A stretch of DNA of 64,000 nt from Desulfurivibrionaceae bacterium. GTDB lineage: Bacteria > Desulfobacterota > Desulfobulbia > Desulfobulbales > VMSU01. Position 1 is the first letter of the stretch; every line of letters begins with the position of its first letter. Position numbers and translations under genes: made by a program. Under the pieces are notes generated by a model. The model was not told where the DNA came from. It worked only from the letters and a program-made list of their open reading frames with translations, and searched no databases. This document shows positions 1-64,000 of this stretch, one piece after another. The stretch covers positions 62,001 to 126,000 of the forward strand of contig JAQYVV010000005.1 in assembly GCA_030145275.1 (NCBI GenBank). Reading direction: 5' to 3'.

Positions 1-2
1 AG

Positions 3-680
3 TCCGAATGGCCACTTTTTGAGGGGCTTGGAACCTTTAAAGAGATAAACGAGCTCATTTTGACTTTTATTGAACGGCAGCTTTTTAAAGTTAATGATGG
101 TCTTATTCCATCAAAAGAAGAATTTCAGCAAAGGTTGTCGAGCTTAAGCAAAGGTGAACTTCTCTTGAAAGGCCAGGAACTCTTTGCCGCAATAAAAACT
201 GTTCTTAGTGAGCGCCGTATAACAATTGACCATATCTATGAATTTGAAAAAAAGGCCAAAAACTCAAATATTCATCTGCAAAATGTGCTCAAAAACGCAA
301 CAGAGCAGGTGCAAGAAATTTTTTCCGAAGCCTCTTTTTATGAAAATAGGGCAGATAGACTGAAATTACTGCCTCGTTATTACAAGGCAATCCGAATCAG
401 ATTAGAGAGGGCCTTTATCAATCTTGAGCAAGACAAGAAAAAATTACAACAACTTGCTCCCTTTATAGAATATGTCAGGCAATGCAGCAAAATATTAACC
501 AAGACAAGACTGCCTAAACAACAGGCTGAATTGCAGAAATTGGTACAGGAATATTGGATAATGGTGCAAGAGTATAAGGTTTCACTTTTTGCCCAGGAGC
601 TTAAGACCTCGCTCCCCGTTTCGCCAAAAAGACTAGAAAAGAAATGGAAGGAAATTGGTGAGGTGTGTGCAGAAGGGTGA
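3..680 (+). CDS. C-terminal part of a protein resembling the HrpA-type RNA helicase C-terminal region (DUF3418-like); 5' end outside window
   Basis: Frame is open from base 3 (SEWPLFEGLGTFKEINELILTFIERQLF...), then ...RADRLKLLPRYYKAIRIRLERAFINLEQD..LAPF, which resembles the HrpA C-terminus; family call from memory. Confidence 0.55.
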   Translation, partial: SEWPLFEGLGTFKEINELILTFIERQLFKVNDGLIPSKEEFQQRLSSLSKGELLLKGQELFAAIKTVLSERRITIDHIYEFEKKAKNSNIHLQNVLKNATEQVQEIFSEASFYENRADRLKLLPRYYKAIRIRLERAFINLEQDKKKLQQLAPFIEYVRQCSKILTKTRLPKQQAELQKLVQEYWIMVQEYKVSLFAQELKTSLPVSPKRLEKKWKEIGEVCAEG

Positions 681-753
681 CACTTTATATCAAAGTGGGT
701 ATCCAGTTAGCTCAACTTGATTCAAAATTCTTAACAAATGGTGGTTATACCTC

Positions 754-789
754 CTGGATTCCCGTTAAAAGCGTACGGGAATGACGACA
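754..789 (+). repeat. REP-like hairpin (forward), copy 1
   Basis: ctggattcccgttaaaagcgtacgggaatgacgaca; family core ctgga-TYCCSGC...GCSGGRA-tgacg. Confidence 0.85.
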
Positions 790-814
790 TAAAGGAGTTT
801 TTCACATCTAGCAC

Positions 815-861
815 CGTCATCGGAGTCTGCGCTTATCTCCCGCATGTAGTTAGCGGGAATT
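815..861 (-). repeat. REP-like hairpin (reverse) carrying a 17-bp insert
   Basis: cgtcaT[CGGAGTCTGCGCTTATC]TCCCGCATGTAGTTAGCGGGAat; other copies read cgtcaTTCC. Confidence 0.85.
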
Positions 862-865
862 ATGG

Positions 866-1165
866 GTGATAGGAATTAATAAGCAGCCCTCAGTATACAT
901 ACTCGCAAGCAAAAGAAATGGTACCCTTTACGTGGGCGTTACTTCTAATCTCGTCAAAAGGATATGGGAACATAAAAACAATTTGGTAGAAGGATTCACC
1001 AAACGCTATGGAGTTCATCAACTGGTTTGGTATGAAATGCACGAGACCATGGAATCTGCAATTCAGCGGGAGAATAGATTGAAAGGGTGGACGCGAGCAT
1101 GGAAATTAAAATTGATTGAAAGCAGCAATCCTGATTGGCATGATTGGTACCTAACGATTGTCTGA
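866..1165 (+). CDS. Small GIY-YIG nuclease family protein (99 aa)
   Basis: SVYILASKRNGTLYVGVTSNLVKRIWEHK...Y..ENRLKGW: GIY-YIG (YIL/YVG), R-x-EH and catalytic-Glu region all present; GTG start. Confidence 0.9.
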   Translation: MIGINKQPSVYILASKRNGTLYVGVTSNLVKRIWEHKNNLVEGFTKRYGVHQLVWYEMHETMESAIQRENRLKGWTRAWKLKLIESSNPDWHDWYLTIV

Positions 1166-1214
1166 CTGGATCGGAGTCTGTGCTTACCTCCGGCTAACAA
1201 CATGCCGGAATGAC
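1165..1214 (+). repeat. REP-like hairpin (forward) carrying a 17-bp insert
   Basis: actggaT[CGGAGTCTGTGCTTACC]TCCGGCTAACAACATGCCGGAatgac; other copies read ctggaTTCC. Confidence 0.85.
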
Positions 1215-1218
1215 CGAC

Positions 1219-2025
1219 TTACGAGGAGTTACGATCGTCATCCCCGAATGTCGTTATCGGGGATCCAGGAGTTTTACCATCACTTTTGGAGAAGTTACAA
1301 GTTTTTTGGGTACCAAAATTTAGTTCGGCATCAGAGGCACGGACATACATGGGGGTGGCGGTTGCCGGATCAAGAAAATCACCTTGAGCGAATTTGTCTA
1401 AGGCAAGCAGGCCAACAGCGGCGGCACGGGCAAAATATAACCCCTGATAACAAAATTCGGCCAAATCCCCCAAATTTTCAGCAATGATTGTTTTATAAAC
1501 AGAAATTCCATCGCCTATAAAAAAGGTTGGTTCACTGATCAGTTCTGCAAGAGCTTCAGGAGAAACGGCTCGGTATTCGCACAGTCGGAGAAGTTTACCT
1601 TCTGCATCATATTTGTACAGGGATGTATAAACCTCACCTTTTCTGGCATCCAATATAGGACAAATCTGTTTTTCTGTTCGCGGCAATTGATGGGCCAGAG
1701 CATCGAGAGTTGCCACACCGATTATCTTTTTCCCAAAAGCCATGGCGAGCCCTTTCACTGTCCCTAAGGCTATACGTAGTCCCGTGAAACTTCCGGGGCC
1801 CAGGCTTACCGCAATCGCCTCAATAGCATCCCATTGCAGACCTGATTCCAAAAGAGCCGTATCAATTTGCTGGATAAGCCTTTTTGAGTGGGTCCGCTTT
1901 GAATACAACGATTGTTCGTATATGCAGAGATCTCGGCAAACCAGAGCAATGCTGCCACACATGCTGGAAAGTTCAAGAGCCAGAATAATTGGCGGTTTTA
2001 TATTTTGTTGTCCGTGTATTGCCAT
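1219..2025 (-). CDS. tsaB: tRNA threonylcarbamoyladenosine biosynthesis protein TsaB
   Basis: ILALELSSMCGSIALV..., SLGPGSFTGLRIALGTVKGLA..., DARKGEVYTSLY. Confidence 0.92.
   Translation of the reverse strand: MAIHGQQNIKPPIILALELSSMCGSIALVCRDLCIYEQSLYSKRTHSKRLIQQIDTALLESGLQWDAIEAIAVSLGPGSFTGLRIALGTVKGLAMAFGKKIIGVATLDALAHQLPRTEKQICPILDARKGEVYTSLYKYDAEGKLLRLCEYRAVSPEALAELISEPTFFIGDGISVYKTIIAENLGDLAEFCYQGLYFARAAAVGLLALDKFAQGDFLDPATATPMYVRASDAELNFGTQKTCNFSKSDGKTPGSPITTFGDDDRNSS
1236..1269 (-). repeat. REP-like hairpin (reverse), overlaps 3' end of tsaB
   Basis: cgtcatccccgaatgtcgttatcggggatccagg. Confidence 0.85.
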
Positions 2026-2150
2026 AAGTTGAAAGTTGAAAGTTGAAAGATGAAAGATGAAAGATGCAAGCTGAAAGGTTAAAAACCAAACACGACTGAA
2101 GCGCTGTGCTCCCCTCTTTCAACTTTCAACTAATTACATCTTTCAGCTAG
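2026..2150. repeat. Heptamer-like tandem repeat (GTTGAAA/GATGAAA) with an inverted CTTTCAACTTTCAAC block
   Basis: aagttgaaagttgaaagttgaaagatgaaagatgaaagatgcaagctgaaag ... ctttcaactttcaac ... ctttcagctag. Confidence 0.8.
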
Positions 2151-2160
2151 TAGTTTTTTT

Positions 2161-3237
2161 TTAACCTTGCGTGAAAAGCCGGACAAAATCGTTGTAAAAG
2201 ACAAAGACCATTAGGGAGCCAAGCAAAACAATACCAATTTGCTGCAGCATCTCTTGGGCTTGCATGCTTAGAGGCTTGCGGCGCAGGGCCTCTATTGAAA
2301 AGAAAACAAGGTGGCCGCCGTCAAGAATCGGAATAGGGAAAAGATTAATGATCCCTAAGTTGATGCTTAATACAGCCATAAAGGAAAAAAGGTTAAGCCA
2401 GCCCGCTTCAAATTGTTGGCCAGCCATATTGGCGATGAGAATTGGTCCGCCAATTTCACTGGCAGGAATGACGTTTTGAAATATTTTGATAATTCCCATA
2501 AAGGTCAGGTAGATAAAGGCCCATGTCTGTTCTAAGCTTGCAGTAAAAGCCCTGAAGAAAGAGATCTTTTCATAGGTGAGCTCGTCACTTTTGGTTATGC
2601 CGAGAAGATATCTTTCCCCTGTTACTTCTCCAAATATATTTTTAACCTCTTTCTTTTCCGGTTGGCCGGTAAAATCAAGGATTTTCCCATCTCGGTCAAC
2701 GGTTAGTGTGAGGTTATCGCCTCCAGAATTTTTGACAATTTCGGATACCTCTTGCCAGGTTCTGGTCTCACTGTTGTTGATCGCAAGAATAATATCACCT
2801 TCCATGATACCTATATGGTTGGCAGGGGATTCCTGGGTGACGACACCAATTTTTGTACCTTCAACTGCCTGGGGCAGTCCTGAAATAGAATAAATGATAA
2901 AAAAGACCAGGACTGCAAAAAGCAGGTTGAATAGAGGCCCGCAGGCAACAACCAGGAATCTCTGCCAAACAGGTTTCTGGGAGAAGGAACCTTGCTGGTC
3001 AGCTTCCGAGACCGTTTCTCCCGGTTGTTCTCCCAGCATTTTGACGTATCCTCCCAGTGGAAAGGCACTGATGAGGTACTCCGTATCGCCCCAGGTCTTA
3101 CTGATTAATTTAGGGCCAAAACCCAGGGAGAATTTTAGGACTTTTACTCTGAAAAGTTTGGCTATGATAAAGTGTCCAAATTCATGCACAAAAATAAGGA
3201 CGGCAAGGACAAGTATAAAAGAAGTTATGGTGTTCAT
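2161..3237 (-). CDS. rseP: RIP metalloprotease RseP (site-2 protease, PDZ)
   Basis: HEFGH motif, PDZ region, NLFPIPILDGGHL. Confidence 0.95.
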   Translation of the reverse strand: MNTITSFILVLAVLIFVHEFGHFIIAKLFRVKVLKFSLGFGPKLISKTWGDTEYLISAFPLGGYVKMLGEQPGETVSEADQQGSFSQKPVWQRFLVVACGPLFNLLFAVLVFFIIYSISGLPQAVEGTKIGVVTQESPANHIGIMEGDIILAINNSETRTWQEVSEIVKNSGGDNLTLTVDRDGKILDFTGQPEKKEVKNIFGEVTGERYLLGITKSDELTYEKISFFRAFTASLEQTWAFIYLTFMGIIKIFQNVIPASEIGGPILIANMAGQQFEAGWLNLFSFMAVLSINLGIINLFPIPILDGGHLVFFSIEALRRKPLSMQAQEMLQQIGIVLLGSLMVFVFYNDFVRLFTQG

Positions 3238-3294
3238 AGGATAAAATGTTTATGGGGAGTATAGTTCTGTTTTAAACGAAGAAGAGGGTTAATG

Positions 3295-3402
3295 GTAAAT
3301 GTTTGACAACGCTTCAGATGTGTTCGATCAGGTTGGCGAAGCGTAGTAGTTCTACGTGAGTCAGCCTGATCGGGCACAGCTGGAGTGTTGCCGAATATTT
3401 AC
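3295..3402 (-). repeat. Family C long inverted-repeat element (short version)
   Basis: gtaaatgtttgacaacgcttcagatgtgttcgatcaggttggcgaagcgtagtagttctacgtgagtcagcctgatcgggcacagctggagtgttgccgaatatttac; near-palindromic, recurs at 49883, 51078 and 63612. Confidence 0.9.
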
Positions 3403-4635
3403 TCAAGGGATTGGGGCGTGTCCAGGTGGTAAATCTATTACAGGTAGTGCGTCCCCGCGTTTTTGAGCAGTGCTCATGGCAAGGGCTTCAGCTACTGAGT
3501 TGGCTTGCATTCGAGCGCTTAAATCGGCATTTAAAATATCTTCTATGCTGACAGGTTGTCTGGCAGGAATTCTATTCATTGTTTCTGCTACAGTCAAGAC
3601 TATCTCCGGGTAACGGATTTTTTCTTGAAGAAATGCCTCAACTGCAATTTCATTGGCGGCATTTAATATGGCCGGCATGGTTCCTCCGATCTCACAGGCC
3701 TGATAGGATAGCTTAAGAGAGGGGAATTTTTGAAAATCAGGCCGGTGAAATTGTATGTTTTCATACTGGGTCAAATCAAGGGCGGGCAGGTTAAGTTTGA
3801 TTCTCTCAGGGTAGGTAAGGGCATAGGCTATGGGGATTCTCATGTCGGGAATACCCATCTGTGAGATAACCGAGCCATCGATATATTCAACCATGGAATG
3901 GACAATACTTTGGGGGTGAACGAGCACCTCAATCTTTTTAAGCTCAATGTCAAAAAGCCATTTGGCCTCAATTACTTCTAACCCTTTATTCATAAGGGTT
4001 GCAGAATCAATCGATATTTTTCTTCCCATGTCCCAATTAGGGTGAGAAAGGGCTTGCTCTGGGGTTACATCCCAAAGCTGACTTTCATTGTACTCGCGAA
4101 AGGGTCCTCCGGATGCCGTTAGGATTATTTTTTTAATATCCTCTTGGCGGCCAGCGCTTAGAGATTGAAAAATGGCATTGTGTTCACTGTCAACCGGGAG
4201 AAGATTGACTTTTTGGGCGGAGACTGCGGCCATGATTATTTCACCTGCCATAACAAGGGTTTCCTTGTTAGCAAGGGCGATGTCTTTACCTGCAAGAATT
4301 GCGGCGTAGGTAGGTGGAAGACCGGCGGCCCCAACAATGGCTGAAACAACAAGATCGGCAGAGGCAATGGTAGCGACTCTCTCGACCCCTTCAGCCTCGC
4401 AGACAATTCTATCCTGCCATTGGGCAGACATTTGCTGCCGAAGTGCTTCAGCCTTGCTTTTGTCAGCTACAGAGATCAGCAGAGGTTGAAATGCCTCTGC
4501 CTGTTCGTGCAGGAGTTCAATATTACTGCCCGCAGCAAGGCCTACTACTCTGAAACGGCCGGGGAAGTTTCGGACGACATCAAGAACATTTTTACCAATT
4601 GATCCGGTTGAGCCTAGGATGGAAATATTCTTCAT
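3403..4635 (-). CDS. dxr: 1-deoxy-D-xylulose 5-phosphate reductoisomerase
   Basis: ISILGSTGSIGKNVLDVVR, ALANKETLVMAG, PVDSEHNAIFQ, ASGGPFRE. Confidence 0.97.
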   Translation of the reverse strand: MKNISILGSTGSIGKNVLDVVRNFPGRFRVVGLAAGSNIELLHEQAEAFQPLLISVADKSKAEALRQQMSAQWQDRIVCEAEGVERVATIASADLVVSAIVGAAGLPPTYAAILAGKDIALANKETLVMAGEIIMAAVSAQKVNLLPVDSEHNAIFQSLSAGRQEDIKKIILTASGGPFREYNESQLWDVTPEQALSHPNWDMGRKISIDSATLMNKGLEVIEAKWLFDIELKKIEVLVHPQSIVHSMVEYIDGSVISQMGIPDMRIPIAYALTYPERIKLNLPALDLTQYENIQFHRPDFQKFPSLKLSYQACEIGGTMPAILNAANEIAVEAFLQEKIRYPEIVLTVAETMNRIPARQPVSIEDILNADLSARMQANSVAEALAMSTAQKRGDALPVIDLPPGHAPIP

Positions 4636-4643
4636 TGGACAAA

Positions 4644-5447
4644 TTACATTTGGGTAGATAATTTAAAATAGATGATATAAAAAAGGACGGGGGAGGTCAA
4701 AATGAGAGAGTCTATCCGGTCAAGAATACCGCCGTGACCAGGAAGAATTGAACCCGAGTCCTTCACACTATTGGAACGTTTGAAAATGGATTCTGTTAAG
4801 TCGCCAATAACACTAAGTCCGGCCAGTAGCAGTGCTAAAAATATTATTTTGATAATATCATAGTTAGGCCCTGCAAAATGCGCGTATATTACAGCTCCTA
4901 TTGTAGCGAAGAAAAGACCGCCGAAAAACCCCTCTACTGTTTTTCCAGGACTGATTGAAGGGCAAAGTTTCACCTTGCCAAATTTGGAACCAATGTAATA
5001 TGCGCCGGTGTCTGACGAGCAAATTATAATAGAGAGAAAAAATAACCAGAAGTGACCGTTGGGCAGAGTATTGATAAGGAATAGATGGGCGGCACAGAGT
5101 CCGATATAAGCAGAACCAAAGGACAACTTGGTCATGAGTATAAATGGATCTTTAACGCTGCTGAAACGAGAAATTATTAGTAAAATCTGTAGGATAAGGG
5201 AGAGGATAAAACCACTAACCACTAAAGCAAGATCGCCGCTGAACGAGAAGAAAAGAGGGGCCAGACCTGTGATAATGCCGCCAAAATGAAATGTTTTCTC
5301 CTGATCATTAAGGCAAATTGTGTAATATTCTTTCAGGGCAAGGCTGGCGGCAACGGTTACAACGGCCCACAGTAAAGCATGAGATTGGGAATAGATAACT
5401 AAAAGCCATAAAAATCCGGCAACTACTCCTGTAATGAGTCTAGTCAT
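4644..5447 (-). CDS. cdsA: Phosphatidate cytidylyltransferase
   Basis: CdsA signature SDTGAYYIGSKFGKVKLCPSISPGKTVEGFFGG...GGILDRIDSL. Confidence 0.95.
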   Translation of the reverse strand: MTRLITGVVAGFLWLLVIYSQSHALLWAVVTVAASLALKEYYTICLNDQEKTFHFGGIITGLAPLFFSFSGDLALVVSGFILSLILQILLIISRFSSVKDPFILMTKLSFGSAYIGLCAAHLFLINTLPNGHFWLFFLSIIICSSDTGAYYIGSKFGKVKLCPSISPGKTVEGFFGGLFFATIGAVIYAHFAGPNYDIIKIIFLALLLAGLSVIGDLTESIFKRSNSVKDSGSILPGHGGILDRIDSLILTSPVLFYIIYFKLSTQM

Positions 5448-6196
5448 GTTTCCTGCTTTTTGATTTGTTCGCCAGTCTTGCCAAAACGACGTTGTCTTAC
5501 CTGGTATTGTTTAATAGCGTCTATTAATTCTTTCTCTCTGAATTTTGGCCAGTAAATTTCAGTGAAGTATAATTCAGAATAGGAAACTTGCCATAATAAA
5601 AAGTTACTCAGGCGGGATTCTCCTCCTGTTCGTATTAAGAGGTCAGGGTCTGGTAGCCCTGCGGTGTAAAGATGGTTTGAAATAGTCTCTTCATTTATGT
5701 CATCAACGGATAGATTTCCCTCCAGACATTGGCGAGTTATTTCCTGGACCCCTTTTGTTAGTTCACTTCTGAAACCATAACTGAGGGCAAGGTTCAAGAC
5801 CATGCCTGTGTTTTTGGAGGTGTCGTCAATCACCCGTAGCAATACGTCCCGAACATCGGGGGGCAATTTGTCAATTTGGCCAAGGCAGCGAAGACTGATA
5901 TTGTTGGCGCACAGATCCTGCACCTCTTTTTCAAGATAGGTTTTAAGAAGGTTCATTAAAGTTGAGACTTCGTCCTTAGGTCTTTTCCAGTTTTCTGTGG
6001 AAAAAGCGTATAGGGTCAAAACCTGGATGCCTAATTTTCTGGAAACTCGGACAATTTCGCGAACAGAATCAACCCCTGCCTTATGTCCCAGCGTGCGGAT
6101 AAGACCAAGTTTTTGGGCCCATCTACCATTGCCATCCATTATTATAGCTATGTGACGGGGTAGGCTTTGGGGGTCTAGTTCAGTTGGTTTTGTCAT
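5444..6196 (-). CDS. uppS: Isoprenyl transferase (undecaprenyl diphosphate synthase)
   Basis: HIAIIMDGNGRWA, GHKAG, PDPDLLIRTGGESRLSNFLLWQ. Confidence 0.97.
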   Translation of the reverse strand: MTKPTELDPQSLPRHIAIIMDGNGRWAQKLGLIRTLGHKAGVDSVREIVRVSRKLGIQVLTLYAFSTENWKRPKDEVSTLMNLLKTYLEKEVQDLCANNISLRCLGQIDKLPPDVRDVLLRVIDDTSKNTGMVLNLALSYGFRSELTKGVQEITRQCLEGNLSVDDINEETISNHLYTAGLPDPDLLIRTGGESRLSNFLLWQVSYSELYFTEIYWPKFREKELIDAIKQYQVRQRRFGKTGEQIKKQET

Positions 6197-6231
6197 GGAA
6201 TTCTTAACGAGGTGCTGCGGTTGTTGAAGGG

Positions 6232-6262
6232 TAAAAAAAAACCGCCTAAGCGATTTTTTTTA
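6232..6262 (-). terminator. Possible hairpin terminator between frr and uppS
   Basis: Minus strand AATCGCTTAGGCGGTTTTTTTTT. Confidence 0.5.
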
Positions 6263-6297
6263 TAAATAATATTTATTCTGTAGGAGAGGAGAAAAGA

Positions 6298-6852
6298 TTA
6301 GACTTCCATGACCTCTTTTTCTTTCTCGGCCATTATTTGATCTATATCTTTAATGTGTTTATCTGTCTCTTGCTGGGCTTTGTCCTGCAGGCCAAAGAGT
6401 TCATCTTCAGAGATCTCTTTATCTTTCTTTTGTGCTTTTAATATATCGATGGCTTCCCGCCGATGGTTTCGCACGGTGATTCTGTAATCCTCACTAATTT
6501 TTTTGACCTGTTTTACCAGTTCCTTGCGCCTATCTTCGGTAAGTTGAGGGATTGATATTCGAATAATTTTACCATCATTAACAGGATTAAGACCAATATT
6601 GGCTTTATTTATAGACTTCTCTATGGCACCAATTACCTGTGGGTCCCATGGTTGCACAGCGATAAGCCTGTTTTCTGGAATAGTGAGGGTGGCTACTTGG
6701 TTAAGAGGCATTTGAGCGCCATATGATTCTACTTTAATCCCATCCAGGAGAGAGAGGGAAGCTCTGCCTGTTCTAACCCTGGTAAGTTCGCGGCGATATG
6801 CTTCTATGCTGGATGCCATTTTTTCGCCCATGTTTTCTATGACTTTACTCAT
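6298..6852 (-). CDS. frr: Ribosome recycling factor
   Basis: RTGRASLSLLDGIKVESYG, NLNPVNDGKIIRISIPQLTEDRRKELVKQ. Confidence 0.97.
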   Translation of the reverse strand: MSKVIENMGEKMASSIEAYRRELTRVRTGRASLSLLDGIKVESYGAQMPLNQVATLTIPENRLIAVQPWDPQVIGAIEKSINKANIGLNPVNDGKIIRISIPQLTEDRRKELVKQVKKISEDYRITVRNHRREAIDILKAQKKDKEISEDELFGLQDKAQQETDKHIKDIDQIMAEKEKEVMEV

Positions 6853-7571
6853 TTTTTATCCCCTTCTATAAGTGTTCCAACTTTTTTGCCACATATGGCT
6901 TTAAGAATGTTTCCCGGTATGTTCATGTTGAAAACAAGTATACTTTTTTGATTATCCATGGCAAGAGAAATGGCTGTTGAATCCATAACTTTCAGCCTGC
7001 GTGATAAAACCTCTGAATAAGAGAGCTTATTAAACTTAATGGCATCTTTATCTTTTAATGGATCACGATCATAAACGCCATCAACCCTGGTTGCCTTGCA
7101 GATTACATCTGCTTCTATTTCAAGGCCGCGCAAAACAGAGGCAGTGTCCGTGGTAAAAAATGGATTCCCAGATCCGGCTGCAAAAATGACAACCCGACCC
7201 TTATCTAAATGGTGAATAGCTTGTTGACGTGAGTAGGATTCACAGACGATAGGCATGGGGATTGAGGAAAGGACACGCGCTGACAGGTCGTTTTTTTCAA
7301 AGGCGTCTTGAAGGGCAAGGGCATTCATGACCGTTGCCAACATACCCATGTTGTCCGCAGTGACTCTGTTCATCCCGGCAGAGGCGACAGAAACACCACG
7401 GAAAATGTTGCCAGCCCCTATGACAAGACCAACTTGCACGCCTGTTTTGACAAGATCTTTAACTTCCCGGGCTACGTATTGCAGGACTTTTTTGTCCAGG
7501 CCGTAGGAGCCTTCACCCATCAAGGCTTCACCGCTTAATTTTAAGAGTACCCTTTTAAATTTTGCTTTCAC
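6849..7571 (-). CDS. pyrH: UMP kinase
   Basis: KRVLLKLSGEALMG, GAGNIFRG, DNMGMLATVMNALAL, GTGNPFFTTD-like region. Confidence 0.97.
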   Translation of the reverse strand: MKAKFKRVLLKLSGEALMGEGSYGLDKKVLQYVAREVKDLVKTGVQVGLVIGAGNIFRGVSVASAGMNRVTADNMGMLATVMNALALQDAFEKNDLSARVLSSIPMPIVCESYSRQQAIHHLDKGRVVIFAAGSGNPFFTTDTASVLRGLEIEADVICKATRVDGVYDRDPLKDKDAIKFNKLSYSEVLSRRLKVMDSTAISLAMDNQKSILVFNMNIPGNILKAICGKKVGTLIEGDKK

Positions 7572-7708
7572 GGTAAATCCTCGTTAGGCTTGAAGACCAA
7601 GGTTGAGATATTGGTGTTCAGATTAATGGACTGTATATTGGTGGTTCTGGAGAAGTCAATTTACCTGTTTGCGTTTAGATAAATTGCCTTATTCTACCAC
7701 GATCATAA

Positions 7709-8308
7709 CTACTTTTCCTCACCAACCTGGAAGCGAACAAATCTTTTAATAGAGATATTTTCACCCATCTTAGCTATTAATTCATTTAATAAATCCTGGA
7801 TGGTTAAGTCAGGGTTTTTTACGAATTTTTGGTTCAGCAAGCAAACCTCAGAAAAATATTTATCAAGTTTTCCTGTTACAATTTTTTCTGCTATATTTGC
7901 AGGTTTGCCAGAATCAAGGGCCTGTTGGGTGTATATATCTTTTTCACGAGTCACGGTCTCTTCAGGCACAGCCTCTTTGGTGATAGCTATAGGGTTTACA
8001 GCGGCAATGTGCATTGCAACGTCTTTGGCAAAATTTTGAAAATCGTCAGTTTTTGCAACAAAGTCGGTTTCACAGCCAACTTCCACCATTACTCCGAGTT
8101 TGCCACCGGCATGAACGTATGGCTGAACAACTCCTTCACTTGTGGAACGTCCGGCTCTTTTAGCGGCAACCGCAAGACCCTTGGTTCGTAATGCGTCAAT
8201 GGATTTTTCCATGTCGCCGTCATTCTCAGATAAAGCTTTTTTGCAATCCATCATTCCGGCATTGGTTTTATCCCGGAGTTCTTTTACCATTTGACTTGTA
8301 ATTTTCAC
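7709..8308 (-). CDS. tsf: Elongation factor Ts
   Basis: VKELRDKTNAGMMDCKKAL, GVMVEVGCETDFVA. Confidence 0.97.
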   Translation of the reverse strand: MKITSQMVKELRDKTNAGMMDCKKALSENDGDMEKSIDALRTKGLAVAAKRAGRSTSEGVVQPYVHAGGKLGVMVEVGCETDFVAKTDDFQNFAKDVAMHIAAVNPIAITKEAVPEETVTREKDIYTQQALDSGKPANIAEKIVTGKLDKYFSEVCLLNQKFVKNPDLTIQDLLNELIAKMGENISIKRFVRFQVGEEK

Positions 8309-8412
8309 GATCGTATCTTCCTATGTGTTTTTTCTGTTCTAATCTAATTCTACTTGGTCAGATTCGTCTCTTTGCGTAAGCTCAAACCCAGGACCATAAA
8401 AGTTTTCCTAGG

Positions 8413-8447
8413 ACTGGATCCCTGCTGGAAACATGCAGGGATGACGA
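8413..8447 (+). repeat. REP-like hairpin
   Basis: ctggatccctgctggaaacatgcagggatgacgag. Confidence 0.8.
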
Positions 8448-8511
8448 GACAGTATGATAATCTATGTAGATCCGTAAATCTGACAAGGTAGAATTAAGAA
8501 AGTAAATTATC

Positions 8512-8626
8512 TAATCCGGATAAACCGGAAATAAGTGCCTTAACAGTGGTCCGCAACATATTGGGAGCATTGTTCTTTTTTTTGAATTCTTGTTTTTTGT
8601 GACAGGATTTCAGTTATAAGGCACTA
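8512..8626 (-). repeat. Type A TIR element
   Basis: taatccggataaaccggaaataagtgccttaacagtggtccgcaacatattgggagc...gttataaggcacta; nearly identical (reverse) to 18829 and 55743. Confidence 0.9.
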
Positions 8627-8663
8627 AAACTATTATATTCTATTAAGTTGTTTATAATTTTTA

Positions 8664-9482
8664 CTATGCGGCAGCTTCTGGTTTTGCTTCTGGTTTTGCT
8701 TCTGGTTTTGCTTCTGCGGCGACCGCTTCGTCAGCGGCTTCAATTGCGGCAAGATCTTCAACCGTTTCAGCGATGGCGTTTTCTTCCATGCCATCCGAAA
8801 TTTTAGATTTTCCTTCAATAACGGCGTCGGCAATTCTTGAAACTATCAATTTAATAGATCTAATCGCATCATCATTGCCTGGGATAGGATAATTAACCCC
8901 TTCAGGGTCGCAATTTGTGTCAAGCATTGAAATTACCGGGATGCCAAGACGATTTGCTTCATCAACTGCAATGCTTTCTCTTTTTGGGTCAACAATAAAA
9001 ATTGCAGAAGGAAGCCCCTTCATATTTTTTATACCGCCGAGGTTCCTGATCAATTTGGCTAGGTCTTTCCCCATTTTCATGGCTTCTTTTTTCTTATACT
9101 GATTAATGGTGCCATCCTCGGTCATGGCCTCAATGTTTTTCATGCGGTCAACGCTTTTCTTGATGGTTTGGTAGTTGGTGAGCATACCTCCAAGCCAGCG
9201 ATGATCGACGTAGAACATGCCGCATCTTTCTGCCTCTTCTTTGATGGTCTCCTGTGCTTGTCGCTTGGTGCCGACAAACATGATGTTGCCGCCTTTGGCA
9301 ACGCATTTTTCTACGAAGTCGTAGGCCTTGTTGAAAAGAGGCAGTGTCTTGTCGAGATTGATAATGTATATTTTGTTTCGTGCCCCAAAAATATATGGTT
9401 TCATTTTCGGGTTCCAGCGTTTGGTCTGATGACCAAAGTGCAGTCCAGCTACCAGCATTTCTTTCATGGTAATGTGTGACAT
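8664..9482 (-). CDS. rpsB: 30S ribosomal protein S2
   Basis: [33 protein letters not shown]; repetitive [13 protein letters not shown] tail. Confidence 0.97.
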
Positions 9483-9728
9483 GTAAATCTCCTTTTTTGG
9501 TTAGTCCGCCATCCCTGTCTCCAACCCGCCTTCGGCAGGCACCATAGGACTATTTCGGGATGTGTGATTTGAAAACATGATTTTATATCATTTAAGCCTG
9601 ATTTTTTCAAGGAAGAACGTCATGGAATAGTAAAAAAAATATTTTGGTTTATTGATAAGATGGAATTGGTTATGTTTTTTTTAAGTTTTCAAATAAACTT
9701 CAATTTCACTTGTTTACAAATTTTAATT

Positions 9729-10319
9729 ATGCAAAAATCGGCAGTTTTTTTAGATCGAGATGGGACCATCAACGAACAGATGGGCTATATTAATCATATA
9801 AGTCGTTTTGTCCTTCTTCCTGGAGCGGCGCAGGCTATTAAAATCCTTAACGATAATAATGTTCAGGTTGTGGTGACCACAAATCAGTCCGGGCTTGCCA
9901 GGGGATATTTTCCTGAGTCACTGCTTGATGATGTGCATGCTAAAATGCATACTCTTTTGGCTGCAGAAGGTGCCAAAGTGGATGGAATTTATGTTTGCCC
10001 CCACCATCCTGAGGCAAAAGAAGAGAGATTTTTGGCAAACTGCAACTGTCGCAAGCCAAAACCCGGACTTTTTTTACAGGCTGCGGAAGAACTTAATATA
10101 GATCTTTCAAAATCGTTTGTTGTTGGTGACCGCTGGTCGGACTTAAAGGCAGCCGCCAACTGCGATGCTACCGGAATACTGGTTTTAACTGGATATGGCA
10201 GGGGGGATTATGATTATATTGGCCCCAAGCAAGAAATTCAGCCCAAATATGTTGCCGAAGATCTTATGGATGCTGTTCAATGGATTTTAAGTTCTTCGCC
10301 TGGGGTGTACGCTCCTTAA
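9729..10319 (+). CDS. gmhB: D-glycero-D-manno-heptose 1,7-bisphosphate phosphatase (HAD-IIIA)
   Basis: VFLDRDGTINEQMGYI, TNQSGLARGYF, CPHHPEA..CNCRKPKPG; start moved to ATG 9729. Confidence 0.88.
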   Translation: MQKSAVFLDRDGTINEQMGYINHISRFVLLPGAAQAIKILNDNNVQVVVTTNQSGLARGYFPESLLDDVHAKMHTLLAAEGAKVDGIYVCPHHPEAKEERFLANCNCRKPKPGLFLQAAEELNIDLSKSFVVGDRWSDLKAAANCDATGILVLTGYGRGDYDYIGPKQEIQPKYVAEDLMDAVQWILSSSPGVYAP

Positions 10320-10348
10320 TAAATATTTTAAAATGTCCAATTAGCTCG

Positions 10349-12418
10349 ATGAAAAAAACATTTTTTAAATTTACAACCCTGCTTTTTCTTCTCACTGCTG
10401 TGAGCTACTTGGGATATGCCTTTCTGAACAGATCGCCTTATCCTGCCCTCCCAAGCTTATCTGAAGCATCTGATTTGAATAGTAGAGAAAAAGAGAGTGT
10501 CTCGGTTGTCAGCGTGCAAAAGGAGCCTGACCCTAAAACTGCCCAGGAGGGGCAAGATAAAGGTGGTGTAAGTGATTCAGAACCAAAAAAGATAAAAGAA
10601 CCTGAATATTACACCATTCAAGTTTCAAGTTTAAAAACGATCAGAGGTGCTGAACGTGATTTCAAAAAACTATCGGCCCAATTATCAGCAGATAAAAAAG
10701 AATTTTTGCGGATAGAAAAGGTCCAGGGCTATTATACCGTCAGGGTTGGCAAGTTCCATGGCAAAGAAGAGGGGAAAGGGTTATTAAGTGCAGTTACCCG
10801 CACCTATCCATCGGCTCGTTATTTTTCTGCCTATATTTTGCCCGTGCGGATAAAAAAGATCTTTTCGCCGGATGAACTCTCCCTTGTTGAAGATGATCGT
10901 GCAACAGGGTCTGGAGAACCTGGTGTGGCGGCTGAACCAGTGGCAGCAGTTGCACAGAAAAAATCTGTGCTGGGCCCGGTAATAGCTCAAGTGGATGAAG
11001 TCCCTGTAATTGAAGGGCCTGGAGAACCAGGTGTGGCTGCAGAACCTGTAGTGCCAGTTGCACAGAAAAAAACGGCGGTGCTCCCTGCAACTGCTCAAGT
11101 GGATGAAGCCTCTGTAATTGCACAGTTGCTAGATTATGCAAAAGAGGCAGGAGTCGATGCAAGTGTTGAAGTCCCTGAGACTGCCGTTGTCCCCGAACCA
11201 GCTGAGCAGGCAGGGCCGCTGGAAGAGTTCAAGATATCTGAAACGATTCAGGCTCCGCCTGCACCTCAACCCGAGCTTACAAAAGAACCCACGGGGGATG
11301 ATCCGGCCCAGGTCAACTCGCCCACTATAATTAAAGAAGAAGATCTTCTGGAAGCTCAGGAAGTGGTGGAAACCGGGAGGCAGGAAGGCGAGGGCGTCGG
11401 GGCTCTTGATTTGCCAGAAGTCATCTCGGATCAAACTGATCTATTTGATAAACCGTTGCTAAATCTGCAAGAAGAAAAAAAGATATTTTCCCATGATGTG
11501 ACGGCGATTATTGATCGAAATGAGACTGGTGGAAAAATAAATAAACCTTCAACTCTTTTTTACGATAAGCAGGCCCAGGAAACCTATGTATCTTCTGGAG
11601 GGCGTCTGGTGATTTACGGGCATGACTATTATCCCCTGCTTTCCATCGGTAGGGAGAGAGGTATCAATAATTTTACTGCCGGGGTATTTGATCGGGGGAT
11701 GCTTTATATTGCTCAAAGTGGCAGCCAGGAGACCCCTGCAAAAATAACGATCCTGAACGGCGCTCTTGTTAAAGAAAGAGATATACCCCTTGCTGCTGCA
11801 GAACTTAAAAAAATTAATCCGCACCGGCTGGGGGTGGCGATAAATGGGGATATTTATCTTATTGGCAACGGCTCTTCTGCGGTTCTTGTCATTGAAGAGC
11901 AGACAGGCACTCATCGCTGGTGGAAAATAAGCGTCAGGAAGGAGAGTGGAAGCTCTTATTCTAAGGCTCCTAAAGGCGGTCGTGAGATTACTGTAAACGA
12001 TATAGATGTAGATTCTCACGGCAATATCTATTTGACCAGCTTGGAATCAGGTAAAATCTTTGTTTATAATAGTAACGAAGAGTTTCTCTTCTCGTTTGGC
12101 GAAAAAGGCGGTGCCCATAGTAAATTAAGCCGTCCTCAAGGTCTTGTTATAGATGAGATGCGCAGATGTTTTTATGTGGTTGACTATATGCGGCATTGTG
12201 TTCAGGTCTACGATTATACCGGAAGATTTCGCTATGAACTGGGTGGCAAGGGTTGGGCCCGGGGCAGGTTGCAATATCCCACGGATGTTGCGCTGGGACC
12301 TGGCGGGCAGCTGTTGGTGGCAGATTATTTCAATGATCGGGTCCAGGCCTTTGATGTGCATTTTCCTGAACCTTTTCCACAAAAACCAGAAAACTTGTGG
12401 CAAATTCCTGTTAAATAA
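10349..12418 (+). CDS. Membrane-anchored SPOR-domain / NHL beta-propeller protein
   Basis: N-terminal TM; YYTIQVSSLKTIRGAERDFKKL...YYTVRVGKF (SPOR); low-complexity linker with tandem repeat; C-terminal NHL-like repeats (LSRPQGLVIDEMRRCFYVVDYMRHCVQVYD). Confidence 0.8.
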   Translation: MKKTFFKFTTLLFLLTAVSYLGYAFLNRSPYPALPSLSEASDLNSREKESVSVVSVQKEPDPKTAQEGQDKGGVSDSEPKKIKEPEYYTIQVSSLKTIRGAERDFKKLSAQLSADKKEFLRIEKVQGYYTVRVGKFHGKEEGKGLLSAVTRTYPSARYFSAYILPVRIKKIFSPDELSLVEDDRATGSGEPGVAAEPVAAVAQKKSVLGPVIAQVDEVPVIEGPGEPGVAAEPVVPVAQKKTAVLPATAQVDEASVIAQLLDYAKEAGVDASVEVPETAVVPEPAEQAGPLEEFKISETIQAPPAPQPELTKEPTGDDPAQVNSPTIIKEEDLLEAQEVVETGRQEGEGVGALDLPEVISDQTDLFDKPLLNLQEEKKIFSHDVTAIIDRNETGGKINKPSTLFYDKQAQETYVSSGGRLVIYGHDYYPLLSIGRERGINNFTAGVFDRGMLYIAQSGSQETPAKITILNGALVKERDIPLAAAELKKINPHRLGVAINGDIYLIGNGSSAVLVIEEQTGTHRWWKISVRKESGSSYSKAPKGGREITVNDIDVDSHGNIYLTSLESGKIFVYNSNEEFLFSFGEKGGAHSKLSRPQGLVIDEMRRCFYVVDYMRHCVQVYDYTGRFRYELGGKGWARGRLQYPTDVALGPGGQLLVADYFNDRVQAFDVHFPEPFPQKPENLWQIPVK

Positions 12419-12436
12419 AAGGTGTAAAGTGGTGCT

Positions 12437-13810
12437 ATGGCGACAGTCCTGGTAATTGAAAAAGAACAAAAATGGCGACTTTTATTAAAGGCCGCCTGCG
12501 AGGGTAGGTATACCCTCTCCTTTTGTAATGAAGATAGCGATGCTTTACAGGCCTCTGTGAATCAGACCTATTATGATCTGGTGCTCTATAATCTGCCAAG
12601 TGATATGAATGAGACTTTTTCCCAGACCATGCAGGAGTTAAGGAAACATCTCCCCTTTTCGCCGGTTGTTGTCACCAGTGATAGCTGTGAGGTCGGGACA
12701 GTTGTCTTGGCGATTAAACAGGGGGCTTATGATTTTGTGGTTAAACCCTATGATGCCGCCAAAATCTCTTTAGCGCTGGGCAATGCCCAGGAGAGTCTTT
12801 CCCTGAAAAACGAGATCAATTACCTGCGCCGTGAACAAGACGTTATCTATGAGATGAGCAAGGTAATAGCCTTAAGTCCTGCCATGCGCCAGGTGATCGA
12901 TAACGTAAATAAATTTGCCGCAACCGACTCCACTGTCCTGATGACCGGTGAGACCGGTACCGGTAAGAGCATGCTGGCGGGCTCTGTTCATTTTAACAGC
13001 TCCAGGCGTCTTAAACCCTTTGTGAAGATTAATTGCGCCAATATTCAGGAAAACCTGCTGGAGAGCGAGCTCTTTGGCCACGAAAAAGGCTCCTTTACCG
13101 GGGCTGACAAGATGCGGGTCGGCCGCTTTGAACAGGCCAATGGCGGCAGTATCTTGCTAGATGAGATTGGTGAAATGAGTTTTGGCCTGCAGGCCAAGCT
13201 TTTGCGGATTTTAGAGGAGAAGTCCTTTGAACGCCTGGGCGGCAACCGTACTATCCATGTGGATACTCGTGTGATTGCAGCCACCCATCGTGATCTTGAA
13301 GAGCTGGTGCGCCAGAAAAAATTCAGAGAGGACCTCTTTTACCGGATTAATGTTCTGCCTATTCATCTGCCGCCCCTACGTGAACGAAAACAATGTTTAG
13401 AGCCCTTGGCCAATTTTTTGTTGAAGAAATTGAGTCGCACTTTGCATAAGCTGGTGAAAAAATTTACGCCAGAGGTTATGGAGCTTATCAAAGCCTACCC
13501 CTGGCCCGGAAATATCCGGCAGCTCGCTAACACCATCGAGCGGGCTGTCCTGCTTGAAGATGGGGAGACTATCCAGATGGATAATTTTACCTTGCTTGAG
13601 GTGGAGACTAAGCAAAAGGCGGAACCTGCAGGCTTTGCTAAAAGCCTGCCTTTGGCGGAACTTGAGAAGGAGAAGATCTTGGCCGCCCTGGAGGAGTCTC
13701 TTTGGATTCAAAAAGACGCGGCCATACTTTTAGGGGTAAGCCCCCGGGTGCTCAATCATAAAATTAAAAAGTTTGCAATTACCCACCACCGCTGGCGGAA
13801 AAACACCTGA
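12437..13810 (+). CDS. Sigma-54-dependent Fis-family activator with receiver-like N-terminus
   Basis: GETGTGKS Walker A, ELFGHEKGSFTGA, GGSILLDEIGEM, RLGGNRTIHVDTRVIAATHRDLE, C-terminal HTH. Confidence 0.93.
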   Translation: MATVLVIEKEQKWRLLLKAACEGRYTLSFCNEDSDALQASVNQTYYDLVLYNLPSDMNETFSQTMQELRKHLPFSPVVVTSDSCEVGTVVLAIKQGAYDFVVKPYDAAKISLALGNAQESLSLKNEINYLRREQDVIYEMSKVIALSPAMRQVIDNVNKFAATDSTVLMTGETGTGKSMLAGSVHFNSSRRLKPFVKINCANIQENLLESELFGHEKGSFTGADKMRVGRFEQANGGSILLDEIGEMSFGLQAKLLRILEEKSFERLGGNRTIHVDTRVIAATHRDLEELVRQKKFREDLFYRINVLPIHLPPLRERKQCLEPLANFLLKKLSRTLHKLVKKFTPEVMELIKAYPWPGNIRQLANTIERAVLLEDGETIQMDNFTLLEVETKQKAEPAGFAKSLPLAELEKEKILAALEESLWIQKDAAILLGVSPRVLNHKIKKFAITHHRWRKNT

Positions 13811-14176
13811 GTGCGGCAGGATTCGTCTCATATTTCTTCTCTTGGATTGCAGGTTTTTTAATCAAGCTGTGTGAAAAAGGAAACAGGGTGAGGCACAGTT
13901 GCCACACTTCAGTACTGGCTTAGCGTAATTACCGACAAATTGTTACCCCTGTTACATATCTGTAATTAGATTCTCTGTTTCTTTTACCATGAGCGAGATT
14001 CTACTTCTAATTTCCAGGGAAAAGGGAGCTATAGCTGCTAAACTACAAAGTAGTATAAAAAATATTGACAACGGCATATTAATTGCTATAACCAATTGAT
14101 GAATGTTTTTTTTAAGAAAAATAAATGCAAAATATCTGTTATTAAAGCTGTTAATTAATTTGGGGGAGGAAAGAGT

Positions 14177-15382
14177 ATGATTGAAAATTTTAGTAGGTTT
14201 TGCTTAAAAAGTTTGGGCGTCTCAAAAAGAAGTCTGGGATGGGTGGTAGCCATATCTGCAATAATTGGCATAACCCCAGCAATCTCCTTTGCTGTCTCAG
14301 GGTCATGTGCTGGTTGTCATACCATGCATGACAGTCAGAACGGTACTGACGATTTAAGTAATGATGCTACTGCCAATACGACTGGTGCTCAAGGAAATCT
14401 CCTGACCCAAAATTGTGTCGGTTGTCATACCTTGGCTACTGGTAATACTCAAGATACAGTTGATTTAAGCCTCTCAACTGAGGCGCCTTATGTCGATCAA
14501 TCAACAACAGTGCCAACCTTTCAGACTGGTGCCGCAAGCACCTTGGCTGGAGGTAGCTTCTATTGGGTAGGTGAAGGCGCATTTGGTGACTCTTATGGGC
14601 ATAATGTAGAAGGTGTCGATGCTATGGACGTTGCTTTGGACTATGATCCTCCTGGGTTTGATATTGCTGCTGGCTTTATGCCTGACGGCACCAATGGTCG
14701 CAACAATGAAATACTTGCTTGGTCCGATCAACTTACCTGCGCTGGGGTTAATGGTTGTCATGGATACGCCACAGATTCTGGGGTCACCGGGGCACATCAT
14801 AACAATAACGCAATAGGTACCATAACCACAGCAGCTAGCGCCGATAATGTTGGAGATCATTATCGCTTTCTTGAAGGCATTAAGGGTGTTGAAGAAGCCG
14901 AATGGGAATTTAATGTTGCCGCCACTCCCCTTGCTGTAAACGTCTATCATGGCAATGACCGTGATGCAGGCAATTCAATTGCTGATACTACCAAAGACAC
15001 AATTTCCTTCCTCTGTGCTGAATGTCACGGTGACTTCCATTCAGATGATGGTGGCGCTGGCGTCAGTACAACAGGCGCTAGTCCTTGGATAAGACATCCA
15101 ATAGACATAGCTTTGGCTGATAAGGCCAGTGAATATGCTAACTACGCAGATTATGATTATACAGTGCCAGTAGCCTTTGATACAGGCAATGCTGCTTATG
15201 ATACCCCAGGCGAAATCACGGCTGCAGGTGTGGTTCAAACCGGATTGGCCACTGTGACCTGTCTATCCTGTCATGTAGCACATGGTGGTCCATATCCAGA
15301 CCTGCTTCGCTGGGATTATACTGCCATAGTTGCTGGTTCTGATTATAATCTTGGTTGTAACGTCTGTCACAACACTAAATAG
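14177..15382 (+). CDS. OmcS-like multihaem c-type cytochrome (paralog 1)
   Basis: Signal peptide; CAGCHTMHDSQNG, CVGCH, CAGVNGCH (CX5CH), CAECHGDFH, CLSCHVAHG, CNVCH. Confidence 0.85.
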   Translation: MIENFSRFCLKSLGVSKRSLGWVVAISAIIGITPAISFAVSGSCAGCHTMHDSQNGTDDLSNDATANTTGAQGNLLTQNCVGCHTLATGNTQDTVDLSLSTEAPYVDQSTTVPTFQTGAASTLAGGSFYWVGEGAFGDSYGHNVEGVDAMDVALDYDPPGFDIAAGFMPDGTNGRNNEILAWSDQLTCAGVNGCHGYATDSGVTGAHHNNNAIGTITTAASADNVGDHYRFLEGIKGVEEAEWEFNVAATPLAVNVYHGNDRDAGNSIADTTKDTISFLCAECHGDFHSDDGGAGVSTTGASPWIRHPIDIALADKASEYANYADYDYTVPVAFDTGNAAYDTPGEITAAGVVQTGLATVTCLSCHVAHGGPYPDLLRWDYTAIVAGSDYNLGCNVCHNTK

Positions 15383-15440
15383 TGTGGAATAAGGTTGTTG
15401 ACATTTGATTAGTCAAATATTTGCTCTAAAAAAAGTTAAA

Positions 15441-15474
15441 AGATCCTGCCGCTTATGGCAGGATCTTTTTTTTT
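15441..15474 (+). terminator. Rho-independent terminator after cytochrome paralog 1
   Basis: AGATCCTGCCGCTTATGGCAGGATCTTTTTTTTT. Confidence 0.93.
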
Positions 15475-15580
15475 GTTTTATTCCTATCTGATTAATGGTA
15501 GATAATTTATAATTAAAACAAAATGTTAAAAGCAAAAATGTTAAAAGTTGATTTCTCTTAGGTGTACCAAATAAACTTGT

Positions 15581-17662
15581 ATGATGATTCTGTTATCCAG
15601 AAAGTCATTTATCTGCTATTCCGCAGCCTGTTTGCTGTACTTTCTTAATTCTGAACAGGGCTTTTGTTCCTCTCTGCCTCTGACCGCCAATTGGAATTAT
15701 CAAAGTGGCAGTGATGCTGATGCGCAGTTTAATGAGAGTTACTCGGCCTCGCTCTCAAAATCCGTTGCTCTTAGCAATCAGGTTGCCCTTGGTGCCAATA
15801 TGCGATACGGACGCACCCGGAGTAAGGATTCAGGCCGTGAAATTATTAACATCAACCCCAACCTGCGCTATAGTTACGATGATGATTATAGCCAATTGGC
15901 TCTCTCGGTAGAGGCCAATGAAATTATTAACCCAGGTAGCGATAATGCCAATATCAGCGATCGCACCTGGCGGGCCAAATGGAACAATGCTTGGGTGTCC
16001 AGCGGCCTTTGGCCTGAACTCTCCCTTAGTTTTAGCAAAAACTACTCCTTTGACCATGCCCATCCAAAGACCAGCGATAACGTCTCCGACCAGCTCTCCT
16101 CTAAAGTGGCTTGGAGTCGTGACCTGGGCAGCTTGCAGCTTACCTATAGTTCAAGCGAAAATAAAAATATCATAGCCCTCTCCAGCTCGGTTAATGAGAA
16201 CTACGGCGTCCAGGTTAATACCTCCAAGCCTTTCTGGCAAAATAAGGCCCTGGTAAGTTTTTCCCAGAAATACTCCCATTCAGCTAATACCAATGAGGTA
16301 ACGGTTACCGAAAATACAGGCGTGGCCCATCGTGAGCTGAGTATATCCCAGGCCTACGCCAAGGAGACTGATGAGTTGAACATCCATGACCTGACTCTAT
16401 CTTCGCTGCCTGCCCTGTTGAATAATGATCGAAGCGATGCCGCGCTAAGGGTAAATAATCCTGCGCAACCTGTTAATATAGCATTGAAAACCGATTTTGA
16501 AATAATTGATCTGCTCTATCTTTATACTGATGTCGAACTTGCCATGGCAGTTGCGGATGATTTTATTTTTGACCTCTATATCAGTCCTAATGGTATAACC
16601 TGGACTCGGCAAAACACTGCCATTGCCTACAGCTATAATGGCATTGAAAAACGCTATGAATTTCAATTAAACGGGGTGCAGGAGGAGTATATCAAGCTGG
16701 TGGCGGTTGCCGATCCGGCTATTGAGGTAATCTTTACAGAAATTGAGGCTTACCTCTCTTATATTGGCAGCGTCGGCACAGTTTTTACCGATTCGACCTC
16801 CAGCGCCCAGTGGAATACCATGCTCTCCTTAAGTTTACAGATCACCCCGGATTTAAGTCTGAGCAGCTCCGGCAGTTATGATAAAAGGGAATCGTCCCAG
16901 GGGCCTGATAATATCAGGAATAACCTTTCCTCCACTGCCAGCTGGGTGGTCAGTGATTCTGTTTCCTCTAGTCTCAGCTTTAATCAGTCCTCGGCGCAGC
17001 GCGGCAGCGGTCCGGAGGCTCTCAGTCGCAATTACTCCCTCAGTGTCGGACTTGCCCCGATACCCACCATTTCTAGCAGCTTTAATACCAGCTATTCTGA
17101 GAATTTCCTGGACGGTGAGAAACTTTCCACCAATACCAGCTACTCTTTCTCCGCTAGAGGGATAATATACCCGGATCTGAACGCCGGGCTTAACTGTTCC
17201 TATTCTGAGTCAGAAGATCTACTGCAGGGTTCGACATCGACAAGTCTTGGCAGCACTGCTAATATTACCGCAAGGCTCTTTCCTGATCTACAGCTCAACT
17301 GGTCCGGGGGCTTGACTCAGTCCAATAGCGCTTCAGCATCATACCGTTCAGGTCTGGGCTGGAGCTGGAGGCCGTCTTCTCTGCTCTCCATGAGTGGTAG
17401 TTTTTCCCAATCCTGGGCTGAGACCTCGACGGCCGATATGAGTTATTCCATGACCGTGGCGACCAGCAGCAAGACGAGAGTTGGCCTTAGCTTCAATAAA
17501 CCTCTGAAGCCTGCAGGCGATTCGAGTTACGGGGCTAATATGTCCTGGAACATCAGCAGCCATCTCTCTTTGCAACTGAATGGCTCTTACGTTGATTCTC
17601 TTAGCGCTGTGGATACCTGGTCATTCGGGGCCAGATTGAATGCCAGATATTCTATATTGTAA
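15581..17662 (+). CDS. Putative outer-membrane beta-barrel protein with internal discoidin-like segment
   Basis: Signal peptide, long alternating Ser/aromatic amphipathic strands throughout, internal LYLYTDVELAMAVADDFIFDLYISPNGITWT...VQEEYIKLVAVAD segment. Confidence 0.7.
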   Translation: MMILLSRKSFICYSAACLLYFLNSEQGFCSSLPLTANWNYQSGSDADAQFNESYSASLSKSVALSNQVALGANMRYGRTRSKDSGREIININPNLRYSYDDDYSQLALSVEANEIINPGSDNANISDRTWRAKWNNAWVSSGLWPELSLSFSKNYSFDHAHPKTSDNVSDQLSSKVAWSRDLGSLQLTYSSSENKNIIALSSSVNENYGVQVNTSKPFWQNKALVSFSQKYSHSANTNEVTVTENTGVAHRELSISQAYAKETDELNIHDLTLSSLPALLNNDRSDAALRVNNPAQPVNIALKTDFEIIDLLYLYTDVELAMAVADDFIFDLYISPNGITWTRQNTAIAYSYNGIEKRYEFQLNGVQEEYIKLVAVADPAIEVIFTEIEAYLSYIGSVGTVFTDSTSSAQWNTMLSLSLQITPDLSLSSSGSYDKRESSQGPDNIRNNLSSTASWVVSDSVSSSLSFNQSSAQRGSGPEALSRNYSLSVGLAPIPTISSSFNTSYSENFLDGEKLSTNTSYSFSARGIIYPDLNAGLNCSYSESEDLLQGSTSTSLGSTANITARLFPDLQLNWSGGLTQSNSASASYRSGLGWSWRPSSLLSMSGSFSQSWAETSTADMSYSMTVATSSKTRVGLSFNKPLKPAGDSSYGANMSWNISSHLSLQLNGSYVDSLSAVDTWSFGARLNARYSIL

Positions 17663-17707
17663 CGCTTAGTTGTAATTTTAACTAACCATGAAAAAGGAGT
17701 CTTGTAA

Positions 17708-18310
17708 ATGATGGAGCAAAAGATGCGCACAGGATCGCTGCTTTTTATTGTATGCTGCCTATTGACCCTGCCTGGCTGTATGTCTACTTGGTCTGATAAG
17801 GATTATTTTCTCCGTGATGATGTTGACATGAGCTTCATCTCGCGTATTGCAGTGTTAGATTTTGACGATAATGATCAAGGAGATGATGTTGCTGAACAGG
17901 TACGGGATCTAGTAACTACGCAGATCCTGGCCCGGGGGCTTTTTGATGTGATCGATAAGGGGTTGGTGAAAGGTGTTGTTATTGAAGAGTCGCCGGCCCG
18001 CGGCCGTTCGTATGTTGATGCTGCGTCTATTAAACGGATTGGCCAGCGTCTTGATGTGCAGGCCCTGTTGCTTGGCACCTTAGATTACTCAGGCGACGGG
18101 CGCAAGGGTGCCAGCACCTTTCCTGAACTTTCCATGACTTTACGTTTAATTGATGCAAATTCCGGGATGATTTTTTGGCAGGCCAGTGGACGGGCAAGTG
18201 GTGACTCCCTTTGGCGCCGAATTCTTGGGGTTTCGGCAGAGGACAGATACAGGGTTGCTATGCGTCTGATTGGGAATTTACTCTCCACCATCCCTGGGCA
18301 AGGGCAATAG
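17708..18310 (+). CDS. Lipoprotein, CsgG/TolB-N-like
   Basis: Lipobox TLPGC; RIAVLDFDDNDQGDDVAEQVRDLVTTQILARGLFDVID. Confidence 0.7.
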   Translation: MMEQKMRTGSLLFIVCCLLTLPGCMSTWSDKDYFLRDDVDMSFISRIAVLDFDDNDQGDDVAEQVRDLVTTQILARGLFDVIDKGLVKGVVIEESPARGRSYVDAASIKRIGQRLDVQALLLGTLDYSGDGRKGASTFPELSMTLRLIDANSGMIFWQASGRASGDSLWRRILGVSAEDRYRVAMRLIGNLLSTIPGQGQ

Positions 18311-18316
18311 GAAAAA

Positions 18317-18398
18317 GTTGTCAGTTGGCAGTGGACAGTAAAAAAACTATGTTAGTTTAGGGCCGTTAAGTTTTTACTGACAACTGATAACTGACAAC
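18317..18398. repeat. Inverted repeat GTTGTCAGTT..CAGTAAAAA / TTTTTACTGACAACTGATAACTGACAAC
   Basis: Two ~29-bp arms around a ~22-bp spacer. Confidence 0.8.
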
Positions 18399-18551
18399 TC
18401 AGCGCACAGGTTCTGTTGTGGAAGAGGTATATCTTCCTTTACTTGCCTCCTGCTTGATTCTGAGTTATATTTACCATTGTGCTACAATGTATTATTGTGT
18501 CTTAATGTAAAGTGCCTATTAGGCAAACTCAGTTCAGACAACACTAACTAA

Positions 18552-18588
18552 CCTGGATCCCTGATAAAAACATTCAGGGATGACGATG
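18552..18588 (+). repeat. REP-like hairpin
   Basis: cctggatccctgataaaaacattcagggatgacgatg. Confidence 0.8.
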
Positions 18589-18601
18589 AAAGTGATTATG
18601 C

Positions 18602-18634
18602 CGTCATTCCGGCATGTTGTTAGCCGGAATCCAG
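18602..18634 (-). repeat. REP-like hairpin
   Basis: cgtcattccggcatgttgttagccggaatccag (intact empty-site version). Confidence 0.85.
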
Positions 18635-18828
18635 TTAACTAAGCTTAGTTTGCTATAGAGCCACATAATGTAATTAGGATTACCGAGGTTTTGCCAGTGG
18701 AAGGTGTGTAAACTTGTTAATAAGTTATAACTCCTTGTTTTTTTTAAAATAAAATTCCCTTAAGATGTTTGCCGGGAGGGTATGGAAATTGCATCAAAAG
18801 TGATATGTAGTATTTGTAACTGATCACT

Positions 18829-18942
18829 TAGTGCCTTATAACTTAAATTCTGTCACAAAAAACGAGAATTCCAAAAAAGAACAATGTTCCCAATATGTTG
18901 CAGACCACTGTTAAGGCACTTATTTCCGGTTTATCCGGATTA
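18829..18942 (+). repeat. Type A TIR element
   Basis: tagtgccttataacttaaattctgtcacaaaaaacgagaattcc...gttaaggcacttatttccggtttatccggatta. Confidence 0.9.
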
Positions 18943-18963
18943 GTTTTTGAGAGGGTTAATATT

Positions 18964-20586
18964 ATGAAGAGAATAGTCTCAATATTACAGATAATATTTA
19001 TTCTGCAGGTTGCCCCGGTTGGTGCTGCAACTATTGCTCTCTTTCCCTTTGAGGACTTCAGCACCAACTCTGGAATTGGTGCGAAACTTATCACTGAAAT
19101 TGTCTCCTCTCAGGTTGAGTTGGCTGGCCATGTTGTTGTCTGCCCTGCGGAGTTGAATGATTTTATGGGCCGGCACCGTATTCGTCAATATGGTGTGATT
19201 AGCAGCGAACAGGCCCAACTTGCCCAGAAGGAACTCGGGATTGATTATATTTTGCTTGGTTCTGTTATGCTTAAGGAGGAGCGTCAAACAACTGCAACTG
19301 CATCAATTTTTACCCTGGTGAGGGCTGCGGATGCCCATGTGGTCTGGAGTTATGTAGATAGTTATAGTCTGGCAGATCACCAGGCGATGTTTAATCTTTC
19401 CGGCCCTTCTAATCTGGAAGATCTCTGGACCCTGCTTGCCCTTGATGCCTTTGCTGAGTTGCCTGAAATCATGCTTGCTAACCTGCTTCCTGAACAAGAA
19501 AGCGGTAACATTATCGTCGAACATAGTGAGCCTAATCTTCAGATTGACTTTGCTGCGTTTCATCCTCGCCATGTAAAACCTGGTGAAAACGTCAATTGTT
19601 CTGTGCGCTTTCGGACTTTAAATATCAGTGAAGAGGGGGAGCCCACTGTTTTTATCAAGGTCGGCAGCCGGGTGCATACGGCCCAGACTGATGACGGTTT
19701 TGAGTATGAGGTTTCCTGGGTTGCAACTGAAGGTAATCCCGGCCCGCCTTTCAAGTTGGCGATGAATGACCCTGACCTCTTCTACCGTGGCATGTGGGAC
19801 AGTGAAAATCTTGAGGCTGGCTACCCTGTCAATATTGTTGTGGAATGGCCCTCCGGTAGACATGATGAGTTGTATATCGGCTCTTATATTGTTGACAGCA
19901 CTCCTCCTGACCTAAAACTTATAGCCAGCGCCAAGGAGTATAATAACAGGAAAATATTTCGGCAGCGGCTCCCCTTGACCGTACGCTGGGGAAGACCTGA
20001 AAAAGTCGATCGCTGGAAATTAGCGGTATATGATCAGGAGAATAAACAGGTTATCAGCACTAAAGGCACGGCTGAGCCGCCTGCCTCTTTTCTCTGGAAG
20101 GGGACAAACAGCAGTAATAAAAAGGCGGAAGAGGGTCTCTATTCTGTTGTTCTGCAGGTTTGGGATCTGGCAGGAAATAGAACTGTTTCCACCGAAGAAG
20201 TCTACTATCTGCCGGAACTTCCTGAGGTTGAATTGACTCCGGTTGTGTCTCCTGAAGATGAGAGTATACAATTGGCTTTATTCCTTGATCATGAGCCCCT
20301 GGTACCATTGAAGTATTGGCGGCTGGAGGTTTGGGCCTCAAATAATGATTTGCTAAGTTTTCACGAGGGTACCAATTTTCCGGAGAGTATCACCTTAGCC
20401 GCTCTTGATTCTATTAACGTTGACGATGATATTGATGCAAAATTAATGGTACTCGATGAGCTTGGTGGAGAAATGGTGACCAGCTTTAAGGGGTTGTACG
20501 CTATGGCTGCGGCTCTTCAGGAAATGGATCAGACGCAGGATGATACTCAAAAATCGTCTGGGTCCGGCTGGGATGAGGGCTTTTGA
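18964..20586 (+). CDS. FlgO/CsgG-like N-terminal domain protein with Ig/FlgD-like C-terminal region
   Basis: Signal peptide; ATIALFPFEDFSTNSGIGAKLITEIVSSQVELAGHVVVCPAELNDF...GIDYILLGSV; start set to ATG 18964. Confidence 0.65.
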   Translation: MKRIVSILQIIFILQVAPVGAATIALFPFEDFSTNSGIGAKLITEIVSSQVELAGHVVVCPAELNDFMGRHRIRQYGVISSEQAQLAQKELGIDYILLGSVMLKEERQTTATASIFTLVRAADAHVVWSYVDSYSLADHQAMFNLSGPSNLEDLWTLLALDAFAELPEIMLANLLPEQESGNIIVEHSEPNLQIDFAAFHPRHVKPGENVNCSVRFRTLNISEEGEPTVFIKVGSRVHTAQTDDGFEYEVSWVATEGNPGPPFKLAMNDPDLFYRGMWDSENLEAGYPVNIVVEWPSGRHDELYIGSYIVDSTPPDLKLIASAKEYNNRKIFRQRLPLTVRWGRPEKVDRWKLAVYDQENKQVISTKGTAEPPASFLWKGTNSSNKKAEEGLYSVVLQVWDLAGNRTVSTEEVYYLPELPEVELTPVVSPEDESIQLALFLDHEPLVPLKYWRLEVWASNNDLLSFHEGTNFPESITLAALDSINVDDDIDAKLMVLDELGGEMVTSFKGLYAMAAALQEMDQTQDDTQKSSGSGWDEGF

Positions 20587-21248
20587 TTGTGGTATTTAGC
20601 TCGCCCTTTATTGCTCTCGCCTGGCGCGGGGTTGCCTTGACCTTCAGGAGTGCTGAGGCCCAATCTTTTATTGTCTGCTGTACTCTCATTTTTTTACAGG
20701 GGTGTTCTTTAGGACAGCAAGAGCCGCTCTATCAGCAGCTGTCGGAAACCCCTGGTCAACCACTTTGCCGTCTTGTCGTTCTTCCTTTTGCAAATCATAC
20801 CGAGTCTAGCCAGGCAGGGGCTGTTGTTACGAAAATATTTGCCTCTTCGTTGCAAAGAGCCGGCTATTCAGTGGCCTTGGAGGGGAATGTCCGGCAGCTT
20901 TACCAGCAGCTTCGGATTCGCATTGATGATGAGGTGACTCAAGAACATTATCGGATCATTGCTGCTCAGTTGCAGGCGGATGCCTTGGTTATTGGTAAAG
21001 TTGTAGAGTTTCAGGAAAATGTTGAGAAGGGCCGACTTGACCCTACCGTAGCTTTTGAGGTTGGTTTAATGGAGACGGGTTCACAGCGCCGTCTTTTTAC
21101 AACCTATTTTAAAAAAACTGGAAAAAACTATCGAAAGGTTTTACATTTTGGACTTATTAATACACTCTTCAGATTGACAAGAATCATGTCTGATGATGTT
21201 ATTGAACAATGGATAAACAAAGGTTTACATACATGCGCACCTTCATAA
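20583..21248 (+). CDS. Lipoprotein with CsgG/TolB-N-like domain
   Basis: Lipobox FLQGC; RLVVLPFANHTESSQAGAVVTKIFASSLQRAGYSVAL...ADALVIGKVVEF. Confidence 0.65.
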   Translation: MIVVFSSPFIALAWRGVALTFRSAEAQSFIVCCTLIFLQGCSLGQQEPLYQQLSETPGQPLCRLVVLPFANHTESSQAGAVVTKIFASSLQRAGYSVALEGNVRQLYQQLRIRIDDEVTQEHYRIIAAQLQADALVIGKVVEFQENVEKGRLDPTVAFEVGLMETGSQRRLFTTYFKKTGKNYRKVLHFGLINTLFRLTRIMSDDVIEQWINKGLHTCAPS

Positions 21249-22855
21249 CAGCAGTAGTTTTCTCTTTTTTTTGTTTGTATTCTTCTTCCGGATCGGCTGC
21301 CAATTGGCCGTGGCAGTCAACCGCCCTGCTGACGCTTGATGAGGTCGAATATAGTGGGGAGGAGTTTGAGCAGTGGTGGAAATGGTGGAATGAGGAACCC
21401 CATGCGGCTCCTGATCTTGAGCTTTTCATTGATTGGCAGTTAAAAGTTAAAGAGGCTGAAAGGATGGAACTATTTACTACTGCCCAGGTGCGGAAGAAAG
21501 TCGATACTTTTTTGAAGGCGCGGACTCTGCTTTTATTACAAGACGAAGAGGTACGAAGCAAAGTAATTTATTCTGAAGCTGAACTGCGGCAAGAGTATGA
21601 AACATCATACCTGCCGGTATGGCATCTTGGCTTACTTGCCTTTTCGACTCAGGAGGCTGCTGCCTCAGCCCTGCAAAACCTGAATAATGGTCAAACAGAT
21701 CTTGAATCTTTGGTGGCAAGCGCTCATGAAGAGAAGACCTTGGTGCGCTATGAAACAAAAATGAAACGGCCTGCTAACTCTTCTTCTGCCTGGCGGGGTA
21801 TTCTTGACCCCTTACAGGAACATCAGGCTCTTGCCCTGGGGGGGGAAGCGGCCCCCTATAAAATTATTTACCTTATTAAAAAACAGGGCGAAGAGGGTGA
21901 GGATTTTCAGCAATTTACTGATATAATCAAGAGTAATAAACGCAAACAAAAGGAGCGGGAATTGACCTTTCAACTGGTTGAGAGGCTGAAAGAAAAATAT
22001 AATGTGAGAGTTGATGAGGAGATCTACAAGCGCCTTGAAAGTGAAGAAGCTGAATCTCCTGAAAATGAAGATGTTGTTCTTTACTCTGATAAAATTAATG
22101 TTACCGTTGGCCAGTTTATGGCAGGTTTTAAAAAGACCAGCAAGGGGCAGAGAGAGGCCGCCAGCCGCAGCCAGTCTGCTGGGAATATTTCCATGCGTTG
22201 GTACCTCAATAGCTTAATATCAAGTAGTGTGGTCAGCTGGGAAAGCCTTGACCGCCACTATGAAGAAAGGCCTCCCTTTAGTTGGATATTTCGTTTTTAT
22301 CGGGAGAATGTTATGACTAAGGCCTATATCGCCATGATGCAGAGTTCTATTGGACTTCCGACGCAAGAGGAGATAGAGGCATATTATCAAGAAAAGGTTG
22401 AACAGTACAGGTTGCCAGGAGAGGTGCGGGTTAAACTGTTAAGCGCTGCACCAGATCTCCTTCGCAAGGTAAGGCTGCAGACCCTGGCCGGGGAAGGGTT
22501 GGCTAAAGTGGTAAGCGGCCTTGAGGGTGTAACCCTGAAATCTGTGACTTTCCAAGAAGAGAGCCTGCCTGCTGCGATTAAGGAAAATATAAAGTTCTTA
22601 TCCGCACAGGAGCTAAGCCCATCCTTTAGTTATGAAGGTAAAGAAACCATGGCGCAGCTGCTCGGCAAGTCCGAAGAACAGGTGCCCACCCTTGCGCATA
22701 TTCAGGAACGTATTAGCAAAGATCTCCATGAACAGAAAAAAAAGGAGGCAATGGATAGCCTGCATGAAAAATTGCGTCAGCACTCGACAATTGCCATAAA
22801 CAAACCACTCTGGTTAAGTATTACTAAGAAATTACAGGAAGAAAATGAGCAATAA
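21233..22855 (+). CDS. SurA/PpiC-like periplasmic peptidyl-prolyl isomerase-type protein
   Basis: Signal peptide; two PpiC/SurA-like helical regions (SEAELRQEYETSYLPVWHLGLLAFSTQEAA; PTQEEIEAYYQEKVEQYRLPGEVRVKLL). Confidence 0.6.
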   Translation: MRTFITAVVFSFFCLYSSSGSAANWPWQSTALLTLDEVEYSGEEFEQWWKWWNEEPHAAPDLELFIDWQLKVKEAERMELFTTAQVRKKVDTFLKARTLLLLQDEEVRSKVIYSEAELRQEYETSYLPVWHLGLLAFSTQEAAASALQNLNNGQTDLESLVASAHEEKTLVRYETKMKRPANSSSAWRGILDPLQEHQALALGGEAAPYKIIYLIKKQGEEGEDFQQFTDIIKSNKRKQKERELTFQLVERLKEKYNVRVDEEIYKRLESEEAESPENEDVVLYSDKINVTVGQFMAGFKKTSKGQREAASRSQSAGNISMRWYLNSLISSSVVSWESLDRHYEERPPFSWIFRFYRENVMTKAYIAMMQSSIGLPTQEEIEAYYQEKVEQYRLPGEVRVKLLSAAPDLLRKVRLQTLAGEGLAKVVSGLEGVTLKSVTFQEESLPAAIKENIKFLSAQELSPSFSYEGKETMAQLLGKSEEQVPTLAHIQERISKDLHEQKKKEAMDSLHEKLRQHSTIAINKPLWLSITKKLQEENEQ

Positions 22856-25800
22856 ATACTCTAAAAAACGAATTTTATTTATTATTAATTCTCTGCTTAT
22901 AATTGTCCTTTATTTTACTTTACAGGCATGTGTCTCGGGCAATACCCCACAGAAAAACACCCAGAGAAGACAGGCCTGTACAGACTGTCATGCTGATTGG
23001 GCAGAGTCTTTTCAACAAGGTAACACCCATAAGCCGGTTGAGGCTGGCAAGTGCCGGACTTGTCATCTGCCCCATGGCCTTATTGCCGTAGTCCAGTTGA
23101 CCTCTCCTGCACCCCGACTCTGTTTTGCCTGTCACAAAGATATTCCTGAAAGTATTGAGAAAAAAGTTGTTCATCAACCGGCCAAAAATGGCAAATGTCT
23201 AGAGTGCCATAATTCTCATAATTCAACCAATGAGCACCTTCTGAAAAATAGTGAGAGAGAACTCTGCTTTCAATGTCACGAACAAGACCGTTACAGCAAG
23301 AAAAATGTTCATAAGCCGGTGGCCGAAAAATGTATAACCTGCCATGCCCCGCATGGTTCCGACTATCCGGCTTTAACTGATAAAAAACTTGCAGAGCTTT
23401 GCGCTCAATGTCATGACTTTAAAGCTGCTTCATTTGTTGCTAAGCATTATGGTAAAAAAGTAACCGATGGATGCCTGACCTGCCATGACCCGCATAGTTC
23501 TGAGAGTGAAGGGCTGTTGAAGCCATTTATTCACCCATCGATTGAGGGCGGCGGTTGTGATAGCTGTCATGATAAAATGGAGATGCGGGGCGGCAAGAGT
23601 GCAGAGCAGATGTCTTCGCTCTGCGTCAGTTGTCACCCTTCCCATGTAGGCGGTTTTCTGCACGAGCCCTATGTGAACGGCCAATGCCTTGAATGTCACG
23701 CTGTCCACGCCAGCGATTACCTGGCCATTGCGGCCCGGCCTCTCCAGCAGCTCTGTACTGAATGTCATGACCAGCACACAGGCATACAAAAAGGATCTTT
23801 GCACGAACCTGCCCAAAAGGGTGATTGTCTCTCCTGTCATCAGAGCCATTGGTCAGAGAATGCACAATTGCTCACCGTGTCCGGTAACGACCTCTGTTTT
23901 AAATGCCATGACCAGGCTGATTTTACAGGCAAAGGTAGGAAACGTCTCCACGAGCCGGTCGGCCAGGGAGAATGTCTTGATTGTCATGAAGCACATGCTG
24001 CTCCACAAAAGAGTCTGCTTAACGAAAAACAGGGCAAGCTCTGTTTCTCCTGCCATGATCAGACCGCCGGTGAGATCTACCACTCCTCTGTGCATCGTCC
24101 CTTTGCCGAAGGAAATTGCAGCAGCTGTCACCAGCCGCACCAATCTTCTGCGCCCCATTTTCTGAAGGATTCTGTAAGTCTTAACAAGCTGTGTTTGCAA
24201 TGTCACGCCCAAATAGAGGAGAAACTTAAAGAGACACCGCATCAGCCGGTCGCAAAAGGCAAGTGTACTAACTGCCATGACTCCCATGCTGCTAACCGCA
24301 AAGCCCTATTGCTTGAGAATCCTGGCAAGCTTTGTCTGAGCTGCCATGATGACATGAAATTTGCGGCAGAGTCAAAAGGCAGGATTATTCATGAACCAAT
24401 CAGGGAGGGTAATTGTACCGTCTGTCATGATCCGCATGGTACGGTCAAACCACAAAACCTAAAAAAAATGGAACCAGGTCTATGCCTTGATTGCCATGCG
24501 GAAATATCTCAATTCTGGAGCACTGGCTCAGCTCACGAACCAGCTTCGCAGCAATGTACAACCTGCCATCTGTCACACTCTGGAGATAATGAAGCCTTGT
24601 TACGCAAAGAAGCAGCGTCTATTTGTGGAGATTGCCATGAGAGTGGAGCGGAGCTACAGGCCACTCATAAAGGGATGAAACTTTCTCCGCTAGGATGCGT
24701 GAACTGCCATGACCCTCATGGCAGCGCTAATAATAAGCTTCTGCGTCCTGTCTTGCATGAACCTTTTAATTCCGCTGATTGTCTTTCATGTCATGATAGC
24801 CAGGGAGCTGTTACCACCGGGCCGAAATGTTTTGACTGCCACGAAAAAGATGACGGCAAGGTTGTGCACGCACCATACCGGCAAAACAAATGTGCTGACT
24901 GTCATCAGACCCATGCCGCTGATTATCCAGGCCTTTTAGTCAACTCGGGCGCCAGTCTATGCGCAACTTGTCATGCTGATATCGCCAAAAAAAGTAGCGC
25001 TCAAAAGCTTCATAAGCCTTTTCAGGAGGGACGCTGTCAGACCTGCCATGCCAGCCATACTTCAGATCATAAGAACCTCCTCCATGATTCTTTGTCCACC
25101 GCCTGTATGGAGTGTCATACTGATTTGCCCCAGGGGGTGAAGAATCTTCATTCCCCTTTTGCCAAAGGTGAATGTTTAACTTGTCATTTAGCACATGGCG
25201 GGTCCAATGATAACCTTCTGGTGGAGAAAAGTGATAATCTTTGCTATCAGTGTCATCAAAAGGACAGGGTTATCGGGCAGCACAAATCTCCGGTCCCGCT
25301 TACCGGTAATTGTGTGAGTTGCCATGATCCTCATGGCAGCAATCAGAAGGCTATCATCCGTGAGTTCATCCATGAGCCATTTAGTGATGATTGCAGTTAT
25401 TGCCACCAGTCTGGTCAGGAAATCACCAATGAGTTATGTCTCCAATGCCATGAACGGGTCAGGGATGATTATTTGTTGCCCCATAGTCATTTGACCATGG
25501 TTGATAAGAAAGAAGGCTGCCTGACTTGCCATACCCCTCATGCCGGAAAGACAGCGGCAATGCTCAGAGATGAGGTAGACCAGGTCTGTCTAGAATGTCA
25601 TCAGCAGTCTCTTGACCGCTATGACGGGAAAAAACATGTGCATCAGGATATGGACAACTGTACGGACTGTCACGCTGGCCATGGTTCCAGTGCCCCGGCC
25701 ATGCTGAAAGGGGATGGCAGCACCACCTGTACATCATGCCATAAGAGCCATGATTCTTTTACCCACCCTATAGGAGAAGGGGTTTTGGATCATCGCAATC

Positions 25801-25910
25801 GGCAGATGCTCACTTGCTTGACCTGTCATGATCCAAAGGGGACAGATTATGAATATAACCTGCTGCTGGATCATAGTAAGGAACTTTGTGTTCAGTGTCA
25901 TCGTTATTAA
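22845..25910 (+). CDS. Very large multihaem c-type cytochrome lipoprotein (42 CXXCH by my count)
   Basis: Lipobox LQAC; repeating doubled-CXXCH units (CLTCHDPHSS..., CLECHAVHA...). Confidence 0.95.
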   Translation: MSNKYSKKRILFIINSLLIIVLYFTLQACVSGNTPQKNTQRRQACTDCHADWAESFQQGNTHKPVEAGKCRTCHLPHGLIAVVQLTSPAPRLCFACHKDIPESIEKKVVHQPAKNGKCLECHNSHNSTNEHLLKNSERELCFQCHEQDRYSKKNVHKPVAEKCITCHAPHGSDYPALTDKKLAELCAQCHDFKAASFVAKHYGKKVTDGCLTCHDPHSSESEGLLKPFIHPSIEGGGCDSCHDKMEMRGGKSAEQMSSLCVSCHPSHVGGFLHEPYVNGQCLECHAVHASDYLAIAARPLQQLCTECHDQHTGIQKGSLHEPAQKGDCLSCHQSHWSENAQLLTVSGNDLCFKCHDQADFTGKGRKRLHEPVGQGECLDCHEAHAAPQKSLLNEKQGKLCFSCHDQTAGEIYHSSVHRPFAEGNCSSCHQPHQSSAPHFLKDSVSLNKLCLQCHAQIEEKLKETPHQPVAKGKCTNCHDSHAANRKALLLENPGKLCLSCHDDMKFAAESKGRIIHEPIREGNCTVCHDPHGTVKPQNLKKMEPGLCLDCHAEISQFWSTGSAHEPASQQCTTCHLSHSGDNEALLRKEAASICGDCHESGAELQATHKGMKLSPLGCVNCHDPHGSANNKLLRPVLHEPFNSADCLSCHDSQGAVTTGPKCFDCHEKDDGKVVHAPYRQNKCADCHQTHAADYPGLLVNSGASLCATCHADIAKKSSAQKLHKPFQEGRCQTCHASHTSDHKNLLHDSLSTACMECHTDLPQGVKNLHSPFAKGECLTCHLAHGGSNDNLLVEKSDNLCYQCHQKDRVIGQHKSPVPLTGNCVSCHDPHGSNQKAIIREFIHEPFSDDCSYCHQSGQEITNELCLQCHERVRDDYLLPHSHLTMVDKKEGCLTCHTPHAGKTAAMLRDEVDQVCLECHQQSLDRYDGKKHVHQDMDNCTDCHAGHGSSAPAMLKGDGSTTCTSCHKSHDSFTHPIGEGVLDHRNRQMLTCLTCHDPKGTDYEYNLLLDHSKELCVQCHRY

Positions 25911-25959
25911 CTTTTCGCAGTCTTCGCTTAGCTGCAACGCCATCAATCTTGGAGTTACT

Positions 25960-26838
25960 ATGTCTCGTCTATTTTATAGGATAAGTAAATATATTTTCCT
26001 TGTTGCTTTTTTGATTGTGGCAACAGACACTTCTGTCTGGGCCTGGAACCATCATTTATCTTTATATTCTGCCACCGGTGACCCCATGCGGGTGCCAGCC
26101 GGTCTTTTTATTGATACAGAAAAAGAGCGCTATTATATCATTGATACCGGAAATAATCGGTTGGTCTCTTTTGATAAGGATGGCAATTATTTACAGGATT
26201 TTAATGCAAACGGGAAATTGACAGCACCCTTTGACCTGGTAAAGGATTCTCTTGGAAGGCTGTGTGTGATCGAGAAGGGGAAGAACACTCTAACCACAAT
26301 TGATCTTAAAAACAAAGAGGTTACACCACATACTCTTACGTATAATGGAAGCACAATCATTCCGCATCGTCTGGCTCTAGTAGATGGTACTATTCTAGTA
26401 CTAGACAAGAATAAGGGGGGGGTAGTTGTCCTGGATAAGGATTTACAGGTCAGATCGTACATTCCCTGCCCGGATAACTCTGAGGGGTTTGTTGATTTTG
26501 TAACCATTGCTGGTGAAATATGGGGCTTAGACCGTGGAAGTAATTCAGTATATCGTTATTCAATCAATGGTAAATTATTGGAAAAGGTGCAGTTAGATAC
26601 TTCCCCTCAGCATCCTGTTGCTCTCGCAATTTCCCCGGATGAACATTTGTTTATCCTCGATCGACATGCCAGGGCCGTTTATCAGTTCTCCAGAACTGGC
26701 CGTCTTGATAAAAAATTTCTGGAACAAGGTTTTACAGTTGGCAAACTCTTCTACCCAATTCTGCTTCGTTTTGACCCTTGGGGGCGTTTATGTGTTGTGG
26801 ATGAAGGAAATGGACGGGTAGAGATATATAATAGGTGA
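25960..26838 (+). CDS. Secreted NHL-repeat beta-propeller protein
   Basis: Signal peptide (VATDTSVWAWNHH); repeats such as PAGLFIDTEKERYYIIDTGNNRLVSFDKDGNYLQDF; start set to ATG 25960. Confidence 0.85.
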   Translation: MSRLFYRISKYIFLVAFLIVATDTSVWAWNHHLSLYSATGDPMRVPAGLFIDTEKERYYIIDTGNNRLVSFDKDGNYLQDFNANGKLTAPFDLVKDSLGRLCVIEKGKNTLTTIDLKNKEVTPHTLTYNGSTIIPHRLALVDGTILVLDKNKGGVVVLDKDLQVRSYIPCPDNSEGFVDFVTIAGEIWGLDRGSNSVYRYSINGKLLEKVQLDTSPQHPVALAISPDEHLFILDRHARAVYQFSRTGRLDKKFLEQGFTVGKLFYPILLRFDPWGRLCVVDEGNGRVEIYNR

Positions 26839-27992
26839 GGCGAAACATGTATTACATGCGAACAATGTGCTACATAGTTATTGCGACAATTATTGTTATT
26901 TTTGTACCAAACGCTGTTTTTGCTGTTACTGGTACCTGCTCATCCTGTCACACAATGCATAACAGCCAGGATGGTGTTGAAGTTAGTTATGGGCTTGACG
27001 CTGAAGATACCGGTCCTAATGTGGGTTTACTGATAAGTGATTGTGTGGGCTGCCACTCTTCTAGTGCAGGCAATCAAGTACTTGGAAACACCCCTATTGT
27101 TAACACAACGACAACCATTCCTGTTTTTAACGACACCGCTTTGGCCGGAGGAGATTTTTATTGGGTCGTTAATAGTGGTGACAATTATGGCCATAATGTT
27201 GATGGGATAGTTGGCGTAGATAGTGCTGTTAATGTAGGGATGACACCTCCTGGCTGGTCTTCTGCTGCTGCTTTTGGTTATGCTGGTACCGATGCAACCC
27301 GTAGAGCAGAAGCAGGGAGCTGGGGTGAACAATTAACTTGTGATGGGGTTTATGGCTGTCATGGTGATGTTGTTGATGGTGTTTGGGGTTCGCACCACAA
27401 CAATGCCGGAGGCCTTCGTGAATTTGCTGCCGTGGATGACGAACACCAGGGGGAGCACTATAGATTTCTGCATGGCATCAATGGTTATGAGGACCCGAAA
27501 TGGCAGCATAATGTTGCTGATGATGGCAACTTTAATGTCTATCATGGTGAGATTCGTTCCGGCTCGGATCTCGTTGGCAGCAGAGATACAATCTCATTTC
27601 TGTGTGCCCAGTGTCATGGCAATTTTCACTCCGGCACTGGTACCGACGAGGGGATTGCTGACTCTGGTTTTGCCAGCCCCTGGATACGCCATCCGGTTGA
27701 TGTTAAACTATATAAATTAGATACAGAGTATGCCTCATATTCAGCCTCAACCTACATCTATGGGGTGCCGGTTGCTTTTGATGTAACGAATAATGTAAGT
27801 TATGACAGTACAGATGACATAAACGACCCCACTGACATCCAAATTGGCTTGGCAACCGTTACCTGTCTCTCTTGTCATGTCGCCCATGCCAGCCCCAATC
27901 ATGACCTGTTGCGCTGGAACTACAGGGGGTGGCCGGGTAACAGCGTCGAAAATGACTATGGCTGTCACACCTGCCATTCATCAAAAAATTAA
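26835..27992 (+). CDS. OmcS-like multihaem c-type cytochrome (paralog 2)
   Basis: CSSCHTMHNSQDG, CVGCH, CDGVYGCH (CX5CH), CAQCHGNFH, CLSCHVAHA, CHTCH; collinear with 14177-15382. Confidence 0.88.
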   Translation: MRRNMYYMRTMCYIVIATIIVIFVPNAVFAVTGTCSSCHTMHNSQDGVEVSYGLDAEDTGPNVGLLISDCVGCHSSSAGNQVLGNTPIVNTTTTIPVFNDTALAGGDFYWVVNSGDNYGHNVDGIVGVDSAVNVGMTPPGWSSAAAFGYAGTDATRRAEAGSWGEQLTCDGVYGCHGDVVDGVWGSHHNNAGGLREFAAVDDEHQGEHYRFLHGINGYEDPKWQHNVADDGNFNVYHGEIRSGSDLVGSRDTISFLCAQCHGNFHSGTGTDEGIADSGFASPWIRHPVDVKLYKLDTEYASYSASTYIYGVPVAFDVTNNVSYDSTDDINDPTDIQIGLATVTCLSCHVAHASPNHDLLRWNYRGWPGNSVENDYGCHTCHSSKN

Positions 27993-28072
27993 CGATTTCC
28001 CTAATCCTAGCCCAGAACGCCCTTGTGGGGTGTAAAAAATACAAAAAAAATTCTAAGGTACTAAAATAATCT

Positions 28073-29500
28073 ATGAACCAGCACAAATATGCATATGTAC
28101 TTTTTCTAGTTTTTTTCCTCTCTTTTGTTGTCTCCGGATGTGTTAATAGCAGCCCTGGTGGTGGATTTATAAAGCGGGATATCGTTGAAAAACCACCTCT
28201 TGCCAACCAATCTTTACTATCCTTTTTCTGTGACTTTACTGAGCAGCCCCGTCAGCAACTAAACATTCAGATAAGTGATATGGAAATTCACACCGGAGAA
28301 CAATGGATCTCTGTACTTCCTTCCGTTACATCTATTTCGTCAGAGCATATTTCTACTGGACAAATTCTATTGACCCGGGCAAGCCTGCCGGCCGGGACGT
28401 ACACTAAGCTTCGCTTTACCTATGAAGAGACGGCCGCACAAAAAGAAGAAAATGGTCAGATGAAAGGGAATAAAATTACAAAAGAAATTTTATTTACCGC
28501 ACCATTGCAGCTTTTGGCACAAGAAAGTCAGTGTCTTTTTTTAGATTGGAAGTTGAGCCCGTCGCAATCCAAGCAACAACAGTTTGAACCATTAATAACC
28601 GTATTTCCGCAGGAGATTTCCTTAAGTGTTGATCTGGCATTTGTGACTTGCCCGGATATTGATACCATATATATTATTCGAACTGATACCAATAAAGTAA
28701 TCGGGGCTTGGGGGATACCTGGTAAACCGTCTGATTTTGTCTTAAATTATTCTACAGATGTACTGTATGTGCTTTCCCAAAAAAATAAATCAATTGTCAT
28801 TGTTGAAATTTCATCGGGGAGGGTAGTAGATTCTTTTTTTATTCCCATGGGTACAGACCCCTCTTTTATGGAGGTTAGTCCCGATTTTCAATACGCCTAT
28901 GTTCTGGACCAGAGAAACTTCCGGCTGATAAAAATTCAACTGTCAGATGGCAGCCTCGCAGGTACTTTTAACTTCGATTATCCTGTGGAATACTTATCTT
29001 TGCTTGAGGGTGATCACCGCCTTGCTGTCTCATCTTCAAGTGTTAATGAAGTTTATTTATTGGACAAAGAGACCCTGCAGAAAGTTCAAACAATTCAGGT
29101 TGGCAGAAAAATCTCCAGTATGGTTTTGGTAAACAACCAGCTTCTCATTGCAGAGAAGGGCGCAACCACATTACTTGCTTATAATATTCACACATCAGTA
29201 GAAAAAAGACCTGTTGTTGGTTTGGGGCCTGAGAGATTTCTTCAGGTTAACAATAGATTATATGTTTCAGCCTCAAAGGCTGGACGAATTGATGTACTAG
29301 ATCCCGATGAACTGTACCCGATAAAAACGATTCGTATTGGCGGGGCTCCTGTGGAAATGGCAGCTTCTACTAATCGGAGATGGCTATATGTTGCTGATGT
29401 GCAGAGAGGTGGCCTGGCTGTTCTTGACCTCTCTTCTTATCGGTTAGAGAAAAGGATAGATCTAGCCGCCGTTCCTCATTCAATTGCTGTTACTCAGTAA
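28073..29500 (+). CDS. Lipoprotein with YncE-like beta-propeller
   Basis: Lipobox VSGC; repeats LDQRNFRLIKIQLSDGSLAGTF..., LDPDELYPIKTIRIGGAPVEMAASTNRRWLYVADVQRGGLAVLDL. Confidence 0.8.
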   Translation: MNQHKYAYVLFLVFFLSFVVSGCVNSSPGGGFIKRDIVEKPPLANQSLLSFFCDFTEQPRQQLNIQISDMEIHTGEQWISVLPSVTSISSEHISTGQILLTRASLPAGTYTKLRFTYEETAAQKEENGQMKGNKITKEILFTAPLQLLAQESQCLFLDWKLSPSQSKQQQFEPLITVFPQEISLSVDLAFVTCPDIDTIYIIRTDTNKVIGAWGIPGKPSDFVLNYSTDVLYVLSQKNKSIVIVEISSGRVVDSFFIPMGTDPSFMEVSPDFQYAYVLDQRNFRLIKIQLSDGSLAGTFNFDYPVEYLSLLEGDHRLAVSSSSVNEVYLLDKETLQKVQTIQVGRKISSMVLVNNQLLIAEKGATTLLAYNIHTSVEKRPVVGLGPERFLQVNNRLYVSASKAGRIDVLDPDELYPIKTIRIGGAPVEMAASTNRRWLYVADVQRGGLAVLDLSSYRLEKRIDLAAVPHSIAVTQ

Positions 29501-29967
29501 TCCCTTATAAATTCCACTGAGAACGTACAACAGGGCATTTTTTAAAACGTCTTTTCTCAAAATCACTTTCTTTTTAATTCCATTGGACGCAAATTTGATA
29601 TCCCCAATTTTAGTTAAATATTAGGAGGACAGAAGGTTCCCAGTGTCAATCGTCATGGTCAATGCTTCCTTGTTCGTTGTTTTTTCATTCTTTTGGTCAT
29701 TGCCCAACCAACGATATGGTGAGAAAAAAGATTTATAATCACAGAAAAATACAACTAGTTTTTTGTTGTCCATACTACGTCATATCCCTGCGAATCGACA
29801 TATGTGAATTTGACATTGCACTTACAATTTGATAATTATCAATTATTTATTTTTTGATTTTAATGAAAAATTTGAGTAGGTATTAAATAGCGTAAAATCC
29901 AGTATATTTCCTGTAGAAATCTCGTTTCAATTATAAATTAATTATCAAAATAATATTATACAATACC

Positions 29968-32094
29968 ATGACTAATAAACGAGAAGAGAGCAAAGATCAG
30001 AAGCTTGTCTTAGTAGTTGATGACGATAAGATATTAAGACAGATTCTCTGTCTCTCCATGTCAAAATCAGGGTTTAAGGTCGCCGAAGCAGGCACCGGTG
30101 AAGAGGCAATAGAAAAATTCAAGGAACTAGGAGCAGATGCCATGTTGCTTGATGTACTTCTGCCTGGAATAGATGGTTTTCAAGTTTGTAAAAGAATACG
30201 AAAAATGCCGGGCGGCGCCTCACTGCCAATAATTATGATCACTGGTCAGGACGATTATGAGTCAATAAATAGTGCTTTTGAAGCCGGGGCAACTGATTTT
30301 GCAGCAAAACCATTAAACCCGCTTTTGCTTTGTTATAGGATTCGCTACATTATTAGAGCAAACCAGGCATTTGATGATCTGGGCATTAGTCAGTTGAAAC
30401 TTGCGGCGGCCCAGGAAATGGCTAATCTGAGCAACTGGGAGTTGGATCTCACCTCAAATATTATTGAATGGAATGCAAATGTTTGTAATATTTTTGGTGT
30501 CACAGAGCAGGGATACAGAGGGGACCTACAATTCTTTTTAGATATTGTCCATAAAGAAGATCTTGAAAATGTCAGAAAAAAAATTGATCAATCTGTTCGT
30601 CATAATAGAGATATTAATTTTGAGCATCGTATTATTCTTAAGGGAAAAAACGTAAAAATAATCAAGCAGGAAGGAAAAATTTTATATGACAGTGCAGGTA
30701 TCCCTGTGCGGATATTATTTACCAGCCAGGATGTTACCGAAAAGAAAAATACAGAGGATGAAGTTCGTTTCCTCGCATTTTATGATCGTCTAACCGAAAT
30801 GCCGAACCGTATCTTGTTTAAAGAACACCTTGCCAAGGCCCTTTTTGACGCCAAAAGGGATAGGAGTTATATCGCCGTTCTCTTTATTGATATTGATAAT
30901 TTTAGATTGATCAATGACACCTTTGGCAGAAAGACAGGTGACGCTATTCTTAAGATTGTAGCTGATCGTTTAAAAATTTGCCTTCGGGACAATGATACTG
31001 CTGCTAAAATGGATGAATATGACCTTACGGCCAGGTTCGGTGCTGATGAATTTGGCATTATACTCGAAAATTTAAATGATTTATCCGACTCAGCTATAGT
31101 TTGTCGGAGGATCATTGAAATGGTGAATGAAAAAATCACAGTTGATGATAATGATATCTTTCTGCACTCAAGAATTGGAGTGAGTGTTTTTCCTGACGAC
31201 GGAAATACGGTAGAAGACTTATTGAGAAATGCTGATTCCGCACTATCACGGGTCAAAGAACTGGAAAAAGACTCATATCAATTTTATACGGCTGATTTAA
31301 ACAGCAGAGCCTTTGCGCGCTTTGCTCTTGAAACCAGGCTAAGACAAGCCATTGTGAACAATGAATTTTATCTGCTATATCAACCACAGGTAGATTTGGA
31401 AACACTGAAAGTGACAGGTGTTGAAGCACTTATTCGATGGCTCCATCCTGATATGGGTATTGTGTCTCCAATGGATTTTATTCCGGTGGCCGAGGATACA
31501 GGATTGATAATTCCCATTGGTGAATGGGTCATGCGGGAGGCATTGATCCAGTGTAAAAAATGGGCCGATAGTGGCTTTAATATAAAAATGTCAGTCAACC
31601 TTTCCGCTGTCCAATTTCGCGACCCTAAACTTCTAGAATTTGTCAAAACAACCATTGTTGAGGAAGCGGTAGATACCAATTTTATTGAATTTGAAATCAC
31701 CGAAAGTATGCTGATGGATGATGTGGAGGGCAGTATCGAACGGATGGAAAAGTTTAAGGAATTAGGCGTTCGCCTATCCATTGACGATTTTGGCACGGGC
31801 TACTCTTCCCTCAATTATCTTAAACGGTTTCCTGTGGATGCGCTCAAAGTAGATCGGTCGTTTGTAAGTGATATTACAGTCAGTGAAGATGATGCCATGA
31901 TCGTGACCGCGATAGTGACCCTGGCAAAGAATCTGAACCTTGAGGTTATAGCTGAAGGAATTGAAATGAAAGAACACCTTTCTTTCCTCAATAATCTTGG
32001 CTGCGATCATGCTCAAGGGTATTTGATTAGCAGACCGGTTTCAGCAGAAGAGGTTGAAAGTTTTTTTGGTGATTGGACTGTCGATGAAATTTAA
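29968..32094 (+). CDS. Response regulator - PAS - GGDEF (GADEF) - EAL protein
   Basis: Receiver LLDVLLPGIDGF; ARFGADEFGIIL; EAL domain GVEALIRWLHPDMGIVSP, DDFGTGYSSL, DALKVDRSFV. Confidence 0.95.
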   Translation: MTNKREESKDQKLVLVVDDDKILRQILCLSMSKSGFKVAEAGTGEEAIEKFKELGADAMLLDVLLPGIDGFQVCKRIRKMPGGASLPIIMITGQDDYESINSAFEAGATDFAAKPLNPLLLCYRIRYIIRANQAFDDLGISQLKLAAAQEMANLSNWELDLTSNIIEWNANVCNIFGVTEQGYRGDLQFFLDIVHKEDLENVRKKIDQSVRHNRDINFEHRIILKGKNVKIIKQEGKILYDSAGIPVRILFTSQDVTEKKNTEDEVRFLAFYDRLTEMPNRILFKEHLAKALFDAKRDRSYIAVLFIDIDNFRLINDTFGRKTGDAILKIVADRLKICLRDNDTAAKMDEYDLTARFGADEFGIILENLNDLSDSAIVCRRIIEMVNEKITVDDNDIFLHSRIGVSVFPDDGNTVEDLLRNADSALSRVKELEKDSYQFYTADLNSRAFARFALETRLRQAIVNNEFYLLYQPQVDLETLKVTGVEALIRWLHPDMGIVSPMDFIPVAEDTGLIIPIGEWVMREALIQCKKWADSGFNIKMSVNLSAVQFRDPKLLEFVKTTIVEEAVDTNFIEFEITESMLMDDVEGSIERMEKFKELGVRLSIDDFGTGYSSLNYLKRFPVDALKVDRSFVSDITVSEDDAMIVTAIVTLAKNLNLEVIAEGIEMKEHLSFLNNLGCDHAQGYLISRPVSAEEVESFFGDWTVDEI

Positions 32095-32130
32095 TGCCTT
32101 AGGGCCTTACAGGCCCTAAGTATGATTCCC

Positions 32131-32144
32131 CGACAGCCTCCTAG
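32131..32144. repeat. Solo terminus of family F element (GACAGCCTCCTAG)
   Basis: cgacagcctcctag, identical to the right end of 53581-53699. Confidence 0.6.
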
Positions 32145-32145
32145 A

Positions 32146-33093
32146 TCAAATCAATCCCAGGCTTCTCAGGAGCGTGTCCATATCTTTTCTGTCTAGCCGG
32201 ATAAGCCCCTTCTTTTTAGCGCTGGAAAGAGCAATGTCGTATTCTGTTTTACCCAGTACCCTGTTAATTGCAGGGAACTCAGATGCTTTAAAACAAGGGT
32301 GATATTGCTCCATTATATTCACGTAGGTGTTTTTTGATAATTTTTGAGCAATAAAACCGGCTATCTCCCCCGTTTCGTCTACCACCCCTGGCATTACCAA
32401 GTGCCTTACCAGTAAACCTTTTTCTGCAACTCCGTTCGCATTTATCTGTAGATCTCCCACTTGCCGATGCATTTCAATAAGCGCCTCACGTGCTCTTTTG
32501 GGATAGTCTTTCGCATTACAATACAGTTGTGAGTTTTTGCCTGACCAAAACTTGAAGTCAGGCATATAGATATCAAAAATTCCATCCAGTAATTGGAGAG
32601 TTTGCAAGGAATCGTAACCACTTGTATTATAGATTAAAGGTATTGATAGGCCTTTTTCGATTGCAAATGGAAGGGCTGCTACTATCTGAGGAACGACATG
32701 GCTGGGGGTGACAAAGTTGATATTATGGCAACCCTGTTTTTGGAGACTGACCATTATTGAGGCAAGTTGACCGGCAGATACCTCAACGCCTCCGCTGTTA
32801 TGGCTTATGTCGTAGTTCTGGCAAAATACGCAGCCAAGATTGCAGCCATTAAAAAAAATAGCACCAGATCCTCCGGAACCCACAAGTGGAGTTTCTTCAC
32901 CATAATGTGCGTTATAATTTGCAACCCGTGCTAATGCACCGGTACGGCAGATGCCTTTTTTGTTGCTCAGCCTATCAACCTTGCATAAGCGAGGGCAGAG
33001 ACTGCACTCTTTTAGTAGCAGTTGCAGCTTTTTTGATATTTTTTGTAACTTGCCGGTCCGTGCGAGTTTGAGGTAGGAGGGAGGGGAGGGCAT
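32146..33093 (-). CDS. Radical SAM protein (PflA-like, AmmeMemoRadiSam-type)
   Basis: GSGGSGAIFFNGCNLGCVFCQNYDIS (CX3CX2C), IPLIYNTSGYDS. Confidence 0.88.
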   Translation of the reverse strand: MPSPPSYLKLARTGKLQKISKKLQLLLKECSLCPRLCKVDRLSNKKGICRTGALARVANYNAHYGEETPLVGSGGSGAIFFNGCNLGCVFCQNYDISHNSGGVEVSAGQLASIMVSLQKQGCHNINFVTPSHVVPQIVAALPFAIEKGLSIPLIYNTSGYDSLQTLQLLDGIFDIYMPDFKFWSGKNSQLYCNAKDYPKRAREALIEMHRQVGDLQINANGVAEKGLLVRHLVMPGVVDETGEIAGFIAQKLSKNTYVNIMEQYHPCFKASEFPAINRVLGKTEYDIALSSAKKKGLIRLDRKDMDTLLRSLGLI

Positions 33094-33102
33094 AGGTAAA
33101 AA

Positions 33103-33402
33103 TTATTTTTCTTTCGCTTGCTTCTTGTTGAAATCAAAAACCATTTCATTTTTTTTCAGAAGTCCATACTCACGACGTGCTATCTCTTCAAAATATTTTT
33201 GGTCGGTTTTTAATTTTACTATCTCATTTTTCAGCTCAGTGTTTTGCCTTTTGAGGTCTTCAACTTCTAAAGAGAGGGATGAATTTTGTTCTCGAAGGTT
33301 TAAATACTTACCAACTTTTCCAAAAGAGAAGAAAAATAAAAGGAAAATAAGAAGGAAAAAAATGGTAACAGCAAAAAAACGATTTTTATTTTTATAATGC
33401 AT
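33103..33402 (-). CDS. Septum formation initiator family (FtsB/DivIC-like)
   Basis: Single N-terminal TM then coiled coil, ARREYGLLKKNEMVF. Confidence 0.8.
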   Translation of the reverse strand: MHYKNKNRFFAVTIFFLLIFLLFFFSFGKVGKYLNLREQNSSLSLEVEDLKRQNTELKNEIVKLKTDQKYFEEIARREYGLLKKNEMVFDFNKKQAKEK

Positions 33403-33459
33403 AGTCGTTACAAAGAATAACCAAGGAAAAAAGATGTTTTAGACGATATAAATTCAACT

Positions 33460-33600
33460 TAATCCGGAAAAACCGGAAATAAGTGCCTTAACAGTAGAGT
33501 GTAACATGTTTATTTCAAAATACTTTTAAGCATTTCGTGTCTGTTATACCCCTCAAGGGGGTACTGAACTGAGTGGCAGAAATTCGGAGTTAAGGCACTA
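33460..33600 (-). repeat. Type B TIR element (empty central hairpin)
   Basis: taatccggaaaaaccggaaataagtgccttaacagtagagtgtaacatg...tacccctcaagggggtactgaactgagtggcagaaattcggagttaaggcacta. Confidence 0.9.
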
Positions 33601-33637
33601 AATAATATCACAGAGGTTTCTGGAAAACGAGGGAAAT

Positions 33638-34063
33638 ATGGGTACATCGTCAGAAGAAAGGGAAATTGTTATTGTCAGTGCTTGTCTTGTTGGCATAGCG
33701 AGTAGATATGATGGGAAGGTAAAAACAAATAAAAAATGTTTGAGGCATCTTGAAAATAAAATTTGGATACCTGTCTGTCCCGAACAGCTTGGCGGACTAC
33801 CAACTCCCCGTTCACCTGCAGCCCTGAATAATGGAGATGGTTTTGCAGTTTTACGGGGTGAACAACAGATTATATCTCAGAACGGCAAAGATGTTACCGA
33901 AAAATTTATAAGAGGTGCAAAAATAGTTGCAGAGATTGCTCAAGCTTTACAAGTTAAAAAAGTGTTTTTGAAATCAAAAAGCCCATCATGCGCAGTTTCT
34001 GGTAAATGTGGGGTAACGGCGGCGTATTTAACAGAGTGTGGCTTTGATCTGCATGAATACTGA
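33638..34063 (+). CDS. DUF523 family protein
   Basis: VSACLVGIASRYDGK, WIPVCPEQLGGLPTPR, FLKSKSPSCAV. Confidence 0.92.
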   Translation: MGTSSEEREIVIVSACLVGIASRYDGKVKTNKKCLRHLENKIWIPVCPEQLGGLPTPRSPAALNNGDGFAVLRGEQQIISQNGKDVTEKFIRGAKIVAEIAQALQVKKVFLKSKSPSCAVSGKCGVTAAYLTECGFDLHEY

Positions 34064-34128
34064 TAGTGTCGCGGATAGTGAAGACTCCGATGATGTTGTT
34101 ATCCACTTTTGCAAGAGGTTCAAGTAGC

Positions 34129-34821
34129 TCAAATTTTTAAAATCTTTAAAATTATAATACCGAATTCGTACAGCAGGTAGAGAGGTCCGCCCATCAGCAG
34201 CATATTGACAATGTCTGGGGTGGGGGTAAGCAGGGCCGCAACAATGCTGATAACCAATAATGCATAGCGGCGACCTTTTTCAAAACTTTGCCGGCTTGCA
34301 ACGCCCGTTTTTGCCAGAAAAACCATACATATGGGTAGTTCAAATATGAGGCCGAATGCCAGTACAAAAACTGTGACAAATGTCACAAACTTGCTAACCG
34401 ATATCACAGGCTTTAGTTGCTCGGAACCGAAGCTGAGAAGAAAATCTACCCCGTACGGCAGAGTGATATAATAACAGAAAGACGCGCCACAATAGAAGAG
34501 AAAACAGGTGAAAATGGTAAAGTTGAGCTGGCTCTTAAAAGACAATTGAAAAGGTTTAGCCAAAGAACGCCATAAAATAATCGCAAGAATAGGAACAAGT
34601 ACAAGGAGATTTACACTTAAAGCCAATTGCACATGGGCTAGAAATGGTTCTGCCACGGTATAAAATACAAGGGGTTGATCTAGATGGTTTTGAATTATTT
34701 CAAAGAGGTGGGGCGATATTGTATAAAACCCGATGGTACCACCAATGATGAGGACACCTAGTAATAAGAAATGTCGGCGGATCTCATGGACAAAAGCTAG
34801 CAGGCGCTCATATGGTTTCAC
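34129..34821 (-). CDS. tatC: Twin-arginine translocase subunit TatC
   Basis: Six-TM pattern; FVLAFGLIFELPICMVFLAKTGV...ALLTPTPDIVNMLLMGGPLYLLYEFGI. Confidence 0.92.
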   Translation of the reverse strand: MKPYERLLAFVHEIRRHFLLLGVLIIGGTIGFYTISPHLFEIIQNHLDQPLVFYTVAEPFLAHVQLALSVNLLVLVPILAIILWRSLAKPFQLSFKSQLNFTIFTCFLFYCGASFCYYITLPYGVDFLLSFGSEQLKPVISVSKFVTFVTVFVLAFGLIFELPICMVFLAKTGVASRQSFEKGRRYALLVISIVAALLTPTPDIVNMLLMGGPLYLLYEFGIIILKILKI

Positions 34822-34856
34822 AGTGTTAAGTCAGGGGTAATTAGATTTAATGGTTT

Positions 34857-35570
34857 TTATTTGAAGAGTTCTTTTGATAATATTTCTATAGCATTTTCCA
34901 GTATAACAATATTATCAAAAGAATCGCCACTTTTAGGGTTCTTCTTGTGCATATAATCAAGAAACAAGGGGTCTTTTCTGAATGTGTCAAGGTCGTATAG
35001 TGCCGTTATAAAAAGGTCAGCCTGTTCCTTTGAGAGTTGCATTCCTCGTCTCAGCATCGGGTGTTGGGTGAGAGACATGAGCTGATCGTTATACTTATTA
35101 TAGAGGATTATTTCCTGGTCTTTCTCCCATTCTTCAATGGTCTGTTCCTGTTGGTCATTAAAGCCGAGGCAGTGCGGTTCCCTTATAAGCACATATTTTA
35201 GGTTTACTTGTTTGTCTTTTAGCATGGAAGCGCCGCGTCCCACAGGATATGTCCTGCAGGCTCCAGGCCTTTCATGATATACAAGGCACCCTTGCTCTGC
35301 AACAAAGGGGCAGCTGGCTCTTCCGTCGTCAACCATCCCAAGGTAGACAAATGGGTAAGGATGATTTTCAGTGAATTCTACAATAGCGTGCCTGTCCAAA
35401 AATTCAGCAGAGGAGAGATTCAGGCCCTCCCGTAAGCGCAATACATCATAGGGAGTTAAAGCAAGTTCAAGTTCTCTGCAGCATTCATTAAAGCATTGAA
35501 CCTTTGTGTGGCATCTGAATCTAAAAGTAGATTTTTTGTCAATTGGTTGCACATTTTCTGGAAAGGACAT
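34857..35570 (-). CDS. YkgJ family cysteine cluster protein
   Basis: FRCHTKVQCFNECCRELELAL, CPFVAEQGCLVYHERPGACRTYP. Confidence 0.88.
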   Translation of the reverse strand: MSFPENVQPIDKKSTFRFRCHTKVQCFNECCRELELALTPYDVLRLREGLNLSSAEFLDRHAIVEFTENHPYPFVYLGMVDDGRASCPFVAEQGCLVYHERPGACRTYPVGRGASMLKDKQVNLKYVLIREPHCLGFNDQQEQTIEEWEKDQEIILYNKYNDQLMSLTQHPMLRRGMQLSKEQADLFITALYDLDTFRKDPLFLDYMHKKNPKSGDSFDNIVILENAIEILSKELFK

Positions 35571-38161
35571 TAGGCTGCTCTTGCTCCTGCTTTTTTACTG
35601 GCCCAGAGATAAAGGACAGGGCTTGCTATGAAAATTGATGAGTAGGTACCAACAAGGACACCAAGCAATAAGGCTAAAGAAAAGTCGTGGATAACAACGC
35701 CGCCAAGTATGAAAATTGCTAAGATTACCAGTGCGGTGGTGAGAGAGGTAACAATAGTTCTGCTGATTATTTGATTAATGCTTTTGTTGATTATGGAGAT
35801 GAAACCTTCACCTTTGGAACTATCTCTGCGCAAATTTTCACGAATCCTGTCGAAAACAACCACAGAGTCATTAAGCGAGTAGCCTGCCAAAGTCAAAAGG
35901 GCCGTAACGATAAGCAGGGTAATTTCTATATTCATAAGATAACAGATACCTAGCACGACAATAACATCATGGAAGGTTGCGATTGCCGCAGCAATTCCGA
36001 AACTGAGATCAAAGCGTAAGGCCAGATAGACTATAACCCCGAACAGAGAAATGAAGATAGCCTCCAGGGCCTTGTCGCGGAGAACCTCACTTATGGAAGA
36101 GCCAATTTCTGATTGGCTTTCCAGGATGAAGTGATAATCAGACATCTCTGTATTCAGGGCCTCGGTTACCTGATGGCTCAAGTTTGAAACAACCGCCTCT
36201 GATTTTTTAAGTTTCACAATGAGCTGGTTGTCGTCCACCACCTGCTGTAGTTCCACATCGCCAAGATTATACCTTTTCAAGGCAGACCTGGCATCATCAA
36301 GGTTAAACTGTTTCTCTGCCTTGTATTGCAGCATTGAGCCGCCAGCAAAGTCTACACCTAGATTGGCTTGGCCACGCAAAATTTGCACAAAGGAAAAAAG
36401 ACCTATAAGGACTAGCACACCGGAAATAGCAAAGGTCACTTTCCGCACACTCATAAAATCGATATTGGGTTTTGAGAGAAACTGCATAAATTTAATTGGT
36501 TTTAATGCCTTTCTGCTGTGCATGAAGTCATAAACCAATTTGGTGCCGAAAAGGGTGGTGAAAAGGTTGAACGTAACACCAAAGGAGAGGGTCACCGCAA
36601 AACCTTTGATGGGGCCGGTTCCGAAGAGAAACAAGGCCAATGCCGTAATCAGAGTGGTCACCTGGGAGTCAACAATGGTCCAGAATGCCTTTTGGTAGCC
36701 TCCTTCAACTCCAGATTTGACCGATTTGCCAAGGGCAAATTCCTCCCTCATACGTTCAAAAATTAGAACATTCGAGTCAACCGCCATACCGATGGATAGA
36801 ATGATACCTGCAATACCTGGCAGTGTCAGGGTAGCATTCATAAAGGCGAGTCCTGCAAAAAGAAGCATGACATTAAGCATTAGGGCAAAATTGGCAATAA
36901 TACCGGAAAGACGGTAGTAGACAATCATAAAAACGAGGACCATGACAGTGCCCAATAGACCTGCTGCCAGTCCTTTGTTGATTGAATCCTGGCCAAGGCT
37001 TGCACCAACGGTGAGGTTTTGGATAATTTCAACAGGGGCGGGCAGGGCGCCGATGCGAAGAACAATGGCAAGATCTGTGGCGTCCTCGTAGTTGAAGTTG
37101 CCGGATATCTGGGCACTGCCTCCTAGTATCTTTTCACGAATGACCGGCGCTGATTTGACATTATCGTCGAGAATGATAGCAAAGCGTTTATTGACATTTT
37201 TTTCGGTAACTTGTCCAAATATCTTGCCTCCCCGTCCTGTGAGATCAAGGGTGACATAGGGCTCATTAAAGGTGCCGCCAACCCTGACCTGAGCGTCTTT
37301 GACCATGTCGCCGCTCATCATAACTTGATCTAAAATGAGAAGAGGTGTGTCAGTTTTAAGACCGGTCTGATTGTCTGTGACCGATTCAAAATAAAGTTCA
37401 GTGTTTTGCGGTAACTGGTTGCGTACGGCATTGTTGAGCTTTTCGCGTGATTCTCCCCGGTTCCATTGTCCGGCTAGTATAGCCTGAGAAATTATGCCGT
37501 TGAGATCGAGACCTTTATTGTCTTCGTCCACCATTTTAAATTCAAGCTGGGCAGTTTGGCCAATAAGACCAAGGGCGCGGTCTGGATCCTTGACTCCAGG
37601 AAGCTGTATAACAATTTCGTCTTTTCCCTGACGGACAATAACTGGTTCTGCGACACCAAATTGATCAATTCGATTTCGGATAATCTCAAGAGATTGATTG
37701 ACCGCATTCTTTTTGATAAATTCAACCCGGTCTTCGGTAAGCCCCATGATTATTCTTGGGAATGTTCCTTCTTCAGCTTGTATTTCTATGTCGAGATTTG
37801 GGAAATCCCCTTCAGTCATATCTCGAACGGTTTGCAGAACGCTGGTGTTTGGCAGGGTGAAAATTACCTTGTTTTGGTCTGGTGATTTTATTTTAACGAC
37901 GGAAATACGCTTTTCAATAAGGGCATCTTTAAGGTCTTGGGCGGCAAAATCCAGTGAGTTTTCAACGGCTTTTTCAAGATTAACTCGCAAAACGAGATGC
38001 ATACCACCTTGAAGGTCAAGTCCGAGCCGAAGTCCCTCAGGAGCGAAATATTTTTTCCACCAATCAGGGACGTTTGGGGTAAAAGAAGGGATTATGCTGG
38101 TTGCGGAAAAGAAAGCAATAAAGGCAAGCAGTAGAATTTTCCATTTCAGAGACTTATTCAT
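35570..38161 (-). CDS. secDF: Fused protein translocase SecDF
   Basis: GLRLGLDLQGGMHLVLRV (SecD) followed in frame by LGVDFAGGSMLQY and GYSLNDSVVVFDRIRENLR (SecF). Confidence 0.95.
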   Translation of the reverse strand: MNKSLKWKILLLAFIAFFSATSIIPSFTPNVPDWWKKYFAPEGLRLGLDLQGGMHLVLRVNLEKAVENSLDFAAQDLKDALIEKRISVVKIKSPDQNKVIFTLPNTSVLQTVRDMTEGDFPNLDIEIQAEEGTFPRIIMGLTEDRVEFIKKNAVNQSLEIIRNRIDQFGVAEPVIVRQGKDEIVIQLPGVKDPDRALGLIGQTAQLEFKMVDEDNKGLDLNGIISQAILAGQWNRGESREKLNNAVRNQLPQNTELYFESVTDNQTGLKTDTPLLILDQVMMSGDMVKDAQVRVGGTFNEPYVTLDLTGRGGKIFGQVTEKNVNKRFAIILDDNVKSAPVIREKILGGSAQISGNFNYEDATDLAIVLRIGALPAPVEIIQNLTVGASLGQDSINKGLAAGLLGTVMVLVFMIVYYRLSGIIANFALMLNVMLLFAGLAFMNATLTLPGIAGIILSIGMAVDSNVLIFERMREEFALGKSVKSGVEGGYQKAFWTIVDSQVTTLITALALFLFGTGPIKGFAVTLSFGVTFNLFTTLFGTKLVYDFMHSRKALKPIKFMQFLSKPNIDFMSVRKVTFAISGVLVLIGLFSFVQILRGQANLGVDFAGGSMLQYKAEKQFNLDDARSALKRYNLGDVELQQVVDDNQLIVKLKKSEAVVSNLSHQVTEALNTEMSDYHFILESQSEIGSSISEVLRDKALEAIFISLFGVIVYLALRFDLSFGIAAAIATFHDVIVVLGICYLMNIEITLLIVTALLTLAGYSLNDSVVVFDRIRENLRRDSSKGEGFISIINKSINQIISRTIVTSLTTALVILAIFILGGVVIHDFSLALLLGVLVGTYSSIFIASPVLYLWASKKAGARAA

Positions 38162-38402
38162 TCAGAACTCCTGGTATAATAAAATATTGTAAGCTGATTT
38201 TGGTTAAATGATACGCATCATATACCTATGATGCCGTGGTGAAAACAGAATCTGATAAAATTGTAAGGCAAAACCAAGCGATTATACTCCAGATGCTAAA
38301 GAAGTCAATATTCACAGGAAAATTTCCTTGGACAATTTTACGCTATCCTGGTAAAAGTAGCGGTTCTACGATTTAAACCATTTATTTTAAATAGAGTACC
38401 CC

Positions 38403-38774
38403 ATGAAAACTGTAAAAAAAGATTACGCCGATAAATCCAGCCTGGAAATTGCAAAAAAAATCAGTCAAGCGGCTTTAGATACAAAAGCCGAAGAATTATT
38501 TATCCTTGATGTACGAGAATTGTCTGGTTTTACCGATTATTTTATTATTATGAGTGGTCGATCCACCAGACATGTTCAAGGGCTGGCGGCCGCGATTGAT
38601 AAAGAAATGAGCAGCAAGCGCATGAAAACTTCCAACACCGAGGGCCTTGACGAGGGGCTTTGGGTCTTGCTTGATTTCAATGATGTTATTGTGCACATAT
38701 TTTATAGTGAGGTTAGAAGTTTTTATGATCTTGAAGGCCTTTGGCACGATGCTCCCAGGGTAGAGGTTGATTGA
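38403..38774 (+). CDS. rsfS: Ribosome silencing factor RsfS
   Basis: DVRELSGFTDYFIIMSGRSTRHVQ, GLDEGLWVLLDFNDVIVHIF. Confidence 0.95.
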   Translation: MKTVKKDYADKSSLEIAKKISQAALDTKAEELFILDVRELSGFTDYFIIMSGRSTRHVQGLAAAIDKEMSSKRMKTSNTEGLDEGLWVLLDFNDVIVHIFYSEVRSFYDLEGLWHDAPRVEVD

Positions 38775-40318
38775 TGCTTAAATCTTCTCCCGTATTGCTC
38801 GTTATTCTTGACGGATGGGGAGTGGGTGAGAAAACGGATAATAACGCGGTCTATCTTGCCAACACACCCAATATGGATAGGTGGCAGTCCGAGTTCCCAT
38901 ACACCCAACTTTCTGCACATAATGGCGCAGTCGGGCTTCCAGAAGGACAAATGGGAAACTCTGAAGTGGGTCATTTAAATATTGGGGCCGGACGAGTTGT
39001 TTATCAGGATTTTACCCGGATAAACAAAGCGGTAGAAACTGGAGATTTAGCGGAAAATGGTGTGCTTCTTGCGCTTATAGACAGTGTCAAAGCAGAAGGC
39101 AAGGCGCTTCATTTTTTTGGTTTGCTTTCCGATGGCGGAGTCCATAGTCATATTAATCATCTCATCGGCATGGTGAAAATTGCTGCATCGAAAGGATTAA
39201 AGAAGATATTTATTCACTGCTTTATGGATGGCCGAGATACGCCGCCTAAAAGTGGAGCTGGGTACATTGTTTCTCTCCAGGAGGAATTGCTAAAAATTGG
39301 TGCTGGTAAAATAGCCACCATAACCGGGCGCTATTTCGCCATGGACCGTGATAAAAGGTGGGACCGGGTAGAAAAAGCCTGGCAGGCCTTAGTTGATGGG
39401 ATAGGAGTTCAGGAAGAAAAGCCATCTCTTGCTATGCAGAATGCATATGCTAAGGGTCAGACTGATGAATTTATCGAACCTATAACCCTGTGTGAAAATG
39501 GTAAGCCAATTACGACCGTGCAGGATGGTGATGCGGTACTTTTTTTCAATTTCCGAGCGGATCGGGCCAGGGAATTGACCCATGCCTTTACCGATAGTGA
39601 CTTTGAAGAATTTTCATGTAAAAAAAGGCCTGTTTTGACGGATTTTGCCACCTGTACCAGGTATGAAAAAAGTTTCACCCTGCCCGTACTCTTTCCACCC
39701 ACGCAGCTTAACAGAATACTTGGGGAAGAGGTAAGCCGAAACGGACTAAAACAACTGCGTATTGCAGAAACGGAAAAATACGCCCATGTCACCTATTTTT
39801 TTAACGGCGGCAGGGAGGCGGTTTTTGACAATGAGTCCCGGCTTCTGGTTGAATCCCCAAGAGAAGTTGCCACATACGATTTGAAACCGGAAATGAGCGC
39901 CTATAAAGTTACAGACTTACTTTTAGACAAGCTCAAAAATGAGTCATTTGATCTTATCGTGCTAAACTACGCCAATAGTGACATGGTTGGTCATTCTGGT
40001 ATTTTACCGGCCGCGATCAAGGCCTGTGAAAGCGTCGACGAATGTCTAGGTAAGCTAGTGGCATTTTTTAGCGAACAGGGTGGCAATGTTCTTATTACAG
40101 CCGACCATGGCAATGCCGATATCATGTTTGACCAGGCAACCAAGGAACCTTATACCGCTCACACCTTAAATCCGGTCCCTTTTATTCTTGTCAGTGAAGA
40201 GTATAAAACGGCAAGCTTGCACAGGGGCGGGGCACTTAAGGATATAGCTCCCACCATACTCAACCTCATGGGGCTTCAAGTTCCAACCGAGATGGAAGGA
40301 ATAAATCTCATCCAGTAA
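38771..40318 (+). CDS. gpmI: 2,3-bisphosphoglycerate-independent phosphoglycerate mutase
   Basis: LVILDGWGVGEKTDNNAV, GQMGNSEVGHLNIGAGRVVYQD, FMDGRDTPPKS, ADHGNADIM. Confidence 0.97.
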   Translation: MMLKSSPVLLVILDGWGVGEKTDNNAVYLANTPNMDRWQSEFPYTQLSAHNGAVGLPEGQMGNSEVGHLNIGAGRVVYQDFTRINKAVETGDLAENGVLLALIDSVKAEGKALHFFGLLSDGGVHSHINHLIGMVKIAASKGLKKIFIHCFMDGRDTPPKSGAGYIVSLQEELLKIGAGKIATITGRYFAMDRDKRWDRVEKAWQALVDGIGVQEEKPSLAMQNAYAKGQTDEFIEPITLCENGKPITTVQDGDAVLFFNFRADRARELTHAFTDSDFEEFSCKKRPVLTDFATCTRYEKSFTLPVLFPPTQLNRILGEEVSRNGLKQLRIAETEKYAHVTYFFNGGREAVFDNESRLLVESPREVATYDLKPEMSAYKVTDLLLDKLKNESFDLIVLNYANSDMVGHSGILPAAIKACESVDECLGKLVAFFSEQGGNVLITADHGNADIMFDQATKEPYTAHTLNPVPFILVSEEYKTASLHRGGALKDIAPTILNLMGLQVPTEMEGINLIQ

Positions 40319-40340
40319 TTTTCATTTGTCAGGGCAATAT

Positions 40341-41735
40341 ATGAAATACATTAGTACACGGGGGGGGATCTCACCCGTATCCTTTAAAGAAGCAGTGATG
40401 ATGGGTCTTGCCACTGATGGGGGCCTGCTTTTACCGGAATCCCTCCCAAGTGTAGACGAACCTCGTTTAGCTCAATGGCAGAGTCTGAACTATCAGGATT
40501 TGGCCCACGAGGTTTTCTCACTTTTTATAGATGATATTGATAGCCGCGATTTAAAAGAACTTGTTGAAAGATCTTACTCTACCTTCAGTCATCCTGAAAT
40601 AACTCCACTTACCAAGCGGGATAACCTATACATCCTGGAACTTTTTCACGGCCCAACCCTGGCATTTAAAGATGTGGCCTTACAATTTCTTGGCAATGTT
40701 TTCGAGTACCTTCTCAAAGAGTCGGGTAATACCATGAACATTTTGGGGGCCACCTCCGGTGATACCGGAAGTGCTGCCATCTATGGAGTTCGAGGTAAAG
40801 AAAACATCAATATTTTCATTCTGCATCCCCATAAAAGAGTGAGCCCCATTCAAGAGCTGCAGATGACCTCTGTGTTGGATGAAAATGTCTTTAATATAGC
40901 CATTAAAGGCACCTTTGATGATGGCCAGGAAATAGTCAAAGGGATATTCAACGACATTGATTTTAAAAGCAGATATAATCTGGGCGCGATCAATTCAATC
41001 AACTGGGCAAGGGTCCTTGCTCAAGTGGTTTATTATATATATGCCTATTTGCGGGTGAGTCAGGCTGAAAATACGAAGGTTGTGGATTTTTCAATACCAA
41101 CGGGTAATTTTGGCGATATCTTTGCGGGATTTGTGGCGCGCAAGATTCTTGGTGATGGCAAAATTGGCAAGCTTGTTCTTGCTACGAATGAAAATGACAT
41201 CCTGTCTCGCTTTGTTTTAAACGGAGAATATTCAAAAAGTGAGGTTGTGCCAACAGTAAGCCCATCAATGGACATCCAGATGGCCAGTAATTTTGAAAGA
41301 TATTTATATTATCTTAATGATGCTGATCCTGATAAAACCAAAATAGACATGGAAACCTTCGCATCCCTGGGTGTCTTATCCTTTTCATCTGCTAAATTCA
41401 GCAGAGTTAAAAATGATTTTTCCTCGCAACGAGTTGCTGAAGCTGAAACGGTTGAGACGATCAGGCAATTTCATGAGAAAACGGGCTATGTCCTCGACCC
41501 GCACACCGCAGTAGGTGTTCATGCTGCTCTTAATAAGCGAAGAGAACATGTGCCGATGGTCTCCCTTGCCACTGCACATCCTGGAAAGTTTGGTGAGGCG
41601 GTAAGTCGTGCTATTGGAGAGCAGAAACTTCCTGAAACATTGCAGGACCTTGTTGGTAAAAAAACAAGATGCTCTCTGTTGAACGCCGATGTTAATGAAA
41701 TTAAAGAGTTTATTCAGCATAATGCCATGGTGTGA
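40341..41735 (+). CDS. thrC: Threonine synthase
   Basis: ELFHGPTLAFKDVALQFLGN, GATSGDTGSAAIYG, HPGKFGEAV; start set to ATG 40341. Confidence 0.95.
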   Translation: MKYISTRGGISPVSFKEAVMMGLATDGGLLLPESLPSVDEPRLAQWQSLNYQDLAHEVFSLFIDDIDSRDLKELVERSYSTFSHPEITPLTKRDNLYILELFHGPTLAFKDVALQFLGNVFEYLLKESGNTMNILGATSGDTGSAAIYGVRGKENINIFILHPHKRVSPIQELQMTSVLDENVFNIAIKGTFDDGQEIVKGIFNDIDFKSRYNLGAINSINWARVLAQVVYYIYAYLRVSQAENTKVVDFSIPTGNFGDIFAGFVARKILGDGKIGKLVLATNENDILSRFVLNGEYSKSEVVPTVSPSMDIQMASNFERYLYYLNDADPDKTKIDMETFASLGVLSFSSAKFSRVKNDFSSQRVAEAETVETIRQFHEKTGYVLDPHTAVGVHAALNKRREHVPMVSLATAHPGKFGEAVSRAIGEQKLPETLQDLVGKKTRCSLLNADVNEIKEFIQHNAMV

Positions 41736-41957
41736 CGAGCCTTAGTGTACAATCTAACTTTTTAAAAAATATAAAAACTCAAGAAATTCGCTTGCACATA
41801 AGTGCTGACTGTAGTTAGTAGTAGCAAGATATGAAAATAGATTGAGTATAGTAAAGCTATAAAGAGTATCACCATCCACGGACTATAATAAGAATGGACG
41901 CCATAACGTTTATTTAGTGTGGCAATATAACCAATACCTATATAACAAGGGGAAAAC

Positions 41958-42230
41958 ATGAACAAGTCAGATCTCGTTGCAGCAATAGCAGAAAACGCCT
42001 CAATTACCAAAGCAGAAGCAAGTCGTGCCTTACAGGCTCTTCTTGATAATATTACAAGTAACCTCTCCAAGGGAGAACCTGTTGTCTTAACTGGATTTGG
42101 TACATTTTCTGTTGCTAAAAGAGCCGCAAGAACAGGACGTAATCCAAGCAACGGTAAAGCAATAAAAATTGCTGCCAAAACGGTAGCTAAGTTTAAAACC
42201 GGTAAAGGTCTTGCTGGCGCAGTGAATTAA
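41958..42230 (+). CDS. HU-family DNA-binding protein
   Basis: MNKSDLVAAIAENASITKAEASRALQALLDNI...LTGFGTFSVAKRAARTGRNPSNG. Confidence 0.97.
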   Translation: MNKSDLVAAIAENASITKAEASRALQALLDNITSNLSKGEPVVLTGFGTFSVAKRAARTGRNPSNGKAIKIAAKTVAKFKTGKGLAGAVN

Positions 42231-42264
42231 AGCTGTACCCAGTTAACTAAAAACTGGCTTTGAA

Positions 42265-42301
42265 AATCTCTCCTGTTCAACTAAAGGGGAGATTTTTTTT
42301 T
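42265..42301 (+). terminator. Rho-independent terminator of the HU gene
   Basis: AATCTCTCCTgttcaactaAAGGGGAGATTTTTTTTT. Confidence 0.85.
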
Positions 42302-42432
42302 CATTTAATACCTATTTTATTTACCTGTTTAGTCCTTAATATGTATTTAAATTTGGGACTTGCTTAAAAGTTATCAATATTAAAAAAAATTAACGCCTAT
42401 AATTAAGGCATTTATCCAGTTCTATGGGTTAG

Positions 42433-43920
<1,488 letters not shown>

Positions 43921-43948
43921 ATGAGTAGAATACATAAGAAGTGATAAA

Positions 43949-43987
43949 AAAGGCCCGCTTGCACATCAGCAAGCGGGCCTTTTTTTG
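43949..43987 (+). terminator. Rho-independent terminator of ilvC
   Basis: AAAGGCCCGCTTGCACATCAGCAAGCGGGCCTTTTTTTG. Confidence 0.95.
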
Positions 43988-44010
43988 TTATTGCTTTTGT
44001 AAGCAGGGTT

Positions 44011-44177
44011 GTAATTATTCAGCGTAGGCTGGAAATTACCCCTAACTCCAGGCTGTAAACTTGAGATGTGCTTCATATTCGTTCATTTCGGAGTCTATGC
44101 TTACCTGGGCTTCGAAGAATACTTGTGCTATTCGAGAAGACCCAAATGGGCGAAGATGGAGTGCAACTGAATAGTTA
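44011..44177. repeat. Family E inverted-repeat element containing a 17-bp insert
   Basis: GTAATTATTCAG ... CTGAATAGTTAC ends; internal ATTTGGG/CCCAAAT stem split by CGGAGTCTATGCTTACC. Confidence 0.65.
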
Positions 44178-44184
44178 CGCAGGG

Positions 44185-45270
<1,086 letters not shown>

Positions 45271-45485
45271 TCAAGTTAATTTTTTAGATATTAAAATTTA
45301 GTTTAAATAAGCCCGGCATCTTAATGGAATCCCCAATAAAATACAAGGATTCCAATCCAGTAAGAAAAATGTCATTTCATTGTTGCTAGAATGTCATATA
45401 CATTTTTGGAGCTTGCCTCTCTTTTTGGTTAGTGTATATTTTAATCAAAAGCTGAAAAGCCAGACCTTAACCTCGGAGTTTAGCA

Positions 45486-46007
45486 ATGACAGAATATGAG
45501 CCTTTTACCCCTGAAGAAACTGTTGGTACTGTAGCGGTTTACCCAGGCACATTTGATCCAATAACCAAAGGGCATATCGATATCATTGATAGAGCCCTAG
45601 AACTTTTTGACCACATTATTATAGCAGTCGCCAAAAACCCAGGTAAAACGCCTCTTTTTTCTCTGGAAGAACGATTACAGATGATACGTACCTGCTACCC
45701 AGCCAATGACAAAAAGGTGTCTATAGATTCGGTGGATGGTCTCTTGGTTGACTATGCTTATCGAAGAGGGGCAAAGGCAATTATTAGGGGGTTGCGGGCA
45801 GTCTCTGACTTTGACTATGAATTTCAGCTAGCCCTGATGAACCGAAGGCTGGAGCGTGAAGTTGAAACGGTTTTTCTTATGACCGCCTTTCGTTGGATCT
45901 ATATAAGTTCCAGCATCATAAAGGATGCTGCCAGACATGGGGGGGATGTGGGTGGTCTGGTCCCCGACCATGTCTGTGAAAAGCTGCGAGAAAAATTCAT
46001 GAAATAG
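45486..46007 (+). CDS. coaD: Phosphopantetheine adenylyltransferase
   Basis: AVYPGTFDPITKGHIDIIDRA, IIRGLRAVSDFDYEFQLALMNR. Confidence 0.96.
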   Translation: MTEYEPFTPEETVGTVAVYPGTFDPITKGHIDIIDRALELFDHIIIAVAKNPGKTPLFSLEERLQMIRTCYPANDKKVSIDSVDGLLVDYAYRRGAKAIIRGLRAVSDFDYEFQLALMNRRLEREVETVFLMTAFRWIYISSSIIKDAARHGGDVGGLVPDHVCEKLREKFMK

Positions 46008-46045
46008 TTGTAACTATTCAGGCGCACTCGGAATCTTTTTTTGCC

Positions 46046-49000
46046 TCAACTATTTTTTTGCATACACCAGGTATATGCATTCTGGAACATTTTAAGCCAC
46101 GGTGATGCTTCGATGTTGTCTGAGATATCTGCTGGGATATGGTGAGCCTGCCACTTAAGAAAGGTCCTTTCCGGATGTGGCATGAGAGCGAGATGTCTTC
46201 CGTCTTGCGAACAAAGACCTGTCAATCCATCGGGGGATCCGTTTGGATTAAATGGGTATTGTTCGGTTTGATTGCCGTTATCATCAACAAAAGCCAGCGG
46301 GGTCATTCCTTCTGCACGAATTTTCTTTTCAATATCAGCATCAGGGAAGGATAATTTACCTTCACCATGACAGACATGGATTCCGAAAGTTAGATTTTCC
46401 ATGCCGCTCAGCATAATTGCCTTACTTGGCAATACCTTCACCGTTGACCAGCGGGATTCGAAACGACCTGAGGTGTTACGGACAAAGCGAGGTTGCTTTT
46501 CTGCAACAATACCTTGCCATGGAACCCAGCCTAACAGGCCAAATAACTGGCAGCCATTGCAGACTCCTAGGGAAAAAGTATCTTCCCGGTTATAAAATTC
46601 ATCAAACTGGGCCTTGATTTTTTCATTAAATTGAATAGTTGCTGCCCACCCTTTGGCGCTTTCAGGCACATCTGCATAGGAGAATCCGCCGACAGCGGCA
46701 AGGCCCTGAAATTGGGAAAGATCAATTTCTCCATTTAATAGATCGGTCATGGTGATATCCCATGGCTCAAAGCCTGCGGCATAAAAGGCAGAGGTCATTT
46801 CCCGGTCGGAGTTACTCCCTTCATCCCGTAAAATTGCTACCTTTGGTTTTTGGGGTTTTTGGAGAATATCGCTTGCTGTTGGGGTGGGAGAGAAGGGCAC
46901 TAAATAGGTAGGCCCTGATCTGTCAAAGATATTTTCTTTTTCCTGCTCGGCACAGGCTGGATTTGCTTGAAGTTTCTCAATTTGATAACTGGTTTCCTCC
47001 CAGCACTGCCTGAGCACAAGCATATCTTCGTTAAGAACCGTCTCCCCGTTGTGTTTGATTGTTATGGTTTTTTTCGGGGAAGTCTCGCCAATAATATTAT
47101 ATGAAATATTATTGGCTTCTAACATAGATTCAACAGCAGAAATATTTTCTAAGGCACACTCCACAACAAGCCCAAGTTCCTCAGAGAACAATGTGTTTAA
47201 GGCGGGGTCAGGGCCTTTAAGGTCAAGAGTTAAACCGCAGTTTCCAGAGAAAGCCATTTCGAGAACGGTGGTGATAAGACCGCCATCACTTCTATCATGA
47301 CCGGCAAGGATTAAATTTTTACCTATCATTTCTTGAACGGCATCAAAGGCATCTTTCAGAATTTTAGAATCTTCGAGATCAGCAGATTGATTGCCTATTT
47401 GTTTGTATACTTGGGCCAGGGCTGAACCGCCTAATCTATTTTTTCCGCCGGATAAATCAAGAAGCAGTAGCTTTGATGCACCCGGAGATTTCAGATCAGG
47501 GGTTACCACCTGCGTAATGTCATCCATTGCGGCATAAACGGAGATCACCAGCTCCCGTGGTGACTTAACCGTTTCACCTCCAACCCTTGTTGCCATGGAA
47601 AGAGAGTCTTTGCCACCATCAACTGCAACTCCAAGCTCAATCATAGTGGTTCGCATGGCATCTGCGGCATCATAAATTGCGGCACCTTCACCTTCAAGTT
47701 TGGGGGCCCACATCCAGTTTGCTGAGCATTTAACTTTTGCAAGGCCATTAATCTTGGCCCAGACAAGGTTTGTCAGGGCTTCACCAACTGACATTCGTGC
47801 TCCGGCCTTGGGGTTGACCAACATCTTAATTGGTTGTTCTCCGATGGCGGTTGCGGCACCGGTGATGCCAAAATGACTTTGGGCCACAACAGCAACGTTA
47901 GAGATAGGCAACTGCAGAGGACCACAACATTGCTGTCTGGCGATCAAACCGGTAACACACCTGTCCACCTTGTTGGTTAAAAATCTTTTTGAGCCGACAG
48001 AAACTAGCTTGAGAACATTAAAAAGAGCATCTTTAACTGAAAGGGTATCTGAAAATTGCAACTCTGGAAGATTCGGATTAATTCTCGTATCCTCAAAGGT
48101 TTTTAGGGGAATATTGCCCAAAACCTCGCTTAGATCCAGATCAACAGGGGTGCTGTCGTCTTTTTCATCATAGACCACAAAGCGCATATCTCCGGTTACC
48201 TCCCCAAGTACCTCGCAATTTACCTTTTCTCGTTTGCAGATAGTTTCGAATTTTTCAATATTGTCTTGGCTAATGAGAAAGCCATTTCTCTCTTGATATT
48301 CGGCAACATATATCTCTAAAACTGACATGGTAGGGTCGCCCACCTTCATTTTACGAATGCCGATGGAACCACCTGTTTTTTCAACAAGTTCCTTGAGAAC
48401 ATTGGCAGGGCCGCCTGCACCCTGATCATGGATAACATCAATGAGGGTTTTGTCGCCCATTTCATTGCAGGCCCTGATGACTCTGTTCATTTTCTGTTCC
48501 ATCTCAGCGTCACCGCGCTGCACGGCATTAAAATCAAGGTCTGCGACATTATCACCCTGCAGCATGCTTGAGGCTGCGCCACCGCCAAAGCCGACGCGAT
48601 AGGCAGGCCCACCGACTTGCACAATGCACATCCCTTTTTGGGCTTCATCTTTTTCAATGTGGCGGTGATCGATTTGTCCGACTCCACCGGTAAACATAAT
48701 GGGCTTTAAAAAGCCCCAGCGTTCACCGCTGGCAAGTCGGAGATCAAAAGAGCGAGTAAAGCCCTGGATGAGTCCTTCTCCGAATTTATTACCGTAATCC
48801 GAGGCACCGCTACTTGCGTCAATCTCTATTTGCAGGGCTGAAGCCAAATTGGCAGGGCATTCGTAAGCCTCCTCCCAGGGCATCTCGTATCCTGGGATAT
48901 GCAGGTTTGCGACACAGTATCCTGTTGTTCCTGCGATCACAAAACCGCCTTTGCCAGTGCCCTGAACGTCACGAATACGTCCACCTGTTCCGGTTTCAGC

Positions 49001-49861
49001 TCCAGGGAAAGGCGCTACCCCCGTGGGAAAATTATGAGTTTCTGCAGTGAAAATTATATGATAGGTGGATCGGGTCGTAGAAAATGGAGAAGTCTTCCCA
49101 GGTGTTTGTGGGATTATGGTTTCAATATCGTGCCCTAAAATACCGGAAGAATTATCTTTAAAGGCAATGATAGAGTTATCTGGGTTGGCCTCCAAGGTTT
49201 TAACGACAATATCAAAGAGGGTTTCAGGCATTTCCTGGCCATCGATAATTTGTTTTCCCTTAAAAAATCCGTGTCGGGAATGTTCTGAATTGGCGTTGTT
49301 GAGGTCCATTATTTCAACAATGGTGGGGTTCCGACCATTTTTAGTGACGAAGTAGTCATGATAAAAATTGCGATCCCATTCATCCATGGAAATACCAGGT
49401 ATATCACTTAATGCATCCGGCCCCTTTTCTTTTAGTGGGACTTCATAAACCTCTTCGGGCTCTATACCTGTATCGAAGGTTGTTAATGGTTGGGTGTAGA
49501 CACACTCCGTCATGCGGTCATGATTGGCGGCAGCAAAGTCATCAAGATCTATTCCTGCCTCAACATTGTATCGCCTGGACCTTTCTACTCTGGTGACTTG
49601 ACTAAGCCCGATTGAGCGGCAAATGGAAACCATGTTTGATGACCATGCTGTGGCAAAATTAAGACGAGGGCCTAGTTCGACAACCCTGCTACCTGTAAAA
49701 ACAGGAGAAGTTTGGACAGTTGATTGGATAAAACCGTCGGCAAGAAGGAGCTGCATTTGAGTTATATCTTCTTGGGATAAAGGCAGTGACGATTCAATAT
49801 TGAAACAATACGCCATGGTATCGTTCATCTGTCTGTAAAGTTGTGTAACTGTAGGTCTCAT
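46046..49861 (-). CDS. purL: Phosphoribosylformylglycinamidine synthase (single-chain, with GATase domain)
   Basis: DLNNANSEHSRHGFF, AETHNFPTGVAPFPGAETGTGGRIRD, C-terminal LGVCNGCQLFGLLG. Confidence 0.97.
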   Translation of the reverse strand: MRPTVTQLYRQMNDTMAYCFNIESSLPLSQEDITQMQLLLADGFIQSTVQTSPVFTGSRVVELGPRLNFATAWSSNMVSICRSIGLSQVTRVERSRRYNVEAGIDLDDFAAANHDRMTECVYTQPLTTFDTGIEPEEVYEVPLKEKGPDALSDIPGISMDEWDRNFYHDYFVTKNGRNPTIVEIMDLNNANSEHSRHGFFKGKQIIDGQEMPETLFDIVVKTLEANPDNSIIAFKDNSSGILGHDIETIIPQTPGKTSPFSTTRSTYHIIFTAETHNFPTGVAPFPGAETGTGGRIRDVQGTGKGGFVIAGTTGYCVANLHIPGYEMPWEEAYECPANLASALQIEIDASSGASDYGNKFGEGLIQGFTRSFDLRLASGERWGFLKPIMFTGGVGQIDHRHIEKDEAQKGMCIVQVGGPAYRVGFGGGAASSMLQGDNVADLDFNAVQRGDAEMEQKMNRVIRACNEMGDKTLIDVIHDQGAGGPANVLKELVEKTGGSIGIRKMKVGDPTMSVLEIYVAEYQERNGFLISQDNIEKFETICKREKVNCEVLGEVTGDMRFVVYDEKDDSTPVDLDLSEVLGNIPLKTFEDTRINPNLPELQFSDTLSVKDALFNVLKLVSVGSKRFLTNKVDRCVTGLIARQQCCGPLQLPISNVAVVAQSHFGITGAATAIGEQPIKMLVNPKAGARMSVGEALTNLVWAKINGLAKVKCSANWMWAPKLEGEGAAIYDAADAMRTTMIELGVAVDGGKDSLSMATRVGGETVKSPRELVISVYAAMDDITQVVTPDLKSPGASKLLLLDLSGGKNRLGGSALAQVYKQIGNQSADLEDSKILKDAFDAVQEMIGKNLILAGHDRSDGGLITTVLEMAFSGNCGLTLDLKGPDPALNTLFSEELGLVVECALENISAVESMLEANNISYNIIGETSPKKTITIKHNGETVLNEDMLVLRQCWEETSYQIEKLQANPACAEQEKENIFDRSGPTYLVPFSPTPTASDILQKPQKPKVAILRDEGSNSDREMTSAFYAAGFEPWDITMTDLLNGEIDLSQFQGLAAVGGFSYADVPESAKGWAATIQFNEKIKAQFDEFYNREDTFSLGVCNGCQLFGLLGWVPWQGIVAEKQPRFVRNTSGRFESRWSTVKVLPSKAIMLSGMENLTFGIHVCHGEGKLSFPDADIEKKIRAEGMTPLAFVDDNGNQTEQYPFNPNGSPDGLTGLCSQDGRHLALMPHPERTFLKWQAHHIPADISDNIEASPWLKMFQNAYTWCMQKNS

Positions 49862-49882
49862 TAGACTTCCTTGGGTTTAGAT

Positions 49883-50034
49883 GTAAATATTTGGCAACAC
49901 TCCAGCTGCGTTCGATCAGGCTGACTCACGTAGAACTACTACGCTTCGCCAACCTGATCGAACACATCTGAAGCGTTGTCAAACATTTACATTTTGTTGG
50001 TAATTGTTTTTTCCAGTGTTAGTCGAATATTTAT
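49883..50034 (+). repeat. Family C inverted-repeat element
   Basis: gtaaatatttggcaacactccagctgcgttcgatcaggctgactcacgtagaactactacgcttcgccaacctgatcgaacacatctgaagcgttgtcaaacatttacattttgttgg...agtgttagtcgaatatttat. Confidence 0.9.
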
Positions 50035-50104
50035 CTTTAGATTAGGAGGAATTATAAGTAATTGTTTAGCTGCACAATCGGAGGGACTCCAATCTCTATT
50101 TTGA

Positions 50105-50209
50105 AGTAACATAAAAAACAATGTCGAACCAGGAATTATGAAGCGCAGAAGTAGTTAAAAAACTCCAACATTTAATATTCTTGGTTCGACATTTGACTAA
50201 GTGTTACTT
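50105..50209. repeat. Family G inverted repeat
   Basis: AATGTCGAACCAGGAATTAT ... ATATTCTTGGTTCGACATT arms with flanking agtaac/gttact. Confidence 0.75.
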
Positions 50210-50325
50210 AGAAGCAACACCAGCGGGGATTTGTATGCCGAACTCCAGGTTTTGAAGTCGGCCAAATTGCTTAGGGCCTGTAAGGAAATATTTAATAATG
50301 TAGATAACTGTTGTTTTTGAGAAAT

Positions 50326-50976
50326 TTATTTGCCGCAATGTTTGCAGGTTTTAGCTTGGGCCTTGATAATCTCAAAACAAAACTGACATTCTCTCCTGAA
50401 TAATTTTTTTAGTATCCTTGAGATGACAAGGTCGGCGTTTTGCCCTATTTCTTTATGCCTGAAAGTATGGTTGCGAATAGGATCAATACAGGCCAGATCA
50501 CAAAGTTCTTCAAGTTTATTACATGCTTCTCTTCGGTCTGGTAGAAGAGCTTCTTCGTCGGTGATTAGGTAGAGAACCGGTTCCAGATTTTTTTCCGCAA
50601 CACAGGTTTGTAATTGTTTGACGCACTCTTTCTCTTTTATGTATCTTTCACTTCTACCTTTCTCTGCATCTATATCTATAATATTGCCGGTAAAAGCGAT
50701 TTTGCTCCCCACCATCATGGGGGCACCATTTTTGTCTCCTGGGAGTTTCATGTATCTGTATGAGGCAGATTTGCCGTATTGTTCCTCAATATGTGCCCAT
50801 CCCTTCACGTATAAAGAACAGTCATCGTTTAAACAAATAAAGAAAACGTCGGTTCCCCATCCTAAGCCGTCACCTACATGCATTGGTGGTGTGGCGCAAC
50901 AGGATAGGGGCTGGTCGCAATGGGGACATATATGTTTCTCTTCTGCATATCTGAGACATGCGTCACTTATGGTCAT
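50326..50976 (-). CDS. Hypothetical zinc-ribbon protein
   Basis: MTISDACLRYAEEKHICPHCDQPLSCC..., C-terminal CQFCFEIIKAQAKTCKHCGK; GGAGG upstream of ATG at 50976. Confidence 0.7.
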   Translation of the reverse strand: MTISDACLRYAEEKHICPHCDQPLSCCATPPMHVGDGLGWGTDVFFICLNDDCSLYVKGWAHIEEQYGKSASYRYMKLPGDKNGAPMMVGSKIAFTGNIIDIDAEKGRSERYIKEKECVKQLQTCVAEKNLEPVLYLITDEEALLPDRREACNKLEELCDLACIDPIRNHTFRHKEIGQNADLVISRILKKLFRRECQFCFEIIKAQAKTCKHCGK

Positions 50977-51077
50977 TATTTTCCTCCGGGGGTTTATAAA
51001 TTTTGGCGAAAAAGTAATGCATAAGTAGGTGATGGTCAATGGGTAGATGGATATTTCATCATTTTGGAAAAAACTTC

Positions 51078-51227
51078 GTAAATATTTGACTAATACCGGT
51101 AAACAACAACCAATAAAATGTAAATGTTTGACAACACTCCAGATATGTTCGATCAGGTTGGCGAAGCGTAGTAGTTCTACGTGAGTCAGCCTGATCGAGC
51201 ATATCTGGAGTGTTGCCAAATATTTAC
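51078..51227 (-). repeat. Family C inverted-repeat element (reverse)
   Basis: gtaaatatttgactaataccgg...gtttgacaacactccagatatgttcgatcaggttggcgaagcgtagtagttctacgtgagtcagcctgatcgagcatatctggagtgttgccaaatatttac. Confidence 0.9.
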
Positions 51228-51365
51228 AAAACTTCTATCTTGACCGCAAACTTATCCTTCACTATATATGACAGTGGAAATGAAAAGAAGCAGGGGATAT
51301 TTATATCATTTGTTCCTTGTCACTCCGCCTTTTGCCACTTTGTTACTTAAAAAAGGATACAACTT

Positions 51366-52196
51366 ATGAGCTCAACACTAAGGCCAGACAGTTATGCCAG
51401 ACAGACCTTAGAGAGATATACAGGGTCCTCAGTTGATGATTTTGGATCCTATATCCTCCTTTCAAATTTCCAGCGTTATATCGATGACTATTCTAAACTT
51501 ACCAACAATCCAATTGCCTCAGGACATTGGAGCGTTGTCCATGATAAAGAGAGGGATATTTCTATTATCAATCATGGAGTTGGTTCACCTTCGGCAGGAA
51601 TTGTCATGCATTGTCTTTCTTATCTGGACAAACTTGATTGTGTTCTTATGCTCGGTATGTGCGGCGGTATTGATGATGATATTGAAATTGGTGATATTCT
51701 GATTCCAACCGCTAGTGTAAGAGATGAGGGTACCAGTGAGCATTATTTACCTAAGGATGTGCCTGCACTGCCTGATTTTAAAATTAATCAGGTGTGTGAG
51801 CAGATGATTTTTAAAAAAATGAATAAGAAACCCAGGTCTGGGATTATGATGACCACAGATTACAGGATGTGGGAGTTTGATGAGGGCTTTATCGACTATA
51901 TCCATAAACATCGTATTCTTGCCATCGACATGGAAATAGCGACCCTGTTTTCCGTCGGATATGCTCTTAATGTGCCTACCGGCGCCGTTATGCTTGTTTC
52001 CGATCTGCCCCTTAGAAAAGGCGGCATTAAAAGTAAGGAAAGTGCCAATGATATTTTTTGTCAATTTACTGAGGCCCATCTCCAGATAGGAATAGATGTT
52101 ATGAACCATGTTAGAGAAAATCCTGGCTCTATTCTTGATAAAAATGAAAAAAATGAATTCAAAAACTGTCAGCGCCTTCCAACAGAAGGTATATGA
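51366..52196 (+). CDS. amn: AMP nucleosidase / nucleoside phosphorylase family
   Basis: INHGVGSPSAGIVMHCLSYL, MLGMCGGIDDDIEIGDILIP, AIDMEIATLFSVGYALNVPTGAVMLVSD. Confidence 0.85.
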   Translation: MSSTLRPDSYARQTLERYTGSSVDDFGSYILLSNFQRYIDDYSKLTNNPIASGHWSVVHDKERDISIINHGVGSPSAGIVMHCLSYLDKLDCVLMLGMCGGIDDDIEIGDILIPTASVRDEGTSEHYLPKDVPALPDFKINQVCEQMIFKKMNKKPRSGIMMTTDYRMWEFDEGFIDYIHKHRILAIDMEIATLFSVGYALNVPTGAVMLVSDLPLRKGGIKSKESANDIFCQFTEAHLQIGIDVMNHVRENPGSILDKNEKNEFKNCQRLPTEGI

Positions 52197-52479
52197 CGCC
52201 CTAATAAAGGTTCCTTCTGGAAGGGTTACAACCTATAAATTACTGGCCGAGTGCCTTGGTTGTCCCAGTGCTCAAGCTGTCGGTCAGGCGCTGCGCAAAA
52301 ATCCTTTTGCTCCACATATCCCATGTCATCGAGTTATCAGGAGTGATTTGTCCATAGGAGGGTTTTTCGGGGAAGAAACAGGGCCGGAAATAAAGCATAA
52401 AATACAACTTCTACAAAATGAGGGAGTCCAATTTTTGTCGGGTAAATTAATCCATAAGGATTTGCTCTTTGCTCCGTGA
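52144..52479 (+). CDS. Methylated-DNA--protein-cysteine methyltransferase domain protein
   Basis: VYDALIKVPSGRVTTYKLLAECLGCPSAQAVGQALRKNPFAPHIPCHRVI; PCHRV active-site motif. Confidence 0.9.
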   Translation: MKKMNSKTVSAFQQKVYDALIKVPSGRVTTYKLLAECLGCPSAQAVGQALRKNPFAPHIPCHRVIRSDLSIGGFFGEETGPEIKHKIQLLQNEGVQFLSGKLIHKDLLFAP

Positions 52480-52493
52480 AAAAATAAGAAGAT

Positions 52494-53534
52494 ATGGAAA
52501 ATTGGCAGGAGATCTTAAGCAAAAGCATAATTAGTCCCGGCGATCTTCCTGAAGAATTTCGGGGGGATATACCTACTCTTGAAAAAGTCGTAGCTCGCTA
52601 TCCCATGCGGATTAATCCGTATTATCTTGATTTGATACAAAAAGTTGGCACACCCCTTAGTCGGCAGGCCGTGCCTGATGCACAGGAGCTTTCTGATAAT
52701 GTCTGCCTGGAAGATCCCCTTGATGAAGAAAATTTAAGTCCGGTCCCGAACCTCATTCATAAATACCCAGACAGGGTTCTATTCTTGGTCCACTCCCAAT
52801 GTGCCATGTATTGCCGCTTTTGTACGAGAAAAAGAAAAGTGGGCTTAGATACAATGAAGATTTCAGAAAGGACAATAAAATTAGGTTTGCAATATCTGCA
52901 AAACAACAAATCCGTTCGAGATGTTTTGATCTCCGGCGGCGATCCCTTGCTGCTTTCAAATGAAAAGCTTGAATGGATACTAAGTTCTTTGAGGAAAATA
53001 AAACATATTGAAATCATACGAATAGGTAGTAGAGTTCCCTGCGTTTTGCCTATGCGCATTACCAAAAAACTTGTTTCGATTCTGCAAAAATATCACCCCC
53101 TTTATATTAACACCCACTTTAATCATCCTGGTGAAATTACCAAAGAATCGTCAACTGCCTGCGGTCTTTTAGCTGATGCAGGTATTCCCCTTGGGTGCCA
53201 GACTGTTCTTCTGAAAGGGGTTAATGATAACCAGGAAACAATCAAAGAATTGATGCGGTCTCTTTTACGCATACGGGTTAAACCATATTATCTTTTTCAG
53301 GGGGATATGACCAAAGGGACTGATCACTTTAGAACTAAAATTGAGACGGGACTGGGGATCATGAGAAATCTTATAGGACATACCTCGGGTATGGCAGTGC
53401 CAATATTCGCTGTTGATGCGCCCAAAGGGGGTGGGAAGATCCCTCTTGTTCCTCAGTATGTCCAAAAACTTGATAAAAATCTCGTATTCAATAATTATTG
53501 TGGTAAAACTTACACATATGTAGACGGCTACTAA
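52494..53534 (+). CDS. KamA-family radical SAM aminomutase (lysine 2,3-aminomutase / EpmB-like)
   Basis: QCAMYCRFCTRKRKVG, VLISGGDPLLLSNEKLEWIL, HFNHPGEIT. Confidence 0.88.
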   Translation: MENWQEILSKSIISPGDLPEEFRGDIPTLEKVVARYPMRINPYYLDLIQKVGTPLSRQAVPDAQELSDNVCLEDPLDEENLSPVPNLIHKYPDRVLFLVHSQCAMYCRFCTRKRKVGLDTMKISERTIKLGLQYLQNNKSVRDVLISGGDPLLLSNEKLEWILSSLRKIKHIEIIRIGSRVPCVLPMRITKKLVSILQKYHPLYINTHFNHPGEITKESSTACGLLADAGIPLGCQTVLLKGVNDNQETIKELMRSLLRIRVKPYYLFQGDMTKGTDHFRTKIETGLGIMRNLIGHTSGMAVPIFAVDAPKGGGKIPLVPQYVQKLDKNLVFNNYCGKTYTYVDGY

Positions 53535-53580
53535 TACGTAATTGTTTAGGAGCGCCACAAAAATCAATTGATTGCCGGTT

Positions 53581-53699
53581 CTAGGAGGCTGTCTGATAAT
53601 AGAAGCCGTAGCTAAAAGTCGGAAAAATGGGCCAATTTCTGCGGCTTTGATGTCTGCGCTTATCTGTAGTAGGGTAGCTATTCTCGGACAGCCTCCTAG
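53581..53699. repeat. Family F inverted-repeat element with divergent insert-like segment
   Basis: CTAGGAGGCTGTC ... GACAGCCTCCTAG ends; inner GCCGTAG ... CTGCGGC stem. Confidence 0.8.
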
Positions 53700-53718
53700 G
53701 ACTTATTAAGGGAAAAGC

Positions 53719-54123
53719 ATGGAAAAAGCTGAACAGCTATCTAATGAGATAAATACTAAAGAGGGACATGTTTTAATAGCTTGGCCGGCATTGCTAAATG
53801 CTTGTCTCAATAAAAAGGAACTTGTCATTAAACTTCTTGATTTGTTTACCAAGCAAACACCGGGATGGTTAGAGGAACTCAATGAATCTGTTCGTGAAGG
53901 AGATACTCAAAGATTAAGGATGGTGTGCCACACTGTTATAGGAGCATCATCTGCTATCCAAGCTAATGCCTGCGCTGATAATCTGAAAAAATTAAATGCA
54001 ACCGCCAAAGAGGACCCAATTGATCCTGCACGTTTACAAGAGGAACTTGACGAAAGTGTTGTAATGCTAAAAAAAACAAATGATGCAATTGCTGAAATAG
54101 TTATTGCATGTTCAGATTCTTGA
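53719..54123 (+). CDS. Hpt-domain phosphotransfer protein
   Basis: RMVCHTVIGASSAIQANACADNLKKLNATA resembles the Hpt active-site helix. Confidence 0.8.
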   Translation: MEKAEQLSNEINTKEGHVLIAWPALLNACLNKKELVIKLLDLFTKQTPGWLEELNESVREGDTQRLRMVCHTVIGASSAIQANACADNLKKLNATAKEDPIDPARLQEELDESVVMLKKTNDAIAEIVIACSDS

Positions 54124-54147
54124 TTTTGTGACTGGTTAAGCAACAGT

Positions 54148-55674
54148 ATGATTTCTAAAGTACTTTCTGGTGCAGTTGAAGGCGTTGAAGGCCTTATTGT
54201 CGAGGTTGAGGTCGATATAGCTAAAGGGTTGCCTGCTTTTTCCATGGTTGGTCTGCCTGAAGTTGCTGTGCGGGAAAGTAAAGACAGGGTGAAAGCTGCC
54301 ATTAAAAATAGCGGCTATACCTTCCCTAATAGAAGAATAACCGTAAATCTTGCGCCTGCAGATCTTCGTAAGGCAGGAACTGGTTTTGATCTGCCCATTG
54401 CCATTGGACTTTTGGCGGCCTCAGATATTTGTAAGAGCGACACGCTCCTTAAATACCTGATCATTGGAGAACTTTCTCTGGACGGCTCAGTTAAGCCTGT
54501 TACAGGAATATTGCCTATTGTGCTTTTTGCACTGGAAAAAGGTCTTGCCGGAGTTATTCTTCCCGCAGCAAACGTACAAGAAGGCAGTGTCGTAGATAAT
54601 CTGGATATAATAGGTGTAAACAACCTCTATCAGGTGGTTGAGTTTTTAGCAGGAAAAACCTCAATTCAGCCGGCAGAGTGCAGGGTAGGTGAATCACTGT
54701 CAGCCTCAGATATAATTGGTGATGACTTTTCTGAGGTAAAGGGGCAGGAACATGTTAAGAGGGCCCTGGAAATAGCCGCTGCTGGTGGGCATAATGTCTT
54801 GCTGGAAGGTGCGCCGGGAGCTGGGAAAACAATGCTTGCCCGAAGGGTCCCTACAATTTTACCAGATCTTACCTTTGCAGAGGCCCTTGAAGTTACAAAA
54901 ATTTATAGTGTATCCGGGAAACTCAGTGATAATGGTCATGGATTAGTGACAAGCAGACCGTTTAGGGCGCCCCACCATACCATTTCCGATGCTGGATTAA
55001 TAGGGGGCGGACAGTATCCTAAACCTGGGGAAGTCTCATTGTCCCATAATGGAGTTTTGTTTCTAGATGAATTGACAGAGTTTCGTAGACATGTGCTGGA
55101 GGGACTTAGACAGCCTTTAGAAGATGGTGAGGTTACCATTTCAAGGGCGGTATCTTCCATGCGTTTCCCGGCTCGGTTCATGTTGATCGCGGCGATGAAC
55201 CCTTGTCCATGTGGATATTACGGTGATTCTTTTCACGAATGCACTTGCTCCGCAGTGCAAATTCAACGTTATAAAAACAAAATCTCAGGACCGCTGCTTG
55301 ATAGGTTTGATATATATGTTCCCGTGGCATCTGTACCTTTTAGAGATCTTTCCCAAAAAAGTGATGCCGAGGCCTCAGTTCATATACAGGATCGAGTTTC
55401 TCGTTCTCGAAAAATCCAAACTGAGCGTTTCAGCCGCAGTAAGAAAATTTTTTGTAATAATCAGATGAGTTCAAGGCATATTCAGAAATATTGTGAACTT
55501 GACTCTGCTTCAAACGGTTTACTTGAAAATGCAGTTCACTCCCTCGGTTTATCAGCAAGAGCCTTTAATAGGATAAAAAAAATAGCCAGAACCATAGCCG
55601 ATATGGCAAATAGTAAAGAGATACAAGCAGAGCATGTCGCCGAAGCAGTACAATATAGAAGGCGAAAAGCATAG
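54148..55674 (+). CDS. comM: YifB/ComM family Mg-chelatase-like AAA+ ATPase
   Basis: GLPAFSMVGLPEVAVRESKDRVKAAI, LEGAPGAGKTMLARR, RPFRAPHHTISDAGLIGGG, LAAMNPCPCGY-like. Confidence 0.94.
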   Translation: MISKVLSGAVEGVEGLIVEVEVDIAKGLPAFSMVGLPEVAVRESKDRVKAAIKNSGYTFPNRRITVNLAPADLRKAGTGFDLPIAIGLLAASDICKSDTLLKYLIIGELSLDGSVKPVTGILPIVLFALEKGLAGVILPAANVQEGSVVDNLDIIGVNNLYQVVEFLAGKTSIQPAECRVGESLSASDIIGDDFSEVKGQEHVKRALEIAAAGGHNVLLEGAPGAGKTMLARRVPTILPDLTFAEALEVTKIYSVSGKLSDNGHGLVTSRPFRAPHHTISDAGLIGGGQYPKPGEVSLSHNGVLFLDELTEFRRHVLEGLRQPLEDGEVTISRAVSSMRFPARFMLIAAMNPCPCGYYGDSFHECTCSAVQIQRYKNKISGPLLDRFDIYVPVASVPFRDLSQKSDAEASVHIQDRVSRSRKIQTERFSRSKKIFCNNQMSSRHIQKYCELDSASNGLLENAVHSLGLSARAFNRIKKIARTIADMANSKEIQAEHVAEAVQYRRRKA

Positions 55675-55742
55675 CCTTCGGATTGACTGGGAAATTTGAA
55701 ACTTAGAAAGTCAATGCCGTTGACTTGAAATTAGAAATTGTT

Positions 55743-55872
55743 TAGTGCCTTATAACTGAAATCCTGTTACAAAAAACAGGTAGCGAAGACTCCGAGAATT
55801 CCAAAAAAGAACAATGCTCCCAATATGTTGCAGACCACTGTTAAGGCACTTATTTCCGGTTTATCCGGATTA
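55743..55872 (+). repeat. Type A TIR element carrying a 16-bp insert
   Basis: tagtgccttataactgaaatcctgttacaaaaaaca[ggtagcgaagactccg]agaattcc...gttaaggcacttatttccggtttatccggatta. Confidence 0.9.
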
Positions 55873-55937
55873 GCGTAATAACCATTGGGTTTTTAAAACT
55901 TTCACCAATCGTCTCTCATAGCCGGCCATAATCTTCA

Positions 55938-57098
55938 ATGTCTCACTCAAAATTCTCTTTTATTCAGCGGGAACTTCTGCAAAGAAAATCCACCCATCAG
56001 TTCCGTAAACTGCAAAATGTACAGCCGTTAGCAAATGGGAAAATTTCCATTGATGGACGGGTCATGTATAATTTCTGCTCAAATGATTATCTTGGTCTGT
56101 CCAGGCATCCACTATTGCAAGAGCGAGCCCTGCAATTTGTTGAAAAATATGGGAATGGCGCCACCGCCTCACGACTGGTTTGCGGCAATTTATCATGCTA
56201 TGCCGAGGTGGAGGAAAAACTTGCCGCCCTCAAAGGCAGTGAGACTGCCTTGATTTTTAACTCAGGTTTTCAGGCAAACGTCTCGCTTCTTCCTGCCTTA
56301 ACGGATCGACATTCCTTGATTATTGCAGATAAACTCTGTCATAATAGTCTAGTTCAGGGGAGTCTTTTGAGTCGAGGTACCTTTTTACGCTATCGTCATA
56401 ACGATTTGGAGAATTTAACAGAGCTCCTGCGAAAGAATAGTACCAAGAAATATTCCAGGATATTTATCGTCACAGAATCAGTTTTCAGTATGGATGGTGA
56501 TCTCAGTGATATAGTGGCTTTGAAGGGATTGGCCGAAAAATATAATGCGATTTTGCTTATTGATGAGGCCCATGCCACTGGAGTTTTTGGTGAAAATGGG
56601 ATGGGGTTGACCTGCGGGATGGATGTTGACTTGGTTATGGGTACCTTTGGGAAGGCATGTGGTTCGTTTGGCGCCTATATAACTTGTTCTAAGGATATTG
56701 CTGATTATCTGATTAATTACTGTAGCGGCTTGATATACAGTACTGCCTTGCCTCCTTCAGTGCTTGGGGCAGTTGATGCCTCCCTTGATCTGATTCCTGG
56801 TATGATGCCCGAGAGGCAGTATCTTGCGGAAATATCCGCATATCTCCGTGATGCATTGAATAATCTCGGTTTTAATACTGGACAATCCAATAGCCAGATA
56901 ATTCCCGTGATCATCGGCTCTGAAAAAGAAACAATACAATTGTCTGAATGGCTTGCTGAGCATTCAATTCTTGCATCTGCTATTCGTCCTCCTACGGTGG
57001 ACAAAGGGAAAGCTCGAATCCGACTTACCCTTTCAGCCTTGCATACAAAAAAACATATTGATCATCTAATCCATGTCCTGCAAAAATGGCGGCAATAA
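55938..57098 (+). CDS. bioF: 8-amino-7-oxononanoate synthase
   Basis: NFCSNDYLGLSRHPLL, NGATASRLVCGN, IDEAHATGVFGENG, GTFGKACGSFGAY. Confidence 0.94.
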   Translation: MSHSKFSFIQRELLQRKSTHQFRKLQNVQPLANGKISIDGRVMYNFCSNDYLGLSRHPLLQERALQFVEKYGNGATASRLVCGNLSCYAEVEEKLAALKGSETALIFNSGFQANVSLLPALTDRHSLIIADKLCHNSLVQGSLLSRGTFLRYRHNDLENLTELLRKNSTKKYSRIFIVTESVFSMDGDLSDIVALKGLAEKYNAILLIDEAHATGVFGENGMGLTCGMDVDLVMGTFGKACGSFGAYITCSKDIADYLINYCSGLIYSTALPPSVLGAVDASLDLIPGMMPERQYLAEISAYLRDALNNLGFNTGQSNSQIIPVIIGSEKETIQLSEWLAEHSILASAIRPPTVDKGKARIRLTLSALHTKKHIDHLIHVLQKWRQ

Positions 57099-57780
57099 CA
57101 TTAATATTTTATTTCAGCATGGCTGGGGTTTTGATAGAAATTGCTGGAATAAAATGGTCCCTCCTGATAAAAGGTTGAAGCTATTTTTTCCGGATAGGGG
57201 ATATTTTTCTTCTTACCGAAATGAATTAGATCTACCGGTAGAGGGGATTAATCTCCTTGTTTGCCATTCACTCGGTCTTCATCTTCTTCCCGAGACTCTT
57301 TTTACTAAATGTCAGGTCCTGGTGCTGATCGGATGTTTTCAGGCCTTCCATGCTGAAACTGAACTTGATGTGAGCATATCAAGAAAGTACGTCCGCAGCA
57401 TGTTGCAGGAGTTAGACGATAGGCCACGCAGGGTGCTCCAAAAATTTCATAAAAACTGCGGTTCTCGTCTTTTTCTTCATAAAGAGGAATGTATAAACAG
57501 GAAACTATTGATTGATGATCTACTTTTTTTAGATAGCAATCGTTTCAATTTAGATACAATAGGCGATATTCCCAGGGTTTTATTGTTACACGGAGTCAAA
57601 GACAAAATAGTACCAGTGCAAAGGAGCAGGGATATTGCAGCCAAACTGAAAAACGCCACTCTCGTCGAAGTTGAAAATGCCGGCCACGGTTTACCACTTA
57701 CCCATCCTAAAATGTGTTGGGATCTCATTAGTGAAACGCTTACGGACTCGGGGTATGCAATCTTGGGTGTACTTAATTGA
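57073..57780 (+). CDS. Alpha/beta hydrolase, candidate pimeloyl-ACP methyl ester esterase
   Basis: LFQHGWGFDRNCWNKM, LLVCHSLGLHLLP nucleophile elbow, VLLHGVKDKIVP, NAGHGLPLTHP; sits between bioF and bioC. Confidence 0.75.
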   Translation: MSCKNGGNNINILFQHGWGFDRNCWNKMVPPDKRLKLFFPDRGYFSSYRNELDLPVEGINLLVCHSLGLHLLPETLFTKCQVLVLIGCFQAFHAETELDVSISRKYVRSMLQELDDRPRRVLQKFHKNCGSRLFLHKEECINRKLLIDDLLFLDSNRFNLDTIGDIPRVLLLHGVKDKIVPVQRSRDIAAKLKNATLVEVENAGHGLPLTHPKMCWDLISETLTDSGYAILGVLN

Positions 57781-57830
57781 TCGCCAACGTGAAAAGAATA
57801 TTTCACTGACACAATACCTTTTTTACCCCG

Positions 57831-58042
57831 AATCCGGATAAACCGGAAATAAGTACCTTAACAGTAGATGCAACACCTTTAAATGAATATACTTTTTTCA
57901 TTTCTTGCCACTCAGTTCAGTACCCCCTCGGAGTCTAACGCTTACCTGAAGGGTATAAAAAACACGAAAATGACTTATAAGGTACTAACACCCCACAAGG
58001 GGGTACTGAACTGAGTGGCAGAAATTCAGCGCTAAGGCACTA
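57831..58042 (-). repeat. Composite type B TIR element (57831-57987) plus partial second copy (57988-58042)
   Basis: aatccggataaaccggaaataagTACCTTAacag ... cttaTAAGGTActa, then caccccacaagggggtactgaactgagtggcagaaattcagcgctaaggcacta. Confidence 0.85.
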
Positions 58043-58050
58043 AATATAGA

Positions 58051-58839
58051 ATGGAACATATTATTAAAAAGCATATAGCCCGGACTTTTACTCGCTATTC
58101 CGATACCTATGATCAATATGCAAAACTGCAAAAATTAAGTGCAGGGTTTATATTTGAAAATATAGAAGAAATTATCTCCTCCATGCCTGTAGGTCCTGTG
58201 CTTGAAATTGGCTGTGGCTCAGGATTAGTAAGTGAGGAAATTGTTAAACGACTGCCCCAAAGAGATCTGGTTTTAATGGATATCTCAGCCGGCATGCTCA
58301 CAACATGCAGGAAAAGACTTAACGATGCCAGCTTAAATCATGCTGGGATACAGTATGTTGAAAATGATGCTGAAAAATTAAATGAACAAAATAAATACGC
58401 ACTTATTGTCTCGGGGTTGACCCTGCAGTGGTTTCATAATATTAGCGCAGGTGTGGAGAAAATTGTAAACGCTTTGCTGCCTGGTGGGATTTTTGTCTGT
58501 TCTTTTCTAGGAGAAGGCTCTTTTCTGGAATGGCAGGAGCAGTGTGAAAATAGCAAGGTTCCATGTACCTTGAATCCCTTGCCTGATTTTAATTTTATCA
58601 CTAAGAGGTTCAAGGAAGAAGTTAAAGATATTAGCTTTGCCCAAAACAGCCTGACTCTTTCATATCCATCTGTGCATGATTTTTTTGTTTCCCTCAAAAA
58701 AACAGGGACCGGAGTCAATGTCTCCGGTCAAAAAAATTCTCTTGCTGAAATGCGAAGATTGATAAGGGAGTGGGAGCAGACATCCCCGAATGGTGTGGAT
58801 GTTACCTGTAAAATAAACTGTCTGACAATTACCAGATAA
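58051..58839 (+). CDS. bioC: Malonyl-ACP O-methyltransferase BioC
   Basis: SAM-MTase motif VLEIGCGSGLVSEEI; GLTLQWFHNISAG; context between bioF and bioD. Confidence 0.88.
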   Translation: MEHIIKKHIARTFTRYSDTYDQYAKLQKLSAGFIFENIEEIISSMPVGPVLEIGCGSGLVSEEIVKRLPQRDLVLMDISAGMLTTCRKRLNDASLNHAGIQYVENDAEKLNEQNKYALIVSGLTLQWFHNISAGVEKIVNALLPGGIFVCSFLGEGSFLEWQEQCENSKVPCTLNPLPDFNFITKRFKEEVKDISFAQNSLTLSYPSVHDFFVSLKKTGTGVNVSGQKNSLAEMRRLIREWEQTSPNGVDVTCKINCLTITR

Positions 58840-58940
58840 AGCATATTTATTACCACGAAACACACGAAAAGAAAAGAGTTGAAAAATTCGTGTATCATGA
58901 GTGTTTCTTACCCTCAAGGGCATAAATGGTTGAATGAAAA

Positions 58941-59591
58941 ATGGTAGAACACATGGCTAAGGCCAAACATTTATTTATTACAGGAACAGATACGGGTGTA
59001 GGGAAAACCGTGGTGTCTGCCATCTTGACCGCAGGAATGGGCGCAAGTTATTGGAAACCGATTCAATGCGGCCTTGAGGAGCAAACGGATACCGAATTTG
59101 TTCGGGAGGTAACAGGACTATCTGACCAATATTTTCACCCGGAGGCATATAGATTAGCTCAACCTCTTTCTCCCCATGCTGCCGCCGAAATAGATAATGT
59201 TAAAATTGATTTGGGCAGAATTTGTCCCCCTGAAAAATGTCTCAGAGGAGCTCTGATAGTTGAGGGCGCTGGAGGGATTATGGTGCCGCTCAACCAGGAA
59301 GATTTCATGATTGATTTAATGAAAAAGTTGAATATGCCGGTTTTGTTGGTGGCTCGGAGTACGTTGGGTACAATTAATCACACACTTTTATCTCTTCAGG
59401 CATTACGAGGTCGTGGACTTGAGGTTCTTGGTGTTGTGATGAACGGTCCTAGAAACAGGGGGAATAAAAAAGCCCTGGAAAAATACGGTAAAACAAAAGT
59501 GTTGGCAGAAATCGAGCCTATTGCAGACATGACATCAGTTGATTTGACTGGAAAATTTAAGGAATGTTTCTGCAAAGATATGCCCAAGTAG
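58941..59591 (+). CDS. bioD: Dethiobiotin synthetase
   Basis: FITGTDTGVGKTVVSAIL, YWKPIQCG, VEGAGGIMVPL. Confidence 0.95.
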   Translation: MVEHMAKAKHLFITGTDTGVGKTVVSAILTAGMGASYWKPIQCGLEEQTDTEFVREVTGLSDQYFHPEAYRLAQPLSPHAAAEIDNVKIDLGRICPPEKCLRGALIVEGAGGIMVPLNQEDFMIDLMKKLNMPVLLVARSTLGTINHTLLSLQALRGRGLEVLGVVMNGPRNRGNKKALEKYGKTKVLAEIEPIADMTSVDLTGKFKECFCKDMPK

Positions 59592-59600
59592 AGGTCTTTT

Positions 59601-59777
59601 TAGTGCCTTAGCGCTGAATTTCTGCCACTCAGTTCAGTACCCCCTCGGAGTCTAACGCTTACCTGAGGGGTGTAAAAAACACGGAATGCTTAAAAGTATT
59701 TTGAAATAAACATGTTACACTCTACTGTTAAGGCACTTATACCCCCTCGGAGTCTGACGCTTACCTGTGGGGTGTTA
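59601..59777 (+). repeat. Type B TIR element with two 18-bp inserts
   Basis: tagtgccttagcgctgaatttctgccactcagttcagtaccccct[cggagtctaacgcttacc]tgaggggt...ctgttaaggcacttataccccct[cggagtctgacgcttacc]tgtggggtgtta. Confidence 0.9.
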
Positions 59778-59870
59778 GAAAGTTTATGACAGACAAAGCA
59801 TATAACCTAAAATAGGCAAAATACTGTTAAATATTATAGTTTGATTTATTAATAAATAACCGGTATTACT

Positions 59871-59906
59871 ACCAGTTCAAGAAGTCCTGGGACTGGTGTT
59901 TTTTTT
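59871..59906 (+). terminator. Isolated terminator-like hairpin
   Basis: ACCAGTtcaagaagtcctgggACTGGTgtttttttt. Confidence 0.6.
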
Positions 59907-59965
59907 CATTGGTGCTCGGTTAAGAAATTGCATTGAAAACTTATGTTGATTCGAGCTCTATAAAT

Positions 59966-60000
59966 CGTCATCCCGGTATGTTTTTAACCGGGATCCAGGA
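59966..60000 (-). repeat. REP-like hairpin
   Basis: cgtcatcccggtatgtttttaaccgggatccagga. Confidence 0.8.
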
Positions 60001-60020
60001 AATACTACCAAGCGTAGAAT

Positions 60021-60054
60021 CTGGATTCCAGCTAAAAACATGCTGGAATGACGA
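60021..60054 (+). repeat. REP-like hairpin
   Basis: ctggattccagctaaaaacatgctggaatgacga. Confidence 0.8.
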
Positions 60055-60219
60055 GCATTGGACTGTAAACATAGGTGAACAAACTACCGCAAAATCCTAA
60101 CCGGACACTGCTAGTTTTTTTGTGTTTCCATTCTCAGGTTTTATTTTATCCTGGATAAAATGAATATTAACCTTGTGTATTTGACTTAGGGTAGTTTTTT
60201 CGCAACTGGAGGAATATCT

Positions 60220-61818
60220 ATGTCCCAAATGACCATTGGCAAAAGAATAACCTTAGCTTTTGGTGTTATAATAGCATTGCTTTTTATCCTTGTTGTGGCA
60301 ATGAAATTTGGCATTAATGGTATTGTCTCAAATGCAGAGCAGGTAATTGAAGGAAGCGAACTGGATCGCAATCTTGCCCAGGCTGAAATTGACCATTTGA
60401 ATTGGGTCTCGGCAGTGAGCCGTCTATTTACTGATACGAATACCAGAGAGTTAAAGGTTCAAAAGGATGACCGTAAATGTGGTTTTGGTCAGTGGCTTTA
60501 TGGTGAGGGACGAAAAGAGGCCGAAATATTTATACCTGAAACTTCCAAATTGTTAAAAAAGATCGAGGCAGCCCACAAGAGATTGCATGCCTCAGCCATT
60601 AAAATTCAAGATGCAGATAACGCAAAAACTATTTACGCACAGGAAACTGTTTCCGCTCTTACGGAAGTTCAGGGAATAATTGCTCAATTAAGGAAACTTG
60701 CTAAAGAAAAAAATATCATGAACGAAGAAATCATGATTGATTCAGCAAAAAAGACCGAGTTGTTTAGCCTTATCATTGGCCTCTTAGCAATTTTTGTTTG
60801 TATATTGCTGAGCTTTCTGACCTCTCGCAATATTATCAAGGTTCTTAAGGATGTAGCAGGGCGGCTTGGGGTTGGAGCCCACCAGATAGCAGCTGCTTCA
60901 AGTCAAATTACCTCATCCAGTCAATCTCTTGCTAATGGCGCTTCCAGCCAAGCTGCATCTCTTGAGGAAACCTCAGCTTCCCTTGAGGAAATGGCGGCAA
61001 TGTCCAGTCAAAATTCAGATAATGCAGGCCAGGCCGACAGTCTTATGAAAGAGGCGGCTCAAGTTATTACTGGCGCAGATGATTCCATGGGGAAACTGAC
61101 TGTGTCGATGCAAGAAATTTCATCAGCCAGCGCTGAAACTCAAAATATAGTGAAGACCATTGATGAAATCGCTTTTCAAACTAACCTGTTGGCACTGAAC
61201 GCCGCAGTAGAAGCTGCCAGGGCCGGAGAAGCCGGAGCCGGATTTGCGGTAGTGGCGGACGAGGTCCGGAATTTGGCTATGCGAGCAGCTGAGGCTGCAA
61301 AAAACACATCAACACTCATAGATGGTACCGTGGCAAAAATAAATACAGGAGAAAACCTGCTTAACGAAACAAGTGATAAATTCCAAACAACCACTGAAGC
61401 TGTTAAAAAGGTAAGCAGTTTGATTGGTGAAATAGCCACCGCCTCAAATGAACAAAATCAGGGCGTCAGTCAGGTTAATAGCGCAGTGGTCGAAATAGAC
61501 TCAGTAACCCAGGATACCGCAGCCAATGCCGAGGAATCTGCAAGTGCTTCAGAGGAGTTAAACTCCCAGGCTGTCATAATGGAGGAAATTGTAACGGAGT
61601 TGCAGATACTTGTGGGGCAAACTGGATCAAAGATAAAGAGACTAGATAAAACACCAAGAAGACCCATCGTAAAGGAAAAACAGACCCCCTCGACTATCTC
61701 GCCACCTAGGCAAAAGGTGGTGAAAGCACTACCTGTTTCGCCTACTCCTGTAAAGAAGAAAAAAGTGGTACCAGAAGAAATTATTCCAATGGGTGAGGAT
61801 GAGTTTGAAGACTTTTAA
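60220..61818 (+). CDS. Methyl-accepting chemotaxis protein with CZB-like ligand domain
   Basis: Two TMs; DHLNWVSAV...[13 protein letters not shown]...[10 protein letters not shown]; signalling tip [44 protein letters not shown]. Confidence 0.94.
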
Positions 61819-61886
61819 TGTCTGAAACACTTACGGACTAGGGTTATGCAATCTTGGGTGTACTTAATTGATCGCTAACCACACCA

Positions 61887-63581
61887 TTAAGCGTACTTTT
61901 CAACGAAGCACTGTTCCGCCTCAACGGTGCCTATCAGAATAAGTTCATCATCTTGTTTTAAAATTACGTATGGATCAGGACTAAGTAACATCTTTTCTAA
62001 GGTTGTGATGGCAATGACACTACAGCCGGTTTCATTACGTATCTTGGTTTCAATCAGAGTTTTTCCAATAATGGATGAGGGAACCGGGACTCTGAAGACA
62101 CTTAAGCCCTCAAGGGCCATAAGTACCTCTTCTGGTTTGAGATGGTTTAGAATGGTGTTGGCTCCAAGAGAGGCATATGACATAACAAGATCAGCGCCAG
62201 CTCGGTGCAGCTTGGAAACTGTACTCTCATTTGTGGCCCTGGCTATAATTTGAATATCGGGCCGCAACTGCCTACAGTAAATGGTCAGATAGATATTGAT
62301 GGCATCATTGTGGGTCGTGATAATTACAGATCGGGCGTTTTTAATTCCGGCCTTGTGCAGGGTGCCGAGATCTGCGGCATTGCCTTGGATTGAGTATTTG
62401 TTGCCTTTTACCACATTTGGGCTCTTTTCTATTATCCGGTAATCGATATTCCTTTCGGTTAAAGAAGAAGCTGCAGCCCGTCCGACTCTTCCTCCTCCTA
62501 AAATAAGAACCGGAACATCAGCATTTTGCTTGGAGCAAAAGAAGCCGAACTTATTTTCATATTTTTGTAGCTGTTCTGTTGATCCAGCAAGCATCAGTAC
62601 CGTTGTTGAGTTAATTTTTAAATCAGGTGTGGGGGCAACAAATTTACCTCTTTCCCAAACTCCAACAACGGTTACACCTGTTTTTTCTCGAAGCCGTGTT
62701 TTTGCAAGAATTTTCCCTTCTAGTACCGTTCGCATAGCTGGGGCTTCTGCGATAAGAAGTTCTTTGTATTTCCAGATAATGTTTGCCCCCATTCCGCCGC
62801 CAATAGTCCTGCGTCCAAGGGCCTGGCCTAGCATATCCATAAACTGGAAGACATGGGTGTTGCCTGAATATTTTAGAATATCTACAGAGTGTTTGTGGTC
62901 AGCATTGGTAACAATAGGGACAGTTTCAGATATCTCTCTGACCGTAAATGAGATGTTGGTATTGGTCATATCATCATTTGTAATCACCACGAGAGCGGCA
63001 TTCTCAATACGTAGACGTTTGTATGTCTCAGGGGCGCCATAGTCACCAAGCATTACATTATAGCCTAAGTCACTAATTTCGAGGGCGGTCTGCAACTCAG
63101 GTGCTAAAATTACATAATCGTGTTTTTGCTGTTCTAGTTTTCGGATTAAATTCTTGGTAATCGGGTCCAGGTTGGTTAACACCACATGACCGCTGGTACC
63201 CTCAGGTAATTCTCTGGGGGCACGTGCCTTCTCTTGGGCGACGAGCCAAGGTTCGTAAAAAAATTGAATAAATGTAAAAGGAAGCATGATGAGGAGAAAA
63301 ACAATACCTGAGACAAGGACAATGGTGGAAAAAAAGAGGCCAAAGTCGGTTGAAAAGGTGATGTCTCCAAAACCAAGGGTGGACATGACAGTCAACGTCC
63401 AGTAAACCCCGGTGAACCAACTGTATGAGCGGCCCTCCCAAAGCATGATAATATGGAAAATAATACTGTAGATGCTAATAAGAACAGCAAGGAAGAGAAA
63501 AAACTTGAGAAGAAGTAAGACGTTTCTCTGGGTAGTTCTGTTGTGAAAAAAATAGATAAGTTGTGTGGGTATATATTTCAT
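61887..63581 (-). CDS. Potassium channel with two TrkA-N/TrkA-C (RCK) domains
   Basis: Pore VYWTLTVMSTLGFGDITF; two Rossmann regions (HVVLTNLDPITKNLIRKL; VPVLILGGGRVGRAAA); start set to ATG 63581. Confidence 0.92.
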   Translation of the reverse strand: MKYIPTQLIYFFHNRTTQRNVLLLLKFFLFLAVLISIYSIIFHIIMLWEGRSYSWFTGVYWTLTVMSTLGFGDITFSTDFGLFFSTIVLVSGIVFLLIMLPFTFIQFFYEPWLVAQEKARAPRELPEGTSGHVVLTNLDPITKNLIRKLEQQKHDYVILAPELQTALEISDLGYNVMLGDYGAPETYKRLRIENAALVVITNDDMTNTNISFTVREISETVPIVTNADHKHSVDILKYSGNTHVFQFMDMLGQALGRRTIGGGMGANIIWKYKELLIAEAPAMRTVLEGKILAKTRLREKTGVTVVGVWERGKFVAPTPDLKINSTTVLMLAGSTEQLQKYENKFGFFCSKQNADVPVLILGGGRVGRAAASSLTERNIDYRIIEKSPNVVKGNKYSIQGNAADLGTLHKAGIKNARSVIITTHNDAINIYLTIYCRQLRPDIQIIARATNESTVSKLHRAGADLVMSYASLGANTILNHLKPEEVLMALEGLSVFRVPVPSSIIGKTLIETKIRNETGCSVIAITTLEKMLLSPDPYVILKQDDELILIGTVEAEQCFVEKYA

Positions 63582-63611
63582 GATGAGGTGAAAATATTTC
63601 AGTTGTTTTTC

Positions 63612-63764
63612 GTAAATATTCGGCAACACTCCAGATTCGCCCGATCAGGCTGACTCACGTAGAGCTACTACGCTTCGCCAACCTGATCGAACAAATCTGA
63701 AGCGTTGTCAAACATTTACATTTTGTTGGTTGTTGTTGTTTTCAAGTGTTAGTCGAATATTTAC
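63612..63764 (+). repeat. Family C inverted-repeat element (full-length)
   Basis: gtaaatattcggcaacactccagattcgcccgatcagg...gttgtcaaacatttacattttgttgg...agtgttagtcgaatatttac. Confidence 0.9.
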
Positions 63765-63809
63765 GGTTTTTCTCTGGGGAAAAAAATTTGTTTAGTAACG
63801 GTGAATCTC

Positions 63810-63916
63810 GTAACTGTTCAGATGTGCTTCAGATGTGCTCGATTAGGCTTTTCAGCCATACATTAGTATGCTGCAAGGCCTAGTCGGGCGCAGGTGGAGT
63901 ACAGCTGGACAGTTAC
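63810..63916. repeat. Family E-like long hairpin element
   Basis: gtaactgttcagatgtgcttcagatgtgctcgattaggc ... gcctagtcgggcgcaggtggagtacagctggacagttac. Confidence 0.75.
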
Positions 63917-64000
63917 GTGTTACATCTCATTGCTGTCAACATAAGCATAGGCACTGTGTTTGTGGATGGATTCAAAACTTTCAACCCCAACAGAAAACCA

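Follow-up and report, generated by a model that had tools for sequence, protein, structure and literature searches.

What does a sulphur-metabolising bacterium of the order Desulfobulbales build with an operon that carries OmcS-like cytochrome genes at both ends? An initial annotation of the window (the whole stretch of DNA analysed, 64,000 nucleotides) described these two paralogs as filament-forming or filament-related cytochromes. With a probability of roughly 0.7, the locus is an osc/Oet-type operon with an OmcS-family filament system, in which a 42-haem MtrA-like cytochrome replaces the usual pair of 26-haem and 16-haem proteins. The source bacterium carries dsrA.

Identity of the operon

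The locus is an osc (omcS-companion)/OetABI-type operon, and its gene set is that of an OmcS-nanowire assembly and charging locus (Table 1). In Geobacter, the osc operon has been tied to the folding and secretion of OmcS nanowires, and the gene order used for comparison was taken from that literature (PMC12977616; PMC13194489). The osc block is complete and in order from 14177 to 26838: an OmcS-like gene, a barrel, lipoproteins, a peptidyl-prolyl isomerase (PPIase), and the 26-haem and 16-haem cytochromes, these last two fused. Within the Desulfobulbales it is common for OmcS-like genes to flank the operon on both sides. Synteny comparisons showed about 15 loci of these bacteria to share the gene order, which Malonomonas and Thermodesulfatator keep in part. 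Among 146 genomes, OmcS-like and 26/16-haem genes (58 and 65 carriers) occur together in 52 (Fisher p=2e-20, in a test that ignores phylogeny). Six genomes that carry 26/16-haem genes have no strong OmcS-like match.

The barrel protein was modelled confidently by AF2 (mean pLDDT 88.5), with about 28 barrel strands and a beta-sandwich insert at mature residues of about 218-346. Its Foldseek matches are outer-membrane barrels, the best TM-score among the matches listed being that of MtrB (6r2q_B, 0.41). As in OetABI, an outer-membrane barrel occupies the OetI position. Further downstream, the NHL-repeat reading frame opens at 25828, and its true start is likely 25960.

Table 1. Features of the operon and its upstream region, in window coordinates.
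Feature	Position	Strand	Basis
NtrC-type sigma-54 activator (response regulator)	12437..13810	+	sequence
sigma-54-like -24/-12 site, CGGCAT-N5-TTGCT	14072..14087	+	about 105 bp 5' of cytochrome A gene
OmcS-family cytochrome A, position of Geobacter oscC/GSU2501	14177..15382	+	Sec signal, OmcS profile, synteny
Outer-membrane beta-barrel, OscD/OetI position	15581..17662	+	AF2, Foldseek, synteny
LpoB-like lipoprotein, OscE position	17708..18310	+	Pfam LpoB 2.2e-4 (just under cut-off), synteny
Exported protein with FlgD-Ig domain, OscF position	18895..20586	+	Pfam FlgD_ig 1.7e-6, synteny
GNA1162-like lipoprotein, OscG position	20583..21248	+	Pfam GNA1162-like (sub-threshold), synteny
PpiC-type peptidyl-prolyl isomerase, OscH position (folding)	21209..22855	+	Pfam Rotamase_2 6.5e-8, synteny
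42-haem lipoprotein, OscI/OetB-OscJ/OetA fusion	22845..25910	+	42 CXXCH, split homologues
NHL-repeat beta-propeller	25960..26838	+	Pfam NHL 1.2e-9, synteny
OmcS-family cytochrome B	26835..27992	+	Sec signal, OmcS profile
DUF4382/beta-propeller lipoprotein, conserved operon end	28073..29500	+	Pfam; synteny in most syntenic relatives

The NtrC-type activator is likely the operon's regulator; a homologue lies immediately 5' of the operon in two members of the host's family (L048 and L049). Relative L049 has TGGCAT-N5-TTGCT at -101 and relative L057 a perfect sigma-54 site at -182, while the other relatives compared have no such site upstream. Across the whole window the sigma-54 consensus is no more frequent than chance, and the site in Table 1 is non-significant from the window alone. 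A cyclic-di-GMP or other riboswitch was looked for upstream; the window gave zero Rfam matches.

Two cytochromes of the OmcS family

The two cytochrome reading frames lie exactly where the initial annotation had put them. Cytochrome A has 401 aa and an ATG start, and B has 385 aa and a GTG start; they share 46-49% identity over their full length. Each element of the layout that had been quoted for both was found in A and in B. This shared layout is not chance composition, since 38 columns are invariant among 66 homologues. One equation failed: HYRF had been read as the YRRF that follows a haem in OmcS, and is out of register with it, as the profile places YRFL opposite AYRIL of OmcS, well to the C-terminal side of haem 3.

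The annotation had named a lack of profile similarity to OmcS as grounds for abandoning its reading. Single-sequence PDB searches with A or B found nothing, and a profile was required: built from 66 relatives, it returned OmcS (6ef8) as the sole strong match (E=3.9e-23, 85 bits), followed by NrfA (2e-3) and OmcE (3e-3). Judged by this profile, A and B belong to the OmcS superfamily. The profile and the osc/Oet neighbourhood support the term filament-related; the stronger term, filament-forming, may apply. The AF2 model of the OmcS-like cytochrome is of moderate confidence (pLDDT 67, pTM 0.74), and Foldseek gave zero matches with it, loop-rich haem proteins being poor Foldseek queries. The same annotation mentioned neither the operon's identity nor the 42-haem fusion.

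The proposed hexahaem CxxCH layout held for five sites in each protein but not for haem 3, which is C-x5-CH (CAGVNGCH and CDGVYGCH in the two cytochromes), whereas the OmcS site at this position is CXXCH. This form is kept in 57 of the 64 family sequences counted and is followed, 11-12 residues on, by a conserved HH pair. It is a candidate haem-attachment motif; no account of a CX5CH multihaem motif was found in the literature searched, whose reach stopped short of subscription papers. Because haem 3 departs from CXXCH, six haems per subunit are likely rather than certain, and A and B are called OmcS-family relatives, not OmcS orthologues. The 13 conserved histidines of the family account for the proximal ligands of all six haems and for six or more distal ones, and every histidine required for six bis-His haems is conserved in the 66-sequence alignment. 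Five distal positions common to OmcS are retained. They include the counterpart of His16, which we take to be the OmcS residue that gives the inter-subunit ligand of haem 505; at the sequence level this TMH histidine is invariant (66/66). In OmcS, one haem-505 ligand has been shown to come from the neighbouring subunit (PMC6584659).

A 42-haem fusion protein

The most unusual feature of the locus is the 42-haem fusion, with all 42 CXXCH sites in one polypeptide. A 26-haem OscI/OetB half (residues 1 to about 650) is fused in frame to a 16-haem OscJ/OetA half (about 660-1021). The join falls at the signal-peptide site of the second protein, and the junction contains neither a signal peptide nor a membrane segment. 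Between haems 26 and 27 the linker is 11 residues long here, and 11-24 residues, mostly hydrophilic, across the fusions. By inspection, the N-terminus carries a lipobox, LQAC. Decahaem families of the MtrA type (DmsE family, 418 bits) are among its matches, as is chain A of the Mtr-complex entry 6r2q (8.9e-17), a chain that we take to be MtrA.

Most relatives encode separate 26-haem and 16-haem proteins; Desulfurivibrio alkaliphilus, a culturable member of the Desulfobulbales whose operon is syntenic, has two copies of the split form. The fusion is found in 7/7 gene carriers of the host's taxonomic family and in further lineages, and the fusions consistently total 42 haems. They arose more than once: a single origin of all fusions is rejected (AU p=3.6e-4), whereas a single origin inside the host's family is not (p=0.67). 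An assembly artefact was ruled out, as the gene is internal to a 148 kb contig and the fusion occurs in 10 genomes. For G060, a split gene was likewise ruled out, since the two contig ends overlap exactly by 145 bp, in frame. No description of a 42-haem cytochrome or of the fusion was found in the literature searched, subscription papers being beyond that search.

Where do the two halves act? Published locations of the operon's two big cytochromes disagree. Both have been placed in the periplasm (Skennerton 2017; table in PMC13194489), and they have been placed on either side of the outer membrane (Murali 2023). Where the OetABI description has OetA in the periplasm and OetB as a lipoprotein outside the cell, one polypeptide is encoded here and in all seven family carriers. 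The natural fusion is a genetic argument on this question. Since it deletes the second signal peptide, has arisen repeatedly and always yields 42 haems, it argues that the halves share one compartment or form one continuous wire, and it suggests that the fused proteins work end to end. The single fused protein is a test object for the model, and the system to which it belongs has been linked both to the nanowires of Geobacter and to methane-oxidising syntrophy.

Proposed mechanism and alternatives

The prolyl isomerase would aid the periplasmic folding of the hexahaem cytochromes, which the barrel and lipoproteins would export. Outside the cell, subunits may join head to tail into a filament, the conserved TMH histidine of each ligating a haem in the next. 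Held to the outer membrane by an N-terminal anchor, the 42-haem lipoprotein would be the wire that links carriers in the periplasm with the base of the filament; the sequence does not decide between export and uptake. Because its halves are joined in a single polypeptide, with 11 residues between the flanking haems, they would have to work end to end within the periplasm, or pass through the barrel as one chain, and would not be sorted independently. Two cautions apply to the filament reading: outside close kin of OmcS, sequence does not suffice to name a relative a nanowire (PMC12977616), and the part that OmcS filaments play in respiration is itself disputed (PMC11077965).

A bolder version, tentative and rather doubtful, is that the OscI-OscJ fusion is a continuous lipid-anchored 42-haem wire that runs through the periplasm, or through periplasm and barrel, as far as the base of an OmcS-type filament. 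With haems spaced as in MtrA (80 A, haem 1 to haem 10), a linear stack of 42 would extend ~36 nm, comparable to the whole periplasm. If so, a fixed wire would replace diffusing small periplasmic cytochromes, and in bacteria where OscI and OscJ are separate, Geobacter and ANME partners among them, the two would achieve the same by docking end to end.

Could the locus instead be mainly a porin-cytochrome conduit, its barrel housing a membrane-crossing cytochrome and its OmcS-like proteins serving as monomeric surface cytochromes? This OetABI model, in which OetB is an extracellular lipoprotein, OetA periplasmic and OetI a porin, puts the cytochromes on opposite sides of the membrane (Murali 2023), and it gains from the MtrB match of the barrel and the MtrA-like 26/16-haem proteins. 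It is unlikely here: the linkers, mostly hydrophilic, are so short that sorting of the halves to opposite sides would be hard to explain unless the chain ran through the barrel, and an assembly role suits both the partners of export type (PPIase, lipoproteins) and the invariant histidine of the TMH motif. That A and B share only ancestry with OmcS and are hexahaem cytochromes of the periplasm or cell surface with another function (e.g., soluble carrier or mineral reductase) and a redundant duplicate, would fit the divergent haem 3, the empty Foldseek result and the fact that among Geobacter homologues only OmcS is known to polymerise, with OmcT, OmcJ and GSU2501 uncharacterised (PMC12977616), but is very improbable given the retained distal histidines and the tight linkage of OmcS-like to osc genes.

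Comparison with known systems

The filament operon proposed here shares with the MtrAB(C) conduit (PDB 6R2Q) an MtrA-type haem-chain cytochrome adjoining a large barrel. Its cytochrome has 42 haems instead of 10, however, and its barrel, with about 28 strands and an inserted beta-sandwich, has no detected sequence similarity to MtrB. The OmcS filament (PDB 6EF8/6NEF) has in common with A and B the order of haem sites, the TMH/GHN/[IF]H/RHP/AH histidines and the profile match; the C-x5-CH site and its HH pair set A and B apart, and they are known here from genes alone.

In Geobacter sulfurreducens, the osc operon comprises omcS (GSU2504), omcT (GSU2503), oscC (GSU2501) and oscD-J (GSU2500-GSU2494). 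An eight-gene block, GSU2500-2493, has been described (PMC12977616), and roles have been assigned to OscH in folding and OscE/F/G in secretion, with OscI being GSU2495 and OscJ GSU2494 (PMC13194489). OmcS was aligned by sequence, and the other osc genes were likened by published description. On literature and synteny, the OmcS-like cytochrome, OscH, the 26-haem OscI, OscJ and further osc genes are common to both. Unlike in Geobacter, OscI and OscJ are here one 42-haem protein, OmcS-like genes stand at both ends and haem 3 is C-x5-CH.

The OetABI/OmcX/OmcS-like/Apc2a cassette of ANME-partner sulphate reducers (Seep-SRB1a/1g/2, HotSeep-1) is known in the Desulfobulbia (Murali 2023). It shares the 26-haem and 16-haem cytochromes, the barrel OetI and the OmcS-like cytochromes with the present locus, and the core of the 26+16 pair, PPIase and a six-bladed propeller has been described (Skennerton 2017). 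In that cassette OetB and OetA are described as two proteins in two compartments, whereas here they are fused, which conflicts with independent sorting.

Gene content and conservation of the locus

The locus lies in a genome that carries dsrA. Two OmcS-like cytochromes, A and B, enclose genes for a large β-barrel, lipoproteins, a peptidyl-prolyl isomerase (PPIase) and a multihaem cytochrome. The same gene order, flanked on one side or on both by OmcS-like genes, was found in about 15 loci of Desulfobulbales and is partly kept in Malonomonas and Thermodesulfatator. Among 146 genomes of the order, the 26/16-haem genes occur in 58, OmcS-like genes in 65 and both in 52, counts that ignore shared descent. 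The barrel was predicted confidently (pLDDT 88.5), with about 28 strands and a β-sandwich insert (mature residues about 218–346) that no Pfam family recognises. The matches to its model are outer-membrane barrels; of those listed, MtrB has the highest TM-score (0.41).

A 712-aa protein at 10280-12418, in which NHL-type propeller repeats appear to follow a SPOR-type N-terminal region, directly precedes an NtrC-type regulator; related loci have similar propellers. Shortly 3' of the operon, 29968-32094 encodes a response regulator whose sequence shows GGDEF and EAL domains, and a connection of the operon to cyclic-di-GMP through this regulator is possible.

Features of the locus, in gene order, and members of the sister OmcS-like subfamily
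Feature	Coordinates	Strand	Remarks
Cytochrome A, OmcS-family	14177-15382	+	Sec-type signal, six candidate haem sites
Large β-barrel	15581-17662		
LpoB-like lipoprotein			
FlgD-Ig protein			
GNA1162-like lipoprotein			
PpiC-type isomerase			
42-haem cytochrome	22845-25910		
NHL propeller			
Cytochrome B, OmcS-family	26835-27992	+	Sec-type signal, six candidate haem sites
Second propeller lipoprotein			3' of cytochrome B
Sister-subfamily member	L012:8778-9926		
Sister-subfamily member	L013:12454-13560		
Sister-subfamily members			own-genome contigs C16 and C54 (loci L008, L004)

Relationship of cytochromes A and B to OmcS

The initial annotation had placed both reading frames exactly, and all the motifs of its quoted layout were found in both proteins. 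Its reading of the two as OmcS-like was borne out by profile searches of the PDB. Single cytochrome sequences gave no match there, a profile of 15 relatives reached OmcS (6ef8) at E=4.9e-21, and one of 66 relatives did so at E=3.9e-23. The link to OmcS is specific, because the runner-up scored 2e-3. The equation of HYRF with the YRRF of OmcS was out of register: in the profile alignment, the counterpart of the family's YRFL is OmcS AYRIL rather than the YRRF beside haem 3.

Cytochromes A and B share 46–49% identity over their full length. Each has CXXCH at five of the six candidate haem sites; site 3 is C-x5-CH (CAGVNGCH and CDGVYGCH), an arrangement retained in 57 of the 64 relatives counted. 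Three more relatives are encoded on other contigs of the same genome, some with a different haem-3 region. In a sister OmcS-like subfamily, the C-x5-CH haem 3 is swapped for another arrangement, with 6–7 CXXCH motifs. Thirteen histidines are conserved across the 66 sequences (12 invariant, one in 65), comprising six proximal and seven candidate distal ligands. Five distal positions coincide in the alignment with OmcS histidines 16, 110, 247, 257 and 335. His16 is presumably the ligand donated to the neighbouring subunit. In OmcS, a neighbouring subunit supplies one of twelve haem ligands (PMC6584659). An AlphaFold model of cytochrome B reached moderate confidence (pLDDT 67, pTM 0.74), and a Foldseek search with it returned no match.

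On the tree of OmcS-like proteins, cytochrome A is the sister of cytochrome B (98*), and the copies of relatives (L048, L049, L012) also cluster by lineage rather than position. Both operon-end positions are nevertheless conserved across the order. Repeated duplication or gene conversion (concerted evolution) would explain this grouping; a possible reason is that both copies have to stay compatible within a single machine or a mixed filament.

A fused 42-haem cytochrome

The large cytochrome contains exactly 42 CXXCH motifs. In most relatives the equivalent stretch is divided between two genes, one with 26 haems and one with 16, counts that are nearly constant throughout the phylum. At the junction, 11 residues separate the last haem of the first part from the first haem of the second; the second signal peptide is gone and no hydrophobic stretch is left. 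All seven members of the source organism's family that have the gene carry the fusion, among them genome G060, counted as fused on two contig ends overlapping in frame by 145 identical bases. Three more genomes carry it: G096, which has a close relative, G026, with split genes, and G101 and G396, which have similar linkers. For the 26-haem part, a tree that places all fusions in one clade was rejected (p=3.6e-4), and a single origin within the family was compatible with the data (p=0.67), so that fusion there may have been one event; this tree and that of the OmcS-like proteins came from quick searches, with some long branches. In G126 (L022 / L051), one TAG is all that separates the two genes, which share a reading frame, and the second gene keeps its signal peptide, an intermediate arrangement one step short of fusion.

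The fused protein is MtrA-like over its length (DmsE-family model, 418 bits, 11 stretches; PDB 6r2q chain A, 8.9e-17), and in the family it begins with a lipobox, judged by inspection. Of two published models, one places both large cytochromes in the periplasm and the other puts them on opposite sides of the outer membrane. Judged from sequence, the short hydrophilic linker is easily reconciled with both parts being periplasmic or with one chain that runs through the barrel, and not easily with independent sorting of the halves. Ten haems span 80 Å in MtrA (PMC7198977), and at that spacing 42 would, by extrapolation, reach about 36 nm. On these grounds we favour a fixed wire, which would link periplasmic donors or acceptors to the filament base. 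The PPIase would fold the OmcS-like subunits, and the barrel and lipoproteins would export them.

Comparison with known systems

The gene set is a system known under two names, the osc operon of Geobacter and the OetABI conduit of ANME partners. The osc (omcS companion) operon includes oscC (GSU2501), oscI (GSU2495, 26 haems) and oscJ (GSU2494), with roles in morphology for OscD, secretion for OscE/F/G and folding for OscH (PMC13194489; PMC12977616). In ANME-partner sulphate reducers, OetABI occurs with OmcX, an OmcS-like protein and Apc2a (PMC10553843); an earlier account of that operon described 26-haem and 16-haem cytochromes, a PPIase and a six-bladed propeller (PMC5539420). The osc letters D–H, as well as OetA (16-haem) and OetB (26-haem), were assigned to genes of the window from their position, product and size rather than from sequence.
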